A stretch of 40,458 nucleotides of DNA, from IMG/VR virus record IMGVR_UViG_3300035698_017478, positions 1 to 40,458 of that record; one strand, given 5' to 3'. The notes under the pieces were generated by a model. That model did no database searches and was not told where the DNA came from. It saw only the letters and a list, made by a program, of their open reading frames with translations. This document shows positions 1-40,458 of this stretch, piece after piece (position 1 is the first letter of the stretch; every line of letters begins with the position of its first letter). A program made the position numbers and the translations under genes. Source of the stretch: a virus.

Positions 1-94
1 AACCAGTCCCTCCATAATATATAAAATCTGTATCATCAATATGACATACACATTCTAAATAGTCTCCAATATTAAACTTTGATTTTTTAGACAT
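1..94 (-). CDS. Partial small hypothetical protein, cut by window edge
   Basis: An open frame on the minus strand starts at the ATG at 94 and runs off the left edge after 31 residues (begins MSKKSKFNIGDYLECVCHID). It follows the leftward gene at 118-342 with a 23-base gap. The ribosome site is weak (AAAGAAAAT before the ATG). I do not recognise the family; the short hydrophilic start with a Cys-Val-Cys pair is all that can be seen. It looks like one more member of the leftward small-gene string. Confidence 0.5.
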   Translation of the reverse strand, partial: MSKKSKFNIGDYLECVCHIDDTDFIYYGGTG

Positions 95-117
95 TTTATA
101 TTTTCTTTATCACTATA

Positions 118-342
118 CTATATTTTATACTTTCTACCCATTAACCATATTCTATCTAGACTTGATATTTGACTACTATATCCAAAAGGAATATTTCTTA
201 TTGTATGTCTACTTCTTTTCGTTATTTTACAAGTTCCCATAAATAAGGGTCTTATAATTTTATTTTCTTCCTTTTTTATTAATTTATCTCTTTTTATTAT
301 TCTTTTTATCACTTTAATTTCTAGAGTATCAATAACTTCCAT
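118..342 (-). CDS. Small basic hypothetical protein (74 aa)
   Basis: The start is well supported: AAAGGAGG lies 6 bases before the ATG. The protein is strongly basic (many Lys/Arg, for example IKRIIKRDKLIKK near residues 12-24) and has no Cys pairs or membrane segment. This charge would fit nucleic-acid binding, but no domain is recognised. It lies between two other leftward small genes with short gaps, so it is probably in the same transcript. Confidence 0.6.
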   Translation of the reverse strand: MEVIDTLEIKVIKRIIKRDKLIKKEENKIIRPLFMGTCKITKRSRHTIRNIPFGYSSQISSLDRIWLMGRKYKI

Positions 343-367
343 ATCAACCTCCTTTTTAGATTAACTA

Positions 368-823
368 TTATACTTTTACTACTTTCCAACAATATCTTAC
401 AAGACTATCTACATATAAAATACTTTTATTATCCGAAATATATACAAACAGACTACAAGTTGGATTATTTTCTAATGTTAAATAATACATATCTTTCCGT
501 GTAAAATTAGGATTTTTAGACCTACTAGAAAATACCCAATCTCCAGGTTGTAAATTATCTTTATTATAAGGTATTAGTTTTACTTTTTTAACTTCACCTT
601 CACCAGAAAAAACATTGTAAGTTTTATCCTCTTTATTATAGCAAATTTTCTGTATATGATTAAATATTAATCCCATAGAAAATTCACTATCATCATTTTC
701 AATCTCCGAAAATATAATATTATCTGGTACATAAATAGTTTCCTTTTTAACTTGTTTTAATATTTTTTTTACCGTTTCATCATTTAACATTATCTTTTTG
801 CCTTCTAACATTATATAATTCAT
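368..823 (-). CDS. Hypothetical protein (151 aa)
   Basis: AAGGAG precedes the ATG at 823. An internal Met at residue 5 or 12 could also serve, but the first has the best-spaced site. The protein is mixed alpha/beta in appearance, with a central segment NLQPGDWVFSSRS (near residues 90-102) that resembles the short beta-barrel turns of small phage regulatory proteins. No catalytic motif is seen. It sits in the leftward early-type gene string. Function unknown. Confidence 0.65.
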   Translation of the reverse strand: MNYIMLEGKKIMLNDETVKKILKQVKKETIYVPDNIIFSEIENDDSEFSMGLIFNHIQKICYNKEDKTYNVFSGEGEVKKVKLIPYNKDNLQPGDWVFSSRSKNPNFTRKDMYYLTLENNPTCSLFVYISDNKSILYVDSLVRYCWKVVKV

Positions 824-871
824 TTTTCTTCTCCTTATTTAATTTATATGTTTATATATTATATTCTTTAG

Positions 872-1195
872 TTATATTACTATATCCATATGTCTTTCAG
901 CAATTATTTTTACTGCTTCTTGCATTCTTTTCATTATCTCTTTTTCCTCTAATTTTCTATGATAACTTCTATGACATCCTTTATGTGTCAATGTTCTATT
1001 TTCTGGTTTATTATTATAATGATTTAAGTCTTTATGATGTTCCACCCAATCATCATTTTGTTTTTTTGATAAGTTGGGATAAAAACTTTTCCAATCCATC
1101 TTTTTTTTACAGAAATAGCAAGTTGGCTCATATACTTCCACAAAATGCTTTATAAAAAATTTAGCTCTTTCCAATTTACTATTGGTTGACTTCAT
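872..1195 (-). CDS. HNH-like zinc-finger endonuclease (107 aa)
   Basis: Cysteine and histidine spacing fits a small HNH nuclease: CYFC (residues 26-29) forms one zinc knuckle, VEHHKDLNH (about 51-59) carries the paired His, an Asn follows near 65, and HKGCHRSYH (about 71-79) supplies the second Cys and the last His. Small HNH proteins in phages are either free-standing nucleases, homing enzymes or packaging-associated nucleases; which one applies here cannot be told. The frame is open further upstream (to 1228), but the ATG at 1195 has AAGGA at good distance and reduces the overlap with the preceding gene, so I prefer it. It overlaps the gene ending at 1179 by 17 bases. Confidence 0.7.
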   Translation of the reverse strand: MKSTNSKLERAKFFIKHFVEVYEPTCYFCKKKMDWKSFYPNLSKKQNDDWVEHHKDLNHYNNKPENRTLTHKGCHRSYHRKLEEKEIMKRMQEAVKIIAERHMDIVI

Positions 1196-1433
1196 TTTTT
1201 TCCTTTTCTTTTTCTGTATTCGATACATCTCTTATAATAATTTCTCTCATTGCTTTTTTATCATCTTCCACAAACTCGATATTATCATAATAAACTGCAT
1301 AGCTATCATCACCTAATTTTACTATCATCCTTGAATCTAAATACTGAATAGCTTCCACTTTAGCTTCAAAATTTAAAAGATATTCCTCTCCCTTTCCATC
1401 TTTAATGATAGAACCTTTTTTAATGATAATCAT
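1179..1433 (-). CDS. Small hypothetical protein (84 aa)
   Basis: AGGAGG lies 5 bases before the ATG at 1433. The ATG overlaps the stop of the preceding 42-codon gene as ATGA, which suggests translational coupling. The sequence looks like a small beta-rich domain (residues 1-55) followed by a charged tail rich in Glu and Lys. No family recognised. Confidence 0.65.
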   Translation of the reverse strand: MIIIKKGSIIKDGKGEEYLLNFEAKVEAIQYLDSRMIVKLGDDSYAVYYDNIEFVEDDKKAMREIIIRDVSNTEKEKEKNEVNQ

Positions 1434-1558
1434 ACATTCCTCCTAGTTATAATAACCATTTTCCCTAAACTAACATTTTTATATATTCTTATTTTTTTTC
1501 TACGGTAGGATTTTTTTAAGTTCCTTATGAAATTACCAAAGCCACGGTTTTTCCACAT
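1430..1558 (-). CDS. Very small basic protein (42 aa)
   Basis: An ATG at 1558 is preceded by a strong purine-rich site (GGGAGGGGAG). The frame gives 42 codons beginning MWKNRGFGNFIRNLKKSYRR, and its TGA overlaps the next start as ATGA. The ribosome site, the coupled overlap and the absence of any other gene in the gap support it as real despite its size. The highly basic, Arg/Lys-rich composition would suit nucleic-acid binding; function unknown. Confidence 0.55.
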   Translation of the reverse strand: MWKNRGFGNFIRNLKKSYRRKKIRIYKNVSLGKMVIITRRNV

Positions 1559-1585
1559 ATAAACTCCCCTCCCTTTATTATATGG

Positions 1586-1777
1586 TTATATTAATCTTTT
1601 TTTATCCTCAACTGTTAATCCTAATTCCCTTCCAACATGGTTTACATGCTTGGAGGTTGTAACACTCCACCAACCTAAGCGATATAATTTCCTGTTATCT
1701 CTGTCAATAGTTGCCACGTGTGTAGTGTAAGATATAACCTTATCCCCTTCGATATGTAGATTCTGTTTGTACCTCAT
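1586..1777 (-). CDS. Small conserved-type phage protein with GWWSVTTSKH motif (63 aa)
   Basis: GGGAGGGT precedes the ATG at 1777 at normal distance. The protein carries the string VISYTTHVATI (residues 14-24) followed by LGWWSVTTSKHVNHV (34-48). From memory, this pattern recurs in small uncharacterised proteins of many phages and plasmids (possibly the family listed as DUF8033). The role of that family is not known to me. It sits in the leftward small-gene string. Confidence 0.65.
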   Translation of the reverse strand: MRYKQNLHIEGDKVISYTTHVATIDRDNRKLYRLGWWSVTTSKHVNHVGRELGLTVEDKKRLI

Positions 1778-1795
1778 TCTGATACCCTCCCTTTA

Positions 1796-1972
1796 TTATT
1801 TAGTGATTTTATATTTATACATATCTCGTTGAACTCCGCAAGGTTTAATATCCTCAAACCCTTTGTCATCAATATAAGTTTCAAAGACTCTTCCATATTT
1901 ATCTGTTATTTGCCCATTAACTATTTTTAAACCCATTTTCTCTTTCAATTGCTTTGTAACTCTTGTTTTCAT
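1796..1972 (-). CDS. Small hypothetical protein (58 aa)
   Basis: GGAGGG lies just before the ATG at 1972. The frame (begins MKTRVTKQLKEKMGLKIVNG) closes at TAA 1796-1798, leaving 18 bases to the next leftward gene, whose ribosome site fills that gap. The spacing shows an operon-like arrangement. The protein is hydrophilic with one Cys; no family recognised. Confidence 0.6.
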   Translation of the reverse strand: MKTRVTKQLKEKMGLKIVNGQITDKYGRVFETYIDDKGFEDIKPCGVQRDMYKYKITK

Positions 1973-1998
1973 TTTCCCTCCTTTGTTATATGGTTATA

Positions 1999-2169
1999 CT
2001 ATTTATAATATACAGTTTGGCTATAAACGGAATATCTTATAAACTCTAAACTATTATCATTTAACCACTGTTTTACCTCTTCCAAGTCGTTGCTTTCAAG
2101 ATGTATTATACTATTATCATTTGTAATTTTATCTCCCCAGCCTTCTTTTGATAATCTAAATTCTATCAT
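1999..2169 (-). CDS. Small hypothetical protein (56 aa)
   Basis: AAGGAGGG precedes the ATG at 2169. The frame gives 56 residues (begins MIEFRLSKEGWGDKITNDNS). It starts 2 bases after the stop of the upstream gene, and that gene's 3' end contains this gene's ribosome site, so the two are probably coupled. It appears to be a small acidic alpha/beta protein. Function unknown. Confidence 0.6.
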   Translation of the reverse strand: MIEFRLSKEGWGDKITNDNSIIHLESNDLEEVKQWLNDNSLEFIRYSVYSQTVYYK

Positions 2170-2170
2170 T

Positions 2171-2323
2171 TTAAACCCTCCTTATACTAAAATAAATTGC
2201 ATATAATTGTTTTTTATTCATATTTTTAAACTTACTTATTGAATATTTAGGATATCTGTTTTTTAACCATTTTACTAATTCATACTTATATTTAGGTCTC
2301 CAAAAATAATATCTATCTATCAT
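2171..2323 (-). CDS. Small helix-rich protein, possibly SAP/HeH-like (50 aa)
   Basis: The frame runs from the ATG at 2323, 5 bases after the lysin stop, to TAA at 2171-2173. There is no clear ribosome site, so it may be read by reinitiation after the lysin gene. The protein is basic; the segment YELVKWLKNRYP followed by MNKKQLYAIYF resembles the two short helices of SAP/HeH-type nucleic-acid-binding motifs seen in small phage proteins. That likeness is by eye only. Confidence 0.5.
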   Translation of the reverse strand: MIDRYYFWRPKYKYELVKWLKNRYPKYSISKFKNMNKKQLYAIYFSIRRV

Positions 2324-2327
2324 ATTT

Positions 2328-2831
2328 TTATATTTTTATATATCCTAATAACTTACTAACATTATTCTTTTTATACTTAAATCTTTTGACTTTTGCTGGA
2401 TATTTACCAACATTTCCCTCTATTGTATAAACATAATCACTATCAACTTTCTCCACTATACCTATATGACCTTTCCAACTTGTTTTTTTATCTCTCCAAA
2501 ATACTATTAGATATCCAGCTTTTGGTTCATTACTATCTAATCCCAATTTCTTAGCTTGATTCCATATACTCTTAGCTGATAAACTATAATCCAGTTTATT
2601 TATTTTAGCTTGTTTTAAACAATAACTAACAAAACCGGCACACCAAGATGATTCCAAATTATTGTTATATAGTTTAACATATTTACCTTTATTATTTCCT
2701 TCAATCTCTCCATTATTAATTTCATTCTTAGCTATATTAACCAAGTTAATAGAATCATTACTTAAACATAATCCATTATGACAATGAAATACTATTAAAA
2801 ATATCATTAATAATCTTTTTCGTTTTACCAC
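2328..2831 (-). CDS. Secreted CHAP-type peptidoglycan hydrolase (lysin, 167 aa)
   Basis: The start is GTG at 2831 with GGGGA upstream. Residues 1-23 form a basic-then-hydrophobic leader (RKRLLMIFLIVF), so export by the host Sec system is likely. The mature part carries the CHAP/NlpC-like pattern: WCAGFVSYC (63-71) with Cys64 as the likely nucleophile and GHIGIVE (121-127) with His122 as the likely base. Enzymes with this fold cut amide or peptide bonds in cell-wall peptidoglycan. The size is close to a lone catalytic domain, with no visible cell-wall binding domain. It lies on the strand opposite to the virion genes, and no holin is recognisable beside it, so its own leader may take it to the wall. 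It could alternatively act at infection rather than lysis. Confidence 0.75.
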   Translation of the reverse strand: MVKRKRLLMIFLIVFHCHNGLCLSNDSINLVNIAKNEINNGEIEGNNKGKYVKLYNNNLESSWCAGFVSYCLKQAKINKLDYSLSAKSIWNQAKKLGLDSNEPKAGYLIVFWRDKKTSWKGHIGIVEKVDSDYVYTIEGNVGKYPAKVKRFKYKKNNVSKLLGYIKI

Positions 2832-2983
2832 GTTATTTTCCCCAATTCAATATTTATTCTTATGTTAAACTTTCCACCCATTTTAAAACTTGATATTCTT
2901 ATCCGTCTAAATGTTATATCCCATATAATATATTTATTCCTCATCTTACTAAATTCTTTCCGTTTTATATTCATTTTTTTCAT
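2825..2983 (-). CDS. Possible very small basic protein upstream of lysin (52 aa)
   Basis: An open frame starts at an ATG at 2983 (a second ATG lies at 2974) and ends at TAA 2825-2827, overlapping the lysin start by 7 bases. The product is very basic (begins MKKMNIKRKEFSKMRNKYII). The ribosome site is poor: AGGAG is present but about 14 bases upstream. The overlap with the next gene favours it; the weak site argues against it. Function unknown. Confidence 0.3.
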   Translation of the reverse strand: MKKMNIKRKEFSKMRNKYIIWDITFRRIRISSFKMGGKFNIRINIELGKITW

Positions 2984-2994
2984 ATTATTAAATA

Positions 2995-3024
2995 CTAGAC
3001 TCCTAGATACTTCCAGAAGTCTAG
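2995..3024. repeat. 7-bp inverted repeat (hairpin)
   Basis: CTAGACT at 2995-3001 pairs with AGTCTAG at 3018-3024 around a 16-base loop. It lies just upstream, in leftward direction, of the possible 52-aa gene and next to the element at 3027-3052. It may be an operator or an mRNA leader hairpin; no T-run follows on either strand. Confidence 0.45.
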
Positions 3025-3026
3025 CA

Positions 3027-3052
3027 TTAACTTGTTTTAGAGATATACTCTA
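3027..3052. repeat. Repeat element related to 3200-3229, with own hairpin
   Basis: Positions 3027-3042 read TTAACTTGTTTTAGAG, the exact inverse of 3214-3229. The element also folds on itself: TTTTAGAG pairs with CTCTAAA around ATATA. It is one of three related sites near the gene at 3255-3557 and could be an operator or a transcript end. Confidence 0.5.
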
Positions 3053-3199
3053 AACTTTTATATTTCCATATTACGAAACTTATCATATTGAGATATAGCA
3101 AAATATCATTTAATACTAAAAAAATCTTTTTCATTTATTTTTCGTTTTTAATTTATTGATTTTTAAGAATTGTTTTTAAAAATTAATTTAAAAAAACAA

Positions 3200-3229
3200 A
3201 CAATTTAAACTTGCTCTAAAACAAGTTAA
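3200..3229 (-). terminator. Hairpin with T-rich tail, shared repeat element
   Basis: AACTTG (3208-3213) pairs with CAAGTT (3222-3227) around an 8-base loop. Read on the minus strand it is followed by a T-rich run (TTGTTTGTTTTTTT), so it can serve as a terminator for the leftward gene at 3255-3557. Bases 3200-3220 are also a 21-bp inverted copy of 3578-3598, and 3214-3229 an inverted copy of 3027-3042. The rest of 3053-3199 is plain AT-rich DNA with nothing I can name. Confidence 0.5.
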
Positions 3230-3254
3230 TAATATTTATTACTAAAAATCAGTC

Positions 3255-3557
3255 TTAAACTTTTTTTACTGCTTCTTTTTCTGCTTCAAATTGAACTGCA
3301 ATCTCTGTAATATGATTATACTTGTCAGCTACTCTTTGTGTTGCAATTACTAAATGATAATCTTTTGAAAGTTTTTTGACATCAGTCGGGTGGACGTAAT
3401 CAAATTTTTTTTCTGCTAATTCACTAATAGTTACTTGAACTGCTTTGCAGTCTTTTTTAATGATATCAAGTCTTACTTTCATTAATTTTAATTTACTGTG
3501 TCTGCTTCTCACTGCACTTGCTAATAATTCAATATCGCTTAAATTTAAAGTTTTCAT
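3255..3557 (-). CDS. Hypothetical protein (100 aa), first leftward gene
   Basis: The start ATG at 3557 has only a modest site (GTGGGG). The protein is predicted to be largely helical and highly charged, with heptad-like stretches (residues 5-50), a short HPTDVKKL turn (about 56-63) and a Glu/Lys-rich end. No domain is recognised. It is the gene nearest the control region and is bracketed by inverted copies of a 21-bp element, one lying over its likely promoter. That layout would suit an autoregulated protein, which is inference only. Confidence 0.65.
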   Translation of the reverse strand: MKTLNLSDIELLASAVRSRHSKLKLMKVRLDIIKKDCKAVQVTISELAEKKFDYVHPTDVKKLSKDYHLVIATQRVADKYNHITEIAVQFEAEKEAVKKV

Positions 3558-3577
3558 TATATCCCCACTTTTTTTAG

Positions 3578-3601
3578 TTTAGAGCAAGTTTAAATTGTCA
3601 A
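3578..3601 (-). promoter_or_regulatory. Candidate leftward promoter overlapped by 21-bp repeat
   Basis: On the minus strand TTGACA (3601-3596) matches a consensus -35 box. The 21-bp repeat (3598-3578) begins inside it and fills the spacer. No strong -10 box follows, so the promoter call is weak. The overlap with a repeated sequence is what an operator would look like. Confidence 0.35.
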
Positions 3602-4313
3602 TGAACTTTTTGCTTCCTGCTTTCATTACAAAAAGTCGCTTCTATATATCTAAATACATCTTATAGAAAAATAAACTCTTGTCAATAAAATTATTGAAAA
3701 AAATGAAAAACTCAATAAAATCAATGCTTTTTTCTACTACTTATTTTTAAGATAATCTAAAATAAAAAAGTGAAAAAGTGCTTATATAACTAATTGATAC
3801 TCAATGCTTTATATACTCAATACAGCTCACTTATCGTGCTATAACTTACTGATACTCAAGAGCTTATGTACTATGATTATATATAATCTCTATACATTTA
3901 CAAGTCAATGATTATCAATGTTTTATAGATAAAAATAAATTCTTTACTGTATACTCAAAAATAAAACTGATTTCTAAATAACATAATAATAATAATAGCG
4001 TATTATATCACAATGCTATTTAATAAGCTGTAAATGCACTATACAGAGCTTGGAATTAGTATAGTAATTAATTCTACTGTATGATTAAATAAATTGCTTA
4101 AATAGACTGTTATGTATTATTAAATGATACTAAATAAAATGTAAGTAAAATGAAAGTTAATTGACGATTGAATGATAAGAGAGTGAAGCAGTATTGACGA
4201 GAGAGTGAATAATAAATTAATTTTAATTATAGTCTCTCTCTAAAATAAGCTGTTTTTAATTGCAGTCTATTTATAGACTACATAATTATTAATCATTGAG
4301 TACCAATGACTTA
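3602..4313. other. Non-coding AT-rich control region with short repeats
   Basis: No gene is supported here on either strand. ATACTCAA occurs four times in 162 bases (3797, 3813, 3852, 3951). GAGAGTGAA occurs twice close together near 4178-4211. The region separates the leftward small genes from the rightward tRNA and virion genes, so it probably holds divergent promoters and perhaps a replication origin with iteron-like sites. That role is inferred from position and repeats alone. Confidence 0.4.
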
Positions 4314-4416
4314 TATAACGAATATGGACGGGGGGTTGAATTTAGCATATCTTAGCACAGCGACAAAGGACTACGACTGTATTCCTCACGCACACTGGCC
4401 AATATCCCAACGGACA
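4314..4416. other. GC-richer island in the control region
   Basis: About 100 bases, starting with a G-run (GGACGGGGGG), are visibly richer in G and C than the very AT-rich surroundings. A short open frame runs through it and into the pyrimidine tract, but it has no ribosome site, and the membrane-like end of that frame is simply the translated pyrimidine tract. In AT-rich phages such islands are usually a structured RNA or a protein-binding site such as an origin or packaging site. No strong hairpin is obvious by eye. Confidence 0.35.
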
Positions 4417-4489
4417 GTTTTCTCTCTTTTTATCTTTCTTTATCTCTTCTCTATCTTCTCTCTCTTCTCTATCTTTTTATCTTTCTTAA
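4417..4489. repeat. Polypyrimidine tract
   Basis: About 70 bases consist almost entirely of T and C with a few A, built from imperfect repeats of TATCTTT and TCTCTTC. It directly follows the GC-richer island. Such asymmetric tracts melt easily or form unusual structures and occur near replication origins, but no function is shown here. Confidence 0.5.
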
Positions 4490-4589
4490 TTACAACTTAA
4501 TTAGACAGCTTTTAAAAGCTTCGTTATAATCGTCATTAAAATAATTCAAACATCTTCCTAATCGTCATTTAAAGGGTATAGAGAGATAA

Positions 4590-4637
4590 AGACGTATATT
4601 CTTATACATACATTAGATAAGTATTTATAATACGTCT
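4590..4637. repeat. 8-bp inverted repeat
   Basis: AGACGTAT (4590-4597) is exactly inverted at 4630-4637 (ATACGTCT) with 32 AT-rich bases between. The long spacing fits a dimeric protein site or a cruciform rather than a terminator. A TTGACA box (4642-4647) follows at once, though without a good -10 box. Confidence 0.4.
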
Positions 4638-4734
4638 AGGATTGACAGTATAGTGCTAAATTTGCATTTTTGTGTAATAATAGAGTATCTCTATATATGT
4701 AGATAAAATTAAGCTTAAAAGCTAAATTTGAGAG

Positions 4735-4764
4735 TCAATTAGAATCAATTAGAATCAATTAGAG
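4735..4764. repeat. Three tandem 10-bp units
   Basis: TCAATTAGAA, TCAATTAGAA and TCAATTAGAG lie head to tail, one helical turn each. They sit about 75 bases upstream of the first 59-bp promoter repeat, a place where an activator or origin protein could bind. Confidence 0.5.
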
Positions 4765-4838
4765 TTAAAAAGAGTCAAAGAGAGATAATCGTAATTAAAG
4801 AAAGTTTTTAATTAATATATAATATATATAATAGTGAA

Positions 4839-4897
4839 ATTTATTTTTGAAATCTAGTTAACAAAACAGGGTAGGTATTACATAATATAAGTAGAGG
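4839..4897 (+). repeat. 59-bp direct repeat, copy 1, carrying a promoter
   Basis: Bases 4839-4897 are identical to 8796-8854, and both are in the same orientation. The flanks differ on both sides. The two copies frame the whole RNA/tRNA cassette. Confidence 0.95.
4858..4886 (+). promoter_or_regulatory. Sigma70-like promoter in repeat copy 1
   Basis: TTAACA (4858-4863) and CATAAT (4881-4886) each differ from consensus at one base and are separated by exactly 17 bases. Transcription would start near 4893 and run into the putative structured RNA and the tRNA array. The same boxes recur at 8815-8843. Confidence 0.65.
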
Positions 4898-5325
4898 TTA
4901 GTTGTGATTTGGTTGGTGGAGAGTTTTCATTAATATATATAACATATATAACATAATATAAGTTAGTTGGGTGAACATGCTCAATAGCCTGGAGCAAAAT
5001 CAATCTGACGTGGGGTGCAAGTCAGTTTTATTACGCAAGTAATAGAATCAAAGTTAAGGGCAACTGCTGAGACAGACTGAGAGACCATGAAAAATGAGTT
5101 CTAAAAATAAATAAGAGAACTCTTTAGATGTTTTATTGGAGAAATCTAACTTGACAAGAAATTATCAAGTTGCAAGGCGCTCTGATAATTGAAGGTATGC
5201 AAAAGTCCTTCACTACTTATATTTAATATTTTTATTTAATCTTTAAAGTCTTTATAGTTGATGTGGAAAGGGACCACCACATGAAAAACCCTATCCATTT
5301 TGATTCTAAAATAATAGTAATAACA
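4893..5325 (+). ncRNA. Putative large structured RNA upstream of the tRNA array
   Basis: There is no good open frame between the promoter and the gene at 5337. The part from about 4975 to 5290 is richer in G and C than its surroundings and has many hairpins: TGCTC/GAGCA (4978-4996), CTGAC/GTCAG (5006-5025), TATTAC-GCAA-GTAATA with a GNRA loop (5029-5044), GAGTTC/GAACTC (5096-5121), AACTTGA/TCAAGTT (5148-5171), TGAAGG/CCTTCA (5190-5212) and ATGTGG/CCACAT (5260-5281). Large ornate RNAs of the GOLLD and ROOL classes are known to lie next to phage tRNA genes, and the place and size would fit. I cannot align it to either consensus, so the class is open. Confidence 0.5.
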
Positions 5326-5336
5326 GGGAGTAAGGT

Positions 5337-5672
5337 ATGAATGAAGAGTTAATTGAAAAAGTTGAAGTTGAAGTTGAAGAAGCTGAAGAAGCTGAAAAAG
5401 TAGAAAAAGTAGAAAAAGTAGGGAAGAGTGAAGAAGGTGAAGTTGAAAAAGTTGAAAATGGTAATGTAGGTGAAGTTGAAGCTAAAAAAGGTAAAGAAAT
5501 ACCTAGAGTTAAATTTTTAATGTTTGAAGCTATTATAAGTAGTGAAGTTGATAGAGATGGTAATTTTATTATAAAGTATAAATACAGTAGAAAAGGATTT
5601 CCAATTGAAGATTTAGGAAAATCTATGAGAGCATTTGAAGCTCATATATTACAAGACATAAAAGAAATTTAA
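5337..5672 (+). CDS. Small protein with acidic repeat region (111 aa)
   Basis: GGGAG and AAGG precede the ATG. Residues 1-55 are built from Glu/Val/Lys repeats (VEKVEKVEKV type), which would form a charged helix or stay disordered. Residues 56-111 look like a small folded domain (FLMFEAIISSEVDRDGNF). At the DNA level the repeats are in-frame triplet runs of GAA, GTT and AAA, suggesting growth by slippage. It is the first protein gene in the tRNA cassette. Function unknown. Confidence 0.65.
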   Translation: MNEELIEKVEVEVEEAEEAEKVEKVEKVGKSEEGEVEKVENGNVGEVEAKKGKEIPRVKFLMFEAIISSEVDRDGNFIIKYKYSRKGFPIEDLGKSMRAFEAHILQDIKEI

Positions 5673-5684
5673 GGAAATATAAAA

Positions 5685-5807
5685 ATGAAATTAAACACTA
5701 CAATGCAGGCGAAATTATGGTGTTCGAAACCCGAACATTCATATGGTAGAAGTCTATCCTATCAAATAGATAATACCATTAGCTCGCTGGAGGTGTCTTT
5801 TACATGA
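5685..5807 (+). other. Doubtful 40-codon frame inside the attenuator-like leader
   Basis: An ATG at 5685 with AAGGA upstream opens 40 codons (begins MKLNTTMQAKLWCSKPEHSY) ending TGA at 5805-5807, which overlaps the start of the three-codon frame at 5804. Its codons (CTG, GAG, GTG, TCG, AGC) are unlike neighbouring phage genes, which prefer TTA, GAA and TCT. That favours a structured RNA over a real protein, but a leader peptide cannot be excluded. Confidence 0.3.
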
Positions 5808-5874
5808 TAAAGTAAGGGAAACAGAATTAAGACACTTACTAGAAAGCGAGCAATAACATGCTCGCTTTTTTTTT
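5782..5874 (+). promoter_or_regulatory. Attenuator-like leader with SD-led three-codon minigene
   Basis: Three segments can pair in two exclusive ways. GCTCGCT (5782-5788) can pair with AGCGAGC (5845-5851), enclosing a 9-bp helix between 5791-5799 and 5829-5837. Alternatively AGCGAGCA (5845-5852) pairs with TGCTCGCT (5859-5866) to form the terminator. The inner helix hides a strong ribosome site, GGAGGTG (5789-5795), which is 8 bases before ATG ATA AAG TAA (5804-5815). So the antiterminated form masks the site and the terminated form frees it. Downstream lie the tRNA genes. The structure is drawn by eye. Confidence 0.45.
5843..5874 (+). terminator. Rho-independent terminator upstream of the tRNA array
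   Basis: AAAGCGAGCA pairs with TGCTCGCTTT around a 6-base loop (5853-5858), followed by a run of T (5866-5874). It is the strongest intrinsic terminator in the window. Its first arm can also pair with 5782-5788, which would remove it. Confidence 0.8.
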
Positions 5875-5881
5875 ATTTTAA

Positions 5882-5967
5882 GGGAGTTTATACCGTAGGG
5901 GTAGCGGGATTGGCTGTAAACCAATTATACTTGTATTCGGGTAGTTCGACTCTATCAGCTCCCACCA
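5882..5967 (+). tRNA. tRNA-Tyr (GTA)
   Basis: Acceptor GGGAGTT/AGCTCCC, anticodon loop CTGTAAA in an ATTGG/CCAAT stem, long variable arm as expected for bacterial tRNA-Tyr, discriminator A and encoded CCA (5965-5967). It is the first tRNA after the terminator. Confidence 0.9.
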
Positions 5968-6042
5968 GGCTAGATATCCAAATGGTAAGGAAGTGAATTG
6001 CAAACTCACTATTTGTTGGTTCGATTCCAACTCTAGTCTCCA
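5968..6042 (+). tRNA. tRNA-Cys (GCA)
   Basis: Acceptor GGCTAGA/TCTAGTC, loop TTGCAAA, and discriminator T, which is the usual identity base for Cys. CCA is encoded. It begins directly after the CCA of tRNA-Tyr. Confidence 0.9.
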
Positions 6043-6129
6043 GGAAGAATGACAGAGTGGTAATGTGCCAGTTTGCTAAACTGAGTCAGGCTAATACCTA
6101 CGGAGGTTCAAATCCTTCTTCTTCCGCCA
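6043..6129 (+). tRNA. tRNA-Ser (GCT)
   Basis: Acceptor GGAAGAA/TTCTTCC, loop TTGCTAA, long variable arm (87 bases in all), discriminator G as usual for Ser, encoded CCA. No spacer from tRNA-Cys. Confidence 0.9.
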
Positions 6130-6145
6130 AAATAAGGAGTATATT

Positions 6146-6844
6146 ATGACTTTTGTAATAGGTGATATTCATGGAGCTTTTAAAGCTTTAAAACAATGTT
6201 TAGAGAGAAGTAACTTTAATTATACTGAAGATACTTTAATAGTATTAGGTGATGTAGTAGATGGATGGAATGAAGTACCTGAATGTATTGAAGAATTACT
6301 TAAAATAAGAAATCTTATATATGTATGGGGTAATCATGATTGGTGGTGTAATAAATGGTTTAAGGAAGGTTGGTCACATCCTATGTGGGAAGAACAAGGT
6401 GGTAGAGCTACTAAAGAAGCTTATATTAAACAAGGTGATTTGTTAGTAAAACATAGAGATTTCTTTGATAGAGCAATAAAATATTATTTAGTAGATAATA
6501 AGTTATTTGTACATGGGGGAATATCTCCAGCTATAATTCAAAGACCAATAGAGAAACAAGAACTAAATGATTTAATGTGGGATAGAGAATTATTTAGAGT
6601 TGCAAGATTTAAACATTATAGAGATTCTAGTTATAAATATGCTGATTATGATGTCATATTTATAGGTCATACTTCTACTGAAGGAACAAATTCTGAACAA
6701 CCTATTAAAGTTTGTAATGTATGGAATATAGACCAAGGTGCAGGATGGACTGGTAAACTAACTATAATGAATATTAATACTGAAGAGTATTGTCAAAGCG
6801 ATAATGTACTGAAATTGTATCCAAATGTAAAGGGAAGATATTAA
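6146..6844 (+). CDS. Calcineurin-like metallophosphatase (232 aa)
   Basis: AAGGAG precedes the ATG at 6146. All core motifs of PPP-type/lambda-phosphatase-like metallophosphoesterases are present: GDIHG (6-10), GDVVDG (35-40), GNHD (62-65), VHGG (122-125) and GHT (174-176). These residues bind two metal ions and remove phosphate from proteins or small nucleotides. The length (232 aa) is close to lambda phosphatase (221 aa). The substrate cannot be told from sequence; protein phosphate, Ap4A-type nucleotides or RNA-end phosphates are all possible. It sits between tRNA genes, 16 bases after tRNA-Ser and 3 bases before the next one, so it is presumably on the same transcript. The codons match the phage genes. 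Confidence 0.88.
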   Translation: MTFVIGDIHGAFKALKQCLERSNFNYTEDTLIVLGDVVDGWNEVPECIEELLKIRNLIYVWGNHDWWCNKWFKEGWSHPMWEEQGGRATKEAYIKQGDLLVKHRDFFDRAIKYYLVDNKLFVHGGISPAIIQRPIEKQELNDLMWDRELFRVARFKHYRDSSYKYADYDVIFIGHTSTEGTNSEQPIKVCNVWNIDQGAGWTGKLTIMNINTEEYCQSDNVLKLYPNVKGRY

Positions 6845-6847
6845 TTA

Positions 6848-6937
6848 GGAAGGTCAATCAGATTGGCGACTGAACTTGTTTTGAAAACAAGCGAGCTGTA
6901 AAAGGCCTTGGGAGTTCAACTCTCTCACCTTCCGCCA
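6848..6937 (+). tRNA. tRNA-Ser (TGA)
   Basis: Acceptor GGAAGGT/ACCTTCC, loop TTTGAAA in a CTTGT/ACAAG stem, long variable arm, discriminator G, encoded CCA. Confidence 0.9.
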
Positions 6938-7012
6938 GCATCTTAAGTGTTTTAGGCGGCATTTCTGACTTCCAATCAGAGGGAACGAGTTCGATTCTCG
7001 TAAGATGCTCCA
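6938..7012 (+). tRNA. tRNA-Gly (TCC)
   Basis: Acceptor GCATCTT/AAGATGC, loop CTTCCAA in a TCTGA/TCAGA stem, discriminator T, encoded CCA, no spacer on either side. Confidence 0.9.
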
Positions 7013-7086
7013 GCCTGTGTAGTATAGTGGCATTATACCTGTTTTGTAATCAGGTGACGGGGGTTCGACTCCTCTCATGGGCTCCA
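7013..7086 (+). tRNA. tRNA-Thr (TGT)
   Basis: Acceptor GCCTGTG/CATGGGC with two G-T pairs, loop TTTGTAA; the last anticodon-stem pair is T-T. Discriminator T, encoded CCA. Confidence 0.85.
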
Positions 7087-7178
7087 GCCAAAGTAGCACA
7101 ATGGCAGTGCAGCGGTCTTATAAACCGTAATCGCCAGATTAGCGAGTGATGATGGTTCGAATCCATCCTTTGGTACCA
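7087..7178 (+). tRNA. tRNA with anticodon TAT (Ile?) and long variable arm
   Basis: Acceptor GCCAAAG/CTTTGGT, D arm GCAC/GTGC of class I type, anticodon stem GCGGT/ACCGT with loop CTTATAA (anticodon TAT, codon ATA), T arm GATGG/CCATC, discriminator A and CCA. Between anticodon and T arms lie about 22 bases that can form TCGC/GCGA, as in Leu, Ser or Tyr tRNAs. At 92 bases it is the longest tRNA here. A Leu-like body with one changed anticodon base (TAA to TAT) is one reading; an Ile tRNA with an inserted arm is another. Confidence 0.75.
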
Positions 7179-7252
7179 AGTCAGGTAGCTCAATGATAGA
7201 GCAATCGACTGATAATCGATAGACGAAAGTTCAACTCTTTCTCTGACTACCA
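7179..7252 (+). tRNA. tRNA-Ile (GAT)
   Basis: Acceptor AGTCAGG/TCTGACT, D stem GCTC/GAGC, loop CTGATAA in ATCGA/TCGAT, discriminator A, encoded CCA. It reads ATT and ATC. Confidence 0.9.
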
Positions 7253-7326
7253 GAATTCATAGTTTAATGGCAGAATAGGAGACTCTTAATCTCTTGATGA
7301 AGGTTCGAATCCTTCTGAGTTCACCA
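7253..7326 (+). tRNA. tRNA-Lys (CTT)
   Basis: Acceptor GAATTCA/TGAGTTC, loop CTCTTAA in GGAGA/TCTCT, discriminator A, encoded CCA. Confidence 0.88.
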
Positions 7327-7400
7327 GGGTTGTTAATGTAAAGACCGCATGAAAGACTTTTAATCTTTTCGAATTGGTTTGATTCCAATACAACCTACCA
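7327..7400 (+). tRNA. tRNA-Lys (TTT)
   Basis: Acceptor GGGTTGT/ACAACCT, loop CTTTTAA in AAAGA/TCTTT, discriminator A, encoded CCA. Confidence 0.88.
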
Positions 7401-7475
7401 GGCAATATAGCTTAATAGTAGAGTACTTCCCTGTCAAGGAAGGGGGTGCGAGTGCAAGTCTCGCTATTGTCGCCA
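7401..7475 (+). tRNA. tRNA-Asp (GTC)
   Basis: Acceptor GGCAATA/TATTGTC, loop CTGTCAA in CTTCC/GGAAG, discriminator G as usual for Asp, encoded CCA. Confidence 0.9.
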
Positions 7476-7551
7476 TGCGGGTGGCTGGGATTGGTATCCC
7501 GATTTGTCTCATAAGCAAATGACGAGAGTTCGATTCTCTTGCCCGCTTCCA
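7476..7551 (+). tRNA. tRNA-Met-type (CAT), irregular
   Basis: Loop CTCATAA gives anticodon CAT. In the zero-spacing frame the first base is T and faces T at position 72, so the top pair is missing, a feature of initiator tRNAs. However, the three G-C pairs of an initiator anticodon stem are absent (stem TTTGT/GCAAA), and the conserved T8 is not in place. It could be initiator, elongator, or an Ile tRNA whose C34 is modified to read ATA. Confidence 0.75.
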
Positions 7552-7625
7552 GGAGCTATGGTGTAGTGATAGCACGTTTGACTTTCTATCAGACAGTACG
7601 GGTTTGATTCCCGTTAGCTCTTCCA
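7552..7625 (+). tRNA. tRNA-Arg (TCT), first copy
   Basis: Acceptor GGAGCTA/TAGCTCT, loop CTTTCTA in TTTGA/TCAGA, discriminator T, encoded CCA. It reads AGA, the preferred Arg codon in this window. Confidence 0.87.
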
Positions 7626-7700
7626 GGTAAATGTAGTGTAATGGATGCATAATTGACTGTGACTCAATTAGTGTGAGTTCAATTCTCACCATTTACCCCA
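7626..7700 (+). tRNA. tRNA-His (GTG)
   Basis: Acceptor GTAAATG/CATTTAC with an extra G at 7626 facing discriminator C at 7697, the G-1:C73 pair that marks tRNA-His. Loop CTGTGAC in ATTGA/TCAAT, encoded CCA. Confidence 0.92.
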
Positions 7701-7776
7701 TGCTAGGTAGCTCAGGTAGTAGAGCGGGAGTTTGAAAAACTCTGTGTGAGAGGTGCAAGTCCTTTCCTAGCAACCA
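7701..7776 (+). tRNA. tRNA-Phe (GAA)
   Basis: Acceptor TGCTAGG/CCTAGCA, D stem GCTC/GAGC, loop TTGAAAA in GGAGT/ACTCT, discriminator A, encoded CCA. Confidence 0.9.
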
Positions 7777-7852
7777 CAGTGAGTAGGCCAGTTGGTAGGT
7801 CGCTTGGTTTGGAACCAAGAGGACGGAGGTTCGAGTCCTCCCTCGCTGACCA
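7777..7852 (+). tRNA. tRNA-Pro (TGG)
   Basis: Acceptor CAGTGAG/CTCGCTG, loop TTTGGAA in CTTGG/CCAAG, T arm GGAGG-TTCGAGT-CCTCC, discriminator A, encoded CCA. Confidence 0.92.
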
Positions 7853-7881
7853 TAAAATATACTTAAAAAAGGAGGTGTAAA

Positions 7882-8091
7882 ATGAAAGTAACAAGAACAG
7901 AAAAATTCGGAGTATTCACTATTGTAGAAGTACAAGATGAAAGTGGAAAGAAGGCTGTTGGTATTTCAAAGCGTTCTAGATTAGATTCTAAGAATGATGA
8001 TTTAGGTACTTCAATAGCTACTGGTAGAGCAAAAAAAGCTTTATCTCGTAAACTACAAAGAAAAAGTGTACAAAACGTGTATATGGGATAA
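7882..8091 (+). CDS. Small basic hypothetical protein (69 aa)
   Basis: A perfect AAAGGAGGTG site precedes the ATG at 7882. The first half looks like a small beta-sheet (FGVFTIVEVQDESGKKAVGI); the second half (residues 48-65) is very basic (GRAKKALSRKLQRKS) and probably helical. The basic tail and its place inside a tRNA cluster would suit RNA binding, but no family is recognised. It starts 29 bases after tRNA-Pro and ends 5 bases before tRNA-Arg(ACG). Confidence 0.75.
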   Translation: MKVTRTEKFGVFTIVEVQDESGKKAVGISKRSRLDSKNDDLGTSIATGRAKKALSRKLQRKSVQNVYMG

Positions 8092-8096
8092 TTCCA

Positions 8097-8167
8097 ATTC
8101 TCGTGGTATATAGGATGTGCCCAAGGCTACGAACCTTGAGAAGCTAGTTCGAGTCTAGCCGAGAATA
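8097..8167 (+). tRNA. tRNA-Arg (ACG), no encoded CCA
   Basis: Acceptor ATTCTCG/CGAGAAT, loop CTACGAA in CAAGG/CCTTG, T arm GCTAG/CTAGC, discriminator A. It is the only tRNA here followed by TTA instead of CCA, so CCA would have to be added by the host enzyme. Anticodon ACG normally needs A-to-I editing by the host to read CGN. Confidence 0.88.
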
Positions 8168-8170
8168 TTA

Positions 8171-8246
8171 ACCCTCTTAGTTCAGTGGATAGAGCAACCG
8201 CCTTCTAAGCGGTAAGTCGTTGGTTCGAATCCAACAGAGGGTACCA
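8171..8246 (+). tRNA. tRNA-Arg (TCT), second copy
   Basis: Acceptor ACCCTCT/AGAGGGT, loop CTTCTAA in ACCGC/GCGGT, T arm TTGG-TTCGAAT-CCAA, discriminator A, encoded CCA. Its sequence differs clearly from the other TCT tRNA at 7552, so it is not a recent duplicate. Confidence 0.9.
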
Positions 8247-8324
8247 GCAGGTTTGTGTATTTTCCTAAGCTCGAAACTATGGGAGTTAGATACCCTAAAA
8301 AGACTAATAAAAAAATACTCATCA
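8247..8324 (+). other. tRNA-sized slot without a tRNA
   Basis: These 78 bases fill exactly the space of one tRNA between two tRNAs but do not fold as one: no T arm is found, and only a poor acceptor (GTGTATT/AATACTC) followed by ATCA can be drawn. The central hairpin, GGG-AGTTAGATA-CCC, carries TTAGATACCC, the same ten bases as the 790 loop of 16S rRNA. It may be a decayed tRNA, a small RNA or chance. Confidence 0.35.
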
Positions 8325-8400
8325 GCGAATGTAGGCCAACGGCAGAGTCAATGGTTTTAGAAACCATTCAGTGAGGGTTCGAATCCTTTCATTCGCACCA
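8325..8400 (+). tRNA. tRNA with anticodon TAG (Leu?) and short variable loop
   Basis: Acceptor GCGAATG/CATTCGC, anticodon stem ATGGT/ACCAT with loop TTTAGAA (anticodon TAG, codons CTN), discriminator A and CCA. The D arm (3-bp stem, loop with GGCAGA) resembles tRNA-Leu, yet the variable loop is only 5 bases and the whole is 76 bases, whereas bacterial tRNA-Leu has a long arm. Anticodon and body class therefore disagree. Confidence 0.8.
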
Positions 8401-8474
8401 GGAGAATTAGTGTAATGGCAACACACTAGTGTTACATACTAGTAATAAAGGTTCAAATCCTTTATTCTCTACCA
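8401..8474 (+). tRNA. tRNA-Val (TAC)
   Basis: Acceptor GGAGAAT/ATTCTCT, loop GTTACAT in CTAGT/ACTAG, discriminator A, encoded CCA. Confidence 0.88.
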
Positions 8475-8548
8475 TCCCGTATCTTTTAATGGTAGGAAGG
8501 CTGGCTGTTAACCAGTTAATGGTGGTTCGAATCCATCTGCGGGAGCCA
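8475..8548 (+). tRNA. tRNA-Asn (GTT)
   Basis: Acceptor TCCCGTA/TGCGGGA, loop CTGTTAA in a CTGG/CCAG stem, discriminator G as usual for Asn, encoded CCA. Confidence 0.9.
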
Positions 8549-8624
8549 GGGCTTGTAGCTCTAATGGCAGAGCAACTGCCTTGCAAGCAGAAGGGTGAGA
8601 GTTCGAATCTCTCCTAGTCCACCA
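8549..8624 (+). tRNA. tRNA-Ala (TGC)
   Basis: Acceptor GGGCTTG/CTAGTCC contains the G3-T70 wobble pair that identifies tRNA-Ala, plus one T-T mismatch at 6-67. Loop CTTGCAA in CTGC/GCAG, discriminator A, encoded CCA. Confidence 0.9.
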
Positions 8625-8698
8625 GGGGGAAAAATGTTACGGTAGCATATTTGTCTCCAAAACAAATAGACGTGGTTCAATTCCACGTTCCCCTGCCA
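8625..8698 (+). tRNA. tRNA-Trp (CCA)
   Basis: Acceptor GGGGGAA/TTCCCCT, loop CTCCAAA in TTTGT/ACAAA, discriminator G as usual for Trp, encoded CCA. TGA serves as a stop codon in this window, so the genetic code appears standard there. Confidence 0.9.
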
Positions 8699-8775
8699 AG
8701 AAGAGTAGTGTAAATAGGTGAGCACATTAAGCTTTGAACTTAATAGTATTGGTTCGAATCCAGTCTCTTCTTCCA
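8699..8775 (+). tRNA. tRNA-Gln (TTG)
   Basis: Acceptor AGAAGAG/CTCTTCT, loop CTTTGAA in TTAAG/CTTAA, discriminator T, encoded CCA. Last tRNA of the array; the second promoter repeat begins 21 bases later. Confidence 0.88.
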
Positions 8776-8795
8776 CTTCATTTTAACCTATTTTC

Positions 8796-8854
8796 ATTTA
8801 TTTTTGAAATCTAGTTAACAAAACAGGGTAGGTATTACATAATATAAGTAGAGG
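8796..8854 (+). repeat. 59-bp direct repeat, copy 2, carrying a promoter
   Basis: Identical over 59 bases to 4839-4897 and in the same orientation, 3957 bases away. It lies between the last tRNA and the first packaging gene. Confidence 0.95.
8815..8843 (+). promoter_or_regulatory. Sigma70-like promoter in repeat copy 2
   Basis: TTAACA (8815-8820) and CATAAT (8838-8843) are 17 bases apart. Transcription would begin near 8850, about 70 bases before the first gene of the virion operon, making this the best candidate promoter for the structural genes. Confidence 0.65.
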
Positions 8855-8920
8855 GTGAATACTAGCTTTTTTCCATGTTTTTTATATAACTCCTTACCCT
8901 ACTTAAATTTATAAAAATAT

Positions 8921-9637
8921 ATGGACTATGAAGCAGCAATAAGACAGTTGAAAAACCTCTCTAATATGAAAGGTGAGGAAAATAAAGAAAAATTACATCA
9001 AGCGGCTCTTAAACAAATTAAGGTTATGGATAAAGACCTAAATGTTCAGAGCATGTTCCCTACTAGAGAAGAGAAAAGTTTATCTAAAAAGTTATTAAAA
9101 AAATATATAGATGATTATACTATCGAATCTATTTCTGATAAAAATACTTTAAAACAACTTATATATTTTGAGGTTATTCAGTATCGTTTACAACAAGTTA
9201 CTAATAAAGCTCATGATGAAAATAAATCTGTACCGCTAAAGTATTTAGATTCTCTTCATAAAAATTCAAATCAAATTATAGCTCTAAAGGAAACTTTAGG
9301 TATTACTCATGATAATAATATTAAAGAGGATTCTTATAATTCTCTTAATGATATTAAAAAGAAGTTTAGTATTTGGAGAAGACAAAATGTAGCTGAACGT
9401 ACTAGATTATGTCCTCATTGTGGTAAAATGATTCATTTTATTATGAGAATGGATAGCTATGATGCAAAAAAACATCCTTTCTTTCAAGGTAGATTTTTAA
9501 CCAATAAATTATTTTTAAAGTTATATAAAGAAGGTAGAATAACTAGAAAAGAATATAGTGAAGGGTTAGAAGTTAGTCTTGACTATATTAGCTTTTTATT
9601 AAAGAAAATAGATAAAAATGATTCAATCAATATCTGA
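8921..9637 (+). CDS. Possible terminase small subunit (238 aa)
   Basis: Placed directly before the large terminase, with a 20-base overlap, the usual position of the DNA-recognising small terminase. The protein is helix-rich, with a Lys-rich middle and one zinc-type CPHC pair (164-167) but no clear second pair. The C-terminal part (YKEGRITRKEYSEGLEVSL, about 202-220) resembles a helix-turn-helix-like bundle. No ribosome site is visible before the ATG at 8921; ATG codons at residue 16 or later could serve, but the whole frame is well coded. The call rests mostly on position. Confidence 0.5.
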   Translation: MDYEAAIRQLKNLSNMKGEENKEKLHQAALKQIKVMDKDLNVQSMFPTREEKSLSKKLLKKYIDDYTIESISDKNTLKQLIYFEVIQYRLQQVTNKAHDENKSVPLKYLDSLHKNSNQIIALKETLGITHDNNIKEDSYNSLNDIKKKFSIWRRQNVAERTRLCPHCGKMIHFIMRMDSYDAKKHPFFQGRFLTNKLFLKLYKEGRITRKEYSEGLEVSLDYISFLLKKIDKNDSINI

Positions 9638-11204
9638 AGAAGACCTTGATTTCATTGAAGATTTTTACGACCCAATTGCTTATAGTGAATGTCTATTTTC
9701 TGATTTTGATAATTTAAGTATTCTTAATGATGAATTTGGTCATATTAGAAATGGTCAAATTTCTATGTTATCTTATGAATATACTATTGATAGAGACCCT
9801 AGTTTAAGTAAAAAGGAAAATTTTCATTTAAAAGAGGGTGCAGGTAGTTTATATAATTTTGGAGCTAGAAAATACGGTAAAACACTTATAACATTACTTA
9901 TTGATATGTTGACATCTGCTGTTCATTTAGACGGGTGGAATACTTTATTTAGTTCTTTTGACCAAGTTCACGTTAGAAAAGTTTTAGAAGTTTTTATAGG
10001 TGCCATAGAAAATCATCCTTTTTTAAAACAGTTTAATCCTAGAGTTAAAAGAAGTCCAACATATTTTATAAAATTTAAAAATGGTTTTTCTATAGAAAGT
10101 GTTAATCAGAATATAGCCTCTAAGAATCCAGGTGGACAATTCTTTGGACATCATACTAAGAAACACTGGATGGAAGAAGCTTCCAAAGAAACTGAGAAAG
10201 TTGAAGCAAAAAGAGTTGATGCTATTTCAGAATTAGGTTGTATAGAAAGATTTTCTGGAATGACTGATTTTACCAAATATTCTCCTGCTGGTAAAATTTT
10301 TTATAATGCTAAAAAAAGAAATTGGATTGTTAATCTCCCACAATATATTAATCCAATGTGGGATAACAAAACAAAAGGTGATGCTGTTAAAAAATATGGT
10401 GGAGAAAATAGTATAGGATATAGAGTTTTTGTTAAAGGTGAAGTTGTTGAAGATGGTATTTCAGTTTTTGATATGGAACGTGTTAAAAGAAATTATGATG
10501 AAGAACGTTCAATTAGACATATTGAATTACCTAAAGAAAGATTTAAGTTTTTTAAAGAAATTATTATTGTAGAAAGACCTAAAAATGCTGAAGTTATATA
10601 TGTAGCAGCAGATATAGGTGAATCTGCTCCAACAGAAATTATTATAATTTCAAAAGTTAATGATATTTATAAGTACTTATATAATATAACTTTATATAAT
10701 TTAACAGATAAAGAACAATTTGAAATTTTTAAATATATATCTGAATCAGTACAAGTTAATTTTATAGGTTTAGATACTACTGAAGGAACTGGTCGTGCTA
10801 TCTATAGAAGTTTAGAGGAACACTATGGTAAAGAACATTTAGTGTGGTGTGCTTTTAATGAAAAAATACCTGTTGGTTTTGAAAAAGATGAAATAGGTAA
10901 TTTAATTTTTAAAGATGGTAAACCAATTGTTAAAGAAGAATTTGTTTCTGAATGGTCTATTAAACATTTAAAAGAAGATTTGTTATATGCTGAAAGAATG
11001 TATCTTCCAATGGATTATAAATTGGATATTCAGTTAAATTCAGTTATATCAACACAATCAGGGAATAGAACTGTTTATGCTTGTGTAAGTGAAGAAGACC
11101 ATTTATTAGCTGCTTTTAGAGTTTTTAGTATTATGCAATGGAGTAATGAATTTAATTTACTTAAACCAGTTATAAAAAAGAATTTCGGAAAATCGGGAGT
11201 TTAG
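9618..11204 (+). CDS. terL: Terminase large subunit (528 aa)
   Basis: The packaging motor ATPase and nuclease. The Walker A-like motif is GARKYGKT (82-89), and a Walker B-like acidic pair lies in HWMEEAS (183-189). The C-terminal half shows an RNase H-type nuclease layout: Asp332 in AADIGES, Asp386 in IGLDTTEG and Asp494 in EEDHLLAAF. The length is typical for TerL. The enzyme would cut the replicated DNA and pump it through the portal encoded next. The start overlaps the preceding gene by 20 bases and has a weak ribosome site, suggesting coupled translation. Confidence 0.88.
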   Translation: MIQSISEEDLDFIEDFYDPIAYSECLFSDFDNLSILNDEFGHIRNGQISMLSYEYTIDRDPSLSKKENFHLKEGAGSLYNFGARKYGKTLITLLIDMLTSAVHLDGWNTLFSSFDQVHVRKVLEVFIGAIENHPFLKQFNPRVKRSPTYFIKFKNGFSIESVNQNIASKNPGGQFFGHHTKKHWMEEASKETEKVEAKRVDAISELGCIERFSGMTDFTKYSPAGKIFYNAKKRNWIVNLPQYINPMWDNKTKGDAVKKYGGENSIGYRVFVKGEVVEDGISVFDMERVKRNYDEERSIRHIELPKERFKFFKEIIIVERPKNAEVIYVAADIGESAPTEIIIISKVNDIYKYLYNITLYNLTDKEQFEIFKYISESVQVNFIGLDTTEGTGRAIYRSLEEHYGKEHLVWCAFNEKIPVGFEKDEIGNLIFKDGKPIVKEEFVSEWSIKHLKEDLLYAERMYLPMDYKLDIQLNSVISTQSGNRTVYACVSEEDHLLAAFRVFSIMQWSNEFNLLKPVIKKNFGKSGV

Positions 11205-11207
11205 TGA

Positions 11208-12806
11208 ATGGCAAAAAATTATCAACAACCAACAAGTAGTTTATTAAGTGATAGAATGAGAATGAACCCTCTTTTATCATGGCTTTCTGATATGGTTCAA
11301 ATAGCTGCTTCTGATGAAATAAAAGTACCAGAATCTTATAAAGAAAGAGTAATAGCTGTTAAGTCATTATTAGAAAGTGATACTTCTGGTTTAGTGAATA
11401 GTGTATTAGATTTCGCTATTGATTCTGCTTTAGTTGATTATTATGTAGAAAGTGATAATAAAAATTTAACTAAAATTTTAAATAATTGGTTAAAAAATAT
11501 TAATAGTGATTTAAGAGGAGAAGTACCAGTAGGTGTTTTATCTTTAGCTAAAGAATATTTTAGAGAAAGATGGAAAGGAAGTTCTTTTCTTGTTTTAAGA
11601 ACATTTTGGGAAGAAAAAGATGGTATTACTATTCCAACAGTTCTTTATTTTGTAGATGGTGGAGATGTTGAAGTTGAGTATAAAGGTGAATCTAAAAATT
11701 TAATGGATAAACAATATTATTTAAGAATATCTAAAGATAAAAAAAAGAAAATTGGTGTTGAAAAAAATGAAAAATTATTTGTTCAAAGACCTTTTTCGTC
11801 TTGGGGAGATAATTATACTAATCCTTTTCTTATTCAAAGAGGTGTTTATAGAAATTTAAAGTTTTTAGAATTATTAGAAAAGAAAGGTGAATTTGTAGTT
11901 GGAAAAGCATTAGAATATCTAGCTATTTTAAAAAAAGGTAGTGAGGGTATGGCTTTAAGTCAGAATCCAGATTTTATTTATTCTGAAGAGGATTTAAAAA
12001 AAGCAAGTAGTGATTTTAAAACTTTTGTACAAAATAGAAAAGGTTCATCGGGTGTATCTTTTTATACTACTAATTTTGATACTGAATTAGAACATAGTAT
12101 TCCAGAATATTCTAGAGCATTAAAACAAGAATTATATAGTCCAATAGAAAAAAGAATTTTAGGAGGATTAGGATTAATTGATGTAATGCAAGGAATATCT
12201 AGTACTAGAAAAGAAGCTATACTTAATCCTAAACCATTATTTTCTGAAATTGAAACTGGAGTTAGTGATTTTAAAAATTTAATTTTAGATATAGTTTCTA
12301 CTATAAAAGAAGTTAATAAAACTGGACATAAAAAATATTTTAATAATGATATTATTATTAGTAATTCTATAATTAAAGATTCTGTATCAGATAAAGTGTT
12401 ATCTCAAATTAGAGGTGGTTATGATAGAGGAATTATTTCAAAAAGAAGTTATAGTGAAAGTTTGGGTTATAATTTTACTACTGAAGTAAAACGTAGAGAA
12501 TTAGAAATTCCTTTAGAAAAAGTTACTTATCCTCCAGTTGTACAAAATCAAGAACAAAAATCTGATGAAAAAGATAATATAATAAAAGAAGAAAAAAAGC
12601 AAGAAGACAAAAAGGGTCCAGAAAAGAAAAATTATAATCAATCTGTAGAACTTGAAGAAGGTATTGTTGTAAAAAAGAAAGGTGGTTGGCATGCAATTTC
12701 AAAAGATGGTAAAAATCTTGGTGGACCATATACAACTGAAAAAGAAGCTATTGATAGATTGAGACAAGTTGAATATTTTAAGAATAAAGGAGAAATAGAT
12801 GGCTAA
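11208..12806 (+). CDS. Portal protein with C-terminal extension (532 aa)
   Basis: It follows TerL by 3 bases and precedes the protease, the standard place for the portal, the dodecameric ring at the capsid vertex. The body (about 1-440) has the long alpha/beta portal pattern, including a SIPEYSRALKQELYSPIEKR stretch before the crown-like helices. A Lys/Glu-rich linker (about 441-480) leads to a small module (WHAISKDGKNLGGPYTT and KEAIDRLRQVEYFKNK) that I have seen at the ends of various phage head proteins; its role is not known to me. Confidence 0.8.
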   Translation: MAKNYQQPTSSLLSDRMRMNPLLSWLSDMVQIAASDEIKVPESYKERVIAVKSLLESDTSGLVNSVLDFAIDSALVDYYVESDNKNLTKILNNWLKNINSDLRGEVPVGVLSLAKEYFRERWKGSSFLVLRTFWEEKDGITIPTVLYFVDGGDVEVEYKGESKNLMDKQYYLRISKDKKKKIGVEKNEKLFVQRPFSSWGDNYTNPFLIQRGVYRNLKFLELLEKKGEFVVGKALEYLAILKKGSEGMALSQNPDFIYSEEDLKKASSDFKTFVQNRKGSSGVSFYTTNFDTELEHSIPEYSRALKQELYSPIEKRILGGLGLIDVMQGISSTRKEAILNPKPLFSEIETGVSDFKNLILDIVSTIKEVNKTGHKKYFNNDIIISNSIIKDSVSDKVLSQIRGGYDRGIISKRSYSESLGYNFTTEVKRRELEIPLEKVTYPPVVQNQEQKSDEKDNIIKEEKKQEDKKGPEKKNYNQSVELEEGIVVKKKGGWHAISKDGKNLGGPYTTEKEAIDRLRQVEYFKNKGEIDG

Positions 12807-12900
12807 TTCACCAGTAAGTGTTTTATGTAAACCAATGCGTTCGCCAGGTATAGTTTGTACAGAGATAACTAGTTGCACAATGAAACTATATTTTTCATAA
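12799..12900 (+). CDS. Very small protein with three Cys (33 aa)
   Basis: ATG at 12799 overlaps the portal stop by 8 bases and is preceded by a good AAAGGAGA site. The 33 residues begin MANSPVSVLCKPMRSPG and include Cys10, Cys20 and Cys26. The ribosome site and the packing between two genes support it as real. No family recognised; a zinc-binding or disulfide peptide is possible. Confidence 0.5.
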   Translation: MANSPVSVLCKPMRSPGIVCTEITSCTMKLYFS

Positions 12901-12929
12901 ACTCTATGAAAAATGAAGAGGATAATATT

Positions 12930-14276
12930 ATGAATTTAGAAAAATTTTTAAAAGATTTAAGTTATAATGCTAAATACGAGTTTTTAGATTATGGTGAAGC
13001 TAAGAGTGAAATTGCTACTGTTGCAGAAAAAGCTAGAATTAAACTTCCAGCTCATGATTTAGCAGTATTTAAATGTACTTATGCATTTGTAGATAGACAA
13101 AATCTTAATGGATGTACATTACCTAAAGAAGAAGTGAAAAAAGCTTTAAATACTTTAATTGGTAAAGCTGTTGATTTTGACCATATGAGAAAAACAGTAG
13201 TTGGTCATTGGATAGATGCAGAATTAGATGGTGATAAGATTGTAGCATATGGTATATTTTTTAAGGGTAATTTTGAAGATGATTATATTTTAATTAAAGA
13301 AATGATGGAAAAAGACGTTCTTTCTATTTCTTTTGAAGCTTATGGAGATAGAGAGTTTACTGGTAACGGTGGTTATAATTTAACTGATATAGAATTTTCA
13401 GGTGGAGCATTGTTAATTAAAACAAATCCAGCATTTCCTGGAAGTGAAGTTATGGAGATGGCTAAAGAAAGAGTTTTAGAGTTCGCTAAAGTTATGACAG
13501 AACCTAAAAATTATGTACACGATACTTATAATGATAAAAAAGAAAAGAAAATAGATAAAATTGAAGATAATAAGAAGATTATTGGAGGAATAGATATGAA
13601 TAAGGAAGATTTAGAAAAAGCTATTAAAGCTTTATCTGATTTAGATAAAGTAAATAGTGGAAAAAGAAAAGTTAAATGTACAGTTTGTAATTGGGTTGGA
13701 TTAACACCTGAATTAGCAAAATCTACTCAATGTCCAGCGTGTGGTCATAGTGTAGTATTAATTTCAGACAAAGGAAAAATAATTACCGATATAGGAGGAA
13801 TAATTATGGAAGAAAAAATTAAAGAGTTAGAAAAAGAAGTTGCTTCTCTAAAAGAGAAAGTTACTAAAAAAGGTGAAGAGCTTGAAAGAGCTACAGCTAC
13901 CGTTACTGAAATGAAAAAAGAATCTGAAGAAGCTAAAGTTAAAATTGAAGAGATTGAAAAAGCTAAAGAAAAAGAAATTGCTAAAGCTAAAGAAGAAGCT
14001 ACTAAATTAGCTGAAAGAAAATCTGAGCTTGGTGAAACAGACCTTTCAGATGAAGATATTTTAGATGATGCTAAATTTGAAAATGCAAAGTTAAAGAAAG
14101 AGTTAGCTGATAAAGATGCTGAAATTGCAAAGTTAAAAGATGGTAAAGATGGTAAAGATGATAAAGGTGGAGTTAAAAAAGATTTAGATAAAGGTAGTCA
14201 TAAAGAACAAAAAAATGAAGTAAAAGAGAAAGCGGATAAAGTTCGTAAATTCTTTTTACAAGAAGAAATAAAATAA
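12930..14276 (+). CDS. Prohead protease-scaffold fusion with nested starts (448 aa)
   Basis: I choose the ATG at 12930 because GAAGAGGA lies 7 bases upstream; the frame is open back to 12873, but that start lies inside the small gene before. Residues 1-190 look like a prohead protease: His85 (VDFDHMRKT) and a Ser at 132-134 (VLSISFEAYGD) are the likely catalytic pair. A zinc ribbon follows (CTVC about 250-253, CPAC about 270-273), then a long Lys/Glu coiled coil (about 293-448) of scaffold type. The protease would cleave the scaffold and capsid during maturation. Two in-frame internal ATGs (13596 and 13806) each have a strong ribosome site, so shorter scaffold products are likely. Confidence 0.72.
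   Translation: MNLEKFLKDLSYNAKYEFLDYGEAKSEIATVAEKARIKLPAHDLAVFKCTYAFVDRQNLNGCTLPKEEVKKALNTLIGKAVDFDHMRKTVVGHWIDAELDGDKIVAYGIFFKGNFEDDYILIKEMMEKDVLSISFEAYGDREFTGNGGYNLTDIEFSGGALLIKTNPAFPGSEVMEMAKERVLEFAKVMTEPKNYVHDTYNDKKEKKIDKIEDNKKIIGGIDMNKEDLEKAIKALSDLDKVNSGKRKVKCTVCNWVGLTPELAKSTQCPACGHSVVLISDKGKIITDIGGIIMEEKIKELEKEVASLKEKVTKKGEELERATATVTEMKKESEEAKVKIEEIEKAKEKEIAKAKEEATKLAERKSELGETDLSDEDILDDAKFENAKLKKELADKDAEIAKLKDGKDGKDDKGGVKKDLDKGSHKEQKNEVKEKADKVRKFFLQEEIK
13596..14276 (+). CDS. Nested zinc-ribbon scaffold product (internal start)
   Basis: GGAGG (13584-13588) lies 7 bases before the in-frame ATG at 13596. The product of 226 residues would contain the CxxC...CxxC zinc ribbon and the coiled coil but no protease. 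Nested scaffold genes inside a protease gene are well known from lambda (C/Nu3). Confidence 0.5.
   Translation: MNKEDLEKAIKALSDLDKVNSGKRKVKCTVCNWVGLTPELAKSTQCPACGHSVVLISDKGKIITDIGGIIMEEKIKELEKEVASLKEKVTKKGEELERATATVTEMKKESEEAKVKIEEIEKAKEKEIAKAKEEATKLAERKSELGETDLSDEDILDDAKFENAKLKKELADKDAEIAKLKDGKDGKDDKGGVKKDLDKGSHKEQKNEVKEKADKVRKFFLQEEIK
13806..14276 (+). CDS. Nested scaffold coiled coil (internal start)
   Basis: AGGAGG (13793-13798) lies 7 bases before the in-frame ATG at 13806. The 156-residue product (begins MEEKIKELEKEVASLKEK) is nearly all heptad coiled coil with a short basic C-terminal end, typical of head scaffolding proteins that bind the capsid protein through the C terminus. The site is as strong as that of the major capsid gene, so this may be the most abundant product. 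Confidence 0.6.
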   Translation: MEEKIKELEKEVASLKEKVTKKGEELERATATVTEMKKESEEAKVKIEEIEKAKEKEIAKAKEEATKLAERKSELGETDLSDEDILDDAKFENAKLKKELADKDAEIAKLKDGKDGKDDKGGVKKDLDKGSHKEQKNEVKEKADKVRKFFLQEEIK

Positions 14277-14300
14277 TTATAGATAGGAGGATATCTAAAA

Positions 14301-15224
14301 ATGAAAAATTATAGTCAATTAGAATTGGCAAAAATCTTTGGAGAACCGGTTGACCCTAGAAAACCGTATCCAAATGTTGTTAATGAAGCTTGCGAAACTG
14401 ATGTTGCGGAACCAAACGAATATCATTATTATTTTGATGTATTGTTAGAATCTGATACGATTCATACAATTACTAATACTGGTGCTGTTACACAAATTAA
14501 TGTTATTCCTGATACACCTGCTGCGTTAACTTTTATTGATGTTGCTTCCCCTGAATATTATGTAAAGTTAACTGATTTAGCTAGTGCTAAAGAAAGAACT
14601 ATCGCTAGAAAATTAAAAACTATTAAGAGAGCTTTGGATGCTTATGAAACTTTTCAAGTTTTTGAATGTATGGATGCTGCTTGTAATACAAGTGGTAATT
14701 CTATAGATAGAAGTGCTTCTACTAGTGCTACAACTTTTAACTATGAACATTTAGTTAAAATGATTGATGGAGTTATTGATTTTGGTGATAGTTATACATT
14801 GTTTGCAGGTACTACTATTGATAGAGATATTAAATTATGGGATTGGAATGATAATAAATATACTTCTTTAGCTGCTGCTTTAAAAGATTTAGATGTTAAT
14901 ATAGTACGTTCTAATGCTTTAGTTACTGTTGATAGTTCAGCTACAAGAGCTCTTGAAGGTGGTATTGCTTATTTAGTAGCTAAAGATACTGAAGTTGGAA
15001 AACCTAATTTATTTGTTAGAAAGAAAATTAATGATATTGATTTATTAGGTGGAGCTATTAAAGAGGATGGAGGAGCCCCACAAAGACTTATCTTTGTATC
15101 TCCTAATCCTATTACTGTTACTGGTTCTGCAAGATATCTTGCTGTTGGTATTACTGGTTTTGAAGAAATTGTTGTTGCTAATACTAACCCTTATGGTGTT
15201 TATAGATTCGAAAGAATTAACTAG
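14301..15224 (+). CDS. Major capsid protein (307 aa)
   Basis: AGGAGG precedes the ATG at normal spacing. Position after protease/scaffold, length, and the alpha/beta pattern suit an HK97-fold capsid protein, including a long central helix region (LTDLASAKERTIARKL, about 91-106) and a C-terminal beta strand end (NPYGVYRFERIN). The GC content and use of GCT, GGT and GTT codons are slightly higher than in neighbours, as in highly expressed genes. It is followed by a G/C-rich hairpin (15236-15258). Confidence 0.75.
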   Translation: MKNYSQLELAKIFGEPVDPRKPYPNVVNEACETDVAEPNEYHYYFDVLLESDTIHTITNTGAVTQINVIPDTPAALTFIDVASPEYYVKLTDLASAKERTIARKLKTIKRALDAYETFQVFECMDAACNTSGNSIDRSASTSATTFNYEHLVKMIDGVIDFGDSYTLFAGTTIDRDIKLWDWNDNKYTSLAAALKDLDVNIVRSNALVTVDSSATRALEGGIAYLVAKDTEVGKPNLFVRKKINDIDLLGGAIKEDGGAPQRLIFVSPNPITVTGSARYLAVGITGFEEIVVANTNPYGVYRFERIN

Positions 15225-15235
15225 ATTAAATAGAT

Positions 15236-15258
15236 GGGGGGTGGGGTTTCCTGCCCCC
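15236..15258 (+). terminator. G/C-rich hairpin after the capsid gene
   Basis: GGGGG (15236-15240) can pair with CCCCC (15254-15258); an alternative uses GGGG 15243-15246. Only a weak T-rich stretch follows, so it may act as a leaky terminator or protect the capsid mRNA end. Confidence 0.5.
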
Positions 15259-15279
15259 TTACTTTAAACTGGAGAAGTT

Positions 15280-15762
15280 TTGATTACAAATTTAAAGAAA
15301 AAACAATTAAATTCGTTATGGTATTTTTTAAGGTCACATGTCCAATCAGATTTTTATTTAACTAAAAATAATCGTAGAGTTTTTATTACAGAATTAAAAA
15401 CATTTAGAAGTTTATTATCACAATCTAATAATATTTTAGTTCATGAAGAAAAAGATATTAATGGTGTTATGATGATTTGGTCAGGTGACGGTGGTGATAC
15501 AAAAAGACGTTATATTAAATTTAATGCTATTGATGCAAGAGTAGTTGATAGATTACTCACAATATTACTATGGAATGTAAATACTGATTTATTTGTAAAA
15601 ATTGAAAAGTATTCTCCATTTATTTATGTTTTTAAAGATAAAAATTTTAGATTTGCTCATGGTAGAGGTAAAGAAATTTTATTACATTATAAATATAGAG
15701 AGAGGAAATATGGCAGTAAAAATATCAGATATAACAACAAAAGTAAGATATCTTCTAGGTGA
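15280..15762 (+). CDS. Hypothetical head-region protein (160 aa)
   Basis: TTG start with GGAGAAG just upstream; no ATG fits better. The protein is basic, with many aromatic residues (IYVFKDKNFRFAHG, about 112-125) and a Lys/Arg-rich tail. Its last 53 bases overlap the next gene. Position between capsid and connectors suggests a head-completion or DNA-contact role, but no family is recognised. Confidence 0.6.
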   Translation: MITNLKKKQLNSLWYFLRSHVQSDFYLTKNNRRVFITELKTFRSLLSQSNNILVHEEKDINGVMMIWSGDGGDTKRRYIKFNAIDARVVDRLLTILLWNVNTDLFVKIEKYSPFIYVFKDKNFRFAHGRGKEILLHYKYRERKYGSKNIRYNNKSKISSR

Positions 15763-16270
15763 TATATCTACAACTACAGTAGATGTATTTACATACACTA
15801 CTAGTAATGTATTCACTTTAACAGAAGACCAAGCTATTTCTATTTCTAATGTGTTTTTGAATGGAGCAGAAATGGGAACTAGTGAAGTTTCATTTGATTC
15901 TACTACTAATAAAGCTACTGTTAATTTATCAATGACAAGTGGTGATACTGTAGAAATACGATATACTTGTTATCAAAATTATTCTGATTCTGTAATTGAA
16001 GCTTATATTAAATCTGCTTTAATTAATATAAGTATGAATAATTATAAAGATTTTATTGAAGAAGCGACTTATATTTTTCCTGAACCAGACACTAGAGAAA
16101 TAAATTTAATATCATTTGTTACTGGATTATTAATTGAACCAGATAATAAAACATATAGATTACCAGATGTAACTATAGTTGCCCCAAAAGATTTACCAAT
16201 GCATGACAAAATAAGTAAATTTATTTGTGTTTTTAAGAAAAATACACATGGAATTTTCTCTACTTTATAG
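15710..16270 (+). CDS. Head-tail connector (adaptor-like, 186 aa)
   Basis: I choose the ATG at 15710, which has AGAGAGGAAAT upstream; the frame is open back to 15602 but that would overlap the previous gene widely. The N terminus (VKISDITTKVRYLLGD, 3-18) matches the first helix of adaptor proteins that sit under the portal. A beta-rich middle and a helical segment (VIEAYIKSALINIS, about 95-108) follow. The location before stopper and tail-completion genes fits. Confidence 0.6.
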   Translation: MAVKISDITTKVRYLLGDISTTTVDVFTYTTSNVFTLTEDQAISISNVFLNGAEMGTSEVSFDSTTNKATVNLSMTSGDTVEIRYTCYQNYSDSVIEAYIKSALINISMNNYKDFIEEATYIFPEPDTREINLISFVTGLLIEPDNKTYRLPDVTIVAPKDLPMHDKISKFICVFKKNTHGIFSTL

Positions 16271-16279
16271 GACAAAATT

Positions 16280-16558
16280 ATGAATAAATATTATTTAGGA
16301 ACTGCCATAAAAATTTCAACAATACTTAATATAGATACAGCTGATACTGTTACTATTACAATTAAAGATGCTTCTAATACTGCTAAAATTTCCTCTACTT
16401 CAATGTCTAAAGAACAAAATAAAGTTTATTATTATGTTTTTCAAACAACAAATACTAGTTCATGGAATGAAGGTGTATATACTGCTGAAATTACAGTTAC
16501 CTATGGAGGATATACTAGTTATACTGAAAAGGGTTTTGAAATGATAGACCCTGACTAA
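16280..16558 (+). CDS. Small Ig-like beta protein (92 aa)
   Basis: The sequence alternates in short strands rich in Thr (TVTITIKDASN, YTAEITVTYGGY), as in an immunoglobulin-like sandwich. Small proteins of this type decorate capsids or join baseplate parts. It lies 9 bases after the adaptor gene. The exact role is open. Confidence 0.55.
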   Translation: MNKYYLGTAIKISTILNIDTADTVTITIKDASNTAKISSTSMSKEQNKVYYYVFQTTNTSSWNEGVYTAEITVTYGGYTSYTEKGFEMIDPD

Positions 16559-16572
16559 AGGAGAATCTAAGT

Positions 16573-16875
16573 ATGAATGATGAAAATGGTCGTAAAAATG
16601 GTTATAGAGTGATAGAATGGTTTAGATTTATTACACCTGTATTAATTAGTATTACATTATTTATGGTTGGTGATTTAACTAATGAAATAAAAGACATAGA
16701 TAATAAAATGTTTATACATTTAACTAATGAAGAGATTCACGTTCCTAGAGAACAGTTGGTAAATAAAGCTGAATTTGTTATGTATAGTAATTTTATAGAT
16801 GAAAGAAATAAAAGAATATCGCTAATTTTAGATAGAATAGAAATAGCATTAAAAAAATGTAGTATGTGTAAATAA
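16573..16875 (+). CDS. Membrane-anchored small protein (100 aa)
   Basis: AAAGGAGAATC lies upstream of the ATG. One hydrophobic segment (RFITPVLISITLFMVGDL, about 18-35) is followed by a coiled-coil-like part and a CSMC end. The string HLTNEEIHVPREQ (about 49-61) occurs, to my memory, in similar small phage proteins next to tail genes. A holin or a membrane-interacting virion part is possible, but with one segment and no lysin beside it neither is certain. Confidence 0.6.
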   Translation: MNDENGRKNGYRVIEWFRFITPVLISITLFMVGDLTNEIKDIDNKMFIHLTNEEIHVPREQLVNKAEFVMYSNFIDERNKRISLILDRIEIALKKCSMCK

Positions 16876-17265
16876 ATGAAAAAGCTTTTTTCACTACAAA
16901 AACTTTTAGAGAATTCAAGATATACTACTAAGATTAAAATATTTTTTTCCACAAAAGCGGCTGGTGAAGGTTATGATTCTTATGAAGATAATTACACATT
17001 CACTAATTTAAACCCATTAACTATAAAAGCTTATGTTACTGAAATTTCTTCAGAAGCTTTAGTGTGGAAAGCATATGGGTTAAAAGAAATTGGAGCAAAA
17101 GAGATAATTTGTAAGTCACAATATACTAATTGGTTTAAAATGGCTAATAAAGTTGAAATAGATGGAGATGAATATGAAGTTTTTAAGGAAGGAGTTGGTA
17201 ATAGAGCCAATATTCAAAAAAGACCATTTAATTTTATAAGAGTTATTTTACAAAAGAAATCATGA
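16876..17265 (+). CDS. Head-completion / stopper-like protein (129 aa)
   Basis: It begins the base after the preceding stop. The beta-rich protein (TIKAYVTEIS, VEIDGDEYEVFKEG) with its basic end is of the size and place of stopper proteins that close the connector after packaging. The assignment rests on order and fold impression. Confidence 0.5.
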   Translation: MKKLFSLQKLLENSRYTTKIKIFFSTKAAGEGYDSYEDNYTFTNLNPLTIKAYVTEISSEALVWKAYGLKEIGAKEIICKSQYTNWFKMANKVEIDGDEYEVFKEGVGNRANIQKRPFNFIRVILQKKS

Positions 17266-17741
17266 GTGGAAGTTGGTTTAGAACTACAAGAAATGTTGAG
17301 TTATCTACTATCTATTACTTAGAGACAGAAATAGGTGCTAGTTGGAGTAATGTTAATGTAGTTAAATCTTTTAAAAATGCTTATGATGTTGCAGTTCCAG
17401 TAGTTTGTATTAGATTATTAGATGCTAATTCTGCTAGATTAGAAGTGGGAGCTACAACTTTAGATAATGAATATATGATTTCTATTGATTTATTTGGTAA
17501 GTCTGATGGACAAAGATTAGATTTAACAGATTTTATTGTTGATAAATTAAAAGATAGTTGGGTTTATTATTTATTTTCACATGCTACCGGTAATAATTCT
17601 CAAATGGTAAAAACAGCGGATGGTAGATGTTTAGTTAGAAATTATATTACTAATACTAGAGTTAATTTAGAAGGTAATGCAGTAGAATCGCAAGATAGAT
17701 TTAGACAAAATATAACTATATTAGTTAGAAAAAGTATATAA
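17262..17741 (+). CDS. Tail terminator / neck-like protein (159 aa)
   Basis: Overlaps the preceding gene by 4 bases (ATGA). It shows an alpha/beta pattern with a long helix (DFIVDKLKDSWVYYLF, about 87-102) and beta ends (FRQNITILVRKS), as in tail-terminator proteins that cap the tail tube. It lies before the gp10-like and tube genes. Confidence 0.55.
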   Translation: MSGSWFRTTRNVELSTIYYLETEIGASWSNVNVVKSFKNAYDVAVPVVCIRLLDANSARLEVGATTLDNEYMISIDLFGKSDGQRLDLTDFIVDKLKDSWVYYLFSHATGNNSQMVKTADGRCLVRNYITNTRVNLEGNAVESQDRFRQNITILVRKSI

Positions 17742-18286
17742 TGAGTAATAATTTTAGAATAGAAGTATATCAAAAAGGTGCTTCTCCAGAAGTTATGTTG
17801 AAAGACATAAATTTAAAATTTATTAACTATAAAAATGCTTTAATTGCTTTAGGTGAAGAAGCTAAGAAAGTGATGAGAATGAAAATTAAGCTTGAAGTTA
17901 GTGAACATTCTACTGGTAATTTAGAAAGAAATATAGAATCTTATCCTTTAACAGATGGTTCTGTTGGTGTTGGTAGAATTAGTTTATTAAATAGAAATGC
18001 TAAATATTGGAGAGTTATTAATTATGGTGGATATACTCCCCCTGCTAATATAGGATATTGGGGAGATTATGAATCTCCAAGAGCAGGAGCTACTGGTCAA
18101 AGATGGACTCATCTTGGTATTGATGCAACAACTGGCGAACAAGGTGGATTTTTAATGAAACCAAAAAAAGCTATAACTGGTATTAATTTTATTGAATATA
18201 CTAAAGCTTGGTTAGTTAATATTGGTAAGGTACATTTTTATAATTACTTTATAAACTCACCGGGAGGACCGGTTAAAATAACATAG
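17741..18286 (+). CDS. HK97 gp10-like tail completion protein (181 aa)
   Basis: One-base overlap with the upstream stop (TAATG). The N-terminal helix with ALGEEAKKVMRMKIK (about 36-50) and the segment KYWRVINYGGYTPP (about 88-101) follow the HK97 gp10-like pattern, in which a helix is followed by a W-x-x-x-x-x-G-G core. These proteins help join tail to head. Confidence 0.65.
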   Translation: MSNNFRIEVYQKGASPEVMLKDINLKFINYKNALIALGEEAKKVMRMKIKLEVSEHSTGNLERNIESYPLTDGSVGVGRISLLNRNAKYWRVINYGGYTPPANIGYWGDYESPRAGATGQRWTHLGIDATTGEQGGFLMKPKKAITGINFIEYTKAWLVNIGKVHFYNYFINSPGGPVKIT

Positions 18287-18329
18287 ATATAATTTGAAAG
18301 ATATTATTACGCCATAGGAGGGCAAATAC

Positions 18330-19556
18330 ATGATTCATTCAACAGATTATGACCCAAGAGTTTTTCCTTATAAAGGAACTCAGGACCCTAATCAAATAGA
18401 TAGAGTTCAAGATATGACTGTTAGTGCTACATTAAATAGAGCTAAGATAGAAGAGGTAGGTAGAGACGGTATAATAGACTGGAAAGTTGGTAATCCATCT
18501 CTTACATTAACATTGAAACAATTAGAATATGGAAATATTCAGTTTTTTAGAGATTTAGCTAATACTGCTTCAACAGATACTAAAATTGATTTTAAAGATT
18601 ATGAAACATCTCAAGTAGATATTGCTGGTTATGAAACAGATGAAAATAGTGCTTTTAAAAGTACTGTATGGTATTCAAACTATAGATTAAGTGGATTTAG
18701 TGTAAATATAGGTAATCCAGATGCAATAGTAGAAAGAAATTTTACTTTAGTTGGTGAAGAGGAAACAGTTTTACAGGGAGATAATAAGTATCTTATAGTT
18801 GATAAACAAACTGCAAGTGGGGGTTCTTCTGAATCTTTTACTTTAGATGACCCAACTCCAGTTTTAGACCCTGATAATTCTGGTCAATATTTATTTAAGG
18901 TAGTAAGATATAATAATTCTGATAGTACTACTGAGGAATTAAAATATGAAGCTGGAGCAGGAGACCCTGCATTAGGAACAGATTATTATACTTATTCTGG
19001 AGGAACTTTAAAAGTACATACTAGTGCTGATGATGTAATTAAATCATACTATTCAGCAGGAAGTTATGTTGCTGGAGAATCTACTTTTACTAATAATGAT
19101 AGTGATGCTGCTGCATTGTTAGCAGAAAGTTGTAGTGTATATCTACAAAGTACAAATTATATTTATAGATTACAAAGTGTTGGGGTAGATGTTTCTTTTG
19201 ATAGATATGATGTTAGAGAAATTGGTGATAAAGACGTTGTTCAAAGAGGTTTAAGAGATGTTACTTGTAAGATAACTTTAGGTAGAATTTTAGACCAATG
19301 GACTATTGAAGAAGTTTTAAGAGGTGAAGTTTCTGGTTATGGTAAATTAGACATAAGAGAATATACTGATGAACTTAGTTTAGTTATTAAGATTTATTCA
19401 GATGACAAGAAAACCGTGTTTAGAACAGGATATAAGTTTACTGATTTAGCTCCTGTTGGAGTAGATGATGGAACACCTTTAAATGATTATGTTACAAGAG
19501 GAGTTACTCTTGAGGGTGAAGCTGGTTTTGTTACATCAGATGTAAATGAATTGTAG
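18330..19556 (+). CDS. Major tail tube protein (408 aa)
   Basis: AGGAGGG precedes the ATG. The protein is longer than many tube subunits because a Ser/Thr/Asp-rich module (about 165-275, including LDPDNSGQYLF and YYTYSGGTLKV) is inserted; such modules often face outward. The flanks show the paired beta-strand pattern of tube proteins (ATLNRAKIEEVGRDG; WYSNYRLSGFSVNI). A strong 11-bp hairpin follows, as after the capsid gene. Confidence 0.7.
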   Translation: MIHSTDYDPRVFPYKGTQDPNQIDRVQDMTVSATLNRAKIEEVGRDGIIDWKVGNPSLTLTLKQLEYGNIQFFRDLANTASTDTKIDFKDYETSQVDIAGYETDENSAFKSTVWYSNYRLSGFSVNIGNPDAIVERNFTLVGEEETVLQGDNKYLIVDKQTASGGSSESFTLDDPTPVLDPDNSGQYLFKVVRYNNSDSTTEELKYEAGAGDPALGTDYYTYSGGTLKVHTSADDVIKSYYSAGSYVAGESTFTNNDSDAAALLAESCSVYLQSTNYIYRLQSVGVDVSFDRYDVREIGDKDVVQRGLRDVTCKITLGRILDQWTIEEVLRGEVSGYGKLDIREYTDELSLVIKIYSDDKKTVFRTGYKFTDLAPVGVDDGTPLNDYVTRGVTLEGEAGFVTSDVNEL

Positions 19557-19584
19557 GTTGAAAAATGTAAAAATTTAAAATAGA

Positions 19585-19612
19585 TTAGAGAGGGATTAAT
19601 CTCCCTCTCTAA
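19585..19612 (+). terminator. 11-bp hairpin after the tail tube gene
   Basis: TTAGAGAGGGA (19585-19595) pairs perfectly with TCCCTCTCTAA (19602-19612). No T-run follows, so it more likely stabilises the tube mRNA 3' end or partly pauses polymerase than stops it. Confidence 0.6.
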
Positions 19613-19632
19613 ACAAAGTAAGGGAGATAGAT

Positions 19633-19905
19633 ATGGAATTAAAAATTGAGCACAAGTATATATTAGAATTACTTGATTATGAAAGTAAGTCTCTTGTAGG
19701 TAAAGCCTGTAAAAGATTTGAGATAATAAATACTGTAGTTAAGAATAAAGAAGGTCAAATTCTAGAGAATGAAAGTGAATCTAGAAAAGAAATTCTTAAA
19801 TCTGAAGTTAAAGAATTGATTTATGAAGAGTTTAGAAGATTAAGAGATTTATTAGTTGCAGGTGGTAGAGGGTTAGAACAAAAAATTTGGAAATTTAATA
19901 AATAA
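19633..19905 (+). CDS. Small charged protein after the tube gene (90 aa)
   Basis: AGGGAGAT lies before the ATG. The protein is helical and highly charged (LKSEVKELIYEEFRRLRDLL, about 55-74). Its place between tube and tape measure would suit an assembly factor. It is set off by hairpins on both sides, so it may be expressed separately from the chaperones that follow. No family recognised. Confidence 0.55.
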   Translation: MELKIEHKYILELLDYESKSLVGKACKRFEIINTVVKNKEGQILENESESRKEILKSEVKELIYEEFRRLRDLLVAGGRGLEQKIWKFNK

Positions 19906-19933
19906 AGAGACTATCTAGGTCTCTTTTTTTTTT
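19905..19933 (+). terminator. Intrinsic terminator inside the tail operon
   Basis: AAGAGAC (19905-19911) pairs with GTCTCTT (19919-19925), followed by a T-run to 19933. It stands between the 90-aa gene and the chaperone genes and would lower expression of tape measure and downstream genes relative to capsid and tube. Confidence 0.75.
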
Positions 19934-19948
19934 ATTTTAAGGAGGAGT

Positions 19949-20608
19949 ATGGAAGAAGAAAGAAAAGAAAAAATTGAAGAAATTAATGAAAAAGTTAATG
20001 AAGTTATGGATATGAATTTAGTAGAGAGTTATATTAAAGATAATATTATACCATTTTCTTATGAAGATAAACAATATAGAGTTAGAAGACCTAGTTTAAA
20101 AGAAAGAAATGTAGTTAATGAGTTAAGAATAAAAAAACAAGTAGGTATGTTAAAAGCTAAGAATAAAGATGGTTCTTTTGTATATTCAAGTGAAGAAGAT
20201 TTAATTAAATTATATAAAGAAAGAGGTGTAGATTTAAATGAGTTACAAAGTAAGATGGTGAGTTTACAAAATAAACGAAATCAAACAATGTTAAAATTAG
20301 GTAAAGCATTAAAAGATAAAGCTAGTGAAGGAGATTTAAAAGTATATAGAGATGAAATAGATAATTTAAAAGAGGAGTTACAGGTTTTAAATATAGAGAA
20401 AACTACTTATTTAGAATTTTCAATAGAACAACAAATGTTTATATTTGTTTATTCTTATTTAACTTCTATGATTACTGAGAAGAAAGAAGATGATAAGTGG
20501 GTTTCAATGTGGAAAAGTTATGATGAATATTTAATTGCTGATGAAAAATTTATTAATATAGTAAGTTTTCATGCGGCATTAATTATAAGTAATAATAGTT
20601 TAACATGA
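19949..20608 (+). CDS. Tail assembly chaperone-like protein (219 aa)
   Basis: AAGGAGG stands a few bases before the ATG. The protein is almost all helix; YRVRRPSLKERN (about 43-54) is like the beta-hairpin entry of tail chaperones encoded just before the tape measure. It overlaps the next gene by four bases (ATGA), a common arrangement for paired chaperones. No classical slippery heptamer was seen near the junction. Confidence 0.6.
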   Translation: MEEERKEKIEEINEKVNEVMDMNLVESYIKDNIIPFSYEDKQYRVRRPSLKERNVVNELRIKKQVGMLKAKNKDGSFVYSSEEDLIKLYKERGVDLNELQSKMVSLQNKRNQTMLKLGKALKDKASEGDLKVYRDEIDNLKEELQVLNIEKTTYLEFSIEQQMFIFVYSYLTSMITEKKEDDKWVSMWKSYDEYLIADEKFINIVSFHAALIISNNSLT

Positions 20609-20991
20609 ATCTAGATAGAGCTTATATTCTTCTTAGAAAATTAGCTAAGAGTGAATATCATCAAAGTATTTATAGTAAATGTAAAGAGTTAAATTTTAAG
20701 TTAGTTAAAAATGATATTGATTTTACTGAGCTACAAATAGACTATTTTAATCTTTTAAGTTTCTATTCTTCATTAAGCACTGATATATATCTTGGTGATG
20801 TTGATAAAATAGTATTAACAGATTTTATTTATGAAGATGCTTATATGTATTATAAAACTAATAAAGATAATAAAGATAATATAAATAGTAGTGGGCAAGA
20901 AATTAATATGAATAATAAAATTTTAAACAAAAAAAAAGATACTTATCAAAAAAGTCAATGGGTATTTAAAACGCCTAAGAGGGTGAAATAA
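20605..20991 (+). CDS. Second tail assembly chaperone-like protein (128 aa)
   Basis: The start overlaps the previous stop as ATGA, and the stop touches the tape measure start. The N-terminal part is helical (RAYILLRKLAKSEYHQSIY); the end is Asn/Lys-rich and likely flexible. In many phages the two products before the tape measure coat it during tail assembly; here they appear as coupled genes, not as a frameshift pair. Confidence 0.55.
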   Translation: MNLDRAYILLRKLAKSEYHQSIYSKCKELNFKLVKNDIDFTELQIDYFNLLSFYSSLSTDIYLGDVDKIVLTDFIYEDAYMYYKTNKDNKDNINSSGQEINMNNKILNKKKDTYQKSQWVFKTPKRVK

Positions 20992-23940
20992 ATGGTAGGA
21001 AGTACTGGACCTGTAGTAGGTAATTATATTTTTAAAATAACAGCGGATACTAGCCAATTACTTAAATTAAGAATGGCTGTACAGAGAGCTGGTGGAGTAA
21101 TTAAAAATGTTACTAAGACTACTAAGGATTTTACTAAAGCACAAACTGGTTTAATTCAGAGTACAGGTAAACTTGCTCTTAGAGCTGTTGTTGTTATTCC
21201 TATATGGTTTTTATTGAGAAGTGCTTTTATGGCACTTGTTAATGCGGTAAGTGATGTTATAAAAACATATTTAGATTTAGAAAGACAAATGGGTAGAGTA
21301 GCTACAGTTACTAGAGGTACTAGTGAAGATTTAAAAAATTTAAAAAATGCTATAATGATTTATAGTGCTGGTTCCAGTAAAGGGTTTGATGATGTTGCTA
21401 AGGCTATGTATGCTCTTGGTAGTGCAGGTTTAAATGTTAAAGAACAGATGGCTGGATTTAAACATATAATGGATTTATCTATTGGTACTTTTGGTGATAC
21501 TGAACAAATAGCAAAATTAGTTGCTGGTGCTTATAATGTATTTGGTGATTCTATAGATGGAGCTCTTACTTCTTCTGGAAAAATGAAACATATTTCAGAT
21601 GTGTTAGCTTATACATATTCTACTCAACAAGTAGAGTTATCAGAAATTGCTAATGCTATGACTTATGTAGCTTCTGTTGGTAAATTAGTAAATGTATCTT
21701 TTGATGATATGGTTACTACTATAGGTACTTTAAATACTGGTATGTTAAAAGGTTCTAAATCTGGTACTGCTTTAATGAACGCTTTTATTAAGTTAGCTAG
21801 TAGTAGTGATAAATTATCTGATTTAGGTGTTGCTTTTGACCCAAGTCAACCATTAGATTTTTATAATATAATGGAACAACTTAATAAGATTTATGGCAAT
21901 TCATCTTTATCATTAAATAATCTTAAAGAAATAATGGATGTTTTTGGTAGAAGAGGGGGTAGAGCTGCTGCTCAGTTAATTACTGATTTTGATAGATGGA
22001 AAAAAGCAATTAAAGATACTAAAGCTGAATTTAAAGATTTTGCTGAATATATGAAAGAAACTGCTGAAGACACTTTACCTGGTGCTTGGAGTAAGTTCTG
22101 GAATTCACAAAAGGCTTTTATGTTAGAGTCTTTAGATACTACAGGATTAAAGAATTTTTTAGAGACAATTACCAAAAACAATCAAGCTGCTTTAATATAT
22201 AACCAACGAAAACAATATATGTCAGAAGATATTCTTAATCGTAGAAAAAATGCAGGTAACCCTTTATTAAATCCAAGTAATAAAGCTTTCTCAATTAGTG
22301 GGAAGAATGATGCTCTTGGTGAATCTAATGCTGAAATAATAGAATGGGCTAGAGTTAATGATATTTCACAACAAATAAGAACAGAATTAGCAAAAACTGA
22401 TGATGACATTGTAAAAACAAAACAGAAAGAGATGACTATAACACAGCAATTAAATGGTATTGCAGGTGCATTAGTAAGAAATATTATAGATGAAAAATAT
22501 GCTATGGAGGAAGTTGAAGATATTGCACAAAGACATTTTAGTGATGTTATAAAAGGTACTAAAGAATATGAGAAATTATTAAAATTATTAAGAGAGAGAT
22601 TAAAAATAGAAGAAGAAGTTGCTAAAATAGGTTATTCTGTAGATAAAGAATTAAAAAATAAATTAGATGATTTAGCAAAAGAATCTAAACTTTCTTATAT
22701 GAAAGCTTCTGGTATGGAAGAAGAAGTAGTTTTACAAAGCAAAATAAGTCAATTAGTATTTGATATTAATGAAAAAATAAGAGAAAGAAATAAAAATGAA
22801 AAATTAGTAAATAAAGATAAAGCAGAATATGTTAACACTTTACAAATATCTGAAATTAATAATGCTAAAACATTATTAGAAATAGGAAGTAAAATTAGTG
22901 GGGCTCAAGAAGATGTTGTAAATTTAACTAAAACACTTATTAAATTAGACGATGAAAGAGTTAAGCTAGCTACTGAATATAGTGATAAAATAAAAGAATC
23001 TTTTAGTGGTGGTTTAGAAGGATATCTTTCTGGTGAATCTAATTTTACAAGTATATTTACTGGTGTAGGAAATGCTATGAGAACTGGTACTGCTGGAGCT
23101 TTATCTGAAGGATTAACTGAAGGATTATTTGATTCAATGGGAATAGATAAACTTTTTGGTAGTTTTGCTTCTACTATTAAATATGCTGGTCAAGGATTAA
23201 TAGGTAATATTAAAAAAGGTTATGAATATGGAGCTAGAATTACAGAAAAAGCTATTATAAATGGATTTAATGGAGGTGTTAGTGGTGGAAGTGTTTATGC
23301 TGGTGGTCTTGGTGGTGGTATAGGAAGTTTTGGAAGTGGTCAATTAACTCTTCCTGGATTTGGTCAATCTGGGTTTATGAACGCTCCACTATGGGGAGGA
23401 GGAGTTTCTTCTTCAAATGCCTATGGAGTAACTGGAGGTAGAATTGGACCTGCAACTAGTGGTCAAAAAATTAGTGGTGCTTTAACAGGTGGTCAAGCCG
23501 TTGGAGCTGGAGTAATGGGTTATTCTTCTTATCAATCTGCTCAAGCAGGGGGAATGAATCAAGGAGTATCTACTGGTGCAGGTGTAGCTTCAGCTTTAGG
23601 TGCAGTTGGTTTAATGGCAGGTATGTCAAGTGCTACTACAGGATTAATGGGAGGCTTAGCTATGATTCCAGGTATTGGATGGATTGGGGCTGGATTATTG
23701 TTAATTGCTTCTCTTTTAGGTAGTGGGATGTTTGGAGGACAAAAAGCAAGTACTCAATCATCTACTCAAGAAACAACAAGAGCAATTACTTCTAAAATAG
23801 ATATTAGTAATAAAGAATTAGCATGGGTTAATAGAAATTTAGTTGCATTAAAACAGGAAATGACATATATAATGGAGCAATCTTTTTATTTTAGAGAAAG
23901 GTCTTCAGCAGATGCATTTGCAATAGGAAGTCAGAGGTGA
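20992..23940 (+). CDS. Tape measure protein (982 aa)
   Basis: It is the longest virion helix protein and sets tail length. Residues 1-370 carry the phage tail-tape motif region (AMGRVATVTRGTSEDL-like, FGRRGGRAAAQLI about 315-327). A coiled-coil region (about 480-680) and a Gly-rich hydrophobic region with membrane-like segments (about 860-915, MIPGIGWIGAGLLLIASLLG) follow. At about 1.5 angstrom per residue, 982 residues would give a tail near 147 nm. The hydrophobic end could help DNA pass the membrane. Confidence 0.85.
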   Translation: MVGSTGPVVGNYIFKITADTSQLLKLRMAVQRAGGVIKNVTKTTKDFTKAQTGLIQSTGKLALRAVVVIPIWFLLRSAFMALVNAVSDVIKTYLDLERQMGRVATVTRGTSEDLKNLKNAIMIYSAGSSKGFDDVAKAMYALGSAGLNVKEQMAGFKHIMDLSIGTFGDTEQIAKLVAGAYNVFGDSIDGALTSSGKMKHISDVLAYTYSTQQVELSEIANAMTYVASVGKLVNVSFDDMVTTIGTLNTGMLKGSKSGTALMNAFIKLASSSDKLSDLGVAFDPSQPLDFYNIMEQLNKIYGNSSLSLNNLKEIMDVFGRRGGRAAAQLITDFDRWKKAIKDTKAEFKDFAEYMKETAEDTLPGAWSKFWNSQKAFMLESLDTTGLKNFLETITKNNQAALIYNQRKQYMSEDILNRRKNAGNPLLNPSNKAFSISGKNDALGESNAEIIEWARVNDISQQIRTELAKTDDDIVKTKQKEMTITQQLNGIAGALVRNIIDEKYAMEEVEDIAQRHFSDVIKGTKEYEKLLKLLRERLKIEEEVAKIGYSVDKELKNKLDDLAKESKLSYMKASGMEEEVVLQSKISQLVFDINEKIRERNKNEKLVNKDKAEYVNTLQISEINNAKTLLEIGSKISGAQEDVVNLTKTLIKLDDERVKLATEYSDKIKESFSGGLEGYLSGESNFTSIFTGVGNAMRTGTAGALSEGLTEGLFDSMGIDKLFGSFASTIKYAGQGLIGNIKKGYEYGARITEKAIINGFNGGVSGGSVYAGGLGGGIGSFGSGQLTLPGFGQSGFMNAPLWGGGVSSSNAYGVTGGRIGPATSGQKISGALTGGQAVGAGVMGYSSYQSAQAGGMNQGVSTGAGVASALGAVGLMAGMSSATTGLMGGLAMIPGIGWIGAGLLLIASLLGSGMFGGQKASTQSSTQETTRAITSKIDISNKELAWVNRNLVALKQEMTYIMEQSFYFRERSSADAFAIGSQR

Positions 23941-23946
23941 TAAACA

Positions 23947-24336
23947 ATGTCTAGAGGAACATGGAATATTAGTGTTAAAAGTGGAGGAATTTGGGGAGCA
24001 GATTCAACTATTTATAGACCAAATGGTGCACTTACTATAGGAACTGCTTCAACACAAACTAAAGGTTCTTTAGCTGATGGAAATGATGTACATATTACTC
24101 CATCAATTAAATATAAACGTGACCCATTAACTTTTATTTGGTATTATGATAATGGAACAATTAAAGCACAAGTTGAAGGATATATTGAAAGTCAAAATGA
24201 TTTAAGAATTACAGACCATAATAGTACTATTTATTATGGTAGATTTACTAATATTTTAGTTAATTGGGGAACTGGAGAAGATAGTAATAAATATGATATA
24301 CAAGCAACTTACGAGAGGATGCCAAGTTTAGCATAA
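23947..24336 (+). CDS. Distal-tail-like protein (129 aa)
   Basis: It lies between tape measure and hub, the place of distal tail (Dit-like) proteins. The protein is beta-rich with many Gly/Asn/Thr (SGGIWGADSTIYRPNGAL). It is shorter than typical Dit, so it may be a minimal hub ring or another tail-tip part. Confidence 0.5.
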   Translation: MSRGTWNISVKSGGIWGADSTIYRPNGALTIGTASTQTKGSLADGNDVHITPSIKYKRDPLTFIWYYDNGTIKAQVEGYIESQNDLRITDHNSTIYYGRFTNILVNWGTGEDSNKYDIQATYERMPSLA

Positions 24337-24340
24337 TATT

Positions 24341-27300
24341 ATGGCAAAAGCATTAAACGCAACAATTCAAGGACAGATAGATAATAGAGATATTAAACAG
24401 AAGTTAGCTTTTAGAATTAGCAACGCTACTTTTACTTCTGATTTAATGAGTTGGAATATATCTTATAGTATTGATTTTGGTTCTGCTTTAGCATCTTTTA
24501 TTTTAGATAATAATGATGGTAAGTTTGGAAATGGTGGAGCTAATAAAATAGAAGTTGGTGATGTTGTAGAGTTTTCTGAATTCTATATGGGAGATACTAA
24601 TGAATGGAAGAAGTTTTATGGTATTGTAAATCAAAGGTCTATTTCAAAATCTCCTAATCAAAGATATATCTCTGTACAATGTCTTGACTATATTTCAATA
24701 TTAAAAAATTTAGATATAGATATGGTGAGTGAGGGAACAAGAGTAGAGATAGAAGATGAAACTTTATCTCCTGTTTATTTAACATCTCCAAATGATGATT
24801 TAGCTCAATTATATAATTTTGCTAATAATTCAGTAGCTACTCAACCTATACCATCAATTAGATTTAGAGATAAAAATCATACTAATAATTTAGATACTCA
24901 ATATGATGGATTTGAGATTTATTATGCTACTGGACAATTAAAACTTGGAACTGCTTTAAATGCAAAAAATAATTATGATGTTATAGCTACTTATTTTTAC
25001 TATACAAAAGGAAAATATGTAGAAGATGTAATAGAAGAAATTATAACACAGGAAGATGGTTATTCTGGGTTTTTATTTGGAGAAGCATCTGCACAAGCAG
25101 TAATTGATAATCATTTAATAAGTAATCTAAATACAGAAGAAGGAACTTCTACAGATACATTAATAGGTAATAGTATTACTCAGAGTTTAACAATAGAAAC
25201 AACTTTAGCAGATGATTTTGACCCAGATGCAAGTGGTAGTGGTGATACTATTCTATATCTTGTAGATGCTACTGGATTACCAAATTCTTTAGATTTTGCA
25301 CAAACTATATCTATTAATGGAGATTCATTTAGTTATACTGGAAAAGATAGTAATAGTTTAACTGGAGTATCTGGTTTAGGTGAACATAGTTCTGGTGATT
25401 ATTGTAAATATACTGCTTATTATGAATCTGGTCAAATTTGGAGTACTAAATATGATAATATTCAAACAACATTAGAAGCTGGTGATTTTACTATTCCTGG
25501 TGGAGCTTCTTTTGTTTATTTTGATAAGAGATTTGGAAGATTATTTTTAGATATTGGTATAGCAGTAGGTTCAACAGTTACATGTGATACTAGTTATTCT
25601 TTTAAAACATTACAAGCTACTGGAATAGAAATAAATAGAATAGTATTTAGAAGTAGAGAAGTAAGTAATAGATTAGAAGCTATTAAAAAAGTAAAAGCTT
25701 ATTGTGCTCCTAATTATATTATAAGAACTCAAGGGGATGATAAAATATGGTCGTCTTATTTTAGTCAGAAAGTTTCTGCTGATTATACATTAACTTTACC
25801 AACTTCATTTAATTATATGGAAGACCCAGATTTATATACTAGAGTTAAAATGTGGGCAAAAAATAAACAACCTACTAATATAATGTTTGGAACTGAAGTT
25901 GATTATGAATCTGATACTGAAAGTTCTTATACTGGTACAGCTTCTAAAGATGAATTATCTTATTTTGGAGAAGAAAAATCTGGAATACTTTCTGCATGGG
26001 CACAAGGTATGTTAGAGGAAGCAATATTATTAAAACAAAGTAGTACACAGTTACTTATAGAATATATAAAAGAAAAATATATAGATAAAACTCATAACAC
26101 TCAATTATCAACAGGTTATCGTGTTTATGGTACTGTTATTTCAGATAATAGAGGGAAAATTATATTGGGAGAAACAATTCCTATAGTATATATAAATGAA
26201 GTACCAATTGATAATAGTGTTCATCCACAAATTGCTGTTCCAGTAAAAGTAAAACAAACAACTACAACTAATACTACTAGTGGTAGTAAATCTAAATCTG
26301 TAAGTACTATTACTTATTACTCTTATGAAGTATTTTTTCCTCATTCAAATTTAGTTCCAAGTGAACCTATTTATTTATATAATAATAAAGCGGTATTACT
26401 ATATATTTTAGATGCAAATGACCCTAATGTAAATTATGTAGATGGAACATGGACTGTTCCAGGTATAGAAAAAAATGATGGTGTTGAAGTTTTATCTACT
26501 GCTAGTTATCATGTATTATATGCTGAAGATAACTTAAAAATAGAATATGATGATGTTGTTTTTAAAATTCATAGAAATTTAATACCGGAACCAGATAATG
26601 TGGTAGTTAAAGCAACTTTTGAATATTGGGCAATTGCAGTGGGAATAAAAGATATTAGTAGAATAGTTGATGGAAGAAGAGATACTCAATTTCAATTAGA
26701 ATTTTTTGGTGAACCTCCAAGAGGATTTCAGTTAGCTAATATTGATTTAGGAGCAATTTATAAAATAGAAGCAATTGATTTAATAAGTGGATATTTTAAG
26801 CCAGACGATACTAGAAAATTTGATGTTGGTTTTAGATTAACTTTACAATATTCATTAAATAATTCAGATTTTTATGCTATTAGTGATGAAACTGATAGTT
26901 TTGAAATGAGTAGTGGAGAAGTAAAAAGTTTTGAAGAAGAAGATTTAGGTAGTGGATTTCAAGCAAGATATTTAAAATTTTCATTAGAAGAAGTAGATAA
27001 AATAGAATATGGAAGAGGTAGATTTGTTGTTGCTCTATCTGAAATGTCAGTCTATGGAGATATAATATTAGAATCTACTGCTACATTAATACCTACTACT
27101 ACTTTAACTTCATCTGTTACGGATAGTGATACAACTATACATGTTTCAAGTACTTCTGAATTTTCAGAACCACCTGGAGGAGGAACATCAACTGCTTATT
27201 TATGTGAGAGTTCTCAAAAGGCATTTACTTATAGTGGTTTAACATCCACTACTTTTACTGGATGTACAATAGTTAGTGGAGCTAGTGCCAGTTCTGAAGA

Positions 27301-27634
27301 TTATGTAGTACAATCTATTGAAGGAGATACTACTTTATATGATGAAGATAAATTAAGACAAAATTTGGGAGATAGACTTTATAAAAAGAATTTAATAAGT
27401 GATAGAAATTTATATTTACAAAGTGAATTAGATGATTTAGCTAAAGATTATTTAGAAGAGTTTTATAAAAATCATAGTAAAATACAAGTTCAGGTTGTTT
27501 ATTCTCCATATTTAAGGGTAGGACAAACAGTTAACGTTAATGAGAGTTTTAACAATATAAATCAAAATTATTTTATAGATTCAATTAAAGATAGTAATGG
27601 TAATCTTGCATTAGTATTAGCAAGATACCCTTAA
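24341..27634 (+). CDS. Baseplate hub / tail-tip protein with discoidin-like domain (1097 aa)
   Basis: The N-terminal 120 residues (WNISYSIDFGSALASFILDN; GIVNQRSISK) resemble hub proteins that close the tube end. A beta-rich repeat-like module follows (about 280-370, with LVDATGLPNSL and TISINGDSFSYTG) and recurs near 925-1000 (TIHVSSTSEF, FTYSGLTSTTFTG). Residues about 765-910 match the F5/8 type C (discoidin) pattern: FQLANIDLGAIYKIEAIDL, LTLQYSLNNSDFYAI, QARYLKFSLEEV and ALSEMSVYG. Discoidin domains often bind sugars, so host-surface binding is likely. Confidence 0.68.
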   Translation: MAKALNATIQGQIDNRDIKQKLAFRISNATFTSDLMSWNISYSIDFGSALASFILDNNDGKFGNGGANKIEVGDVVEFSEFYMGDTNEWKKFYGIVNQRSISKSPNQRYISVQCLDYISILKNLDIDMVSEGTRVEIEDETLSPVYLTSPNDDLAQLYNFANNSVATQPIPSIRFRDKNHTNNLDTQYDGFEIYYATGQLKLGTALNAKNNYDVIATYFYYTKGKYVEDVIEEIITQEDGYSGFLFGEASAQAVIDNHLISNLNTEEGTSTDTLIGNSITQSLTIETTLADDFDPDASGSGDTILYLVDATGLPNSLDFAQTISINGDSFSYTGKDSNSLTGVSGLGEHSSGDYCKYTAYYESGQIWSTKYDNIQTTLEAGDFTIPGGASFVYFDKRFGRLFLDIGIAVGSTVTCDTSYSFKTLQATGIEINRIVFRSREVSNRLEAIKKVKAYCAPNYIIRTQGDDKIWSSYFSQKVSADYTLTLPTSFNYMEDPDLYTRVKMWAKNKQPTNIMFGTEVDYESDTESSYTGTASKDELSYFGEEKSGILSAWAQGMLEEAILLKQSSTQLLIEYIKEKYIDKTHNTQLSTGYRVYGTVISDNRGKIILGETIPIVYINEVPIDNSVHPQIAVPVKVKQTTTTNTTSGSKSKSVSTITYYSYEVFFPHSNLVPSEPIYLYNNKAVLLYILDANDPNVNYVDGTWTVPGIEKNDGVEVLSTASYHVLYAEDNLKIEYDDVVFKIHRNLIPEPDNVVVKATFEYWAIAVGIKDISRIVDGRRDTQFQLEFFGEPPRGFQLANIDLGAIYKIEAIDLISGYFKPDDTRKFDVGFRLTLQYSLNNSDFYAISDETDSFEMSSGEVKSFEEEDLGSGFQARYLKFSLEEVDKIEYGRGRFVVALSEMSVYGDIILESTATLIPTTTLTSSVTDSDTTIHVSSTSEFSEPPGGGTSTAYLCESSQKAFTYSGLTSTTFTGCTIVSGASASSEDYVVQSIEGDTTLYDEDKLRQNLGDRLYKKNLISDRNLYLQSELDDLAKDYLEEFYKNHSKIQVQVVYSPYLRVGQTVNVNESFNNINQNYFIDSIKDSNGNLALVLARYP

Positions 27635-27648
27635 AATAAAGGATATAT

Positions 27649-28125
27649 ATGCTTTCCTTAACTCATGAATTACAGACTAGAATAACAATGAGAATTAAAA
27701 ATAGAGAAGATATCTCTGATTTAATTCAAGATGTTGATATTAGAAATGGTAATTTTCAATATGCTACTATAAAAAACTTTAACAGAATTAAAACCAATAT
27801 GTCAGGTGCTAAATTTAATAATGCTGTTATTGGTGAAAAAGGAAGAATAACTAATATATCTGGAAATACAATGATAGGGTGTGATTTTAGTGATGTAACC
27901 TTTGTAGGTAAGATATTTATGAGAAGATGTAATTGTACTGATTCTAATTTTTCTGGAGCTGATGGTTCAAATGTTGAATATCAAAATACTTTATTTTATG
28001 GTTGTAAATTTTGTGAAACATTATTAAGACTTGGTACTGCTTATGGTATGGGAGCTAGATTTTCAAGAGATTTTTTTAAAGACCTTGAACGAGGTTGGAA
28101 TGTAAAAATAATACCAAATGATTAA
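27649..28125 (+). CDS. Pentapeptide-repeat-like tail protein (158 aa)
   Basis: Residues about 30-130 have five-residue periodicity with small or aromatic centres (MSGAKFNNAVIG, NISGNTMIGCDFSDVTF, DSNFSGADGSNVEYQ), as in right-handed beta-helix pentapeptide proteins. Several Cys (six or so) are unusual for a virion protein. It lies in the tail operon between hub and spermidine-synthase-like gene. It could be a fibre adaptor or an effector; unclear. Confidence 0.55.
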   Translation: MLSLTHELQTRITMRIKNREDISDLIQDVDIRNGNFQYATIKNFNRIKTNMSGAKFNNAVIGEKGRITNISGNTMIGCDFSDVTFVGKIFMRRCNCTDSNFSGADGSNVEYQNTLFYGCKFCETLLRLGTAYGMGARFSRDFFKDLERGWNVKIIPND

Positions 28126-28148
28126 TCAAGAATAATGGGAGTTTTACT

Positions 28149-28811
28149 GTGGAAAAGCTAAAAAATTTAAAATTAATTAAAGAAATTCAAAGTAAATATG
28201 CTTTGATTAAGTTGTATCGTACAGAAGAAGGAAAATTAATGTTATGTTTAGACACTTTTATTCAATTTGTTGAAGGAGAAGATGAGGAAATATATCATAA
28301 AAATCTTACTAGACATTCTTTTGATTCTAACTCAAAGAATTTTTTAATATTGGGTGGAGGAGATGGATTTGTTTCTAGAGAAATATTTAAATATGATGTT
28401 AATGCTAATATAGATTTAGTTGATATAGATGAAGAAATGATTAGATTGTCATTATTTAACAAAGATTTATTAAAACTTAATAAAGGCAGTATGCATTTTA
28501 CTCGTAAATATATTAGTAACGCTTTTTATTGGGTTAAAAATTGTGAAAAAAAATATGATTCTATTATAGTTGATTTTCCAGATGCTAATAGTGAAGAATT
28601 AAAAAAGTTGTATACAAAAGAAATGTATGAAAATATAATAAAACTACTTAATAAAAATGGAACTGTAAGTATTCAAGCACATGATGATATAGTAGATAGT
28701 GTGTCTAAAAATATTAAAGAAATATTAGGAAATGCTAAAGTTTATAAACATAAAATGCCTTTTCTTGGAGAAGGTAATGTTGTAGTGGGGAAAAATGAGT
28801 TCAACTTATAA
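28149..28811 (+). CDS. Spermidine-synthase-like enzyme (220 aa)
   Basis: GTG start. Motifs of the aminopropyltransferase (SpeE) family are in order: IQFVEGEDEEIYHKNL (38-53, like Q-x-DEF-YHE-M), GGGDG (69-73), VDID (91-94) and IIVDFPDAN (139-147, like the D-x-x-DP loop). SpeE moves an aminopropyl group from decarboxylated SAM to putrescine. It is shorter than cellular SpeE (about 280 aa) and has EEIYHK for DEFIYHE and PDA for the usual DP, so substrate use may differ; a methyltransferase-like relative is possible. It overlaps the fibre gene by 17 bases. Confidence 0.7.
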   Translation: MEKLKNLKLIKEIQSKYALIKLYRTEEGKLMLCLDTFIQFVEGEDEEIYHKNLTRHSFDSNSKNFLILGGGDGFVSREIFKYDVNANIDLVDIDEEMIRLSLFNKDLLKLNKGSMHFTRKYISNAFYWVKNCEKKYDSIIVDFPDANSEELKKLYTKEMYENIIKLLNKNGTVSIQAHDDIVDSVSKNIKEILGNAKVYKHKMPFLGEGNVVVGKNEFNL

Positions 28812-31437
28812 AGACCTTTTCACTCTTATAAATGAACAGATAACAAAGAGGATAGAATATCCTTCTGTTGATATTTATGGTGATGGTCAAAGTAGTAGAA
28901 GTCAAATATTATCGTCTAATATTATGACTAGTTTTTCTTCTACTGATACTATACAGATTACTAATTCATTAATAAAATTACTTAATGAATTAATGCCTTC
29001 TCATATAAAATCAGGATTAACTGTAACTCAAACAGACCCAATATCTAATAAAATTAAAGTTTATGCTGGAGTTGGTAGTGTTGGAGGTAGAGTTTATTAT
29101 TTAAATAAAGATGTAGAAATACAAATACCTTTTGATGATTCAACTTATGTTTTTTTCATTAATTTATATGTAAATGGAATAGAAATATCACGAACACAAG
29201 ATGCTGATAGATTAGTAATTGGTAAAATAGTAGTTCCAAATCCTAGCACTACTAATAGAGTAAAAAATAAAAGAAAAGATAATTATGAAGGTGATGCTTA
29301 TATAGTAAATTTTAAAGAAGCTAAATTTTATAGTGACCAAAACGATAATCTTGAAGAAGATAGTGTTGATATACTTAAAGATTCTATTAGTGAAATATTA
29401 GCAGATACTATTGTAGGAAATATAACTTTAAGTGAAAATCTTAAAATAATAAATACTAGAGGTACATTAGAATTAGATAGTAGTTCAGTTAAAATTAAAG
29501 ATATTGATGGAGATGTAATGGCTAAATTCAATCAATATGGTACATTTTTTTATGATAGTGATGGAGTTGAAGTAGCTAAATTTAGTGTAGATGGAGCTAC
29601 TATTGGTAATATAGATATAACTAAAAGTAGTATTAGAAGTGGTAATTTTGCATCTGGAGCATTAGGTGAAGGTTTTAAAATAGAAGATACTGGAGATGCT
29701 GAATTTAATAATATATTTGCAAGAGGTAAAATTTCTTGTTCCGTATTCGAATATAATACTGTTTCTGCTATGGGAGGTAATTTATTAATATCTCATGATG
29801 CAGATAAATTAAATCAAGATATGACTAGTATCTCAACTACTTTAGTTACTGATGGAGATGTTACTTTTGCATCTGGAGATATTTTGTGGTTAAAAGATGG
29901 TACTAACTCAGAATATATGACAATATCAGGAGTTACAACTGCTACTACTTATACTGTTACTAGAGGTAGTGGAGGTAGTGCTGTTGCTTGGACAAAGGGT
30001 ATTGGTATTATTAATTTAGGTCAATCAGGAGATGGTGGTGTATTTTTAACTGCTTCAGAAACAAATGGTCCTTATATGTCAGTGTTTACTCATGCAGGCA
30101 GTCCTTGGAGTAGTCTTACAACTAAAGTAAGAGTGGGTAATCTTAATGGGTTTTTAGGATATAGTAGTGATAAATATGGTATAGCGATAGGTGAAACAGA
30201 TGCTTATTTAAAATATGATTCTACAAATGGATTAAATATAAAAGGCTCTATTACTGTTACTGGAGGTAATGCATCTGTAACTTTTTATCAAGATGCTGAG
30301 CCAAGTGGTGAAGGTGAAAAAGATGGAGATTTTTGGGTAGATACAAATGATGATGATAAACTATATGTTTATAATTCTGGAACATGGGTATTATCTGCAA
30401 GTTCTGTTGCTATTATATCATTTAGACAATCTGCTATACCTACTGCAAAAAATGCTGGAGATTTATGGATAGATACAGATGATAATAAGCTTTATAGAGC
30501 TACTACTGCGGGAGATGATGAAATTACTGCTGGTGAATGGGAGTTACAAAATGCAGCAATAGCTACTGGCTGGTCACATGCTTCTGATACAACAAAAATA
30601 GATGGTGGAGATATATATGCAGGTTCATCTGTAACTATAGGTTCTGGCGGTCTTTTAAAGATAGGACAAACAGCTTATGATACAGGTACAGGGTTTTGGG
30701 TTGGAGATGATAGTGGAACTTATAAACTATCTATTGGTAATGCTTCAGGGAATAAACTCACTTGGAATGGTAGTACACTTTCTGTTTCAGGAACAATAAA
30801 TTTAGCTAATACAGTATCTACTTCTGGAGCTGGATTATATTTAGGTTCAAATTATATGGGTTATTATGATAGTTCTGCTTGGAAAACATATATGGATAGT
30901 TCTGGTAATTTCTATTTAGGGGGAACTACTGGTAAATTACAATGGAATGGAACTTCTCTTACTGTAAGTGGAGTTATTAATGCAACATCTGGTAATTTTA
31001 CAGGAGGTATAACTCTTGGTAGTGATGCAAATGTAGTTATTGATGGAACTAATAAAGCAATAAAAATATATGGTGCGAATATTGTTATTGAAACAGATGT
31101 AAATGATGTATTAGATTGGATAGAAAATTCTACTACTTATGCTGCAACAATAGACCCAGATACTTATACTCCTGCTGAATTAGCGGCTGAAGTACAAACT
31201 GAAATGAGAGCATTAGGAGATAATGATACTACTGTTACTTATAGTTCAACAACTCGTAAAATTACTATAGCAAATTCTACAATAACAACTTTGACTTTAT
31301 TATTATATTCTGGAACTAATACTTCTCAAACAATAGGTCAAGCTTTAGGTTTTACTGTTACTGCTAATAAAACTGGTGCATTAACTTATGCTGCTGATGA
31401 AGAAGCAGCATTAAGAGTAAAAATGGGATTATTGTAA
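28795..31437 (+). CDS. Tail fibre / host-specificity protein (880 aa)
   Basis: The N-terminal 60 residues probably join the tail tip. A repetitive beta-rich middle (about 200-320) has ALGEGFKIEDTGDAEFNNI, a pattern seen in central tail fibres of siphophages. Two related modules (about 496-540, PSGEGEKDGDFWVDT with NDDDKLYVYNSGTWV; and about 542-590, KNAGDLWIDTDDNKLYRA) are small beta repeats common in fibre proteins. Further repeats (GKLQWNGTSLTVSG type) follow to about 750. The C terminus is beta-rich without a chaperone domain. It would form the host-contacting fibre. Confidence 0.72.
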   Translation: MSSTYKDLFTLINEQITKRIEYPSVDIYGDGQSSRSQILSSNIMTSFSSTDTIQITNSLIKLLNELMPSHIKSGLTVTQTDPISNKIKVYAGVGSVGGRVYYLNKDVEIQIPFDDSTYVFFINLYVNGIEISRTQDADRLVIGKIVVPNPSTTNRVKNKRKDNYEGDAYIVNFKEAKFYSDQNDNLEEDSVDILKDSISEILADTIVGNITLSENLKIINTRGTLELDSSSVKIKDIDGDVMAKFNQYGTFFYDSDGVEVAKFSVDGATIGNIDITKSSIRSGNFASGALGEGFKIEDTGDAEFNNIFARGKISCSVFEYNTVSAMGGNLLISHDADKLNQDMTSISTTLVTDGDVTFASGDILWLKDGTNSEYMTISGVTTATTYTVTRGSGGSAVAWTKGIGIINLGQSGDGGVFLTASETNGPYMSVFTHAGSPWSSLTTKVRVGNLNGFLGYSSDKYGIAIGETDAYLKYDSTNGLNIKGSITVTGGNASVTFYQDAEPSGEGEKDGDFWVDTNDDDKLYVYNSGTWVLSASSVAIISFRQSAIPTAKNAGDLWIDTDDNKLYRATTAGDDEITAGEWELQNAAIATGWSHASDTTKIDGGDIYAGSSVTIGSGGLLKIGQTAYDTGTGFWVGDDSGTYKLSIGNASGNKLTWNGSTLSVSGTINLANTVSTSGAGLYLGSNYMGYYDSSAWKTYMDSSGNFYLGGTTGKLQWNGTSLTVSGVINATSGNFTGGITLGSDANVVIDGTNKAIKIYGANIVIETDVNDVLDWIENSTTYAATIDPDTYTPAELAAEVQTEMRALGDNDTTVTYSSTTRKITIANSTITTLTLLLYSGTNTSQTIGQALGFTVTANKTGALTYAADEEAALRVKMGLL

Positions 31438-31784
31438 TGGCATATGGAATAAAAATGTTTAATGATTTTGGAGTTCTTAATTTAGCTGATGATTCTAAAG
31501 CATTAAGATTACATGATAGTGGAGTAGTTTCCGTTCCTGCAAGAACTGGTACTCTTGCTAGTCCTCCAATTACACCGGGAAGTATTTATGTAAATATAAC
31601 TGCGGTAGATGCTAATGCTATAGTAGAAATTATTGATAGAGATACTACAATCACAGCTGTTAGTCAATTATCTATTGATATTAGACTTGCTACTGTTGTT
31701 AATAATCATTTTACTCAAGTTCTACTTTCAAGCTTTTCTTTATCTGCAAGAATAGTCATGTGGAAGGTATGGGTGCATATATGA
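31437..31784 (+). CDS. Small tail-tip protein (115 aa)
   Basis: TAATG overlap with the fibre stop. The start (MAYGIKMFNDFGVLNL) is like small phage tail-tip proteins that begin with MAYGIKIxN, seen after fibre genes. It is beta-rich with no enzymatic motif. Probably a fibre-tip or accessory protein. Confidence 0.55.
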   Translation: MAYGIKMFNDFGVLNLADDSKALRLHDSGVVSVPARTGTLASPPITPGSIYVNITAVDANAIVEIIDRDTTITAVSQLSIDIRLATVVNNHFTQVLLSSFSLSARIVMWKVWVHI

Positions 31785-32473
31785 GTAATGGAATACAAGT
31801 TAGAAATTCTAGAGGGGAAATAGTTACAGATGGTATTTCAGATATAGGTCAGCATATAGGTGAAAGCGGTGCAAGTATTAATGGATATCAATTTTCTACT
31901 GTGGATATTTCTAGTATTACTAGTTCTTTAAATACTTCAGTTATTCCAAGTGTAACAAGTAATTGGGCAAGTCCTTATTATCGTAGAAATGGTGATAATA
32001 TATATATATATAATCGTTTTTGGTTTAATTTAACACCAGCACCATATGTGAAAATATCTGTTTTAAATGTTGGTAGAGGAGAAGAAAATACTGGTGGGAG
32101 TGTATATGGATTTAAAGTATTTGATGACGGTAATAGTTCAATTATAAACTCAAACTCAAGAACAATGAGATGGGTTGATGGAAGGTCTTATAGTCATGTG
32201 GGTGCCACTGTAGCTGGAACTTATAATAATTGGGTTGTTTGGTCAACTACATATAATATATCAGCTCTTAATTTTAGAGTTCCTCCTTATGTTATTATAT
32301 CTCCATCAAGTTATTCAAATATAACTGATGGAGTTGAATATTGTCGTTATGCTGTTGTATGGTATGTTTCTACATCAACTTTATATATAGGTACTTATTT
32401 ATATCAAAGTAATGGGTTTAGTATAACTATACCTGCTACTGTATATAGAATGTTACTTTTATCATTAGACTAA
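31781..32473 (+). CDS. Tail-tip / receptor-binding-like protein (230 aa)
   Basis: The ATG at 31781 overlaps the preceding TGA (ATGA) and has GGAAGG upstream; the frame is open back to 31760 but that would begin inside the previous gene. The first 20 residues (MSNGIQVRNSRGEIVTDG) resemble the start of the gene before, so both may share a fold for docking. The rest is beta-rich with many aromatic residues (NIYIYNRFWFNLTPAPYV), as in carbohydrate-binding tip domains. Confidence 0.55.
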   Translation: MSNGIQVRNSRGEIVTDGISDIGQHIGESGASINGYQFSTVDISSITSSLNTSVIPSVTSNWASPYYRRNGDNIYIYNRFWFNLTPAPYVKISVLNVGRGEENTGGSVYGFKVFDDGNSSIINSNSRTMRWVDGRSYSHVGATVAGTYNNWVVWSTTYNISALNFRVPPYVIISPSSYSNITDGVEYCRYAVVWYVSTSTLYIGTYLYQSNGFSITIPATVYRMLLLSLD

Positions 32474-32485
32474 TACTATAAAAAT

Positions 32486-32677
32486 ATGAAAAGAATAATA
32501 ATAAAAATTGGAAACGAAAATACATTACTAAAAAGTAATGTTGGGTTTGGAAAAAGTAAAATAAAAGAGAATAAATCAGATAAAAAATTTCCTAACTTTT
32601 CTGATGCTGATGTTGTTACAGATGATTTAACTGAAAGTAAAGACAGTAGTTTTAAAGGAAGAAAAATAAGGAGGTAA
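32486..32677 (+). CDS. Small basic hypothetical protein (63 aa)
   Basis: No clear ribosome site before the ATG, but the frame fills the gap exactly and its stop lies within the next gene's ribosome site (AAGGAGGTAA). The product is Lys-rich and probably disordered. Function unknown. Confidence 0.4.
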   Translation: MKRIIIKIGNENTLLKSNVGFGKSKIKENKSDKKFPNFSDADVVTDDLTESKDSSFKGRKIRR

Positions 32678-32679
32678 CT

Positions 32680-34407
32680 TTGGAACATAATTTGTTTAAG
32701 CCTAAAAGTTTTGAAGAAGGAAAACACGCAGTAGTTGGAAACTGTAATAGTTTTACTATGCAAGAAAGATGGGATGCTGAAACTCCTCTTTTTGCTGATG
32801 AAATATTAAAATATTCCAAAGATACTATACTTGATTATGGTTGTGGTGTTGGTAGATTAGCTAAAGAAATTATTAAACAGAATGATAAAGTTAAAGTAAC
32901 TGGTACTGATGCTTCTGTAGAAATGTTAGAAGAAGCTAAAAAATATGTTGATAGTGATAATTTTAAAGTTTTATTACCAGAAGAATTAGAAGAAAAATTC
33001 TCTTTAATATACTGTGTTTATGTTTTACAACATGTTCCATCAATAGAACTTAGAAATATATTGATGAGAATACATAATAATTTAGAAGATGATGGAAAGT
33101 TTGTTTATTGTTCAAGTGATTATAGAATGTGTATTAGATTTGATAATCAAGGATTTTTTGATGATAGATTTTTAGGTGTAAATATTAGAGAAGAAATTTC
33201 TAGATTTTTTGAGAATCCAGTACCTTTATTTGATAAGGAAATTTTAGGTAGTAATGAAATACTTAATAGAATGATAACTGGTTATGATGGAGGATTACCT
33301 CATCCAGCTTTTGTCTATACTAAAAAGAAAATTAAAAGTTACTTTAATACTATTATTAATAAAGAGAAAGAGGAATTACAATCAGTAGAACTAAAGAAAA
33401 CAAAAAGGTCAACAAAGAATAATTTAGTGTTAATAAATAGGCTTGCTCCTGGAGATTGTTTAGTTATGACTAATGCTATTAGAGATTTACAAACAGCTCA
33501 TCCAAATAAGTATAAAGTTGAAGTTAGAACTCCTTGTCCAGAGATTTTTGCTAATAATCCTTATTTAACTAAATTAGATTATAATGAAGAAACTTATAAT
33601 GAAATAAATAGAACTTTTTCTAAAAGAAGTGGTAATATTAAAGCTGATAATAGTATTATAGAAAATGGTGATATATCTTTTATAGATATGCACTATCCTT
33701 TAATACATCAATCAGGCACTAAAGGTTCTCACTTTTCTGAGGGACATACTTTATTTTTATCAGAAGTTTTAGGTATTGATATACCACAGAAAGATTTAAG
33801 ACCACAATTATTTTTAACTCAACCAGAAAAAGATTGGGTAAATCCAGTTCATACTAAAACAGAATGTAAAGGTAAATATTGGGTAATTAATGCTGGTTCA
33901 AAAGGTGATTATACATTAAAACAATATCCTTATTATCAAGAGGTTGTAAATTTATTGAATAAAAATAATATATCAGTAGTTCAAATTGGACAAAAGAGTC
34001 ATTCTCATGTTAACTTAACAGGTACTTATGATATGTTAGGTAAAACAAATTTAAGAGAACTTTTTAGAGTTATTTATCATGCAGAAGGAGTAATTACTTG
34101 TGTTAGTTTACCAATGCATGTAGCGGCTGCTTTTAATAAGCCATGTGTAGTAGTAGCTGGAGCTAGAGAGGGTACTAGATGGGAATTATATCCAAGTCAT
34201 CAATTTTTATATGTAAATGGTTGTTTACCATGTGCTACTTATGATGGTTGTTGGAGAAGTAAAAGTGAAGAGTGTAATAATAAAATAAACAATGTTCCAA
34301 AATGTATGATGATGATAACACCAGAAGATATATATAATGCAGTAAATAGATATTATCTTGGCGAAATATTAGTAAAAGATAATGTAAGAAAGGAGATGTT
34401 AGTATGA
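32680..34407 (+). CDS. Methyltransferase-GT9 glycosyltransferase fusion (575 aa)
   Basis: TTG start with AAGGAGG 6 bases upstream. Residues 1-220 form a class I SAM methyltransferase: LDYGCGVG (51-58), TGTDASVEMLEEA and LQHVPS. Residues about 250-560 look like glycosyltransferase family 9 (heptosyltransferase-like): RLAPGDCLVMTNAIRDL (about 253-269), INAGSKGDYTLKQYP and the late VISC-type site (ITCVSLPMHVAAA), followed by the C-P-C...C...CM cluster (CLPCATYDGCW near 515, PKCMMMI near 543) typical of some GT9 proteins. It would add and methylate a sugar. The two activities in one chain suggest one glycan is both extended and capped. First gene of the decoration island. Confidence 0.75.
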   Translation: MEHNLFKPKSFEEGKHAVVGNCNSFTMQERWDAETPLFADEILKYSKDTILDYGCGVGRLAKEIIKQNDKVKVTGTDASVEMLEEAKKYVDSDNFKVLLPEELEEKFSLIYCVYVLQHVPSIELRNILMRIHNNLEDDGKFVYCSSDYRMCIRFDNQGFFDDRFLGVNIREEISRFFENPVPLFDKEILGSNEILNRMITGYDGGLPHPAFVYTKKKIKSYFNTIINKEKEELQSVELKKTKRSTKNNLVLINRLAPGDCLVMTNAIRDLQTAHPNKYKVEVRTPCPEIFANNPYLTKLDYNEETYNEINRTFSKRSGNIKADNSIIENGDISFIDMHYPLIHQSGTKGSHFSEGHTLFLSEVLGIDIPQKDLRPQLFLTQPEKDWVNPVHTKTECKGKYWVINAGSKGDYTLKQYPYYQEVVNLLNKNNISVVQIGQKSHSHVNLTGTYDMLGKTNLRELFRVIYHAEGVITCVSLPMHVAAAFNKPCVVVAGAREGTRWELYPSHQFLYVNGCLPCATYDGCWRSKSEECNNKINNVPKCMMMITPEDIYNAVNRYYLGEILVKDNVRKEMLV

Positions 34408-35087
34408 ATTCTTTAGAAAAGTTTAACTTATTAAAATCATGTTTGAAGTTTGATGCAGTTACTAACGCTTCTGTATTTAATACTTTAAGAATACTGAAGG
34501 GAGTTAATAAAGGTGATTTATATCATGAAGCTTATTTGGGTCACTATAAAAAAAGAGGAAATACCTTTGTTGATTACTATCATTTACTTTGGACTATTGG
34601 TTCTATAATAAAACCAAAACAGATTATGGAGATTGGCTGTAGAACAGGTATTTCTATTTGTCAATTATTATCTTCTTATGTTGATTCATTTCCAGAGAGA
34701 ATAATGTTATTTGATTTGTTTGCTGATGAATTTTTATCAGAAGAATTAGTAAGATTAAACTTAAAACAATTGAATATTAATTCTGAAAATATTAAGTTTA
34801 TTGTTGGTGATTCAAAAAAACAAGTACCAAGATATTTTGCAAAAAATAATCTGTTATTTGATTATATACTAGTGGATGGTGACCATAGTAGAGAAACAGC
34901 TAGAATAGATTTAGATAATGTTGTTCCAATGCTTGAAGAAGGTGGTATCATTATTTTTGATGATATTTCTCCTGATGGGTGTGGTTTAATAGATGTATGG
35001 AGTAAATTTACTGAAGATTACCAGAATGATTTTTATTTTGCTAATGATATGAATGGTAAAGGGGTAGGAATAGGAGTTAAGAAATGA
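34404..35087 (+). CDS. Class I SAM methyltransferase (227 aa)
   Basis: ATGA overlap with the preceding gene. QIMEIGCRTG (about 73-82) is the SAM-binding glycine loop, FDLFADEF gives the acidic post-strand-2 region, and LVDGDHS (about 156-162) plus IIIFDDI fit the Methyltransf_24 type. That type often acts on sugars in surface polysaccharide or macrolide synthesis. The target here is not shown. Confidence 0.75.
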   Translation: MNSLEKFNLLKSCLKFDAVTNASVFNTLRILKGVNKGDLYHEAYLGHYKKRGNTFVDYYHLLWTIGSIIKPKQIMEIGCRTGISICQLLSSYVDSFPERIMLFDLFADEFLSEELVRLNLKQLNINSENIKFIVGDSKKQVPRYFAKNNLLFDYILVDGDHSRETARIDLDNVVPMLEEGGIIIFDDISPDGCGLIDVWSKFTEDYQNDFYFANDMNGKGVGIGVKK

Positions 35088-35725
35088 TTGACCATCCAAG
35101 AGATTTAGAATATTTTGAAAAGTATCCTGAACCAGTAATGGAAGCTTTACAGAATATGCATTTTACTAATGTTAATACTACTATAACCTATTATGGACCA
35201 ATGCTTTACTATATTGCTAGAGCTATGGGTGCTGAACAAATACTAGAAATAGGTCATGCAGAAGGATATACTTCATTTTATTTAGCTAATGCTGTAAAAG
35301 ATAATGCTCAAAGATTTGGAATGGCTGGAAATAGGTATCATGGTATTGATATTGTTCAAACAGAAAAAGTTCGTAAACAGTTACAAGAGAAGAACTTGCC
35401 AGTTAATTTAGTTGAAATGGATTCAATGACTTTACCCGGAGAATTTAAAGATATAAAATTTGATATTATTTTTCAAGACGGTAATCATGATAATGAACAT
35501 GTGTTATTTGAATTAGAAACAATGTATTCTCAATTGAAGAGTAATGGTTTATGGATATTTCATGATTCAGCTGGACCCGCTGAAGAAGCTTGGCATAAAA
35601 TAATGGGAATGATTAAAGAAAAAAAATATCAATTTGAATATATAAGACTGTTAGGAATATATGGTATAAGTATTATGAGAAAAATAGAGGGAGTTGACCT
35701 TGAAAAAAGATATTGGACAAACTAA
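35084..35725 (+). CDS. Class I SAM methyltransferase (213 aa)
   Basis: ATGA overlap. QILEIGHAEG (about 52-61), HGIDIVQTEKV and FQDGNHDNEHV (about 131-141) follow the same plan as the gene before, with low direct identity, so it is a related enzyme of different specificity or an old paralogue. Likely modifies a neighbouring position of the same glycan (inference). Confidence 0.75.
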   Translation: MIDHPRDLEYFEKYPEPVMEALQNMHFTNVNTTITYYGPMLYYIARAMGAEQILEIGHAEGYTSFYLANAVKDNAQRFGMAGNRYHGIDIVQTEKVRKQLQEKNLPVNLVEMDSMTLPGEFKDIKFDIIFQDGNHDNEHVLFELETMYSQLKSNGLWIFHDSAGPAEEAWHKIMGMIKEKKYQFEYIRLLGIYGISIMRKIEGVDLEKRYWTN

Positions 35726-36278
35726 TATGATATATACAATTGGAGACAGTCATTGTTGGCATGCATGGTTAAAAGTTCCTAATGTTACAACTCAAACAAT
35801 GGGACCAATGACAATGCACAGTCTTGGTTTAAGTAAGCCTATTTTAGTAGAACATTTACCTAAAGATTCACATATTGTTTTTAGCTGGGGTGAAATAGAT
35901 TGTCGTTGTCATGTTCATAAATATCAACCTTGGAAAGAAACAATAGATATTTTAGTAAAAAACTATATTGATACTATAAGATTAAACGCAGAGATAAATA
36001 AAAATATATTGATTTATAATGTAGTTCCTCCGCCTAAGAGAAAAAATGCTCAAGAAAGTAGTAGCTTTCCGTTCTTAGGAACAGATGAAGAACGATTATC
36101 TTATGTTAAATATATGAATAAATTATTAAGTGAATCAGAGTATCCTTTTATAGATGTTTATGATAAATATTCTGAATCTGATGGATTTCTTAAGATGGAA
36201 TTAAGTGATTATCATGTTCATGTTGAAGATGAAAAATATTTAATTGAATGGATAAATAATAACAGGGAGAAATCATGA
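35700..36278 (+). CDS. SGNH/GDSL-like hydrolase (192 aa)
   Basis: I choose TTG at 35700, which has GAGGGAG 6 bases upstream; an ATG at 35727 would also keep the core. GDSH (15-18) carries the nucleophile Ser, FSWGEIDCRCH lies in the block II/III region, and the late DYHVHV supplies the Asp-His pair. SGNH enzymes add or remove acyl groups on sugars and other molecules. Among the methyl- and glycosyltransferase genes, a sugar O-acyl role is the natural guess. It overlaps the gene before by 26 bases and the next by 4. Confidence 0.65.
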   Translation: MKKDIGQTNMIYTIGDSHCWHAWLKVPNVTTQTMGPMTMHSLGLSKPILVEHLPKDSHIVFSWGEIDCRCHVHKYQPWKETIDILVKNYIDTIRLNAEINKNILIYNVVPPPKRKNAQESSSFPFLGTDEERLSYVKYMNKLLSESEYPFIDVYDKYSESDGFLKMELSDYHVHVEDEKYLIEWINNNREKS

Positions 36279-36817
36279 ATCAATCAGTTGTTATTCAGAA
36301 ATTGTTTAAAGAATATTTCAAAGATAAACTTATTACTGGAATTGAGATAGGGACTAATCGTGCTGATTTAACTCTCGCAATTCTAACAGCTATGCCTCAT
36401 AGCTTTGTATATACTATTGACCCATGGAAGCATGAGAGTGTAGATGATATGCTCCCTGGAGATGAACTATTTGAATCAGGACAACCTCAATCATATCATG
36501 ACCTAAATAGGGAACAGACTAAAAAAAGACTATTAATTCCAGAGTATGAAGATAGAGTAGAAATAATACCTTTAAAAAGTTCAGAAGCAATAGGAAGATT
36601 TACTCCAGATTCTTATGATTTTGTGTGGCTAGATGGAAATCATAGTAAAAGTGCAGTAACATCAGATTTAGAACTATATTACCCTTTAGTAAAGAAAGGT
36701 GGTATTTTTGGTGGACATGATTATTTATGTGTTCATCCATTAACTGAAATTATAAAAGAAAAGTTTGGAGATAGAATTATTACTGGTGATGATTTTACAT
36801 GGTGGGTGATTAAATGA
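36275..36817 (+). CDS. Class I SAM methyltransferase (180 aa)
   Basis: ATGA overlap. GIEIGTNRAD (22-31) binds SAM, YTIDPW follows strand 2, and WLDGNHS (118-124) with GGIFGGHDY marks the Methyltransf_24-like type. It is the shortest of the group and appears complete. Confidence 0.75.
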   Translation: MNQSVVIQKLFKEYFKDKLITGIEIGTNRADLTLAILTAMPHSFVYTIDPWKHESVDDMLPGDELFESGQPQSYHDLNREQTKKRLLIPEYEDRVEIIPLKSSEAIGRFTPDSYDFVWLDGNHSKSAVTSDLELYYPLVKKGGIFGGHDYLCVHPLTEIIKEKFGDRIITGDDFTWWVIK

Positions 36818-37908
36818 GAGAAAAATATGGATTTTTAGCACAGAGAGAAGGAAATAGAAAATTTAAAGAGTTTCCTTTTTGTAATTATACTGTTCCAATT
36901 CGTCAATTTCTACAAAGTCTAGATTTTGATATGCCTAAAATTATTAATCTTACTTATAATGGACCAGTAGTTACTATTGAAAGTGAATGGGTTGAAGGTA
37001 TAGATTTTTTACACTTACAGGATAAGAAAGAATTAACTCTTGATGACTTTTATAAATGGGGAGTTTATATGGCTAAATTACATAGTGTAAAAAATGATGA
37101 AGGACTTTTTGTAGCTTCTCATGATTTACAATATGGTAATGTCATTAGAACTGATGATGGTAAGGTAATGCTTTGTGATTGGACTAAATTATATTATACA
37201 GATTTTCCAGAGGAAGAAATAATAAGATATATTTTGTCACCTTATGCTTTTAAAATAGAACATAAAGATTCTTTTATAAAAGGATATTTAACTCAAAAAG
37301 GTATTACATTAGATGATATTATTCAAAAAACTCTTAACGCTAATTGGGATAATTATCAAGATTTATATTGTAAGGGAGTATTGTTAAGAAGAGGACCTCG
37401 TAGTAATAAAAGGCTTAAATTCTTGCCTAAAGATATGACTGGATTAAAAGTAGTAGATATAGGTTGTTCTTGTGGTATGTTGGCTAGAGAAGCTAAAAGA
37501 TTGGGAGCAAAATATGTATTAGCAATAGATAATCAACATCATACAACACATAATCTTATAGATTTAGTTTCGGTAGTGTCATATGCAGAGAGATTACATC
37601 TAGACTTTACAGCTGGTGATGCTTCAAATAGTTTATTTATAAAGAATAATTCGTTTGATGTTATATTCTTTTGTGCTGTATCTGGACATATTGGAGCGGA
37701 GAAGGAACGATTTGCATATCTTCAAATGTTAAGAACTAAGTGTAAGATAATGTATTTTGAAACTAATTTAGGTGGAAAAGAAGAACCACATAGAAAATTA
37801 TTAGAGAGAGCAGGTTTTAAAGATATAGAATGTTTAGGTGAAAGTGGAGACCCTGACCGTAATGAAAATAATCATTATACCATGTTTAAATGTAAGGGAG
37901 ACCTATAA
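36814..37908 (+). CDS. Kinase-like / methyltransferase fusion (364 aa)
   Basis: ATGA overlap. Residues 1-170 look like a protein-kinase-fold small-molecule or LPS kinase: HDLQYGN (103-109) matches the H-x-D-x(4)-N catalytic loop and CDWTK (121-125) the metal-binding Asp of a DFG-like site. Residues 210-364 are a SAM methyltransferase: VVDIGCSCG (213-221), LAIDNQ, and a late FKDIECLGESG. The N-lobe is short, so phosphate transfer needs testing. Phosphorylation and methylation of one glycan residue by one chain would fit capping of chain growth, as known in O-antigen end modification by WbdD, which also joins a kinase and a methyltransferase. Confidence 0.65.
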   Translation: MREKYGFLAQREGNRKFKEFPFCNYTVPIRQFLQSLDFDMPKIINLTYNGPVVTIESEWVEGIDFLHLQDKKELTLDDFYKWGVYMAKLHSVKNDEGLFVASHDLQYGNVIRTDDGKVMLCDWTKLYYTDFPEEEIIRYILSPYAFKIEHKDSFIKGYLTQKGITLDDIIQKTLNANWDNYQDLYCKGVLLRRGPRSNKRLKFLPKDMTGLKVVDIGCSCGMLAREAKRLGAKYVLAIDNQHHTTHNLIDLVSVVSYAERLHLDFTAGDASNSLFIKNNSFDVIFFCAVSGHIGAEKERFAYLQMLRTKCKIMYFETNLGGKEEPHRKLLERAGFKDIECLGESGDPDRNENNHYTMFKCKGDL

Positions 37909-37936
37909 TGAAACCTATAATGAAACCTATATTGAA
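37901..37936 (+). repeat. Three 12-bp tandem repeats over a start codon
   Basis: ACCTATAATGAA occurs at 37901 and 37913 and, with one change, at 37925. The first two copies each hold an ATG in the same frame, so the next gene has a duplicated start (MKPIMKPI). Confidence 0.85.
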
Positions 37937-38762
37937 AGTAAGTAAGGTAATAGAACCTTATTATCAAGAAAAGAAAATAGTTCAAGAAATTGAAGAACGA
38001 AAACCTAAGACTGTTCTAATAATATTTTGGCATGGTCTTGGAGATTTGGTAATGTTTTTAAATCTCTATGATAACTTAACAGAGCAATTTCCAGAGATTA
38101 AATTTGATTTAGCTGTTCAGAGAGGTTTATCTTTTGAAGATATAGTTCCAAATGCAGTTTTTATTGATGGAGATTATCTAGATACTTTAGAAGAAAAACC
38201 TTATGATTTAATAGCTAAAGTTCATTTTCATATGAGTGAACATCAAACTAAATTAACTAAAGGTGAATGGTGTTGTAATCATGAACTTGGAATACCTCTT
38301 GTTAATGGTCATAAATATGTTGGAGAAGGAAAAAAGAGATTAGTAGGAGTACATTTTAATATTACTTGTTTACCAGATGCATGTAAACCAGATGAAGAAA
38401 CAGCTAAAAGAATTTGGCAAGATATTATTGAAAGTGGTTATATTCCAATAGAAACTCATTTTGAACATACTTTTCATAATCCAGTTAATACTAAGTTTGA
38501 TTTTATAGATTGTAGTGTTAGAAAAGCAATGCCAAGAATAGCAAGTTTAGTTGGATTAATAAATAGTTTAGCTGGTTTTGTTGGTGTAATAAGTGGTAAT
38601 ATGCATGTTGCTCTAGCTAATTTACCAGAATCAAGAATACTTTATTTAGAGAAAGATTTAAAATTAGAATGTTTTACTAAGAAAAAAATAAGTAAAGCAT
38701 CTATTAAACCAAAAGAATATAAAGGAGAAGTAAAAAAATGGCTTCAAAATTTGCATATATAG
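37908..38762 (+). CDS. GT9-like glycosyltransferase (284 aa)
   Basis: AAGGGAG lies 7 bases before the ATG at 37908, which shares one base with the stop before. FWHGLGDLVMFLNLY (40-54) fits the N-terminal GLGD site of heptosyltransferase-like GT9 enzymes, and SGNMHVALANLPESR near the end matches the donor-binding S-x-x-x-H-x-A-A region. It is shorter than typical GT9 (about 330 aa) and may use an unusual heptose or hexose donor. Confidence 0.68.
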   Translation: MKPIMKPILKVSKVIEPYYQEKKIVQEIEERKPKTVLIIFWHGLGDLVMFLNLYDNLTEQFPEIKFDLAVQRGLSFEDIVPNAVFIDGDYLDTLEEKPYDLIAKVHFHMSEHQTKLTKGEWCCNHELGIPLVNGHKYVGEGKKRLVGVHFNITCLPDACKPDEETAKRIWQDIIESGYIPIETHFEHTFHNPVNTKFDFIDCSVRKAMPRIASLVGLINSLAGFVGVISGNMHVALANLPESRILYLEKDLKLECFTKKKISKASIKPKEYKGEVKKWLQNLHI

Positions 38763-39721
38763 TAGGTGGTGATTATAAATATATACCGGAACTTTGTGCG
38801 TTACTAAATAGTTTAAATGATGTTGGTAATAAACAGGATGTTCATTTACTTGGGATAAAATTACTGGAAGAATTTACTTCTCAATTTGATAAACTTAATT
38901 ATAAAGTAATACATCATAATATAACAGAGGAAGAATATACTGCTGCTAAAGGAATAAGTGAAATAGTATGTAGAAAAAGATACTGGTATGCTGCTGAATT
39001 TGGAAAAGATTATGATGCTGTTTGTGTATTAGATGCTGATTTAATTTTTGTTCGTAATCCTATTCAATTCTTTGTTATAGCAGAAAAAACAGGTTATATA
39101 CTTGGTCCCTGTAAAGAACAGAATAAAGTATATGATAGTCCTCATCATCAATTTAGAGGAGAATGGATAATTCCAAAAGGATACTTTAATACAAAAGATT
39201 TATGTAATTGTCCATTATTTATAGATTCTAAAAAACATGATAAAGCTTTAAGAGAGAGTTGGAATATATTTATTAATGGTTTTGATGAGATGAAAGGTAC
39301 TAATTTTAAAGCTCCTGATATGGATGCAATGAATATATGTTTTATTAAGTATTCTGGTGAAGAAAATATACTTCCTTTACCTGGAATTCAATGGTTAGGT
39401 ACTAATGAACAATTACTAAAACCTTATATTCGTGCAGTAAATAAAAGAGATGGTAAAATATGGACTGAATCTGGTATTATGTTATTTACTTTTCATGGTC
39501 AATTTTATCATAAAAAATGGAAAGAATGTCAAATAGACAATAGAGTAAGATGTGCTAGAGGATATTTGAAGTTAACTGGAGAAGCAGACAAAGCTCTTGC
39601 AGACCAAGCAAGAGGAGCAATGAATTGTCTTGATGAGTATTTTAAGAAAATGCTAAAAGGTCCAGTTACTATAGAAATGGGTCGAGATTATCGACACGAT
39701 GAAAATTGGGGGAACAAATAA
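38738..39721 (+). CDS. GT-A-fold glycosyltransferase (327 aa)
   Basis: Overlaps the gene before by 25 bases with AAGGAG upstream. VLDADLIFVRNP (97-108) has the D-x-D metal/nucleotide-sugar site of GT-A enzymes such as GT8-like proteins. Further on, FHGQFYHKKW (near 250-262) provides a late His. It would move a sugar from a UDP- or similar donor; the acceptor is unknown. Last gene of the island before the lectin. Confidence 0.65.
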   Translation: MASKFAYIVGGDYKYIPELCALLNSLNDVGNKQDVHLLGIKLLEEFTSQFDKLNYKVIHHNITEEEYTAAKGISEIVCRKRYWYAAEFGKDYDAVCVLDADLIFVRNPIQFFVIAEKTGYILGPCKEQNKVYDSPHHQFRGEWIIPKGYFNTKDLCNCPLFIDSKKHDKALRESWNIFINGFDEMKGTNFKAPDMDAMNICFIKYSGEENILPLPGIQWLGTNEQLLKPYIRAVNKRDGKIWTESGIMLFTFHGQFYHKKWKECQIDNRVRCARGYLKLTGEADKALADQARGAMNCLDEYFKKMLKGPVTIEMGRDYRHDENWGNK

Positions 39722-40458
39722 TGTCTATAGGAATTGACAGTAATACGGTATTAATGCTACATTTAGATGGGTCAGATGGAGCTACCTCTACGAGTGACTC
39801 TTCTCAATATAGCCAAACAGTATCTTCTTTTGTAGCTACTGCACAATTAGATACTGCTAATTATAAATTTTCTCCTTCCTCATTATTATTAGATGGTAAT
39901 AGTGATTATATTATAATTACTGATGCTGCAACATTAAGATTTGGTTCAGGAAGTTTTACTATAGATATGTGGGTATATACTCCACGTTCATCTGTTTATT
40001 GCTTTATATCTAAAAATGATGGTAATTCTTCTACTGAATATAATTTTAGAGTTGAATCTGATGGTGATTTATCATGGGGAACTTCTGATGCTAATTATAC
40101 TAGTAATAATGCAAGAAAAGTTGCTGCTAATACTTGGGAGCATGTTGCTGCTGTGCGAAGTGGTACTACTTTTAAAATGTATATTGGTGGTACTGAGGTA
40201 TATACTAGAACAGATTCTAACAATTATAGTACAACAACTGATATACATCTTGGTAGAAGAAATGGAGGAACAACGTGGTATTGGAATGGTTCAATAGATG
40301 AAGTAAGATTGTCTAATGTAGCAAGATGGACAAGTTCTTTTACTCCAGATACTACTCCATATACTACTAGTAGTTCTAGTTCAAGCTCTAGTAGTTCTTT
40401 TTCTAGCTCTAGTTCTTTTAGCTCAAGTTCCAGTTCATCAAGTAGTTCTTTTAGTTCT
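39721..40458 (+). CDS. LamG-like lectin protein with Ser-rich tract, cut by window edge
   Basis: ATG at 39721 shares one base with the stop before (TAATG), and GGGGGAAC lies upstream. Residues 1-215 match the concanavalin A-like (LamG type 3) fold: VLMLHLDGSDG, FTIDMWVYTP, WEHVAAVRSG, FKMYIGGTEV, WNGSIDEVRLSN and ARWTSSFTPD. Such domains bind sugars or proteins and are common in phage adhesins. From about residue 217 to the edge (246) the chain is nearly all Ser with a few Phe (SSSSFSSSSSFSSS). The frame is open at the end, so more follows outside. Confidence 0.78.
   Translation, partial: MSIGIDSNTVLMLHLDGSDGATSTSDSSQYSQTVSSFVATAQLDTANYKFSPSSLLLDGNSDYIIITDAATLRFGSGSFTIDMWVYTPRSSVYCFISKNDGNSSTEYNFRVESDGDLSWGTSDANYTSNNARKVAANTWEHVAAVRSGTTFKMYIGGTEVYTRTDSNNYSTTTDIHLGRRNGGTTWYWNGSIDEVRLSNVARWTSSFTPDTTPYTTSSSSSSSSSSFSSSSSFSSSSSSSSSSFSS

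Follow-up and report, generated by a model that had tools for sequence, protein, structure and literature searches.

Phage virion glycosylation and the glycosylation loci of serine-rich proteins are both known kinds of system. In loci of the second kind, such as those of GspB, Fap1, and PsrP, a cluster of glycosyltransferase genes adjoins the gene of a Ser-rich acceptor, a cell-wall adhesin with SxS repeats, and GlyE of the S. pneumoniae locus acts on PsrP. WbdD joins a methyltransferase domain and, behind it, a kinase domain in a single protein. Long polyserine linkers are found in marine polysaccharide-degrading bacteria. The glycosyltransferase TibC is one of the bacterial autotransporter heptosyltransferases (BAHT) and also resembles lipopolysaccharide heptosyltransferases. 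It hyperglycosylates serines (not threonine) of a repetitive secreted protein (PMC4358343). For mycobacteriophages, it has been proposed that phage-encoded glycosyltransferases decorate virion proteins (for example PMC11256854).

The locus described here would unite the two kinds, in the form of a mobile cassette of phages whose proteins bear poly-Ser tails. We came across no such union in the literature that we searched, which offered nothing relevant on phage polyserine or on this enzyme set. As in the Ser-rich repeat loci, glycosyltransferase genes adjoin a Ser-rich, in this case putative, acceptor, and the cassette includes a GT8-fold enzyme that counts GlyE among its best fold matches. 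Unlike those loci, the phage tracts are pure poly-Ser and sit on a virion rather than on the bacterial cell wall, and a Pfam scan covering part of the cassette genes showed no GtfA/GtfB or accessory Sec genes. The difference from the mycobacteriophage case lies in a mobile, many-gene cassette that includes methyltransferases, occurs on unrelated backbones, is linked to poly-Ser, and has no sequence match to named phages. Unrelated uncultured phages share a mobile set of sugar-attaching and methylating enzymes, found almost only together with poly-Ser virion proteins, which suggests that these phages may coat their own virions with sugar.

RESULTS

The window, meaning the whole stretch of DNA analyzed, is the entire IMG/VR record IMGVR_UViG_3300035698_017478 (40,458 bases), and the end of the contig cuts off its last gene. 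Eight co-directional genes with overlaps of a few bases lie at 32680 to 39721, followed by a LamG protein with a serine tract (Table 1). The open reading frame listing bore out the original prediction of an overlapping eight-gene island in its reading frames, order, and short overlaps, with two listed starts that are probably too early. The SGNH-like gene more likely begins near 35727, given that its homologs begin MIYTIGDSH, and the LamG gene probably begins near 39721 (MSIGIDS); with these later starts, some of the overlaps shrink or vanish. The arrangement is not a product of chance, given that identical families occur in identical order on other contigs. Elsewhere in the window, 24 closely packed tRNA genes at 5882 to 8775 cover nearly all amino acids and have a GC content above that of the rest of the contig, and a spermidine-synthase-like protein (28149 to 28811; Pfam 2e-25) is encoded among the tail and fiber genes, directly before an 880-aa fiber-like gene.

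Table 1. Cassette genes, the adjoining LamG gene, and its serine tract in the window
Feature	Position	Strand	Basis or content
MT-GT9 fusion, 575 aa	32680..34407	+	N-terminal SAM methyltransferase, C-terminal GT9
MT24a, Methyltransf_24 enzyme	34404..35087	+	Pfam 7e-15; homologs in other cassettes
MT24b, Methyltransf_24 enzyme	35084..35725	+	Pfam 4e-16; homologs in other cassettes
SGNH/GDSL-like protein	35727..36278 (listed ORF start TTG 35694; homologs suggest ATG 35727)	+	Motifs
MT24c, Methyltransf_24 enzyme	36275..36817	+	Pfam 2e-14; homologs in other cassettes
Kinase-like N-terminal domain fused to SAM methyltransferase	36814..37908	+	HxDxxxxN-like motif; methyltransferase by Pfam
Second glycosyltransferase, GT9-like, GT-B fold	37908..38762	+	AlphaFold model pLDDT 90; closest TibC, WaaF, WaaC, 3tov
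GT-A glycosyltransferase, GT8-like fold, LDAD motif	38738..39721	+	AlphaFold model pLDDT 85
LamG protein with C-terminal serine tract	39721..40458 (listed ORF start TTG 39706)	+	Laminin_G_3 3e-24; cut by contig end
Serine tract, proposed glycan acceptor	40390..40458 (begins near 40369)	+	Mixed Ser codons

The methyltransferases predicted from the sequence were all confirmed by Pfam, with a methyltransferase domain in gene 1 (Methyltransf_23, 9e-14), Methyltransf_24 in genes 2, 3, and 5, and a further methyltransferase domain in gene 6. The first gene belongs to the GT9 family by its profile (5e-14, 52.7 bits against a curated cut-off of 22) and opens the cassette in most relatives, some of which lack its methyltransferase part; in one relative (L003), MT24a is fused to GT9. 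Two GT9-like enzymes had been proposed. The second, the 37908 protein, has no Pfam match and is backed instead by an AlphaFold model and structure searches, along with a profile match to the GT9 structure 3tov (E=1e-3). TibC, which has the same GT9-like GT-B fold, was the best structural match of the model at Z 12.9, with a poor global superposition (TM 0.27-0.34) and a good match mainly in the C-terminal lobe. The two have no sequence-level match, and the phage enzyme differs further in being accompanied by other glycosyltransferases and methyltransferases. We also considered the four-Cys iron finger of TibC, Cys-x2-Cys-x15-Cys-x11-Cys (PMC4358343), as proof of kinship and rejected it, given that the four invariant Cys of the phage GT9 include C-x5-C rather than C-x2-C and that ordinary GT9s have four Cys too.

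The proposed GT-A enzyme was upheld at the level of fold only. The 38738 protein has no significant Pfam match, but its model has a GT8-type GT-A fold with a DxD motif (L98 D99 A100 D101, invariant in the family) and matched WbbM, GlyE, glycogenin, and LgtC at Z 17-19 in structure searches. Both models were built by AlphaFold from 12-member alignments. For the SGNH hydrolase, the assignment is plausible but weak: GDSH and D...H are conserved in 7 members, and Lipase_GDSL_2 matches 4 of the 7 (best 3e-4), with the window protein itself at just 0.24. The kinase-like domain is likewise a plausible but weak call, with the motif HDLQYGN and a conserved Asp further on; APH matched one of five family members (7e-4), and no kinase family matched the window protein. 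A likeness to WbdD, in that kinase-like and methyltransferase domains share a protein, had been noted, and we abandoned this analogy on account of the reversed domain order, the weak match to kinases, and the presence of the fusion in only part of the cassettes.

Scanning IMG/VR with the GT-A family recovered 25 records, and the family was absent from the GTDB genomes in the scan. No named phage matched GT-A, the kinase-methyltransferase fusion, or the 9618 head gene, and two Synechococcus phages gave just weak methyltransferase matches; scans with the kinase-methyltransferase fusion alone or the 24341 protein alone returned no relatives. Where whole records were read, the ends of the cassette were constant, with MT-GT9 first and the GT-A and GT9-like genes last in either order. 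The middle was variable and could hold NeuB, a B12-radical SAM enzyme, an epimerase, a SPASM radical SAM protein, or LicD, and domains fused in some records were split in others. The presence of NeuB, epimerase, and LicD in these variants indicates glycan synthesis.

Four virion gene sets (backbones), with no detectable homology between sets, carry the cassette: the first in the window and L007/G013; the second in G001, G002, G007, G010, and G014; the third in G004, G006, G008, G009, and G011; and the fourth in G005. The window and G013 (L052) have related head genes, and the cassette lies behind the fiber genes in the former and behind the head genes in the latter, which shows that it relocates even within one backbone. 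The weight that the original prediction had given to the position between fiber genes and a LamG lectin was not supported, given that the cassettes of relatives sit behind a head gene or near the terminase and that their tracts extend proteins with F5/8C, DUF2460, tail-protein (phrog_290), or unknown domains rather than LamG. In three further loci (L171 13588, L174 13572, and L177 13930), we observed a diverged cassette with its GT9 domain in a protein of ~910 aa and, in L171, a GT4 match; this cassette occupies the same place behind a poly-Ser head-adjacent gene, indicating that the slot is filled by alternative glycan sets.

The window shows a single tract, and no more than about 30 residues of it (27 Ser among the 30 codons from 40369 to 40458); a poly-Ser pattern had zero matches in 100 shuffles. 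Poly-Ser tracts were present in 12 of the 13 cassette records read, window included, the exception being a 16.5-kb fragment; there were up to five poly-Ser proteins, and more than 1,100 serines, in one cassette record. The tracts sit on tail, head-adjacent, and fiber-like proteins, and in the third backbone the poly-Ser protein adjoins the major head gene. Their codons mix AGY and TCN, which disfavors DNA slippage as the sole origin, and the interruptions are mostly F, L, I, or Y, often 9 to 15 apart.

The strict poly-Ser pattern is rare, with only 106 stretches in 2.9 million IMG/VR contigs, and the 80 poly-Ser loci listed include at least 15 of the 25 GT-A records. Because the cassette records are related to one another and often fragmentary, they amount to few independent events, about four backbones. 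As a lineage control, we ran two scans, one using the capsid from one of the backbones and the other using the terminase from a different one, both blind to poly-Ser and GT9. A poly-Ser protein lay beside the capsid gene in all 22 capsid-scan loci that were long enough, and all 14 of the long loci had a GT9/MT gene behind the poly-Ser gene, although the 22 are related rather than independent events and the independent support is nearer four backbones. The terminase scan gave a like result, and the distant outgroups L198/L199 and L224 had neither a poly-Ser neighbor nor the GT9/MT gene. When we checked whether the cassette genes of relatives are scattered and unlinked, they were found to stay together and to stay with poly-Ser proteins. 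Among further poly-Ser records, GT9 was found in 7 of 50 and GT-A in 3 of 50; the fragmentary state of many of these records accounts for part of this shortfall, but several long records also had no GT9, GT2, or Methyltransf_24. Given that most poly-Ser phage records, some of them long, are without the cassette, poly-Ser must have other uses or be served by other enzymes. A 94,133-base IMG/VR virus record with poly-Ser, MT24, and GT2 equals a Zixibacteria MAG contig in length and pattern (L065 and L268), and is either a virus in a Zixibacteria bin or a misclassified contig.

In GTDB, the same poly-Ser pattern occurs mainly in Cellvibrionaceae and similar bacteria. Marine polysaccharide degraders with polyserine linkers share long poly-Ser and its DNA pattern with the phages but differ in that, in 39 of the 40 poly-Ser genomes, nothing strongly matched the GT9 branch of the phages. 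A rumen Alphaproteobacteria MAG with a small genome (SIG52; L229, L241, L248, L283, and L304) encodes many proteins with poly-Ser of 111-287 residues. The GT9 branch of the MT-GT9 protein is also present in Planctomycetota, at six loci in 5 of 392 genomes, where the enzymes scored 304-326 bits on the phage profile compared to 32 or fewer for other bacterial GT9s. A Ser-dense protein, defined as at least half Ser over a window of 30-40 residues, lay within about 13 kb at all six loci compared to 1 of 40 control regions (20 kb each, from three of the same genomes), a contrast to be read as an indication and not as a calibrated probability, given that three of the clusters are closely related to one another and that some of the flanks examined exceeded a control region in length. 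The control regions were used in place of a W/S-degenerate poly-Ser pattern, which was uninformative on the 392 genomes because it matched high-GC coding sequence. Three of the six partners are real poly-Ser or (SSSSSP)n. One further observation concerns the L358 cluster (1409-7363), which encodes a phage-type GT9, a SPASM protein, a mannosyltransferase-like protein, and a poly-Ser protein with a Tat-like N-terminal signal, and looks like a peptide-modification locus.

DISCUSSION

We think it rather probable that the island is a phage-borne cassette for protein O-glycosylation that acts mainly on long poly-Ser tracts of the virion proteins of the phage itself. The original prediction had placed a glycan on the virion, perhaps on the Ser tract, or on the host surface; co-occurrence and linkage uphold a glycan cassette tied to serine tracts, and the host surface gained no positive support. 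We infer the acceptor, the identity of the sugars, the sequence of the steps, and the benefit, which could be protection, adhesion, or escape from recognition. Protein serine as acceptor is the simplest reading of linkage and fold, given the precedent of the TibC fold, the absence of membrane polysaccharide machinery from the window cassette, and the Ser-dense partner in phages and bacteria alike. In the mechanism we propose, a GT9-type enzyme (MT-GT9, the second GT9-like protein, or both) would place the first sugar on serines, as TibC does on autotransporters, and the GT8-fold enzyme would then extend it. The methyltransferases and the SGNH-like enzyme, and elsewhere NeuB, epimerase, LicD, or radical-SAM enzymes, may tailor or cap the glycan, and head and tail would end up covered by a dense layer of sugar that is type-specific.

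It is unlikely, in our view, that the cassette instead remodels the surface polysaccharide of the host, in superinfection exclusion or serotype conversion, with poly-Ser traveling along as flexible linkers. In favor of this reading, GT9 enzymes typically belong with lipopolysaccharide cores, WaaC and WaaF are among the structure matches, and poly-Ser exists without the cassette and serves as a linker in bacterial proteins (PMC6821194). Against this, Pfam and hydropathy revealed no flippase, polymerase, lipid-carrier transferase, or clear membrane protein in the window cassette, and the single segment above the hydropathy threshold is a helix/strand in the 37908 model. A host-surface role would also leave unexplained why, in both phages and Planctomycetota, Ser-dense proteins are so constantly linked to it.

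The tracts could alternatively be spacers that hold lectin and other domains off the particle, with virion proteins glycosylated outside poly-Ser. Such a role agrees with poly-Ser often connecting folded domains (F5/8C, LamG, protease) and with the linker function accepted for it in bacterial enzymes (PMC6821194), but many tracts are free C-terminal tails of up to ~900 residues with nothing folded beyond, and the Planctomycetota partners have Ser-density rather than a domain in common; we consider this reading quite improbable. The chance that the cassette acts on phage DNA or on a small molecule (a hypermodified base, RiPP, or lipid) seems slight, given that the scanned cassette genes include no nucleotide-modification family and that NeuB and LicD are glycan genes, even though some members carry radical SAM and kinase-like genes and a SPASM protein lies beside a Planctomycetota poly-Ser gene.

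Returning to serine glycosylation of the virion, a broader proposal seems to us evenly balanced: that this is one mobile system, shared by unrelated virions and with a Planctomycetota counterpart, in which poly-Ser tails on head and tail proteins become glycan brushes that are dense, capped by methyl groups, and type-specific, in effect a mucin coat for the phage served by a GT9 branch dedicated to poly-Ser.

In phages, virion glycosylation is known from few cases, with acceptors that are mostly unclear. The genomic analysis presented here names an enzyme set together with a very simple candidate acceptor sequence, which makes the proposal testable with just a few genes and a poly-Ser peptide made by synthesis. 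Should the proposal hold, it would provide a portable means of glycosylating poly-Ser, would account for the long poly-Ser tails of phage virions, and would reveal capsule-like gene swapping at work on virus particles.
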